From: Chrysophaeum taylorii
Taxonomy: Eukaryota; Sar; Pelagophyceae; Pelagomonadales; Pelagomonadaceae
NCBI GenBank assembly: GCA_029834535.1
Contig: JAQMWT010000477.1
Location: 1 to 38,442 of the forward strand
Direction: 5' to 3'
DNA: 38,442 bases
In this document: positions 1 to 38,442 of the stretch, one piece after another
How the letters are laid out: each line of letters opens with the position of its first letter
Position numbering within the stretch: position 1 is the first letter of the stretch
Notes under the pieces: generated by a model
Database searches by the model: none
What the model was told of the DNA's origin: nothing
Seen by the model: only the letters and a program-made list of their open reading frames with translations
Position numbers and translations under genes: made by a program

Positions 1-571
1 TGTGTCGAAGGAACTTCATATTTGAGCGAGCGGGGCGGTCAAAAGGCGGAGCTCATATTTGGACTTGCCCGGGCCATGAAGGGGCCTACTAACGTACGAG
101 CCAAAACCAGTACGGTAATAGCGAAGATCACTGCGAGAAAAGGATTCGCATCTTTAGCATTCGGAGGCGCCTACTGGGTGTTATGAGCACCAGCGACAGC
201 AGACGCGAGGAAAGTAAACACGTAGTCCAGTTCAGTGTCATCCATCAAGGTAGAGAGAATAGGATGGACAGGCCTTCCACACAGGGAATCCAGGCTCAGA
301 TTGGAGATTCCGAGCGCCTCTTGTCTTCGGTGCTATTGGATACTGAGTCGTACAAATCTAATGCGCCGGAATGAAGCTAGAGTCAGACGGATGACGCAGC
401 GTCCTAGAGTTAGGCAGTTTCGTATGAAATACACCTCGCTGCCCAACCTCGATTGTATCGGTCGTTCCTAGGGAACTGCTTGAAGATTTCCTCGTATAAT
501 TTCCGACATAATCAAACAACTGTAAATCAGTTTTTTTCTTGGTTTCGTTCACGAGAGATCCTTGAAAGATT
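1..571. other. Left flank, no gene recognised
   Basis: Only short overlapping open frames on both strands are present and none shows a recognisable domain or convincing composition. The stretch is the host DNA into which the LTR retrotransposon on its right was inserted. A T-rich run near 530-542 is the only compositional feature I note. Confidence 0.5.
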
Positions 572-576
572 GCACA

Positions 577-912
577 TGTGGCGGCAACTCCCGCCTCCTA
601 AGGCTTACCCCTCTTCTAGGGCCCCCCCTTATCAGGGGCACCCTACTCCGTTCCGATGATGTCAGAGTTTTCTCTGACATCATCTTCCTTTTCCGTGACA
701 TGTGTCACCCTGATTTCTGATTTCGATTATCCTTGATCATAAAGCAACAGCCGATCCTCAAGTTGAGAGGACCAGGCGCAGGAGTTGTTTGTGGTCGCGT
801 GGCGGGAGAACGGCCATCCTCGTCCAGTGATCCCTCCAAAGGCACGGACGCGATCGGCGAGCCAGGATTCGAAGGCACGCCAGGTAGCCCCCAAAATTCT
901 CCTTACGCCACA
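577..912 (+). repeat. 5' LTR of element A
   Basis: This 336-bp copy matches 8565-8899. The only difference I found is one extra C in the C run near 620 (seven versus six). It begins TGTGGCGG and ends CGCCACA, a short imperfect terminal inverted repeat typical of LTRs. It contains a 13-bp perfect hairpin, annotated separately. Confidence 0.95.
655..684. promoter_or_regulatory. Perfect 13-bp hairpin inside the 5' LTR
   Basis: GATGATGTCAGAG (655-667) and its exact reverse complement (672-684) are separated by TTTT. The same hairpin is in the 3' LTR at 8642-8671. Its role is unknown. It could act in RNA folding, transcription termination or polyadenylation, or as a palindromic protein-binding site, since the arms contain TGACATCA, which resembles bZIP sites. 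Confidence 0.6.
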
Positions 913-914
913 GG

Positions 915-937
915 TGGTGGAGGAATACGAGATTCGA
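915..937 (+). promoter_or_regulatory. Probable primer binding site
   Basis: Two bases after the 5' LTR the sequence starts TGGTGGAGGAATACGAG and runs on through GATTCGAG. Its reverse complement ends in CCA and contains TTCGAATC-like T-loop sequence, as expected for the 3' end of a tRNA. The spacing between the T-loop-like part and CCA is one base longer than in a standard tRNA, so the tRNA identity is left open. Confidence 0.5.
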
Positions 938-1377
938 GCGACTATATCGGTCGCAGCGAACTAGTGCATCTTGCATTCTCTACACGGTCCGGACAAGCCG
1001 TGCGCGCCCTGATCAAGCGCGCCGACAAGGAATTCCAGAAGGACCATTGCCGTGGGAAAGTTCCCCGGCCGGATACGTTTGTCGTCGGAAGTGACGACGC
1101 GCGATTTGGTGCTAACCGACGCGCAACCCGGGTACCGCTGCCGCAGGCGAGCGGAGTGAGATCGCAACTCACGGATAAGGCATTGTTTGCCGGGCAGAGA
1201 CGAGTTCTGCCGCCCACCGTACGGATAGATTTGTCGGTGGAAGACGCACGCAACGACGATATTACGCGTGTCGTGGACGATTAGAAGTTCCGGAGCCGAA
1301 GGAGCACGAGAACGACGACGACTCAACCATTTTGGACCCGCTCTGATCTCGGCCGACTAGAACGAGCCAGAGCCGAT

Positions 1378-1620
1378 ATGGAAGACGATGATGCTGCCGT
1401 CGAGCAGCTACGATATGAAGAACCGCCAAGCCGTCAGGATGAGACGAACGAGCGGAATGATGATGATGATAATGATGACGATGAAGAAGAGCACGACACA
1501 GAAGTTGACGAGGAAGAAGAGCTAAACTACAACTACGACAAGCCCACGGAGAGACCGCGGGAGGACGATCGACAGCTCCGTCAACGCGTGCAGAACCCCC
1601 GGATGCACGAAAATGAATGA
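1378..1620 (+). CDS. Small acidic ORF overlapping the gag start
   Basis: This 80-codon frame is extremely rich in Asp and Glu, with runs such as DDDDNDDDEEE. It lies in the leader of element A and ends in TGA that overlaps the gag-pol start codon (ATGAATGA at 1613-1620). It could be a separate leader peptide, or an N-terminal part of Gag reached by frameshifting. No domain is recognised. The overlap would suit termination-reinitiation, but coding status is uncertain. Confidence 0.35.
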   Translation: MEDDDAAVEQLRYEEPPSRQDETNERNDDDDNDDDEEEHDTEVDEEEELNYNYDKPTERPREDDRQLRQRVQNPRMHENE

Positions 1621-4600
1621 GTTCTACGAGGCTCACTTGCGGGCATTACGCGAAGAGAACGAACGCGCGCAAGAACGACTTTTAAAACAAATAGGGGAAG
1701 AGAACGAACGAAAAGAACGGCTACAACGGAAGGAGAACGAAGAATTAAAAGAGCAACTGCGCCGGGCCAACGCTCGAGCGGACGCCTTCCAGGAACAAGT
1801 AAGCTCGTTGACCCGTGAAAGAGACGAGTTACGTACGCCGAGTCGATCAAGGCGAGCGAGCAGCCCGGAGTCCCGAGCTGAGGAAGAGCCGCCGACTACA
1901 CGATCACGCGCGAAAGCTAGAAAGCCGCGCTATGAAGACGATGATGAAGAAGAAAAGGAGGAGACGCGCGGCGCCGGGAAGATCGACACCCAGGAGTTCT
2001 TGATGGGTTTTACGGATCGACTCGCGAGCGCGTTAGCTAAACACGATCGCAACAAGGAGCGGCGATCAACCTCTGGATTAAAAACCGAAACTTTTAAACT
2101 GGTTCTCGATGGACGCGATCAGGACCAGTTCGATTTAGATGCGGGTGCGGTGATGCGTACATTAGCCGAAGACCATTTCAGCTTGGAGAAATTCCGATAT
2201 CTGCTTCCCGCGACCCTGCGCGACACGGTCGCACCGATTTTTCGAGAACACTTAAAGCAATACGAAGACCTGTGTAAAGACCTCGATCACCCAGCGTCTT
2301 TCTATTTATGTCGGGATATCGACGATGAGGAGTACGGTTCCGTGGTACGACGGATACGACGATTGAACGAGAAGTATTGCCTCAAGATTTTGAAATATTT
2401 CCGAGAGAGTTGTCCGCTGCCAGTGACGGCAGAGGAATCATTACGAAAGTTACAATGCACGACCCAAGCGACCGTTCCGAAACGCTCTGGAGAACGTCAC
2501 GTGCATACATATTGCATTAAATTTCAGCAAGAAGCCATGGCATACTGTTCCGTGGCCAACCGAGATCTCAACGACGTGGAGATCATCTCTTACTTGATAC
2601 GTGGACTGGAGTCCGACGAATTGAAATCCCGCGTGCGAACGATGCGCAGCGGACACCAGGCGACGTATAAGACGTTTACGTCTACGTTGTCGCTGATTAC
2701 ACGGCTCGAAAACGACTTCGCCACAGCCATGGCGGGGAAGAACAGCCGAAACTCGATGAACCCCTCGAGCGGGAAGCCGCAGAAGCCGCCGCCTGGACGC
2801 GGAGGACGAGCTCTCGTCTCGGGAATGAAAGATAAAACGACGAAATATGAAGCCTTACGCCTCGAAGAGAATCCGAAAAAGTGGTTCGAGAGGCCGTGCA
2901 AGGACTGTGGGTTTTTCTTAGCGACCCACGACAAAGACGAACACGGGAACCGCGTCATTTGCAACCGCGGGCCCGACGACTACTATGTAGCGATGTGCAA
3001 ATACATTAAAGACGGCAGAAAGCCCATTTCGCGAGGACGATGGGAGAGCCGACAAAGGAAAGATAATCATTCGCGTGACGACGGTAGTTCTAATGCCACC
3101 TTCGGTTCGAGCGCTGCTCACGATATTCAGAGCAGACTCAATGATATGAGCACGCAGCTAACCACGGTTATGAGTACCGTGCAGCACTTAACAGATGGAC
3201 GCGGCCGATCGTCTTCGACACGAACAGGCCGTCGAGATAGCCGGAGCCCCCGACGCCACGACAAGAGCCGTAGTAGCTCGTGCCAGCGCCGACGGACAGA
3301 TAGCAGGAGCTCCAGCCGACATTCACGCCGCCGCCGGCGACGAAGATCTCGCGATCGAGATTCGGACGATGGTCGTTACCGAGAAGACTCGGGACAGTCG
3401 TCTGCAACGTTCGCATTTACGACCCCTTGCGGTCAACAGTTACCATTAGGAGTGACGGTGTACCCGAACACGGACACCCGCACCGACGACGCAGCCGACG
3501 CCCTTGCCGCGGCCGCATTCGAAGATCTTGCTCGCCCACCGATGGACGAGCCACCCAACGACGTGCTGACCAATCGTCGGTCTTTGGCTCAGATTTATGA
3601 GCAGATGTCGAGCGATGAGCTCGAAGATTCGAGCGAGGAACTCGAAGCTCCACGATACTGGGAAGGCGATTCAGATTCGGAAGCTGAAGAAGCTACACTT
3701 TGTGAACCAGTGTCTGCGTTAACGTTATTTGACGAGTCGTCCACGGACGACCCACCGTTTATTTTTGATGAGGAAGCCCTCGATGCCATCGGCTTCTCTT
3801 TGGACCCTCCAGAGACGACCGCTGGCGACCGAACTGGCTGTGAGCCAGACATGAATTTCTGCAGTGATAGCTCGTGCGCGCTTTCGACTGATGAGACGAT
3901 GACCAGCGCTAGTATTGCAGACGACGATTTTACGACAGAGTTGACGTCGGGGACGACGCCATCTTTTCCTGCGGACCCCTCCGAAACGGTTTCGATTACT
4001 ACGGATCGAGACACAGATACGCCGCCGGAAGAAAAGGATAGATTTATGAAGAAGATTAGCAGCGTTCTCAAGTGGGACGAAGACGAGCCGACGCGGAACC
4101 TGCAGGATTGGTGGACGAAAGCTCAGAATTTATTGCTAAAGAAGCCACCAGAACAACCGCACAGCTGCAGACTCAAAGCCGCAGCTGACACGGAACCGAT
4201 CGCCGATGCTGATGAGGATCAGCAGGCGACGAATGAATTTACAGATGCATTCTGGAAAGACGAAATGAATGATTTATGGGAGGGGTCCTTTGCTTCCGTG
4301 AACTACGAAGACCAGGATCCCCTACCAGCACTGATTCCCTCTGAGATTGTTTTGGAGGAAGAGCGGAAGCCGCCAGATAAAGAGGCTGCCGCGAGCATTA
4401 TGGCGAAGACGCCAACAACAGATAATACGAAAGCTCAAGCCGCGGTATCGATGCCCAACCCCGGAGATGAGCGATTCAGAGCCCGATGTGCTCACACTTC
4501 GTTGACGCCGCGAGATGGCAAGACGATCGAAGATGATTTGATTACCCTCAGTTGTTTAGATACGGGTTCTCTAACGTTTATGGCCTGTCACATCTACAAG

Positions 4601-7600
4601 AATCGTGACGGTCCGAAATTCTCGACGACCATCGGTGTCGATGGAATGGCCGATGTTTCTTATATTTGCCGAGAAATGGCCAAAAGGTTGACCAAAGATC
4701 AGTTGATTTTCGATGAAGGCGAACTTCCGATTAAGCGCAAGCTGTACGGATCAGGATTGAATACGACGACGATCCATCGTTGGATCGCCCTTCGGGTCGC
4801 TTTCGCCGACGACTTCGCTGCCCCCATTGTTGCTATTGTAGCCGATACGAATTATCTGTTCCTGTTGGGAGGGCGCGATATACGAGTTTTAGGAGCCATC
4901 GTGGATTTTCCCCATGATCGGATCTGTTTTTGTCGAACCCAAGTCGTCTACGGGCGCAAGAAGATTAAAGTTAAGGATGAACGAGTCGATGCACCAATCG
5001 TGACCTTTCGGTCTATTTACGATCGAAATCCGATAACCGTACCGATTTACAATCATCAACACGATGCCTTCCGGAAGAGTCTCGACCTGGTCAAGACTCG
5101 AGTTTATGCTCGTTTGAGCACGATTAAAGATCTCCGAAGCCCGCCGCCGGAACGTAAGGTAGCCATGGCTACGCGGGGACATGCTACGACCAAATTCTCC
5201 CCAGCTCCGGGAGAAGACGCGCGAGAAGTAATCGCTTATGCCGCGCGCACGCTTCAAATCGAGCCCGGTCGAACGTACAATCTACCGGTTATTTTGTCGA
5301 AGCCTATGGAAAAAGGACAGGTTTTCGTCGCTACGTTTGCTGAGAACGAGCAGTTGGGAGTTGTCGAAGGAATGTGTTCTTCTTACGAAGAGCGCAACCG
5401 GTCCGCTGCTCGGGTGGCGGTTACTGCCACGGAAGAAGTGCTGACGGTCGTCACTCAAGGCGAAGTCCTTGCGATTGGTGATATCGTTAGGTACGAAGAT
5501 GAGTTGAACGTCTCTACGATCAACGAACTTACGAAAGAATGTAAAGAGGGATACGACAAGGGGAACCTTTCTTTCACCGTTTCTGTCGCTAGTCACTTGA
5601 CGCGATGCGACGAATCTCCCCCGCCGATGCTGCTGAGCACGGTGCAGAAGGACGCTATGACCGCTATGACGGACAAGTCCCCCCTCAAACGACCTGAAGG
5701 CAGCGACGATTTCGCTCGAAGGTCAGAAACAGATGAAAAGAAATGCCGCGAGATCACCGAAGCGGAGATCCGCCGCCGATATGAAAAGGTTCAATGGCTT
5801 CCAATCACTTATCGCAAGGTGGTGATGCTGTTCAGTGGAGCCGGAGGCAGTACTTTAGGTCTCCAACGAGCCAACGAAACGTGTGGGACGTCGTTTCGAG
5901 TCGTGCTAGCACTCGATGCGTCGGACACCGCCAACCAGATCCACCACAAGAACTTTCCGAATATTCCTGTGGTGCAGCACACATTGTGTGGTCGTTATGT
6001 TACAACCTTACGGTTGATCGAATCTTATTTACCCTACGCGGAATGGTCGTCGTCGATGTGTGTCGCGTCACCACCCTGCGTACACTCCGCTCTGTGCAAT
6101 TTGACCTCCAGAGATGTTGGGAAAGGAGTTACCGCTACCCACTGGACGATGAAATTATGCAAGATGGCTGGTTTCTTCATGTGGTTGATAGAGCAGGAGG
6201 CTTCGATTATTTCTTACGTTGCACGTTTGCACCCTTACGTATACGTCGTCAATTTTTGCGACATCACTCCTAGTTTGATGAGCTGTCGCGTGCGCTTGTT
6301 AGTTTCCAGCCATCCGCTCCATTTGCGCGCAGTTCCAAAGACTTGCCAGAATATGCAGCAAAAGTTCGCCGCAGCACTTGGCTACGCCGACGAACGACAT
6401 TTACTTCAGATGAACAATTTAGGATCATCACGAGCCGCGACAGATGCAGCTTATACTGTTACGCGTGTCCCGCTTCGCGTAGGACCGCACCGTTCCGATT
6501 ACAGATCTCTGAATCTGGAAATGACTTCGGAGTTGCTGACGATGCCCCCTGATTTTGAGTGGGCCGGCCTCTCCAAAACTACCTCATTGAAACACTTGGC
6601 GTCCGTCGTGCCACCTGACACGATAGCCTTATTAATGCTCGATCTGCACAACTCTGTGACCAAGAAATTTCACCTGAGCGGCGAAGCTTTGCCGTCAGCG
6701 TTGAGTCCTGCAGACCGACCGTTTGATTATTATTTACAAATTGATGAAACCACCCTTCGTCACGTACAAGTTCCGCTGTTAAACACGCGCACACGTGTAA
6801 TAAGATGGGTGCCGACTGATGATCTTCAAGATCGCACCAAATGGAAACCTCCAGAGGTACCGTTGATTCCGCCTGCAATAGATGAGCCGGGGACGTCTCA
6901 TGCTTTTTCTGCTGGCCCCCCCCGACAACCAAATTTAGACGTTCCTCCAGATCCTGAGCGAGATCGGGAACCGAAGATTAAGAGTGAACCGAGTGTTCGT
7001 GTCAAAGGCGAGAAGATCAACAAAAGCCACCCGGAAGTGAAACTAAAATACGAGAAAAAGTTCGATGTGCCATGGAAAGATGCGCCGCGCGATGCCGAGG
7101 GTGCACCACTGCCGCAGACCCCTGAGCATATCAAGGACAACGAAGCAATGAAAGTTAAAATTCCTACGAAGGAAGAAGTTGACAAGGTTGTGCAGGAGCT
7201 GGGAATTCCTGACAATCCGCACTTAGATGACGAGGCGAAACTGATGCTTCGTCACTGTGTGCAATATTCATGGGCCTTTTTGGACCCGATTATGAGACCT
7301 GTGGACTCGCCTCCTGTGTCTCTACGATTCAAAGACGCGAATCCGCGACCGATAAAGATGACGCCCTACCGATTGACGCCTGCGAAACTCGAGTGTCTCC
7401 GCAAGCAGATCAGCGAGTGGTGCCGGGATGGAGTCATTCGTCCGGCCAACTCACCTTGGGGCTTTCCTGTGTTGATGCTTCCGAAGAAGGGAGCTGAGAT
7501 TGGAACGTCAAACGCGTTCCGTGCTGCAGTTGACTTACGTCAGCTCAACGATCAATTGGTCAATGACAGTTGGCCAAACATTCGTCAAGATGATGCTTTA

Positions 7601-8707
7601 GCCTTTCTCGCGATGAGACGATGGCGGACATGCATTGATATTAGATGGGGATACCACAACCTTCGTCTGGATCCGGCAGCGCAGGACGCTGTCACGATGG
7701 TTAGCCCACTTGGCGCTCATAGTTTCTTGCGATTACCTCTAGGTGTGAAGACGGCCGGAGCTCTTTTCTGCAAGCAAATGGCGAGCGACCTTTCGAAATG
7801 GATGTATCAAGACTTGGTTGCGTTTGTTGACGATATTATGATGGGATCCGACGATCTTCATCGACATTTACAAGTTTTGATCGAAGTGATGTGTCATTTG
7901 GCACAGAGAGGGTACAGCGGTCGAACCGCGAAGTTCCACCTTCTCAAGGATGATATAGAATTTCTGGAACACATTTCTACCCCAGAAGACTCTCCGCCCG
8001 AAGAACGACGTGTTCATGTAAGTCAGATCACGCCGGTGATGGTACCTCCGATCGTTGATCAAACTATCCGCAAACCCGAAGAAACCTTCCGTGATGATTA
8101 TCAGCACGGCAAGTTTGTTGTTTTCCGGATTCCTGACCGGAAGCGCTCTGATTGGCGCAAGAAGATTTATGTTGCCGAAGATTACGAGCCTTACGATTAC
8201 CAAAATGATCGTGTCGCTCTACATTTCTATTCCGATTTGGGTCCGAACGATGATGTCGCTTATTTCAAGCCGACCTCTCACCTTTCGCACCGCAAGCTCA
8301 AGCCCGAATTCAAGGACGTTGAAGGTCGAAGTTTCACCGACAAGTCCCGAATTTCCTCCAACACAACTCCTTGTGTCACGGATTTCGCTCCGCACGAGAT
8401 TGACGTGTTGGTCCCCAAGTTTATTTTACGCAGTGGTCGAGTTCCTGAACCGATCATCACCCGCGTTTACCAGAAGATTCGTTCACGAGATGCTCGTAAG
8501 GCGACGCCGCGCTCCTCGCGCGAGCACCTCGCTGGGGCAGCTCGAATTCTTACCAGGGGAGTCCTGTGGCGGCAACTCCCGCCTCCTAAGGCTTACCCCT
8601 CTTCTAGGGCCCCCCTTATCAGGGGCACCCTACTCCGTTCCGATGATGTCAGAGTTTTCTCTGACATCATCTTCCTTTTCCGTGACATGTGTCACCCTGA
8701 TTTCTGA
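1613..8707 (+). CDS. Gag-protease-methyltransferase-RT polyprotein of element A
   Basis: One 2364-codon frame. By residue: 1-75 is a charged coiled coil. About 120-380 is a helical capsid-like Gag. About 428-450 has a Cys/His cluster beginning CKDC that may bind zinc. About 520-590 is Arg/Ser-rich. About 980-1105 is a retropepsin-like region ending LLGGRDIRVLGAIVDF. About 1400-1680 is a cytosine-5 methyltransferase-like domain. About 1880-2125 is a Ty3/gypsy reverse transcriptase with FVDD at 2071-2074. The tail resembles sequence that follows integrase in some gypsy Pol proteins. RNase H and integrase are absent and the RT joins directly to the tail, which suggests an in-frame internal deletion. 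Where other retropepsins have D-S/T-G the aligned motif reads DGMADVS. The frame ends inside the 3' LTR. Start chosen at the ATG of MNEFYEAH, which leads straight into the coiled coil. Confidence 0.9.
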   Translation: MNEFYEAHLRALREENERAQERLLKQIGEENERKERLQRKENEELKEQLRRANARADAFQEQVSSLTRERDELRTPSRSRRASSPESRAEEEPPTTRSRAKARKPRYEDDDEEEKEETRGAGKIDTQEFLMGFTDRLASALAKHDRNKERRSTSGLKTETFKLVLDGRDQDQFDLDAGAVMRTLAEDHFSLEKFRYLLPATLRDTVAPIFREHLKQYEDLCKDLDHPASFYLCRDIDDEEYGSVVRRIRRLNEKYCLKILKYFRESCPLPVTAEESLRKLQCTTQATVPKRSGERHVHTYCIKFQQEAMAYCSVANRDLNDVEIISYLIRGLESDELKSRVRTMRSGHQATYKTFTSTLSLITRLENDFATAMAGKNSRNSMNPSSGKPQKPPPGRGGRALVSGMKDKTTKYEALRLEENPKKWFERPCKDCGFFLATHDKDEHGNRVICNRGPDDYYVAMCKYIKDGRKPISRGRWESRQRKDNHSRDDGSSNATFGSSAAHDIQSRLNDMSTQLTTVMSTVQHLTDGRGRSSSTRTGRRDSRSPRRHDKSRSSSCQRRRTDSRSSSRHSRRRRRRRSRDRDSDDGRYREDSGQSSATFAFTTPCGQQLPLGVTVYPNTDTRTDDAADALAAAAFEDLARPPMDEPPNDVLTNRRSLAQIYEQMSSDELEDSSEELEAPRYWEGDSDSEAEEATLCEPVSALTLFDESSTDDPPFIFDEEALDAIGFSLDPPETTAGDRTGCEPDMNFCSDSSCALSTDETMTSASIADDDFTTELTSGTTPSFPADPSETVSITTDRDTDTPPEEKDRFMKKISSVLKWDEDEPTRNLQDWWTKAQNLLLKKPPEQPHSCRLKAAADTEPIADADEDQQATNEFTDAFWKDEMNDLWEGSFASVNYEDQDPLPALIPSEIVLEEERKPPDKEAAASIMAKTPTTDNTKAQAAVSMPNPGDERFRARCAHTSLTPRDGKTIEDDLITLSCLDTGSLTFMACHIYKNRDGPKFSTTIGVDGMADVSYICREMAKRLTKDQLIFDEGELPIKRKLYGSGLNTTTIHRWIALRVAFADDFAAPIVAIVADTNYLFLLGGRDIRVLGAIVDFPHDRICFCRTQVVYGRKKIKVKDERVDAPIVTFRSIYDRNPITVPIYNHQHDAFRKSLDLVKTRVYARLSTIKDLRSPPPERKVAMATRGHATTKFSPAPGEDAREVIAYAARTLQIEPGRTYNLPVILSKPMEKGQVFVATFAENEQLGVVEGMCSSYEERNRSAARVAVTATEEVLTVVTQGEVLAIGDIVRYEDELNVSTINELTKECKEGYDKGNLSFTVSVASHLTRCDESPPPMLLSTVQKDAMTAMTDKSPLKRPEGSDDFARRSETDEKKCREITEAEIRRRYEKVQWLPITYRKVVMLFSGAGGSTLGLQRANETCGTSFRVVLALDASDTANQIHHKNFPNIPVVQHTLCGRYVTTLRLIESYLPYAEWSSSMCVASPPCVHSALCNLTSRDVGKGVTATHWTMKLCKMAGFFMWLIEQEASIISYVARLHPYVYVVNFCDITPSLMSCRVRLLVSSHPLHLRAVPKTCQNMQQKFAAALGYADERHLLQMNNLGSSRAATDAAYTVTRVPLRVGPHRSDYRSLNLEMTSELLTMPPDFEWAGLSKTTSLKHLASVVPPDTIALLMLDLHNSVTKKFHLSGEALPSALSPADRPFDYYLQIDETTLRHVQVPLLNTRTRVIRWVPTDDLQDRTKWKPPEVPLIPPAIDEPGTSHAFSAGPPRQPNLDVPPDPERDREPKIKSEPSVRVKGEKINKSHPEVKLKYEKKFDVPWKDAPRDAEGAPLPQTPEHIKDNEAMKVKIPTKEEVDKVVQELGIPDNPHLDDEAKLMLRHCVQYSWAFLDPIMRPVDSPPVSLRFKDANPRPIKMTPYRLTPAKLECLRKQISEWCRDGVIRPANSPWGFPVLMLPKKGAEIGTSNAFRAAVDLRQLNDQLVNDSWPNIRQDDALAFLAMRRWRTCIDIRWGYHNLRLDPAAQDAVTMVSPLGAHSFLRLPLGVKTAGALFCKQMASDLSKWMYQDLVAFVDDIMMGSDDLHRHLQVLIEVMCHLAQRGYSGRTAKFHLLKDDIEFLEHISTPEDSPPEERRVHVSQITPVMVPPIVDQTIRKPEETFRDDYQHGKFVVFRIPDRKRSDWRKKIYVAEDYEPYDYQNDRVALHFYSDLGPNDDVAYFKPTSHLSHRKLKPEFKDVEGRSFTDKSRISSNTTPCVTDFAPHEIDVLVPKFILRSGRVPEPIITRVYQKIRSRDARKATPRSSREHLAGAARILTRGVLWRQLPPPKAYPSSRAPLIRGTLLRSDDVRVFSDIIFLFRDMCHPDF
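5816..6655 (+). other. Cytosine-5 DNA methyltransferase-like domain inside element A Pol
   Basis: Seen in the frame: a SAM-binding motif I (LFSGAGGSTLGLQRAN, from 5828); an acidic residue after a hydrophobic strand (VVLALD), as in motif II; the catalytic Pro-Cys loop ASPPCVHS (Cys codon 6077-6079); an Arg-x-Arg strand SCRVRLLVSS (from 6281) at the place of motif VIII; and a C-terminal ELLTMPPDF plus SVVPPDTIALL resembling motifs IX and X. The order and spacing match C5 methyltransferases. Where the family has the Glu-Asn-Val motif VI, this frame reads VVNF, so the conserved Glu seems absent, and the Gln of motif VIII is Cys or Ser. The fold is supported; activity is uncertain. Confidence 0.8.
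7261..7980 (+). other. Reverse transcriptase domain of element A
   Basis: Classical Ty3/gypsy RT blocks are in order: an RPIKMTPYRLTP segment, IRPANSPWGFPVLMLPKK, the D-L-R-Q-L-N block, the TCIDIRWGYHNLRL block with the first catalytic Asp, a FLRLPLGVKTAGALF block, and AFVDDIMM with the two Asp of the usual Y/F-x-D-D motif (7823-7834). The domain ends soon after EFLEHIS, where the thumb and RNase H would normally continue. Confidence 0.9.
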
Positions 8708-8899
8708 TTTCGATTATCCTTGATCATAAAGCAACAGCCGATCCTCAAGTTGAGAGGACCAGGCGCAGGAGTTGTTTGTGGTCGCGTGGCGGGAGAACGG
8801 CCATCCTCGTCCAGTGATCCCTCCAAAGGCACGGACGCGATCGGCGAGCCAGGATTCGAAGGCACGCCAGGTAGCCCCCAAAATTCTCCTTACGCCACA
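8565..8899 (+). repeat. 3' LTR of element A
   Basis: This 335-bp LTR matches the 5' LTR apart from one C in a C run. It starts right after GGGGAGTCC, a weak polypurine tract, and ends at CCACA followed by the GCACA target duplication. The gag-pol frame continues 143 bases into it before its stop. The hairpin is at 8642-8671. Confidence 0.95.
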
Positions 8900-8921
8900 G
8901 CACACACCAAAAAATGAAGAC

Positions 8922-9259
8922 ATGTACATACCAGTAGGATCGGCGTTAATTTTAGGTATGCGACGTCCGTGCTGCTAACAGTTTTTTTTCTAGTTCGACG
9001 CAATCAACGCGATAGCACGCGTATTGTTAGGGAGATGAAGCTTATTATACACTTATTAGGTAATGGCTGGCCATGCCGCAAGAGCCGGTTTGTTGACCGA
9101 CACGTGGTTAGAATACGTGAACAAAAACGTTTAATACGTGTATTGATGCGTATGCCAATCGGGATGGGTTTAGAGCACAGGTGGTGCGGTAATTCTGCCA
9201 TCAAAGGCAAGTGGATTGGCGAGGATAGGTGGCAATTGAGATACGCACACCTTCCTTGA
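8922..9259 (+). CDS. Possible small spliced gene with a 38-nt intron
   Basis: An ATG at 8922 opens 11 codons and one base. A GTATGC...CTAAC...TTTTTTTTCTAG segment (8956-8993) then looks like a very short intron with donor, branch-point-like CTGCTAACAG and pyrimidine tract. Joining the sides gives a basic 99-residue protein in frame that ends at TGA 9257-9259. Without splicing the upstream frame stops within the segment. No domain is recognised. The start lies just right of the element A insertion, so the real gene may have been truncated. Chance is a serious alternative. Confidence 0.3.
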
Positions 9260-9513
9260 AGCGATCGTTAATCACGGTGCGAACCGCACAAACTTCATAG
9301 CACATAGTGGCCAACTGTGCGGCTTCATGATCAAGAATATGTGGGAAGGCTTCAGCTGTGAAATGCCGGGTCTGAAATTCAGGAGGCAAAACATCAACTG
9401 ATTTTCCCAGTTTAAATTCAGCCACTTTGGCGTTCTTCCACTCGAGGAAAATCTCGTCAAGGATCTTGTTGCACAGGACTTCATAGTCAACGCAAGGATA
9501 TCTTGTGCACGCA
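9201..9513 (-). pseudogene. Fragment of an unrecognised protein
   Basis: A reverse-strand frame without a good ATG has protein-like composition, including LDEIFLEWKNAKVAEFKL and HFTAEAFPHILDHEAAQL. A second reverse frame just upstream (to 9571) is also protein-like and overlaps it, which suggests a frameshift within an older gene. I recognise no family. It may be a remnant of a mobile-element protein. Confidence 0.3.
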
Positions 9514-9571
9514 TCTCACGCGTCGTATTCGGAAATGGTGTCCCTATGGTGAAACCGTAGCATCTGCCCAA

Positions 9572-9919
9572 TTTGCCGGATTTGTTTGCAAAGAGAAGGC
9601 CTTCCGGCTCTGCAACTGGAAGCGATTCAAGTGATTGAGAAACTCAACAACGGGTGTCTCGAGTCAGCTCCTGCAACTGCATTGGGAGCTGTACCTGCTT
9701 GTTCTGTTCCGTGAGAACTGTAACGTGAACCTGTGAGGTTCTGGTCAGAACGGGGTTACCTAGCTACCTCTAGACATCCATCCTTAGGGGCCCTCCCTTC
9801 CTAGCGGGAGTCTATGGTAGGGGCCGTTGGCTCCTTGGTAAGCGTCTTGGCGCCACTCGTACGCCTGCGCGAGATGCCGCGAGGGTTTGGGACTAAAACT
9901 CGAAGCTTGTACTTAGGGC
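9572..9919. other. Stretch with no recognisable gene
   Basis: Only short open frames are seen. The right end (9911-9919) is ACTTAGGGC, the left copy of the target duplication of the MITE that follows. Confidence 0.5.
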
Positions 9920-10176
9920 AGGGTCGGATAAGAAAGTTCGTACGAGCCGTTAACTATGTTTCAGTTTGTACTAAGACATACTCAACGGATCGCTGAGCTA
10001 TGTTCATTTGTACTCAAGCAGTATGTGCCGCCACGCCGCGAGATCGTCGCGATGGAACTAGTCCCCATAGTGAAGTCGGCATCCTTTCGTCCCCTCACGC
10101 AAAAAAAGGAAAAAGCCCGCGCGTTGTAGGACCCGTCGTTGCGGCGCGGGCTAGTCTCGTTTTCTTATCCGACCCT
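9920..10176. mobile_element. 257-bp MITE, copy 1 (Mutator-like)
   Basis: The element starts AGGGTCGGATAAGAAA and ends with the exact reverse complement, a 16-bp perfect terminal inverted repeat. It is flanked by a perfect 9-bp duplication ACTTAGGGC (9911-9919 and 10177-10185), the size made by Mutator-type transposases. Near its right end AGCCCGCGC and GCGCGGGCT form an internal GC-rich hairpin. Two more copies of the same length lie at 15947-17245 (interrupted) and 28744-29000. It encodes nothing convincing. Confidence 0.9.
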
Positions 10177-10262
10177 ACTTAGGGCGTGAGCGGGTGAGCA
10201 ACCCAAGTTCAGCTCGACGCTCTCACCCCCGCCAATCTCAGCTGCTTGCATCAGCGCACGTT

Positions 10263-10285
10263 CCCTAACCCAAGTGGGGTTAGGG
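10263..10285. repeat. Telomere-like inverted repeat
   Basis: CCCTAACCC and GGGTTAGGG face each other across a 5-base loop. It resembles a TTAGGG-type unit pair but is isolated, so it is more likely a hairpin than a true telomeric tract. Confidence 0.4.
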
Positions 10286-10311
10286 AGTGCGAGAAGGGGG
10301 TTTGATTAAGG

Positions 10312-10515
10312 ATGTTTTTTGAACGCGTAGTCAACTTCTTCATGACGGAAATTCTGAGTAAGGGCCTCGCTGAGAGTCGCCTTTTCCAACGCTTCGTTCT
10401 CCGCACGCACACGGTCCTCGACGACGCTGCCGCTAGCCTTCGTCCGCTTCGCGATCGCGCGATCACCTTCGCCGAAACCTTCCTCGCAACCTTCCGTAAA
10501 GAACTCAAAAAGTAA
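10312..10515 (+). CDS. Hypothetical 67-residue protein
   Basis: A short frame from ATG (MFFERVVNFFMTEIL...) to TAA predicts an amphipathic, helix-rich, basic protein ending FRKELKK. It sits alone between the MITE and a Helitron remnant. No family is recognised. The opposite strand has equally long open frames over the same bases, so coding status is doubtful. Confidence 0.3.
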   Translation: MFFERVVNFFMTEILSKGLAESRLFQRFVLRTHTVLDDAAASLRPLRDRAITFAETFLATFRKELKK

Positions 10516-10629
10516 TCGCTTTTTTGTTGTAGGGTTAGGGAGAAAGTTATGGGGTAAGGCAGAAACCACCGCAACGTGGCCGCGAAAGCCAGATTTCAGA
10601 GCGGTTCCGGCGAGCCGTTTTAGGTTTTA

Positions 10630-11640
10630 CAAGTACAGGCCAGTAAGTTCGCCAGTAAGTTCACCTAGTCCATATCTCTAACCCCAGTAAGTTCACCTGG
10701 TCCCAGTAAGTTCACCTAGTCCCAATCTCTAACCCCAGTAAATTCGGCGTAAGCCCACTCGTGCTCACACCCACTCACCCCACTCTCCTTTGAACTCGTC
10801 GCTCTCACCCCCGCCAATCTAAGCTGCTTTGATCCGCACACGCCGCTAAGCTTTGAGTTTACTCTAAAAACCCCAGTAAGTTCACACTTGGTCTCAGTAA
10901 GTTCACCTGGTCACTAAGTTCACCTAGTCCCAATCTCTAACCTCCGTAAGTTCACCTGGCCCCAGTAAGCTCACCTGGTCCCAGTAAGTTCACCTACAGT
11001 GCGCGTGTAGAAGCCGGGAGGGGGCTTATCGGTATTGCGCAGCACGTGTGGGGTAGGGTGGAGTCGTCGACTCAGAAGAGCATATCCTCGGGGTTGCCGA
11101 TCGACAGAGAGCCACGTAGAGCTGGACGTGACAGAAGACGGGCTTGGGCAAGAGGACGCCGACCTCGCGGGGCGTCTGGCCCTGGCTCTTGTTGATCGTT
11201 AGGCGTCGGCGGGCCTTAAGGGATACAGGTTGGAGATGCCTCGGCGACACACGACACGATCAATCATGTATCTGGTACCGTTGCAGTGGCCGTGCGAGAC
11301 GGATCGAGGTTGCGAAGACACCTTAAGCTCGCGATCAAAGTCAGCATGCCGTTGGTTGTCAGGAAGTCGAAAACTCGACTGTAAAGAGCGAGGCGTCGGC
11401 TTCCGACCCAACCTAGTCTGCCGAAAAGAACTCCGACGCCTCGTCTCCGGGAAAAAAAGGCCGCGGTCATGCGCGCGTTGTCAGCATCGACAACATCGTT
11501 TCGACGGGGCGTGAGAATGGCGCGCTGGCTAAAAGAGCCGCCGCGGGTCGTGGAAATAGTCTGAGAGGTCGCCGTAGACGGCTTGGTGGATCAATGCCTG
11601 CCTCGCGGGCCTACCTGGTCCTTACCCTGAATCGGGGGAC
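10630..11640 (-). mobile_element. Helitron-like remnant H1 (reverse)
   Basis: Read on the reverse strand, the 3' end is ...CTGTACTTG followed by T, matching the other copies' CTGCACTTG end. Inside this end lies an array of GGTGAACTTACTGG-type subterminal repeats, then a remnant of the RepHel helicase C-terminus, then the CCCGATTCAGGGTAAGG block shared by the family. The usual CTGT-rich 5' end is missing and R repeats follow instead. Orientation is set by the helicase frame. Confidence 0.75.
11026..11560 (-). pseudogene. Helitron Pif1-like helicase C-terminal fragment (H1)
   Basis: The reverse strand encodes the last helicase motifs of a Helitron RepHel protein. TINKSQGQTPREVGVLLPK and VFCHVQLYVALCRS match the motif V/VI region, normally INKSQGQT...LPxPVFSHGQLYVALSR. 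An upstream frame has LRNLDPSR, and another keeps CNGTRYMI, so the domain is broken by frameshifts. Rep and the N-terminal helicase are absent. A helicase of this type unwinds DNA during rolling-circle-like transposition; this copy is dead. Confidence 0.8.
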
Positions 11641-12180
11641 AAAACCCCCCACAAACCCACCCACATCCGTCATGCTCCCCACACACACCCCCCTCTTAGC
11701 AGTCGACATTTAAAGACAAACACCGGCGGCACCCAGGCCGCCCGATCCCAGCAGGACGTCACCCTTCGTCGCACATACGTCCGGCGGCAGCATGCGTACG
11801 ACCTACGGGCGGGGCCTGTCCTCTCTTCGCCTGCCCCACGACTCGGCGATGACCCCGACTAGGTCCCGCGTACTTATCTCCGCCCGTCAGGCACATCCCT
11901 CCTACCCCACAAACCCACCCACATCCTTCATGCTCCCCACACACACCTCCCTCTTAGCAGTCGACATTTACAGACAAACACCTGCGGCAGCATGCGTACG
12001 ACCTACGGGCGGGGCCCGTCCTCTCTTCGCCTGCCCCACGCCTCGGCGATGACCCCGACTAGGTCCCGCGTACTTATCTCCGCCCGTCAGGCACATCATT
12101 CCTACCCCACAAACCCACCCACATCCTTCATGCTCCCACACACACCCCCCTCTTAGCAGTCGACATTTAAAGACAAACAC
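11641..12180 (-). repeat. GC-rich R repeat, about three tandem units (reverse)
   Basis: Read on the reverse strand, units begin TTTAAATGTCGACTGCTAAG, continue with a G run, GTGTGTGGGGAGCATGA and a GC-rich body, and end near GGGTGACGTCC. Unit starts are near 12175, 11976 and 11715, so spacing varies (about 199 and 261 bp). The same unit occurs forward at 12963-13230, 22392-22450 and 32141-32364, in the last two cases inside Helitrons. Confidence 0.75.
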
Positions 12181-12936
12181 CGACGATTAGTCGCGTCCAG
12201 TTCCATCGGCATCGGGGCGGCTGCGGCGGCGCCGGCGCGGGGAGGAGGAGCGCAAGGGCCTGGGATGCCGAAAAGCTTGCACACCGCCTGGAGCATCGGT
12301 TGATTTTTCAGCGCATGGCGACCTCTGTACTTCCCTTGGGTCAGGTCGGCGAGCAGTTGCGTGCGCGTCCGCCTGAGCAACTGGGCCTCGGGCAAGGACT
12401 GGTAGAACGTTGCGAGCGATTTCATAGCGGCCTCGGCCTTTTCCTTGGCGGTTGATTTGGCTTGTGCTACCTCCTCGTCAGACGCGGGCCGCGTTGTCTT
12501 GGCGAGGCGCTGCTCGAACGTTTTGACGAAGTCGGACAGCCGTTGAAAGCCGACGTCGACTTCACCGCGGACGTTGATGAACTCTTGTTCATCGGAGACG
12601 TCAGCCGCGGCTTCTTCGAGACGTTGGTAGGGTAGAGGTACCGCTCTGCGTCTTCGAGTTTCGACTTGAACGACGCGGCTCGGACGCGCTCTCGATCGCA
12701 CCTGATCATCGGCTAAAATGGCTTTTTGTGGATCCCTAACAATCGCGGCAAAGTGCGCTTCGTCTCCCACCGGGGGCGGACGCGGGAGCTCGCCTCCTTG
12801 ATGGCAGACGGCGTGGCCTTGATATTGTTCGCCAGCGAACATTTTTAAATGGCGAATTCAGGCGCTGGATGAAGTCGTCGTAGACGTACTTGCACTGAAG
12901 TGCCGACATTGTCACCAGGTCGGGGCGCTTCTCCAC
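12153..12936 (-). pseudogene. Coiled-coil ORF between inverted R repeats, frameshifted
   Basis: A 229-codon reverse frame (12842-12153) has helical stretches such as FQRLSDFVKTFEQRLAKT and STAKEKAEAAMKSLATFYQ and ends within the R repeat. An overlapping frame (from 12936) offers a better N-terminus with ALQCKYVYDDFIQRLNSPF. A third (12709-12467) is locally the most protein-like, with FKSKLEDAERYLYPTNVSK. This points to one gene with at least two frameshifts. No family is recognised. Flanking by inverted R repeats suggests it belongs to a mobile unit. Confidence 0.45.
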
Positions 12937-12962
12937 TCTAGGGGTTGAGGCTCTGACTTGGC

Positions 12963-13230
12963 CTTGGTCTTTAAAAGGTCGACTGCTGCTAAGACTCTTA
13001 GTAAGAGGGGGGGGGGGGTGTTCAGTGCATGAAGGATGTGCGTGGGTTTGTGGGGTAGGAGCAATGTGCCTGGCGGGCGTAGATAGGTATGCGGGATCTA
13101 GTCGGGGTCATCGCCGAGCCGCGGGGCAGGCGAAGAGGGGACGGGCCCCGCCCGTAGGTCGGAAGCATGCTGCCGCCGGACGTATGTGAGGGTGACGTCC
13201 TGCTGGGATCGGGCGGCCTGGGCGGGGCTC
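12963..13230 (+). repeat. R repeat unit, forward copy
   Basis: It starts TTTAAAAGGTCGACTGCTGCTAAG and continues with a run of about 13 G, then matches the R units at 11641-12180 in opposite orientation. It contains the conserved CCGTAGGTCGTACGC-type block in diverged form. The facing copies enclose the coiled-coil ORF. Confidence 0.7.
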
Positions 13231-14036
13231 CGCGAGGCGGCGACATAGCCGAGGGCGGTGAGGGCACAGCGCGCCCGGCCCAATGCGCTGGCGATCCCCC
13301 ACTCACGGTAGATGCGGCGAGTATGGGCAGCCTTTACCTCTGTGAAGATGGCGCAGCCGCTTTCCAAAACAGGCTCGCGCAGCGATGCGCTCTGCGCATG
13401 TTTTGGCGAGGGCGTGGCACGCCGCGCTGGCCTCACCGAAGGCACCAACGACGAGGCCGGCGACGGTGCCGTAGCTACGTAGCCGCTGTTCGACGGGGCC
13501 CAAGAAGCCAGGCGGTAGTGCTGTACCCGGCTGGGAGATGATGGCAGTACCCGGCTGGGGGATGATGGCCTTGGTCTTGGTCGTACGGCCGCGTTGCGAA
13601 ATCAAGCTCGTTTGCCATCGTCGGGGAAGCGAATCGTCCTGATGTCCACGTACTTGCTGCGAGCCTTCCGCCCGGGAAGAAAGTAGGCACAGTGCAGGCC
13701 GTCGTCTGTACGATAATGGCGACGGTACAGCCCCTGCCTGGTATCACAGAATTCTGCTCGCGCGTTCTTTGGGCCACACTTTGCATTGAGTTCAGAGACA
13801 GTCAGATTGTCAGTTCCATCGACCGACTGTCTCTTCAGCTCGCTAAGGAGTCTGTTGTCCGACCAGACTCGCCCTTGGGTGGAGATGGCCAAGGTTGCAC
13901 TCACTCGCAATGGGGTCGTCGTCGACGACGAGCTTGCGGAAGCAACCGCGGGGGCACGACGCCTGCCCCCGAAAAAAGCCAAGCGGCAACGAATGCAACA
14001 AGAACGCCGCTTCGTCCCTTTTGACGTGGGTATCAC
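13098..14036 (-). pseudogene. Decayed mobile-element-like ORF cluster
   Basis: Three reverse frames take over from each other: 14036-13602 (SDNRLLSELKRQS..., then YVDIRTIRFPDDGKRA), then 13605-13303 with LVVGAFGEASAACHALAKT, then 13448-13098 with WGIASALGRARCALTALGYV. I recall the GAFGEAS block followed by a W-x-x-x-x-A-R-C-x-L block from repeated hypothetical proteins linked to retroelements in various eukaryotes, but cannot name the family. Frame changes indicate decay. Confidence 0.4.
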
Positions 14037-14039
14037 CCG

Positions 14040-14700
14040 AGCGTGCTCCTCGAGTGGCGTTCTTATTTGCCACCGTCTTCCCTGGTTCGCGCTCGATTAG
14101 GGTTTTGGTCCTTTTTCGCAATCGCAAGTTTTCTGCGGCTCGGCGTCTCGAGGCGAGAACACTCGCCGTGGCAGGCCGTGGGGCAAGGGCGGCGAGGAGT
14201 TGGTGAGGTGCGGGCCTCGAAGCGATGGAAGCTTCGCGCCGCGAGCAGTCTTCCAAGTTTCACGCTTCTCCATATTTTTGGAGCATTTTTGTTCTGCGAC
14301 GTCACGATACCCCAAAGTAAAAGTGTCGATTCTCGCTTCTCGGACGTAACCCACGAATTAAATGCGAGCAAGATAAGCGAATAGGAATCTCAGGATTTCG
14401 AGGCAAGAGATGGGCAAGGTGCGCCAGCCCCAGCGACGGTCTTCCCTGCGCGGGTCCGCATGAACGGCCACCAATAGGAAGCACCCCGTGGAGCGAGCCT
14501 GGCTCACCAACGGATTCGGAATCCACAGGCATGCATCGGCAGAATAACATATCCACGATTGTGGATAGATACCGGCAGGGACGTGAAATAGTCGCGCCAC
14601 ACGCTGCAGGACAAGTGCGTCGAATCGCCTCGGGCACGAAAGAACGCGCCGCGCGATTCATTTTCCTCGGGGATCGCGTGCTCGACGAGTGAACACCCTC
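14040..14700. other. Stretch with no recognisable gene
   Basis: Open frames up to about 119 codons exist on both strands but none shows a domain. Composition changes to AT-richer near 14250-14370. It may be the remains of the genes on either side. Confidence 0.4.
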
Positions 14701-14701
14701 T

Positions 14702-15610
14702 CTAGTGTCGTCTAGCGTGATTGCTCGGACGGTTCACTTCATTGTCGTCGTCGTTGTCTAGAATCTTCTGTACAGCATATGGAATACGAGACACCACCTC
14801 CCAAATACGTTCTTGTCTGACAACCGCGTGCGTCGCGTCGGCGTACGGAAGCCGCGACACGCCACGAAGAAAGCCGCGCGCGTGCACGACGTACAGAATC
14901 GACTGTTCGTTAGTCATCGCCTCTTGCCGAATGTCGTGGACCCATGAGGGCTATCACCGTCTCGTCCGAGTCGTACGTGCAGGCATACGCGAGAGGCGTA
15001 TATCCTTTGTGATCAGCTTGGTTCGAGGAGAATGAATTCGCGCGACATCCACGGCGTAGACCTCGCGATGCAAAGTGCCGAGCGGCCGTGATCGTCAGTC
15101 TGGTTGATCTTGGCCCCGCGCTCTACGAGGAGGCGCACGATATCGACATACCCCTTCTCGAGAGCGCCGAGGTACCTTTTCGCGTGACCTTGTTGACGTC
15201 TGCACCGTGATAGAGGAGCGGCCGTACGGCGCCGACGCGATTCTGCTCGCGACGTAGAGCGCCGAGATCGTGCCAAATCCACTCTCGACGCTCGTACCGT
15301 GCTCTAACAGAACCCGCGCGACGTCGACGCGGCCGTGCTTGCGAAGAGCGCCACGCGCCTTTCGTTGTCGAAAGCCCGGTTGTGCTCTAACAGTAGCCGT
15401 ACGCGCTCGCCGCGACGAGCGACGACATCCTGTCGAACGGGACTTGGTTCGCGTCCGCCCCGTGCTCTAACAGGAGCCGTACGACTTCAACGTCTTTGGC
15501 AACGTGGAGCGCCGTGAAAGGCGCAACCTCGTTGACGTCGGCCCCGCGCTCTGACAAAACCCGCGCGCCCTCGACGTTGCCGTTCTCGCGCGCGGCGAAA
15601 GGCCGTCCAT
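14702..15610 (-). pseudogene. Ankyrin-repeat protein pseudogene
   Basis: The reverse strand encodes several ankyrin units spread over different frames: VEGARVLSERGADVNEV, VEVVRLLLEHGADANQV, then VDIVRLLVERGAKINQTDD followed by GRSAL, and GYTPLAYACTYDSDETVIAL near the C-terminal side. A last frame (14917-14702) ends with an acidic KILDNDDDNEVNRP tail. Ankyrin repeats are 33-residue helix-turn-helix protein-binding units. The frame changes between units imply several small indels, or less likely unusual introns. No other domain shows the function. Confidence 0.65.
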
Positions 15611-15991
15611 TCTAACAACTAATGGACTTCTTCTTACCATCGGTCCCTTGTTGCGAGTGTGGAAACGAGGCGACTCTCTGCGAACGCGGCGGCGACCGCT
15701 TCTAGGGTGCTCGGATCGGACCGAGGTCGTTGGATTGAACTGCTCAGCGTCGACTCGTTCTGCTCGACGCTCCCCGGATTCGTCTCTGGTGTCCGCACTC
15801 GACAACTCGGGTAGTAGCGATGCACTTGGCCGAGATGCTGAATATAAAAAATAAGAAATGCACGACGGCGGTGGTGGTGCCGTCGTCCGCCGTTGCCGTT
15901 TGCCAACGCGACCTTGTGTCCGCATTTATTTCCGTCCGGAGCCTGCAGGGTCGGATAAGAAAGTTCGTACGAGCCGTTAACTATGTTTCAG

Positions 15992-17033
15992 TCCTAACTA
16001 CTAATCGACAGATGTTTGTCTGTCTGTCTGTCTGTTTGTCTGTTTGTTTGTCCCTCGATTTAGGGTAAGGATCAGGTAGGCGCGAGAGTAATGATCAGGT
16101 AGGCGCGAGAGCCAGACAGTGATCCTCCAAGCCGTCTACGGCGACCTCGCAGACTATTTCCACGACCCGCGGCGGCTCTTTCCACGCGCCATTCTCACGC
16201 CCCGTCGAAACGATGTCGTCGATGCTAACAACGCGCGCATGACCGCGGCCTTTTTTTCCCGGAGACGAGGCGTCGGAGTTCTTTTCGGCTGACTAGGCTG
16301 GGTCGGAAGACGACGCCTCGCTCTTTACAGTAGAGTTTTCAACTCCCTGACAACCAACGGCATGCTTACTTTGATCGCGAGCTTAATGTCTTCGCAACCT
16401 CGACCCGTCGCACGGCCACTGCAACGGTACCAGATACATGATCGATCGTGTCGTTGTCACCGAGGCTCCTCCAACCTGTATCCCTTAAGGCCCGCCGACG
16501 CCAAACGATCACCAAGAGCCAGGGCCAGACGCCCCGCGAGGTCGGCGTCCTCTCGCCCAAGCCCGTCTTCTGTCACGTCCAGCTCTACGCGGCTCTCTGT
16601 CGATCGGCAACCCCGAGGATATGCTCTTCTGAGTCGACGACTCCACCCTACCCCACACGTGCTCCGCAATACCGATAAGCCCCCTCCCGGCGTCTACACG
16701 CGCACTGTAGGTTAACTTACTGGGACCAGGTGAACTTACTGGGGTTTGAGATTGGGACTAGGTGAATATAGTGACCAGGTGAGCTTACTGGGACCAGGTG
16801 AATTTACTGGGGGTTTTAGAGTAAAGGGTTTTTAGAGTAAACTCAAAGGTTGGCGGCGCGTGCGGATCAAAGCAGCTTGGATTGGCGGAGGCGAGAGCGA
16901 CGAGCTCAAAGGAGTTGGTGTGAGCTAGGTGAACTTACTGACCAGGTGAACTTATATGAAACTTACTGGGACCAGACCTAAACTTACTAGGGTTAGAGAT
17001 TGGGAGTAGGGTGAACTTACTGGCCTGCACTTG
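15992..17033 (+). mobile_element. Helitron-like element H2, complete 1042-bp non-autonomous copy
   Basis: It begins TCCTAACTACTAATCGACAG followed by ATGTTTGTC and CTGT repeats. It carries the CCTCGATTTAGGGTAAGG block, a helicase C-terminal remnant and a GGTGAACTTACTGG array, and ends GGCCTGCACTTG. Comparison with uninterrupted MITE copies fixes both ends: no bases of the target were duplicated or lost apart from one ambiguous T. A 5'-TC end, a T after the 3' end, no target duplication and a RepHel remnant identify a Helitron relative, but the 3' end CTTG departs from the usual CTRR. Confidence 0.85.
16121..16678 (+). pseudogene. Helitron helicase C-terminal remnant (H2)
   Basis: Frames encode LQAVYGDLADYFHDPRRLF, an alarm of Helitron helicase motifs including AILTPRRNDVVDA, then NSLTTNGMLTLIASL, and in another frame ITKSQGQTPREVGVLSPK with VFCHVQLYAALCRS. 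The expected TINKSQGQT is mutated to ITKSQGQT and at least one frameshift separates the halves, so no helicase can be made. Confidence 0.75.
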
Positions 17034-17423
17034 TTTGTACTAAGACATACTCAACGGATCGCTGAGCTATGTTCATTTGTACTCAAGCAGTATGTGCCGC
17101 CACGCCGCGAGATCGTCGCGATGGAACTAGTCCCCATAGTGAAGTCGGCATCCTTTCGTCCCCTCACGCAAAAAAAGGAAAAAGCCCACGCGTTGTAGGA
17201 CCCGTCGTTGCGGCGCGGGCTAGTCTCGTTTTCTTATCCGACCCTACCGGAGGCTATGACACTTACCCCCCCACCACGTCATTCCCTTATCGCTAGTCTA
17301 ACGCCCCATTCCAGTTGTCACATGCTAGCAGGCGATCGTCTCGATCGACCCTGTGCTCGACTTCACGGCGACTACTCATCGGCTTCAGTTCATTGCTACG
17401 TGTTCGGTTCGTTGTCGTCTATC

Positions 17424-17714
17424 ATGTCCTCGATCGAAATTAAAGATAGCAAGCTTTCGCAAAAACTCGATGCCTTCAGCGGTGAGCGACATCTCTTTCA
17501 TCAGTGGACACGTCGTCTTGAGAGCATGATCATCTCCACCGGCGATCATATAATCTTGACCCATGATACTTGGACTAGCATCTCGGAATCTGGCTGCTCT
17601 GAAGATGAATTTCGGGTCAAGCAACAATGTTGGTACTCCAGAGAGCTACACTATTATGTGTGCGACACTGGAACATTTCACACCTATCTCTACACGAGGG
17701 TTTTCTCTCCGTAA
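17424..17714 (+). pseudogene. Copia-type Gag N-terminal fragment
   Basis: From ATG 17424 the frame reads MSSIEIKDSKLSQKLDAF, then HLFHQWTRRLESMIIS, the arrangement of Copia Gag proteins where a short L-x-G/F-x-N/H-W-W block opens the protein. The similarity stops near residue 80 and the frame ends at 17712-17714. It seems cut off by later sequence, perhaps the start of element B. About 170 bases upstream of the ATG have no frame and may be its leader. Confidence 0.5.
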
Positions 17715-18294
17715 TACGGTTTTCCCTCGTTCCTTCCTTACCCCCTTCCGCAATTATTTATTTCATGACTTTGAAGAACCCAGTCTGAAGCTCTTTTCCA
17801 ACATGGAGTAGGCCTCCAGGTGCGTACCGTCAGGTACGGGGTTGTCTGTTTAATTAACAGAGGCTTCGTTCCTCGTTGTCAGTGTAAACGCTTCTATGGG
17901 ACCTAATGTCCTTAAGGAGTTAGGGCTTAAATCCCTACCTTGTGTAGTAGCATGTGACAAGCGGAATGGTCTGTACACGCCTAAGACTGCACGCAGTCTC
18001 TACCATGTACCCGGAGAGGGTCAAATCTCTCCAGGTTATGGGCACAGATGCGTAAGTGTGTCAGCCCAACTGTGTTGTACGTATAAATGGAGTGATCAAT
18101 TTACGCCTGATCACGAGTACAATGCGACTATGTGTTTGGCGGTGGTCTACTGTACATATTTGTTGTGTGACGGTATGTGCCCACCAGTTAATTTGGTTTG
18201 TGACCGAGTTGGGCCGGTCACTGGTCATATGCACTCGCATAGCCAACAAAATTAAAATTTTTCCTACACAAGCCGCGGAAACTTGTACGGGTTT
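17715..18294 (+). other. Leader or LTR-like region of element B
   Basis: No convincing gene is present. A TATAAA-like sequence (GTATAAATGG, near 18080) and position upstream of the element B gag suggest a 5' LTR or leader, interrupted by SINE-like insertions. No second LTR copy is in the window, so this cannot be confirmed from repeats. The frame at 17896-18255 has no recognisable domain. Confidence 0.3.
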
Positions 18295-18306
18295 TTCCTC
18301 CTATTC

Positions 18307-18624
18307 TAACTAACTAACTTCAGACCTCTCCCGAGCATGGGAGCCAGGCCGGACCGGCAGGAGCCGGTACGGAATCACAGAGGAAAATCACGCAGTTGGG
18401 GCAGAGCGACGGACGTGTTGGTCCACGAACAATCGACCTGTCCGTCGCGTTCTGCCCAACCGAGCGAACCCCATCCCAGCGCGGACTTTCCGGGTGCTAA
18501 CCGGCCAGCCCGGGAGGCGAGCAGGCACAGTCTCACTCCGGGACGGCCGGGGCCGCCGCAGGGAGCAAGCGTGTTAGGCGCCGTCCTCCATCGCAACCAA
18601 CGGTTAGCGATCGCAGGGTTAGGG
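18307..18624 (-). mobile_element. SINE-like retroposon with (TTAG)n tail, copy 1 (reverse)
   Basis: On the reverse strand it ends in GAGAGGTCTGAAG followed by GTTA repeats (18307-18318). It is flanked by a perfect 12-bp duplication TTCCTCCTATTC (18295-18306 and 18625-18636). Its 3' 60 bases match the two forward copies closely; the middle is diverged. A simple-repeat 3' tail and target duplications of varying length are typical of SINE or LINE-end retroposition. Confidence 0.75.
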
Positions 18625-18731
18625 TTCCTCCTATTCCCCAACAAAAGACTGCCTGCTCGAGAATTAATCCATTCTTCAGTCTCAAGTCATCCTGTTTTTA
18701 AATAGCATGTTGATTTGTTTGGTCTTGTAAA

Positions 18732-18990
18732 ATTGGGCGGGCCGGTTGGCAGCCGGAACGTTCGCAGTGGGACGGGGTATGGCCGGGGGGCGCAGACGGA
18801 AGGTTATCGACGAGTTGGTTGTCAGTCACATCGCGGTGTCCTCGTCGCATGGCGACAAGCTTGATGATCACTCTCCGCCGACCCACCTTTCGGCGCCCCT
18901 CGTCTACAGGCCCGTGATTCCGGACTGGCTCCTGTCGGTCCGGCCTGGCTCCCATGCTCGGGAGAGGTCTGAAGTTAGTTAGTTAGTTAG
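18732..18990 (+). mobile_element. SINE-like retroposon with (TTAG)n tail, copy 2
   Basis: A body starting near GGGCGGGCCGGTTGGCAGCC and ending GAGAGGTCTGAAG plus TTAG repeats is flanked by TTGTAAA (18725-18731 and 18991-18997). It is closely similar to copy 3 over about 245 bp. The body is GC-rich; the flanks are AT-rich. Confidence 0.75.
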
Positions 18991-19114
18991 TTGTAAATAA
19001 GCCCACGCTTAAAGTAGCGTACTGTACACATAACCCGCACTTGAGAAACCCTTCATCCTTTTGTGTCGAATATGTCTATCAATCCTATAACCTATTCTTT
19101 AATAGGTCACAACC

Positions 19115-20413
19115 ATGTCAAAACAAAAACCAATATCCACTACGGATATCTACAAACAAGAACAAATCCTGGTTGATAAAATTAACGCAGGATTGCGTTT
19201 CCCGACGTAGGTTGGCACCTATTCGCCTTCCGGGCGGGCCGGTTGGCAGCCGGAACGTTCGCAGTGGGACGGGGTATGGCCGGGGGCGCAGACGGAAGGT
19301 TATCGACGAGTTGGTTGTCAGTCACATCGCGGTCTCCTCGTCGCATGGCGACAAGCTTGATGGTCACTCTCCGCCGACCGACCTTTCGGCGCTCCTCGTC
19401 TACAGGCCCGTGATTCCGGCCTGGCTCCTGTCGGTCCGGCCTGGCTCCCATGCTCGGGAGAGGTCTGAAGTTAGTTAGTTAGTTAGCGTTTCCAAGACAA
19501 CTCAACCAAGGTGAGCTTGCAAATTGAGGTGCTTCGCCGGCATATGACAAGTCCATACGCGGACGCGTTATTCTGCTTCGATTCATATGAAGCTTACACC
19601 CGGAATGCTCCGGAGTATAACCAACTTCTTGAACAAGAAGCTGATATCATCTTCGCTCAATGGAAAGCTGAACAAGTAAACGATTTAAACTTACCTGATG
19701 AAGATGCCCTGCCTGATCATCTTAAAACTTGGCACATCAACTCATCACATCAACTAACAGTTGATGTCCATAATAATCTCGAACGACTTTATTACCAAGA
19801 GTCATACAATCTCGTTCGTCCCGAATTAAATGAGGATGTTAAACGTGTCCTCACTTTATTAGATACCCGATTCCCTAAATCAATTGTGTATGATTCATCT
19901 CTAACTAGCATATCCTTTACAGGTCTCTCTAATACCGACTGGATCAAACACTGCGAAACTTATGCTGGTTTCTTGTACACATTTTTTAATCTGGAATCAC
20001 AAGGCAAACCCGCACTCGCTATGTGGCCTCAATTACAGGAAATATATGCACTTACTGCACATCCTAATAAGCTACGTGCAGTAATGCTTTTAGCTTACCA
20101 TTACTATGAGACAGTGTCTTGTACAGATGTCACTGAGCTCAAATCTCAGTTTAATCGAATGTCTTTAAATGTTAATTGGTATGCCCATGTACTTGTCGAA
20201 AAACTCCTTGCTTTCCTATCTCAGGCAAGGCAATTAAATAACGATGAAGCATCAATCCAATTTAATGATTCCATAATCACTCTTAAAGCTCGCGAGGAGA
20301 TCTACCGTCTATATGCTAATCCCTCGGATCACGAGCGCTATTCTCAATCTTTATTGGAATGGTGTAAACTCTACGAGACACGCTCTGGGAATAACACGAT
20401 TCAGCATTGTTAA
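19115..20413 (+). pseudogene. Element B Gag, interrupted by a SINE-like insertion
   Basis: An ATG at 19115 (MSKQKPISTTDIYKQEQIL) opens a frame that is broken at 19203 by a SINE-like copy, which brings an in-frame TAG. After the insertion the same frame resumes and runs to TAA 20411-20413. The added length (291 bases including the duplicated target) is a multiple of three, so the two parts belong to one frame. The long part is a helical, Leu- and Tyr-rich protein with no named domain, placed where Gag should be. Codon use is AT-rich compared with element A and the host genes. Confidence 0.65.
19203..19485 (+). mobile_element. SINE-like retroposon with (TTAG)n tail, copy 3
   Basis: This 283-bp insertion ends AGGTCTGAAG plus TTAG repeats and is flanked by a perfect 8-bp duplication GCGTTTCC (19195-19202 and 19486-19493). 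It sits inside the element B gag frame. Its 5' 30 bases (CGACGTAGGTTGGCACC...) are absent from copy 2, consistent with variable 5' truncation. Confidence 0.8.
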
Positions 20414-21977
20414 AGCTAGTTGATCCTAACGACGTTCGTCCACTATTGGAATTCTTGTTAAAGATATACAACGAAACAAAATTTTCCTCTAACCGACGCT
20501 TGGATAAACCCGCTTCCTGGATCCCTTACATCCCTGGTACTACCGCTACCAAGCCACCTAAGGTATTATTGATGGATACTATTCATCAATCCCACGACTC
20601 TCTAAACAACGCTTACTCGTTGTTAGCTACTGTAGCTGGACAGTCTGGCTTCAACGCTCGTAAGCTTCGTCATGCAAAAGATAAAGTATCGACAATTTCA
20701 CCTCGTGATACGTCGTACTATCGTCCACCTTCAAACTATAACGTCAAAGGTACCAGCTTCGATCGTCCTGTCTACTCATCTTCTTCCAACCGTAATGCAC
20801 GCTCTAATATGTCTCTTATGGACCGGGCTACTTATCAGGTTGATCGTCTTCGCCACCTGTTTGGTAAATTGCAGGAAGCGAATCCCAATCCTTCCACCGA
20901 CTCTAAAATGGTACAGGAGGAAATGAAAAGCTTACTGAGTACCCTCTGGACAACCGCTTCTCGAGCTTCGACACAGTCCTTAGATCCTGACGAAGCCACC
21001 CAAGTTCATCTCTACTTATCTCGAGTTGATACTATGTCCAATACCATTGTGAACCTCTTAGAAGCCGATAAGGAATCTCATGTTTCAGAAGAAAAATATC
21101 AAGCTGAAACATCTGCTCCTGAAGCGTCCCCCAGTGATGCGGGGCAGAGGGGGACTGCTGATACAGAGAAAATGTTCCACACTTTTCTGTCCATTAAAGA
21201 TGATGAAATCGATAACATCCCTCAGCCGCTATTGCAGCACATAAATGCTAAAGCTCAGAATGCTATCGTTCGTCGTCAAGCTCGGGAAACTTCCTCGCAC
21301 TCTGAGCTCCCCAATTATCTACCCAACGAAGATAATGAAGATGGCACAGATCCCCCTGTGTTGCTACCAAAATTAAGCACTGGTTCTGGTTTTACACTCG
21401 TCGTTGTGCCTTCCGAACAAACGCAAAGTTCCATGACACAGTACGTGTTTGGTCAAAGCTCAACACATGCCTGTTATGCAACACTGCTTAAACTGTACAA
21501 CGAGTACAATTTGCCGCTACTGACTACGCCAGGATATGCTGATACATGTGCTTCTCAACATGTAATTAACTTTCAACGTTATGCTGATCCTATTCACATC
21601 GTAAAGCTACCCGAGTCCTTATCACATGCTATCCAGACTGCTACGGATACGCAGAGTATCACACATGCTATAATTATAAGGACTGTCATTCCCGCTCTCC
21701 CAAAGCATCCAACGTTGCGCTTTTCCTACCCAAGCAAAACGACCATAACGATCCCGATCTGCACATCATCAGTATGACTCAATGGGGAAAAGATAAACTT
21801 GGTATACATCCTTATGGAGTTGAATTTAAAGGACAATCATCTATCCAGAGTAAAATTGGTGATAATGTCAAGATTACTTTGTTTAGACTTAATAGCCTGT
21901 TGCCTACTCTACCAATTTATTCGCTACAACAAGCAAAAGCGCGTAAAATGGAACTTCGCTCACTACAGTTCAGACTA
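20407..21977 (+). pseudogene. Element B Gag C-terminus and Copia-like protease region
   Basis: This frame overlaps the end of the upstream Gag frame by seven bases in the -1 phase. It has a charged middle part and then GYADTCASQHVINF (Asp codon at 21541), which aligns with the D-S/T-G-A-S active site of Copia retropepsins with Cys in place of Gly. A frameshift before 21774 moves the protein into another frame, which reads DLHIISMTQWGKDKLGIH, the pattern that follows Copia proteases (LLSVSQL...G). That frame is cut at 21977 by Helitron H3. The -1 overlap may be programmed frameshifting or a simple indel; no canonical slippery heptamer is visible. Confidence 0.6.
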
Positions 21978-21994
21978 TCCTTACTACTTATCGA

Positions 21995-22391
<397 letters not shown>

Positions 22392-22508
22392 TTTAAATGT
22401 CGACTGCTAAGAGGGGGGGGGGTGTGTGGGGAGCATGAAAGATGTGGGTGGTCTGTCTGTCCCTCGATTTAGGGTAAGGATCATGTAGGCCCATGAGCCA
22501 GGCAGGCA

Positions 22509-23068
22509 TTGATCCTCCAAGCCGTCTACGGCGACCTCGCAGACTGTTTCCACGACCCGCGGCGGCTCTTTCAGCGCGCCATTCTCACGCCCCGTCGAAA
22601 CGATGTTGTCGATGCTGACAACGCGCGCATGACCTCGGCCTTTTTTTCCCGGAGACGAGGCGTCGGAGTTCTTTTCGGCCGACTAGGTTGGGTCGGAAGA
22701 CGACGCCTCGCTCTCAAGAGTCGAGTTTTGAACTCCCTGACAACCAACGGCATGCTGACTTTGATCGCGAGCTTAAAGTCTTCGCAACCTCGACCCGTCG
22801 CACGGCCACTGCAACGGTACCAGATACATGATCGATCGTGTCGTTGTCACCGAGGCTCCTCCAACCTGTATCCCTTAAGGCCCGCCGACGCCAAACGATC
22901 ACCAAGAGCCAGGGCCAGACGCCCGGCGAGGTCGGCGTCCTCTTGGCGAAGCCCGTCTTCTGCCACGTCCAGCTCTACGTGACTCTCTGTCGATCGGCAA
23001 CCCCGAGGATATCCTCTTCTTGGTCGACGACTCCACCCTACTCCACACGTGCTGCGCAATACCGATAA
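22509..23068 (+). pseudogene. Helitron helicase C-terminal remnant (H3)
   Basis: Frames show LQAVYGDLADCFHDPRRLF, AILTPRRNDVVDADN, NSLTTNGMLTLIASL and, in a second frame, ITKSQGQTPGEVGVLLAK with VFCHVQLYVTLCRS. These are the last motifs of RepHel with substitutions at conserved sites and at least one frameshift. Confidence 0.75.
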
Positions 23069-23468
23069 GCCCCCTCCCGGCGTCTACACGCGCACTATAG
23101 GTTAACTTACTGGGGCCAGGTGAACTTACTGGAACCAGGTGAACTTACTGAGATTGGGACTAGGTGAACTTAGTGACCAGGTGAACTTACTGAGACCAAG
23201 TGTGAACTTACTGGGGCTTTTAGAGTAAACTCAAAGCTTAGCGGCGTGTGCGGATCAAAGCAGCTTAGATTGGCGGGAGTGAGAGCGACGAGCTCGAAGG
23301 AGAGTGGGGTGAGTGGGTGCGGGTTTACGCCGAACTTACTGGGGTTAGAGATTGGGTTTACCCCGAATTTACTGGGGTTAGAGATTGGGACTAGGTGAAC
23401 TTAACGGGAACAGGTGAACTTGCTGGGGTTAGAGATTGGGACTAGGTGAACTTACTGGCCTGCACTTG

Positions 23469-24620
23469 TGTGCTTTTAATGAACAACGCGAAATGCTCAA
23501 ACTATATTCCACCCTCATGGAACGAGTAATTTACGTCCCATGGCTTAAAACCATCCGGGAGTCAATGCATTCGCAGCTGGCTTACATACGCAAGCATTTC
23601 CCACCTCCTGTATGACGCAAGGTTACAGCACGTTTGCTCCGCATAGTAACTTCATCTCCTAGCCCACGAATACCTACGGTAACTTTACTTTGTTCTGGGA
23701 TGTCCACTCCTGCATTCCTGGCTTGCGCTTCTAATGACTTGCAAATCAACATCAACGTTAAAGTTCTTGTTGAGAGCGACGACAATATCACGCACATGTT
23801 ACGAAGACGTTCTGGTATTTCCATCGAAGTTTTCCCATCCCTACCTAAGTTTCTGACATATCTCCATCGAGCATCGGACGCTGAACGTGCACGATATTAC
23901 ACCGATATAGTGGAATTGACATCACCATGCACAAATCGCAACATAACCAATGGGAGATCCATTTCCACCTTCGAGCGTGGTATGGATGATTCCTTGTTTC
24001 CAAGTGCTCTAAGTGTACTTGAGCTTCTAAAGCCGCTTGTTCTTTTCATGGAAATGACACCACCACACTCCGCATCGTATGAAGACCATATACGAGTTGC
24101 TAATCTCATCTTCTCAACGATGCACTATACGGTGGATATATGTGACCGATTTCCCTTGCTATCTGTGTGGAGATTATCAAGCCAGAGAAAGATGGATCCT
24201 CGTTGCACGCAAATATAACACCGGCCCTCTTGATCTGCTTTCATGGCCTAACAAACGAGTCACTTCCTTTCTGGACATTGCAGACCACGCTAATTCCATC
24301 AGTCGCGAGTTAATAGTCGACTAGTCGACGAACCTTGGACGCAGGTCTTTCCCGACATACCATTCGTGTCCACACCTAAAACCTACAATATTTTTAGTCG
24401 TACAGGATCCGTGCGCTTAACTGTGGCCGAGCTTGAAACCTTAACTATGCTGTTCCTTCGTCTGCACTCTAATAAAACAGTCGAACATCCCAGTCAAGAT
24501 GAAATGGAGGGCATTTCTAACTTTCGCCTGGGATTCTTGACTAATTCAAGAAAACCACTTGCTTGCATGAGATCCCCTATTGAACTCAAAGCTTTCGTGC
24601 TTCTCTATAATATTATGGAA
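23469..24620 (+). pseudogene. Element B cytosine-5 DNA methyltransferase, broken
   Basis: The frame resumes right after Helitron H3 in the phase of the protease region. Motifs in order: a degenerate SAM-binding stretch TLLCSGMSTPAFLA (from 23682); DIVELTSPCTNRN with the catalytic Pro-Cys (Cys codon 23928-23930); FMEMTPPHS with Glu at 24051 where ENV is expected; GDYQARERWILVA, a perfect Gln-x-Arg-x-Arg motif VIII (24178-24192); and VRLTVAELETL (from 24411), as in motif IX. Breaks: in-frame TGA at 23613-23615, a frameshift shortly before 24178, and an 8-bp tandem duplication at 24314-24329 that shifts the frame. Such enzymes transfer methyl groups from SAM to cytosine C5. This copy is dead but its catalytic motifs are better preserved than in element A. 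Confidence 0.75.
24314..24329. repeat. 8-bp tandem duplication TAGTCGAC x2
   Basis: Two adjacent copies of TAGTCGAC lie in the methyltransferase region. With one copy the frames on both sides would be in the same phase, so the duplication causes the frameshift. It looks like the footprint left when a transposon with 8-bp target duplications (hAT type) excised. Confidence 0.55.
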
Positions 24621-25076
24621 CGCTTATTCCCTAAATCTATCACATTACCTGTGTCCTTTCGTATTACAACTATCGAATCTAACCAACCATCTCATAGGTT
24701 ATTTTTAAAAAAATCCTCTTTTTCCTCCATCATTTACATCACCGGTGGAAGACATAGAGGCGGAGACATAACAGTTTCTAACTCCTCTTCTAAGTACCAG
24801 ACACATATATATGCTTTTGGCGAAACCTATACCTTCCTAACACGTGATGCCGGAATCGATAAGACTGCTTCTCTCGAACCTGTTACTGGTTTTCTTTGGC
24901 TTTGCCAAGCATACCATCATAATAATGAAAATCAAAACGCGCGTCATTTAGTACAAGCACTGGTCACCTATACTTCTCCTGTATTTCACGATTCTTTTGT
25001 CTTCTACCCTCAGGAAAATCGTCCAGAATTTATCGATAAAATGTGTGCTTTAAGTGACACAAGTGCAGGCCAGTAA
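24621..25076 (+). pseudogene. Element B C-terminal domain, possibly 2-oxoglutarate dioxygenase-like
   Basis: In the same frame as methyltransferase motif IX the protein continues with FSSIIYITGGRHRGGDITVS and then ETYTFLTRDAGID and LEPVTGFLWLCQAYHH. This order (hydrophobic strand, H-x-G-G, acidic turn, P-V-T-x-G-x-x-x-x-L-x-x-Y) resembles the second half of prolyl-4-hydroxylase-like 2-oxoglutarate/Fe(II) dioxygenases. The metal-binding His expected before PVT is not evident, so it may be degenerate or the match wrong. Real similarity ends near 25059, where Helitron H4 begins; the last codons are Helitron sequence. No RT or integrase follows. Confidence 0.35.
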
Positions 25077-25397
25077 AATCACCTAGTCCCAATCTCTAAC
25101 CCCAGTAAGTTCACCTGGTCCCAGTAAGTTCACCTGGTCAGTAAGTTCACCTAGTCCAAATCTCTAACCCCAGTAAGTTCGGCGTAAACCCACTCGTGCT
25201 CACACCACTCCTTCGAGCTCGTCGCTCTCGCCTCCGCCAATCTAAGCTGCTTTGATCCGCACACGCCGCTAACCTTTGAGTTTACTCTAAAAACCCCAGT
25301 AAGTTCACCTGGTCCCAGTAAGTTCACCTGGTCCCAGTAAGTTCACCTGGTCCCAGTCTCAAACCCCAGTAAGTTCACCTGGTCCCAGTAAGTTCAA
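25060..25397 (-). mobile_element. Helitron 3'-end fragment H4 (reverse)
   Basis: It starts with CAAGTGCAGGCCAGTAA, the reverse complement of the family 3' end, and holds only the subterminal repeats (CCAGTAAGTTCACCTGGT in many copies) and the TAGAGTAAACTC block. The helicase part and the 5' end are missing. It truncates the element B reading frame. Confidence 0.8.
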
Positions 25398-25897
25398 AGA
25401 GATCACGTTCGCAAGGGACGGATAAGGGTAAGAGGCAGCAGATTTCTCTGCACTATGGAAGGAACCAATGGAGAAGCCATATGGGCATACTACGGGTGGC
25501 GCCAGCCAAGGTTCCTGTGGGCTTGGCTGAGTTTATTGGATCCAAAATAAGGTTCCTGCTGCTCGGATATGATGATGATGATGATGACTCCTCAAGCGTT
25601 GCGACGAGTTCGTGGTCGCGAAGAAATCATAGTCGTCCGATAGATGACATGAAGTGGTGGTGGTCGCGAAGGAGCGATGCATCGGCCTGGTGGTACTACT
25701 ACTACTACTACCAGGGGAGGAGACCGAGGTGCGTGCGTGCGTGCGTGCTCCCTGGCTGGCTGAGGTAGCGGAGGACATTGGCTCCCTTGGTGCCACGGAT
25801 CTGACGTACAACAGAGGCCCCTCCCCGTTTTTTCCTTCTTGAAAGAAAGGGTAAGGTATAGGCACGAGGTGGTGCGTCAGGCTCAAAGAAGAAGAGA
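25398..25897. other. Region upstream of NFS1
   Basis: No gene is recognised. It holds a (GAT)n tract near 25568-25587, a (TAC)n tract near 25694-25710 and GTGC repeats near 25734-25748. The NFS1 promoter should lie here; I see no clear TATA box. Open frames over the repeats are low-complexity. Confidence 0.5.
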
Positions 25898-27229
25898 ATG
25901 ATCTCTTTCCGCACCGGCGGTGGCAGGCTTTTGAGTCGGCGGCTCTTCGCAGCAGCAGCAGCAGCTCCTCCTCCAGGGTTCTCGATCCAGGAGCTCGCTG
26001 TCGAGGGTCGGCCGGCGTATTTGGACGTTCAGGCGACGTCCCAAGTGGACCCGAGGGTCTTGGACGCGATGCTGCCGTACTTTATCGGAAGCTTCGGCAA
26101 CGCTCACTCGAGAACTCACAGGTATGGTTGGGAATCCGAAGCGGCCGTGGAAAAGGCGAGAGCCGAGATCGCTTCCTTGATTGGCGCGAGTAGTCCGAAA
26201 GAAATTTTTTTTACGTCTGGAGCTACCGAGTCGAACAATCTCGCGATAAAAGGCGTCGCGAAATTTTACGGAAAAAAGCACGTGGTCACCACCCAAACCG
26301 AACACAAGTGTGTGCTGGATTCTTGTCGTTATCTCGAATCCAACGGCTTCGAGGTCACGTACGTGCCGGTGGATTCGAAGGGAACTATAGATATGGAAAA
26401 GTTAAAAGAAGCTGTCACGGAAGATACGGCGCTCGTGTCGGTGATGGCCGTGAACAACGAAATCGGCACGCTCCAGCCTCTGAAGGAGATCTCGAAGATC
26501 GCGAAAGCGAAAGGCGCTTTTTTCCACACCGACGCAGCTCAGATGGTGGGGAAGCTGCCGTTTTCGGTCGAAGATTTGGGTTGCGATTTGGTGTCGATTT
26601 CCGGCCACAAAATCTACGGCCCAAAAGGGATTGGGGCATTGTACGTGCGGCGGCGGCCCCGCGTCCGTTTGGAACCGATCTTTTCGGGCGGGGGCCAGGA
26701 GAGGGGGCTGAGATCGGGGACGCTGCCTACGGCGCTCTGCGTCGGTTTGGGCGCCGCCGCGAGGATTTGTCGTGAAGAAATGGAGAGGGACGCGGCGCAC
26801 GTCCTCGAACTCTCCGCCCATCTTCTCGACGGCATCTCAAAGATACCACAAGTTGTGTTAAACGGTCACCCGGAATTTGGGTACAAAGGCTGTTTGAACT
26901 TTTCGTTCGCCTACGTCGAAGGAGAGTCGCTCCTGATGTCTCTGAAAAACGTGGCGGTCAGCTCCGGCTCGGCCTGCACCTCGGCGTCCCTCGAACCCTC
27001 CTACGTTCTCCGCGCGATTGGGGTGTCCGAAGACCTTGCCCACACCTCGATCCGCTTTGGGATTGGCCGGTTCACGACCAAAGCCGAAATTGACTTCGCT
27101 CTCGATCTCCTCAACCTTCACGTCTCGCGCCTCCGCGAAATGAGCCCCCTCTGGGAACTCGTCCAGGACGGCGTCGACCTCTCCACCATCCAATGGACCC
27201 AAGACGCGGCCCACCACCACCACCACTGA
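25898..27229 (+). CDS. NFS1: Cysteine desulfurase, mitochondrial
   Basis: This 443-residue PLP enzyme removes sulfur from L-cysteine and supplies it for Fe-S cluster assembly on the ISCU scaffold and for tRNA thiolation. The N-terminus [20 protein letters not shown] is Arg-rich without acids, a mitochondrial presequence. The class V aminotransferase fold is complete: [13 protein letters not shown], the TEHKCVLD His region, HTDAAQ, the PLP lysine in [10 protein letters not shown] (Lys238), and the active-site loop [17 protein letters not shown] (Cys360). [10 protein letters not shown] and the C-terminal STIQWTQ are typical of IscS/Nfs1. The protein ends AAHHHHH, an unusual natural His tail. 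The gene has no intron. Start chosen at the ATG that gives the targeting sequence. Confidence 0.97.
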
Positions 27230-27740
27230 TTATTATTCTGCGCCGCGGCGGGAGGGAGGGAGGGAGCTACCCGCGCCTCGTAACGCCACCCACCGGTCTA
27301 TGATACTGATAGATGTTGTTGCCTCTTTTGTTGTCGACGACCTACAATGTCTGTCTCATCTCATGGGACGCACTTTTGCTGCTGCTGGCTGGTGGTGGTG
27401 TCTCTATCCTCGACGACGACGACGACGACGACGACGACGGCGACGTAAACAACAACAACAACAAAAAAAAAACACTGTATACCACCACCAGACCCATCAT
27501 TGCCATAGGGGAAAAAAACAAACAAACAAACAAACAAACAAACAACGGCCTCCTCCTCCTTGCGATGAGGTCGTCAATCATAATAATATAGAAGTAAGAA
27601 GTGCCGTTTTTGCACGGGTCGCAGGAAGGAACACAAAAAATTCGGGGCTTCTCTCCTGTAGCCTGCAAGGCACGGACCGCGGCGGAGGACGAGGAGCAGT
27701 CCTGGCGCGCTCCGCGCTCGCCGAGGGAGCTCAGTACGGT
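27230..27740. repeat. Intergenic simple-repeat cluster
   Basis: It holds (GGGA)n near 27251-27264, (ACG)n at 27412-27440, (AAC)n at 27447-27461 and (AAAC)n at 27518-27545, on a background without recognisable genes. The NFS1 terminator and 3' untranslated region should lie at the left end. Confidence 0.7.
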
Positions 27741-28743
27741 CGATCGACATATGGGATAAAGAACTGCGCGCCGAGGAGTTGTTACGCGCGCGCGCCGTGC
27801 TGAACTCGTACAACGGCGAGAAGGAAGAGTCGGTGAGAAGCTGGAAATCCAAAAAGGGGGCGCTGGTGACGGCGATGGAGTACTCCGAGCCCTCGGGTGC
27901 GTCGTTCCTTTTACGTTCCTAGACACGGCCCATCCGCGCTCCAAAGTCCAGCCCGTCAACAACCGCACGCAGCTGCGAACGGTCTGTACGCAGCTGCGAA
28001 CGGTCTGCACGCAGCCGACGTGTTCCCATTTATTCGACGCCCGCGGCCGCGAGGTCTCGGGCGTCGCGTCCTGGGAGCTTGTAAACTTCGAGCGACACGA
28101 CCCGGATTGCGGGGTGCTCTCGGTCGATGGGCGTCGTGATAGACGAGACGCCGACTCGCACCCGCACCGCGATGATGATCGCAGGACGGCTTCTTACTCG
28201 GCGGAAGTCTTGGCTCAAGCCGCCGTGCAGTCCCAAAGGGGAAACCGCATGTCCGTGCCCCGCTCAGGTGTCAAGGCGGTACTCGCACCCATTTGTTGTC
28301 TCGTGACCCCTCCCGACGACCTAGTAACGCGTGTGGCGTCGATGGCTGCCCTCCAGCTCCGTGGAAAGCCGAGCGACAACCTGAAGAAGAAGATCAAGCC
28401 TTACATCCAAGCGCTACAGGACGCGGGCTGGCACGCCAAGTTGCTCGCTGCCACCGCCGATCAAATAAACGCTATCGTCGTAGCCGACGCGCCAAGGCGG
28501 ACCTCTAGCACTTGAACAAGGGCCGGCCCCGCGAGAAGCAGGTCACCCTAGACGAGGCGACGTTGCCGCGGGCCGATCCGGTCTATTACAGGGGGTGGGT
28601 CGTCGCTCCGCCCACGACCTGGAGGATGGATGCTCCAGGGCAACTTGATCAAGCTAGTGTTTGCGGCCGATTTCGCCAGGGCCAAGCATATGTCGACGGC
28701 GGTAATTTCGGCGCCGTGACGGGCTACGACTCGAACTACCACC

Positions 28744-29000
28744 AGGGTCGGATAAGAAAGTTCGTACGAGCCGTTAACTATGTTTCAGTTTGTACTAAGA
28801 CATACTCAACGGATCGCTGAGCTATGTTCATTTGTACTCAAGCAGTATGTGCCGCCACGCCGCGAGATCGTCGCGATGGAACTAGTCCCCATAGTGAAGT
28901 CGGCATCCTTTCGTCCCCTCACGCACAAAAAGGAAAAAGCTCACGCGTTGTAGGACCCGTCGTTGCGGCGCGGGCTAGTCTCGTTTTCTTATCCGACCCT
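28744..29000. mobile_element. 257-bp MITE, copy 3, inside the MULE transposase
   Basis: It has the same length and 16-bp inverted repeats as copies 1 and 2. Flanks are ACTACCACC (28735-28743) and ACTACCACA (29001-29009), a 9-bp target duplication with one mismatch. The internal hairpin arm reads CTCACGCG where copy 1 has CCCGCGCG. Confidence 0.9.
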
Positions 29001-29001
29001 A

Positions 29002-29233
29002 CTACCACATCACTCCCCACGTCTTCATGCACACCACCGAGAACGAGTCCACGGAGAGCTGGTCCCGACTGTTGTTTTCCGCGAGGATGAGGAGTACTAC
29101 GGCGAGGAAAAAGATCGCTACCACATCACTCCCCGCGTCTTCATTCACACCACCGAGAACGAGTCCACGGAGAGCTGGTCCCGACTGTTGTTTTCTGCGA
29201 GGCTAAGGAGTACTACGGCGAGGAAAAGATCGA
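29002..29233 (+). repeat. 116-bp tandem duplication in the MULE transposase
   Basis: A segment starting CTACCACATCACTCCCC at 29002 is repeated from 29118 with few differences. Since 116 is not a multiple of three, it shifts the reading frame after the MITE. Confidence 0.8.
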
Positions 29234-30373
29234 CACTGCCACCACCGCGTTCATCGTCGACGGCGATAAGGGCGGTGCTGCCGCTATTCAGAATGAAATT
29301 CATCGTGGACGCATGTTTCTGTGCGAGGAGCACAGAGGAACCTTGCTCGCCGGCAAATCCGGCACCAAGGGAGCCAAGGATCGGTACTTCAACTTCGTAT
29401 TCGTCCGAGTCTCGCAATGTCGCCTTTTGTCACTCTCAATGTTGTCAATCTCGTGTTAGCGACAGACATTTCACAGGTGGAGGCGACGAGCGAGCACGCA
29501 CAGCAGGTTGTGTCCGAGAAGCTCTCGCCGAAGGAAAAATCGTTCGTGGACAAGTTCCCACGAGATGTTCAGTGCGCGCTGCAGAACGCGGGTCTCCTCC
29601 ACAAGAAGCACACCTCGAACCAGGTCGAGTCGCTCTGGTCTCTGTTAAAGGAGGTCCGGGAAACCGAGGACCCGGCTGCTGCACTTGTTCGTTTCGTCGA
29701 GATGAGCGAGGAGAAGATTGAAAAGTATGCGACAGAGGCGAGCAGCATGTCGACATTTGCGACGACAAAAGCGATCGGCAAGCTCGCCGAGGTCGAAGTG
29801 GCCGCGAGGGATCAAGTGACGCGCGTCGCCTGGTCTGGCGGGGGGGGGGGGCAGGCGCGCGCCTTCTGCAGTCGACGCGTCTTCCACGCGAATATCCACC
29901 GTGACTGCCCGACCTGCGATTGTGGCGGACCCCAAGTCAACGAGTTTCAGTGCATTCACGTTGCCGCTGTTATCAATGAGTGCGCGGGCAAGACGCTGCA
30001 GGAGTGCGTCTCGCGCCTCGACACGATGGCCCTGACGAAGTCTCAGTACCTTGCCGCCGGCCAGTTGCCTGTGCTGGACTTTGGCCCGGTTGTCCCGGCC
30101 GAGACGGCCCTTACCAAGCCGCTCGCCGTCCCACGGCCTCGCGGAAGGCCCAAAATGAAGCGCGGCGGTGGCCGCAACGACGCCGTCAAGGCCGCTGTGA
30201 AGAGGATGAGAGCGGAGCGGAATCACCAACGGATGGACGACAGTGGCGACGACGAGGAGAGGAAGGAGAGCGAAGAGGAACCCCACCGTCATCTTCGCCA
30301 GACAGCCGCTCGGGCAGCCCATGCCAGCGCCGAGGCTTTTCGCCAGCTCCCGGGTAACAACGCCGTTCTCTAA

Positions 30374-30930
30374 ACTGGCTCTACTCGCTCCCTTCCATCA
30401 CCGTCATTTCAATATCGGCAACTTGGACCTCGTCAGCGTCATCATCTTCTTAAGAAGATTATCATCACCGAAGCAGCTCGGCTCCTCCTACCTCCCTACG
30501 TCCCTCCCTCCTGTGTCGCACCTGGCGACTCCAGACAAGTCCGCACAACAACACCATCGTCACCTGAATCTCAGACTGACGATTCTTCGCTCAACACAAA
30601 CGATGTAAAACGCAAATTTTAATAAGAGGCAGCGAGCTGCTTTGAATGCATGGCAGGTAGTGCTGGTAAAGCGACGCGCGAGAAAATAACCGCCAGCGGC
30701 GAGCCGTGCCGTGTCGTGTCGTGTGTCCCGTCTTGTGACGTGATATCGCCATCGCCGTTGGAAAGAAGAGGATAAGATGGAAGAGCGCGTGTCCGCGCGC
30801 CACAGCAGGCACCCGCGCCGCCTGCTGCGGCGCGCTGTGTTGAGTCATCGTATCACGTGACAATAGTGTGTAGCACTGATAGCAATTATTACACGATACA
30901 CGACACTTACACACAAAGAGCGTCAAAAAA
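30374..30930. other. Intergenic region, no gene recognised
   Basis: Short open frames only. GTGTCGTGTCGTGTG repeats lie near 30708-30724 and an inverted pair CGCCGCCTGCTGCGGCGCG near 30815. Composition becomes AT-rich towards the right. Confidence 0.5.
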
Positions 30931-30934
30931 AAAG

Positions 30935-31225
30935 TGACACTGATAAGAGTTTATTTACAAGTTTGTTGCGACAATCCTTAAATTTAAATTTAAGAAGAGT
31001 TGTGACATTTTTAACAATTAACTCAAAAAGAGTGACATATAAAAAAAATATTACAAAAAATTAGGACGTGACACTTATAACATTATAAAGTACACTTTGT
31101 GACACATAATACAATATATATAAAAATGACACTTAAAGTGTTTTATGTACATAAAATGACACTTATAAAAATTAAATGTACTAAAATTTCACATAATATA
31201 ACAAATATTATAGTTCATATGACAC
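30935..31225 (+). repeat. AT-rich degenerate array with TGACAC every ~30 bp
   Basis: TGACAC or TGACAT occurs at 30935, 31003, 31033, 31069, 31100, 31127, 31157 and 31220, with a variant near 31188, often as TGACACTTATAA. Most steps are 27-36 bp. The array is far more AT-rich than the surroundings and ends 28 bp before Helitron H5. It is a degenerate minisatellite or a cluster of protein-binding sites. Confidence 0.6.
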
Positions 31226-31253
31226 ACATAGGCACCGCGCTGTTTTTATTATT

Positions 31254-32087
31254 TCCTAACTACTAATCGACAGATGTTTGTCTGTCTGTTTGTTTGTTTG
31301 TCTGTCTGTCCCTCGATTTAGGGTAAGGATCAGGTTGGCGCGAGAGTAAGGATCAGGTAGGCGCGAGAGCCAGACAGTGAGCCTCCAAGCCGTATACGGC
31401 GACCTCGCAGACTATTTCCACGACCCGCGGCGGCTCTTTCAGCGCGCCATTCTCTCGCCCCGTCGAAACGATGTTGTCGATGCTGACAACGTGCGCATGA
31501 CCTCGGCCTTTTTTCCCCGGAGACGAGGCGTCGGAGTTCTTTTCGGCCGACTAGGTTGGGTCGGAAGACGACGCCTCGCTCTTTACAGTAGAGTTTTGAA
31601 CTCCCTGACGACCAACGGCATGCTGACTTTGATCGCGAGCTTAATGTCTTCGCAACCTCGACCCGTCCTGTCCTAACTACTAATCGACAGATGTTTGTCT
31701 GTCTGTTTGTTTGTTTGTCTGTCTGTCCCTCGATTTAGGGTAAGGATCAGGTTGGCGCGAGAGTAAGGATCAGGTAGGCGCGAGAGCCAGACAGTGAGCC
31801 TCCAAGCCGTATACGGCGACCTCGCAGACTATTTCCACGACCCGCGGCGGCTCTTTCAGCGCGCCATTCTCTCGCCCCGTCGAAATGATGTTGTCGATGC
31901 TGACAACGTGCGCATGACCTCGGCCTTTTTTCCCCGGAGACGAGGCGTCGGAGTTCTTTTCGGCCGACTAGGTTGGGTCGGAAGACGACGCCTCGCTCTT
32001 TACAGTAGAGTTTTGAACTCCCTGACGACCAACGGCATGCTGACTTTGATCGCGAGCTTAATGTCTTCGCAACCTCGACCCGTCCTG
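31254..32087 (+). repeat. 417-bp tandem repeat, two units
   Basis: Units 31254-31670 and 31671-32087 align end to end with identical length. One visible difference is CGAAACGATG versus CGAAATGATG, a C-to-T change at CpG. Each unit is the Helitron 5' end plus about 320 bp of interior. Confidence 0.9.
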
Positions 32088-32140
32088 TCCTAACTACTAA
32101 TCGACAGATGTTTGTCTGTCTGTTTGTTTGTTTGTCTGTC

Positions 32141-32364
32141 TGTCTTTAAATGTCGACTGCTAAGAGGGGGGGGTGTGTGTGGGGAGCATGAAGGATGTGG
32201 GTGGGTTTGTGGGGTATGAGGGATGTGCCTGACGGGCGGAGATAAGTACGCGGGACCTAGTCGGGGTCATCGCCGAGGCGTGGGGCAGGCGAAGAGAGGA
32301 CGGGCCCCGCCCGTAGGTCGTACGCATGCTGCCGCCGGACGTATGTGCGACGAAGGGTGACGTC
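32141..32364 (+). repeat. R repeat unit inside Helitron H5
   Basis: Complete unit from TTTAAATGTCGACTGCTAAG to GGGTGACGTC, matching those at 11641-12180 and 12963-13230. It lies between the CTGT tract and the CCTCGATTTAGGG block, so it is an internal part of some Helitron copies. Confidence 0.75.
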
Positions 32365-32432
32365 CCTCGATTTAGGGTAAGGATCAGGTTGGCGCGAGAG
32401 TAAGGATCAGGTAGGCGCGAGAGCCAGACAGT

Positions 32433-32990
32433 GAGCCTCCAAGCCGTATACGGCGACCTCGCAGACTATTTCCACGACCCGCGGCGGCTCTTTCAGCGCG
32501 CCATTCTCACGCCCCGTCGAAACGATGTTGTCGATGCTGACAACGCGCGCATGACCGCGGCCTTTTTTCCCGGAGACGAGGCGTCGGAGTTCTTTTCGGC
32601 CGACTAGGTTGGGTCGGAAGACGACGCCTCGCTCTTTACAGTAGAGTTTTGAACTCCCTGACGACCAACGGCATGCTGACTTTGATCGCGAGCTTAATGT
32701 CTTCGCAACCTCGACCCGTCGCACGGCCACTGCAACGGTACCAGATACATGATCGATCGTGTCGTTGTCACCGAGGCTCCTCCAACCTGTATCCCTTAAG
32801 GCCCGCCGACGCCAAACGATCAACAAGAGCCAGGGCCAGACGCCCCGCGAGGTCGGCGTCCTTTTGCCCAAACCCGTCTTCTGCCACGTCCAGCTCTACG
32901 TGGCTCCCTGTCGATCGGCAACCCCGAGGATATAATCATCTGGGTCGACGACTCCACCCTACCCCACACGTGCTGCGCAATACCGATAAG
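32433..32990 (+). pseudogene. Helitron helicase C-terminal remnant (H5)
   Basis: The same helicase tail as in the other copies; the SQGQTPREVG segment lies near 32830-32860. Frames are broken between the RAILTPRRNDV part and the INKSQGQT part. Nothing of Rep or of the N-terminal helicase is present. Confidence 0.7.
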
Positions 32991-33392
32991 CCCCCTCCCG
33001 GCGTCTACACGCGCACTATAGGTGAACTTACTGGGACCAGGTGAACTTACTGGAACCAGGTGAACTTACTGGGGTTGGAGATTGGAACTAGGTGAACTTA
33101 GTGACCAGGTGAACTTACTGAGACCAAGTGAGCTTACTGGGGTTTTTAGAGTAAACGCAAAGGATAGCGACGTGTGCGGATCAAAGCAGCTTAGATTGGC
33201 GGGGGTGAGAGCGACGAGCTCAAAGGAGAGTGGGGTGAGTGGATGTGAGCACGAGTGGGTTTACGCCGAACTTACTGGGGTTAGAGATTGGGACTAGGTG
33301 AACTTACTGGCCTGCACTTGTCCTAACCAAAAGGTGAGGGTAGGAATGCCGGTCCTGGTGTGTGTGAGTGCCCGGGGCTATATATACCCCTG

Positions 33393-34418
33393 TGCTAACT
33401 ACTAATCGACAGATGTTTGTCTGTTTGTTTGTTTGTTTGTCTGTCTGTCTGTCTGTTTGTCCCTCGAATTAGGGTAAGGATCATGTGGGCCCGCGAGCCA
33501 CACATTGATCCTCCAAGCCGTCTACGGCGACCTCGCAGACTATTTCCACGACCCGCGGCGGCTCTTTCAGCGCGCCATTCTCACGCCCCGTCGAAACGAT
33601 GTTGTCGATGCTGACAACGCGCGCATGACCGCGGCCTTTTTTTCCCGGAGACGAGGCGTCGGAGTTCTTTTCGGCCGACTAGGTTGGGTCGGAAGACGAC
33701 GCCTCGCTCTCAAGAGTCGAGTTTTGAACTCCCTGACAACCAACGGCATGCTGACTTTGATCGCGAGCTTAAAGTCTTCGCAACCTCGACCCGTCGCACG
33801 GCCACTGCAACGGTACCAGATACATGATCGATCGTGTCGTTGTCACCGAGGCTCCTCCAACCTGTATCCCGTAAGGCCCGCCGACGCCAAACGATCACCA
33901 AGAGCCAGGGCCAGACGCCCCGCGAGGTCGGCGTCCTCTTGGCGAAGCCCGTCTTCTGCCACGTCCAGCTCTACGTGGCTCCCTGTCGATCGGCAACCCC
34001 GAGGATATAATCATCTGGGTCGACGACTCCACCCTACCCCACACGTGCTGCGCAATACCGATAAGCCCCCTCCCGGCGTCTACACGCGCACTATAAGTGA
34101 ACTTACTGGGACCACGTGAACTTACTGGGGTTTGAGATTGGGACTAGGTGAACTGAGTGACCAGGTGAACTTACTGGGACCAGGTGAACTTGCTGGGGTT
34201 TTTAGAGTAAAGGGTTTTTAGAGTAAACTCAAAGGTTGGCGGCGCGTGCGGATAAAAGCAGCTTAGATTGGCGGAGGCGAGAGCGACGAGCTCAAAGGAG
34301 TTGGTGTGAGCTAGGTGAACTTACTGACCAGGTGAACTTATACGAAACTTACTGGGACCAGACCTGAACTTACTGGGGTTAGAGATTGGGACTAGGTGAA
34401 CTTACTGGGCTGCACTTG
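33393..34418 (+). mobile_element. Helitron-like element H6, just upstream of eRF3
   Basis: It starts TGCTAACTACTAATCGACAG (TG in place of TC), has a short CTGT tract, the family interior and subterminal repeats, and ends GGGCTGCACTTG followed by T. It lies 72 bp after H5 and ends 141 bp before the eRF3 start codon, so it may hold or have replaced part of that promoter. Confidence 0.85.
33505..34119 (+). pseudogene. Helitron helicase C-terminal remnant (H6)
   Basis: A 204-codon frame begins ILQAVYGDLADYFHDPRRLF and has AILTPRRNDVVDADNARM and NSLTTNGMLTLIASL, then leaves the helicase frame after a frameshift. The SQGQTPREVGVL segment continues in another frame near 33890-33940. The open frame is not a functional helicase. 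Confidence 0.75.
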
Positions 34419-34559
34419 TGTTTATTATTATTAGCATCGCACGAAAATAAAATAAATCGTCGCGAAAAGTAGTAGTAACCCTCCTCCTCCCAGAATTGAA
34501 TTGATGAAGAGAGATCGTTCGGCTAGTACAACAAGGAATGGAATGGATTTGATTTGATA

Positions 34560-36146
34560 ATGGAGTCGTCGTCGTCGTCGTCGTCTGCGGTTGATGAGAA
34601 GGATCCATTGTGGAGGGTGACGTTGCGGCTCGCGAATGGTGATCGACAAAAGGCGATGGAGATGCTGCAGGATCCCGACAACTTGATGCGGTACCCCGAG
34701 GTCCGATCCGTCATCAATACTAGTCCCGAAGGAGCGGATGATGATGAGAAACCTGATGTGGTGGTGGCGACCAGCAGCGCTCCTCCTCCTCCTTCGCAGC
34801 AGCAGCATGAAGAGGAGGAAGACCCGCGCGAGCACTTGAATCTGGTTTTTATCGGTCACGTCGACGCGGGGAAGTCGACGCTCGCCGGAAACGTGTTGTA
34901 CCTCACCGGTCGCGTGGACAAACGAACGATCGAAAAGTTCGAACGCGAAGCCAAAGAACGGAATCGGGATTCTTGGTTCCTGGCATTTATTATGGATACG
35001 AACGAAGAAGAACGGGCGAAAGGTAAGACGGTCGAAGTCGGACGGGCGACGTTCTCGACCGCGACGCGACGCTACACCATCCTGGATGCGCCCGGGCATA
35101 AAGACTACGTGCCTCGCATGATCGCCGGAGCCGCGCAGGCAGACGTAGGGATTTTGGTGGTTTCAGCCCGCCGAGGCGAGTTCGAGACGGGGTTCGAGAG
35201 GGGGGGACAGACGAGAGAGCACGCGATGCTCGCGAAAACGCTGGGGGTCAGGTACTTGATCGTCGCCGTCAATAAAATGGACACCGTCGGATGGTCCACG
35301 GAGAGATTTGACGAATGCGTCACAAAATTGAAACCATTTTTAAAAAAGTGCGGCTATACGATAAAAAAAGAGGTCAGGTTTTTGGCACTTTCTGCTCTAA
35401 ACGGCAAGAACGTCGAGACGGGGTTGTTAGCCTGTTTGGATTCGCTTCCTATTTCGGCCGCGTCGCCCGAATCGCCGCTGCGCCTTCCGGTCCTGGCGAG
35501 GTACTACGACCGCGGGGTTGTCGCGACGGGAAAGGTCGAAACCGGGCGTGTTTCGAAAGGCGACACCGTCGTCGTTATGCCTACGAATCTCAGAGCGAAA
35601 ATCGACGCCGTTTTCGTCGACGACGCGAGACCCGTGCGCTCCGCTAAACCGGGCGATAACGTCACCTTGAGACTTTCCTTAACGACGATCCAGGACCTTC
35701 GAAAGGGTTACGTCCTCTGCGCGCAACCCCCCAAACCGGTGACCTCCTTCACGGCTCAGATCGCTCTCGTCGACCTTCTCGAACACCGGCCCGTCTTCAC
35801 GGCTGGCTACAACTGCATCCTCCACGCCCACACCCTCGACACGGAGTGCACCGTCGCCCGCCTTCTCCGAGTCAACAAATCTGAACGCCGCTGTTTCGCC
35901 AAGCGAGGAGACCTCGTCATCGCCCGCCTCGCCGTCCCCCAGTCCATCTGCATCGAACCCTTTGACGACGTCCACCAGCTCGGCCGTCTGACGCTGCGCG
36001 ACGAAGGCAAGTCCATCGCAATCGGCAAGGTCCTCTCCCTCGACGAAAACGACGACGACGACGATGTCGATCCCATCTCCTCGTCGGATCGGATACGAAA
36101 AAGGGAAAAAACTCTCACTACCACCACCTCCTCCTCTGCGACCTGA
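34560..36146 (+). CDS. SUP35: Translation termination factor eRF3 (GTPase)
   Basis: This 528-residue GTPase partners eRF1 in stop-codon recognition and peptide release. GTP-binding motifs: GHVDAGKS (residues 99-106), DAPGH (176-180) and NKMD (238-241). ERAKGKTVEVGRATF and GEFETGFERGGQTREHAMLAKT are signatures of eRF3 rather than Hbs1 or EF-1A, as is the C-terminal GRLTLRDEGKSIAIGKVL. The N-terminal 90 residues are short for the family, begin with a Ser run and lack Gln/Asn-rich prion-like repeats. The protein continues about 35 residues past the usual end with an Asp-rich stretch and a Thr/Ser tail. No introns. Start taken at ATG 34560; an in-frame TTG just upstream is not a likely start. Confidence 0.95.
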   Translation: MESSSSSSSAVDEKDPLWRVTLRLANGDRQKAMEMLQDPDNLMRYPEVRSVINTSPEGADDDEKPDVVVATSSAPPPPSQQQHEEEEDPREHLNLVFIGHVDAGKSTLAGNVLYLTGRVDKRTIEKFEREAKERNRDSWFLAFIMDTNEEERAKGKTVEVGRATFSTATRRYTILDAPGHKDYVPRMIAGAAQADVGILVVSARRGEFETGFERGGQTREHAMLAKTLGVRYLIVAVNKMDTVGWSTERFDECVTKLKPFLKKCGYTIKKEVRFLALSALNGKNVETGLLACLDSLPISAASPESPLRLPVLARYYDRGVVATGKVETGRVSKGDTVVVMPTNLRAKIDAVFVDDARPVRSAKPGDNVTLRLSLTTIQDLRKGYVLCAQPPKPVTSFTAQIALVDLLEHRPVFTAGYNCILHAHTLDTECTVARLLRVNKSERRCFAKRGDLVIARLAVPQSICIEPFDDVHQLGRLTLRDEGKSIAIGKVLSLDENDDDDDVDPISSSDRIRKREKTLTTTTSSSAT

Positions 36147-36303
36147 GATATTGTTTTTTTTTGAGCGTCGACCTTGGGATTTTTTGTGTTTTCCTACTAC
36201 GTAGTAATAAGAGGATTGGTAAGAAAGAAAATAGGAAGGCAACAGGCGGACGGACTTCATCAAATGACAACAACAACAACAAAGGCACGTGGTCAGCGTG
36301 GGA

Positions 36304-36802
36304 GGGACGGGACGGGACGGGACGGGACGGGACGGGACGGGACGGGACGGACTACCCCAGCCAGGATCCCAAAATCCGAGCGTCTTTGCGAATCGTTTTT
36401 CAGGGTTCCGAGAAGAGCGCGCATCACACGATCTAAGGAGGGTGGTTGTCGTTGGCGGTCTTGTCGAGCCAACCACACAGCCATGGGCTTGACGCGGGAC
36501 CTTGGAAATAAACGAACGACGGAGCCTCTTGTTGAACGAACGAGCGGAGAACATGGCGCACTGGGCCCTTTTCTTCTTGGAGCGAGCCGAGCCGAGCCTC
36601 TCTGGCTGGCTGGCTGGCTGGCTGGCTGGATGAGCGCGCTTAGAACGTCCTGATTGAGCGGAATCGGAGCCTGTTGCTGTTTCCGTATCGAGCGCGTTGG
36701 GTGCCCTGGGTCACACCGAGCTCGCTGCTATAAGCACTCTTGGACTAACACTCCCATAAAAACACACATAACTTGAAGAACACTTAAAAAAAAACACACA
36801 TC

Positions 36803-36843
<41 letters not shown>
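36304..36843 (+). repeat. Three simple-repeat tracts
   Basis: (GGGAC)n at 36304-36351, (GGCT)n at 36602-36629 and (GCTT)n at 36803-36843 lie in non-coding DNA downstream of eRF3. Between them I recognise no gene. Confidence 0.85.
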
Positions 36844-36851
36844 AACACAGG

Positions 36852-37639
36852 CTACACATATCGCACCGAATCGTCCTCGAAAGATAAGAAGTAGCCCATA
36901 CTCAGCACCTCGGCAAGAAGAGGATTCCCTCGCATCGTCACCGTTGTCGTACTCGACGGTGAAGTTATTTTTGTACAAGGTGACTGTCCCTGGAACATAT
37001 AGCGTTCAGGCCGCGCAGGATACGGCACATCCGAAGCCATTATTACCGGACTGATTTGCCACTCCTTCCGCGCGCCCTAAGGTCAACGAGGGCGGCGGTG
37101 ACCTCAGCGCGCGCACGGTCGCACGCTTTTTTGTCCGTTGGCCAACAGGGAGGAAACGAGCTTGTAGACGACTCTTTCTGCCGCTTGCATGCTCGGGGGC
37201 TCCGTAGGTCGTCGCTCGTGTCGTTGCTTAAGGCTAACGGCGCCGGCAGCACTGGCGGCATCATCCTACGATCCAACGGTGCTTCTTGTTTTTCTTCTTG
37301 TGATGCAATGCACTGCACAATGGAGGTGCCGCTGTAGTTGTCATTTGTTTGGGGGTTGCCGGCTCCTTCGCTTTTACTGGCGGTAGCAGCTCCTTCTGGG
37401 TCCAACCCGGCGAGCGTTTTTTTTTGGTTGTTTCTATTCGACCTCGCGTTCCGGTTCTTCTTCGACCCGGTATTCTTCCGCTGCGAGGGATATTTGGCGT
37501 TGGTTGGCCTGCTGGGGCCCGATCGTGGAAGGCTTGATTTGACCTCCTCATCCGCTTCTTTGCGTTCGGCTTCCGATCTCCATCGCGTAGAGAATCGGGA
37601 ACACCGACCCGATATTGTCTTTCCCAACGCTGCGTCCAA
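36852..37639 (-). CDS. Hypothetical basic protein, possibly with a Tudor-like remnant
   Basis: A 198-codon reverse frame (37639-37043) is rich in Lys, Arg, Ser and Asn, with TGSKKNRNARSNRNNQKK in the middle and RARAEVTAALVDLRARGR near the end. Beyond its stop, reverse frames at 37040-36784 include YVPGTVTLYKNNFTVEYDNG, which resembles a Tudor-type fold (P-G-T-V...Y-x-V-x-Y-D-D-G-D) and changes frame near the end. This could be one degraded gene. An overlapping reverse frame (37689-37261) is an alternative. No family is assigned. Confidence 0.3.
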
Positions 37640-37689
37640 AGTAGATAGAGATCCTCAACAGGCGGGCTAGCTGTTTTCCAATCGCGCAA

Positions 37690-37929
37690 ACGCGGGGCGA
37701 GCGAGAGAGCGCGTAGTTGCCACAGCTACAGAAAAGTGTTTCGATCTTCTAAATTCACGCATCCCTTCTTCGTCCGAGAACAACAACGAAGGACGTAACT
37801 AGCCGCCTGTCGTTACCTTTGACATAACCCCCTTATTGGCCCCAGAGCCGTAAGAAGGCTGAGTTTGTGTGAGTCTTGGTTTATCCAACCTTGACTTGGG
37901 CATCATTCTTCAAGTGGGGCCTACTAGGT
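37690..37929. other. Intergenic, nothing recognised
   Basis: No open frame of note and no clear repeat. Confidence 0.5.
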
Positions 37930-38316
37930 TCACGCTTCACAGCATACTATATGTTTGGTTACATACAACCCGACAAGTTTGAACATAATAACAACAGAAG
38001 TTTTCAGATCTGAAAAGACAAAGGCCGGAACGTATTTGAGAGGGTTGCGGTTGTTTGTTTGCCGGAAAATACACAACTTTGATCCAAGACAAGACGAAAT
38101 TAATGACGCAACAAGCTGCATCCTCCGAACACGAGGAACACTCAGCCTCTCGCCGGATTTTGACCACCGGATGGCCTCTGCGCTTTTGTCCGCGTAGCTC
38201 TTTGCCTCCTCAGCGAACAAGGTCTTCTGGAGGGACTTGGGCCCGTTGCATAACCTAGCGTTGATGTGCTTCTCGTTGAAAGCTCTCCTCTGCCGGGTTG
38301 TTTGTACTCGTGGCAA
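37930..38316 (-). CDS. Hypothetical 128-residue ORF
   Basis: A reverse frame starts MPRVQTTRQRRAFNEKH. Its first 75 residues are charged and protein-like (SLQKTLFAEEAKSYADKSA); the rest is hydrophobic and atypical. It may be a 5' fragment of a gene whose frame is lost near 38080. No domain is recognised. Confidence 0.25.
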   Translation of the reverse strand: MPRVQTTRQRRAFNEKHINARLCNGPKSLQKTLFAEEAKSYADKSAEAIRWSKSGERLSVPRVRRMQLVASLISSCLGSKLCIFRQTNNRNPLKYVPAFVFSDLKTSVVIMFKLVGLYVTKHIVCCEA

Positions 38317-38442
38317 GGAGTGCCCTGGGCCCGTCTAACAGTGTGAGGGTGTCCGCTGCCTGTTGTCGTTGAGATGTTTTCGCGCATATTCGCGCCGATT
38401 GGCAACCTGTAGTAGCTCAATGCCACGACAGGTGACTATGAC

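Follow-up and report, generated by a model that had tools for sequence, protein, structure and literature searches.

A diverged C5-cytosine-methyltransferase-like domain in the Pol polyprotein of a Ty3/gypsy-type retrotransposon family of the pelagophyte Chrysophaeum taylorii

Introduction

Retrotransposons that carry cytosine methyltransferases are already known as a class, though from few algae, as the original prediction for the locus described here had acknowledged. They were published in 2018 by de Mendoza et al. (PMC5890265), and one of them, KnitGypsy-Dnmt3 of Klebsormidium nitens, has a Dnmt3 within a gypsy Pol. The available part of that paper also reports de novo methylation of CG, in yeast, by some of the retrotransposon-encoded enzymes, and it calls the role of the retrotransposon DNMT domains unclear. 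A 2025 paper (PMC12344493) mentions, in the text available, that in streptophytes and dinoflagellates some DNMT3 members lie within DIRS and LTR Copia elements. Why would a transposon bear an enzyme of the very class that hosts use for silencing?

Here we analyze a C5-methyltransferase-like domain in a gypsy-type family of the stramenopile alga Chrysophaeum taylorii. The window, the whole stretch of DNA that was analyzed, is 38,442 nucleotides of contig C477 (JAQMWT010000477.1) in a genome of 70.8 Mb and 697 contigs. A literature search found no report of the present gypsy family, and the available main text of the C. taylorii genome paper (PMC10366177) is without the strings transpos, repeat and retro.

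Results

A young element and its deleted copy in the window

The window had been predicted to hold the uninterrupted polyprotein of a young gypsy-type LTR element, and this description holds: we find a single 2364-aa frame, near-identical LTRs and a GCACA target site duplication (Table 1). The LTRs differ only in the length of one C run, by a single C, and for this reason we regard the element as young. The predicted placement of the methyltransferase-like domain between protease and reverse transcriptase (RT) is likewise borne out by a DTGS motif upstream and an RVT_1 match downstream; the protease is recognized by motif only, and a Pfam scan of the whole window frame returned no protease match.

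Table 1. Features of the gypsy-type element in the window
Feature	Coordinates	Strand	Remarks
Target site duplication GCACA, left copy	572..576	+	
5' LTR	577..912	+	336 nt, TG...CA; repeat extended by reading both ends; 98-99% against the LTRs of L031 and L032
Gag-Pol open frame	1613..8707	+	2364 aa; terminates within the 3' LTR
Retropepsin-like protease	4502..4999	+	by eye; DTGS at 4559-4570, GGRD segment later
C5-cytosine-methyltransferase-like domain	5795..6667	+	291 aa; Pfam, hhalign to Dnmt2, guided model, fold search
Motif I FSGAGG	5831..5848	+	SAM binding
Motif IV SPPC (within ASPPC)	6068..6079	+	presumed catalytic Cys codon 6077-6079
Motif VI candidate LIEQE	6185..6199	+	Glu 38 residues after Cys; ENV not kept
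Motif VIII candidate CRVR (RxR)	6284..6295	+	
Motif IX-X region	6527..6616	+	SELLTMP 6527-6547, then ASVVPP (VVPP 6605-6616)
Linker, methyltransferase-like domain to RT	6668..7300	+	
Reverse transcriptase	7301..7966	+	FVDD present; RVT_1 match aa 1957-2118, E 2.3e-10
Deletion junction, 4-nt overlap	7988..7991	+	against L031 and L032; frame stays open
Remnant of polyprotein C-terminus, 3' of integrase core	7988..8521	+	98% identical to the final 178 aa of the L031 polyprotein
3' LTR	8565..8899	+	335 nt; differs from the 5' LTR by one C in a C run
Target site duplication GCACA, right copy	8900..8904	+	

Between stops, the frames of two longer copies on contig C5 (L031 and L032) span 3063 and 3067 aa, and in them Pfam gives the order methyltransferase (below the curated cut-off), RT, RNase H, H2C2 zinc finger and rve DDE integrase core. 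The RT-RNase H-integrase order assigns the family to the Ty3/gypsy type. The window copy lacks 2,160 bp of these longer copies, a length taken from alignment coordinates, and with them the RNase H and integrase core; it is 95% identical to L031 across 1583 aa and then jumps over the deletion, and the last 61 aa of its frame (from 8522) run into the 3' LTR and have no L031 counterpart. As a deletion derivative, the window copy is non-autonomous and would need fuller copies for integration. Neither this loss nor the candidate motif VI was mentioned in the original prediction.

The gag part of the window copy (1613-3298) gives no DNA-level alignment to L031 or L032, which elsewhere are 96-97% identical to it, and this suggests an exchange of gag modules among elements. 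We also note that the linker contains, at 6977-7054, three hydrophobic-K-x-E strings (IKSE, VKGE and LKYE) that resemble SUMO sites. Elsewhere in the window lie two intronless host genes, one for an aminotransferase class-V protein (25898-27229), presumably NFS1-like, and one for an EF-Tu-type GTPase (34554-36146). A frame at 29321-30373 has a SWIM zinc finger match just under the cut-off and is perhaps a MULE-type transposase remnant, and a repeat family is present in direct and inverted copies, mostly 88-98% alike, at 31343-34317, 16085-16931, 22475-23319 and 10651-11643.

Motifs of the domain and the question of activity

What marks the domain as a C5-methyltransferase? The PF00145 DNA_methylase profile matches the whole window frame at aa 1402-1457 (E 1.5e-5, 25 bits, curated cut-off 22) and a 370-aa window piece alone more strongly (E 2.3e-6, 27.7 bits), so that the profile search proposed with the original prediction returned a match above the cut-off. 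The match spans motifs I-II only. All seven further pieces of the gypsy family (family 1) that were scanned also lie above the cut-off (24.4-27.0 bits), and the long polyproteins L031 and L032 score below it (18.4 and 18.7 bits). The ordered motifs that had been read by eye are there, and the full sequence is I, IV, a candidate VI (Glu only) and candidates for VIII (RxR) and X (PP). A pattern for this order, written after the sequence was seen, occurred in none of 200,000 shuffles of the domain, and its post-motif-IV part in 26 of 200,000.

Aligned with MAFFT against Dnmt2 proteins, the window SPPC falls on the SPPC of 32/32 Dnmt2 sequences, RxR falls on RxR and PP lies in the motif X region, while QxRxR lacks its Gln and motif X its GN. 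The EQE of the candidate motif VI is not aligned with ENV by MAFFT, and it follows a predicted strand in the guided model described below. In M.HhaI the catalytic Cys81 stands 38 residues before Glu119. A different motif VI, VVNF, in which Val would replace the catalytic Glu, was provisionally set aside because the spacing of the LIEQE Glu from Cys matches that of M.HhaI Glu119 and because the guided model has a strand at 127-130 before LIEQE, with VVNFC as the following strand.

Motifs VI, VIII and X deviate, and the domain after motif IV has no profile support (hhalign probability 0.35%). These features would suit a catalytically dead domain that is retained in Pol for a structural role or to bind nucleic acids. 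We consider that reading unlikely, since the motif IV Cys, the candidate motif VI Glu and both Arg of RxR are identical in 35/35 loci (33 distinct places), and since the best-kept stretch between the window and L033 is the one from motif IV to VIII (80/87 residues, against 38/54 in motifs IX-X). In one locus, L035, the second Pro, which adjoins the Cys, is Leu.

Fold, relatives and methylation footprint

Modeling of the domain with Dnmt2 rows in the alignment predicts a complete class-I methyltransferase fold, which matches solved cytosine methyltransferases and has Dnmt2 (TRDMT1) as its best Foldseek match. The fold was obtained only with these rows, and the unguided model was useless (pLDDT 35). 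The SAM-binding Rossmann core that the original prediction had staked its reading on is present in this predicted fold, in a model steered by Dnmt2 relatives. Profile comparison of the domain with Dnmt2 by hhalign gives a probability of 97% across motifs I-IV, including SPPC. Similarly, in phmmer searches of the PDB set, Dnmt2 proteins are the sole solved proteins at E <= 10 for both subfamilies of the element described below, with E-values (human 0.046-0.055, insect 0.096 and 1.5) of which none is significant alone. A profile of 14 copies had no significant match among solved proteins, the unrelated GGA1 being level with Dnmt2 (E 0.2 each).

More distant searches preselected candidates by length, shared words or patterns, a procedure that distant relatives may escape. 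In a large protein database no homolog of the domain at E <= 0.001 was found among 5949 and 7997 scored candidates; IMG/VR yielded no homolog of the domain, of L031 or of family 2 (see below), the prokaryote genomes likewise gave none, and the best match in phages (E 0.4) was not significant. Alignment A1 combined the window with 13 more loci picked for diversity, and alignments A2 (31) and A4 (32) held Dnmt2 proteins chosen by eye for coverage from 120 listed of 936 found. In A4 the domain has AYT in place of CFT, a motif that none of 31 Dnmt2 proteins varies, and ENV is likewise missing. Judged by its sequence, the domain could not be placed here in Dnmt3 or another DNMT family.

Does the element leave a trace of methylation in its integrated copies? 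CpG depletion in the element was not found (observed/expected 1.33, against 1.27 and 1.46 in two host genes), and in a substitution count over 29 copies no significant excess of singleton C>T changes was seen at CpG (17/184 CpG sites against 24/382, Fisher p 0.23). Lasting CG methylation of integrated copies is therefore not supported, and nothing in this analysis supports the suggested methylation of host DNA or of the element's own copies.

The missing CpG footprint, together with the phmmer and hhalign results that single out Dnmt2, could point to an enzyme of Dnmt2-like descent that methylates cytosines in RNA, either the element's own or its tRNA primer, and not in DNA. We regard this as quite unlikely. 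The phmmer E-values are not significant alone, the hhalign test covered Dnmt2 alone among DNMT families, and the CFT and ENV signatures are replaced or lost. Moreover, the N-terminal SAM-binding halves of C5 enzymes are generally similar.

Copy number and selection

The original prediction proposed a genome search for further copies of the same order, and this search was productive. At least 111 matches to the domain were found (111/1092 candidates scored), of which 85, counted by eye, have no in-frame stop. A search with subfamily B (111/1074 candidates scored) gave at least 57 matches at 85% identity or above, and 16 of these overlap those of the domain search. The domain of the gypsy family thus occupies at least 152 genomic places in two subfamilies, A and B, some of which may be assembly duplicates, as contigs C10 and C297 hold near-identical places. 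Identity between the two subfamilies is about 78% in the 370-aa piece and 93-94% in RT. The order methyltransferase then RT recurs in L031, L032 and the paired copies: among 150 RT places scored (982 candidates), at least 68 have a domain match within 3 kb upstream, and the distance between the two matches is nearly constant (520-540 bp in 61/68 paired copies).

Selection was estimated from dN/dS over 33 of the 35 loci (L010 and L012 coincide with L031 and L032), with fewer loci where a segment was unmatched; stop-bearing copies were kept and their stop codons skipped. Within subfamily A the pairwise omega of the domain, 0.23 (0.22 when sites are counted differently), is the lowest of six segments (protease-like 0.31, RT 0.37, linker 0.44, spacer 0.45, gag end 0.66), a comparison in which the domain dN is lowered by the selection of loci for likeness to the domain. 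Between A and B, where dS is near saturation and 466/500 domain bootstraps were usable, omega is 0.075 (0.071 when sites are counted differently) for the domain, 0.028 for RT, 0.097 for the linker and 0.19 for the spacer, so that RT appears more constrained than the domain in the long term and the linker nearly as constrained as the domain. At synonymous sites A and B have diverged to a similar extent in the domain (pS 0.69) and in RT (0.67). The two have thus travelled together, and the domain was most likely present in the common ancestor of A and B. Both subfamilies have retained the domain, under purifying selection, over a divergence that brought synonymous sites close to saturation. The notion of a chance likeness or a passenger, a host gene fragment in few copies free of selection, is contradicted by the number of places in two subfamilies, by the stop-free majority, by the A-B omega of 0.075 and by the matching pS, and we give it next to no weight even if a single copy could look alike and the one in the window is derived by deletion.

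Other methyltransferases in the genome

Matches to PF00145 occur at no fewer than 57 places in the genome (123/474 candidates scored). One is a Dnmt2-like protein of 360 aa on contig C634, which has 100% identity to a protein assigned to C. taylorii. Another (L037) matches the profile over positions 2-315, and we take it from its architecture to be DNMT5-like. Pelagophytes have been reported with DNMT5a (PMC9998398, in the text available). Out of the 55 other places, 28/28 loci (L038-L065) aligned as one family, here called family 2, which has LPCQ and ENV and reaches 46 bits with PF00145; alignment A3 holds 9 of these 28 loci. One family-2 copy (L052, with L066) was followed downstream and has the Ty1/copia order: a DGGAS protease-like motif, the C5-methyltransferase, an integrase match (18.2 bits, below cut-off) and RVT_2 (3.6e-39). 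Comparison of the gypsy and family-2 domains detected no relationship, which fits separate captures and is not proof of them.

A third family is present in the window itself at 23634-25076, as methyltransferase-like strings only; its identity as a methyltransferase has no statistical support. By eye, these strings belong to a second, broken copia-like element (17208-25076, + strand) with gag and protease-like frames, a repeat insertion and a methyltransferase-like frame that contains CSGMSTPAF, TSPC and FMEM and has at least 150 genome matches including itself. Near motifs IX-X, family 2 matches family 3 weakly (27.3 bits, E 0.004 in a single comparison). In the copia families, a TET-like oxygenase was suspected by eye in the region from motif VIII to motif X and then rejected, as it has no support from profiles or solved sequences and a target-recognition region is the simpler account.

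Discussion

What, then, is this domain? Its position, order, copy number, conservation and purifying selection are matters of observation, the fold is supported by the guided model only, and we propose that it is a genuine, highly diverged C5-cytosine methyltransferase and a long-fixed part of Ty3/gypsy Pol. This explanation as a whole, the mechanism that follows included, we hold to be fairly probable. The domain would be either released from Pol or tethered to the reverse transcriptase. We judge it somewhat better than an even bet that the kept Cys, Glu and RxR make it catalytically active. More tentatively, its targets might be cytosines in the nucleic acid of the element itself, methylated while reverse transcription proceeds or afterwards, and nucleic acid so modified would alter how the host treats the new copy.

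A bolder reading takes in the copia-type elements as well. Both LTR superfamilies in one alga would have separately placed a C5-methyltransferase directly after the protease, and the gypsy enzyme would form a separate, compact lineage apart from the DNMT families now known. Its substrate would be RNA or cDNA of the element inside the particle, not chromosomal DNA. We think it rather unlikely that this holds in full. Returning to the preferred explanation, a diverged methyltransferase fixed in gypsy Pol, we note what the present family brings to the puzzle of such transposons: its host is a stramenopile, its enzyme is divergent, the same genome holds a copia-type family as well, and there are young copies. 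These features make the question suited to bisulfite sequencing and simple enzyme assays.

New here are the divergent variant, a lineage not named in the 2018 paper and the ordinary LTR structure. We do not claim the position between protease and RT as new, because the KnitGypsy Dnmt3, in the published description available, also sits in a gypsy Pol.

How does the family compare with the systems already described? With Dnmt2 (TRDMT1) the domain shares SPPC, the profile match over motifs I-IV and the top Foldseek match, and it differs in that ENV and CFT are not kept, in the short motif VIII-IX region and in being part of a Gag-Pol polyprotein. Orchid Ty3/gypsy elements with an m6A demethylase domain (PMC9289625, in the text available) have likewise captured an enzyme that modifies nucleic acids, but theirs is an RNA demethylase and not a methyltransferase. 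The SymbioDIRS-Dnmt3 and SymbioLINE-Dnmt elements of Symbiodinium resemble the present family as many-copy retrotransposons with C5-methyltransferases in an alga. However, in the available account (PMC5890265) SymbioDIRS is a DIRS element with a tyrosine recombinase and SymbioLINE a LINE with an endonuclease, whereas the present family has LTRs and a DDE integrase; neither a tyrosine recombinase nor a LINE endonuclease is among the Pfam matches of L031 and L032, and the reduced CG described for SymbioLINE-Dnmt is not seen in the present element. Finally, KnitGypsy-Dnmt3 is alike in that the Pol frame of a Gypsy-type LTR element encodes a C5-methyltransferase, with purifying selection on the domain. 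Its enzyme is a Dnmt3 and its repeats are described in the same available text as DIRS-like. The window copy, from a stramenopile host, has two direct LTRs and a 5-bp duplication and is not DIRS-like, and its domain is not assignable to a DNMT family, the weak PDB sequence matches being to Dnmt2.
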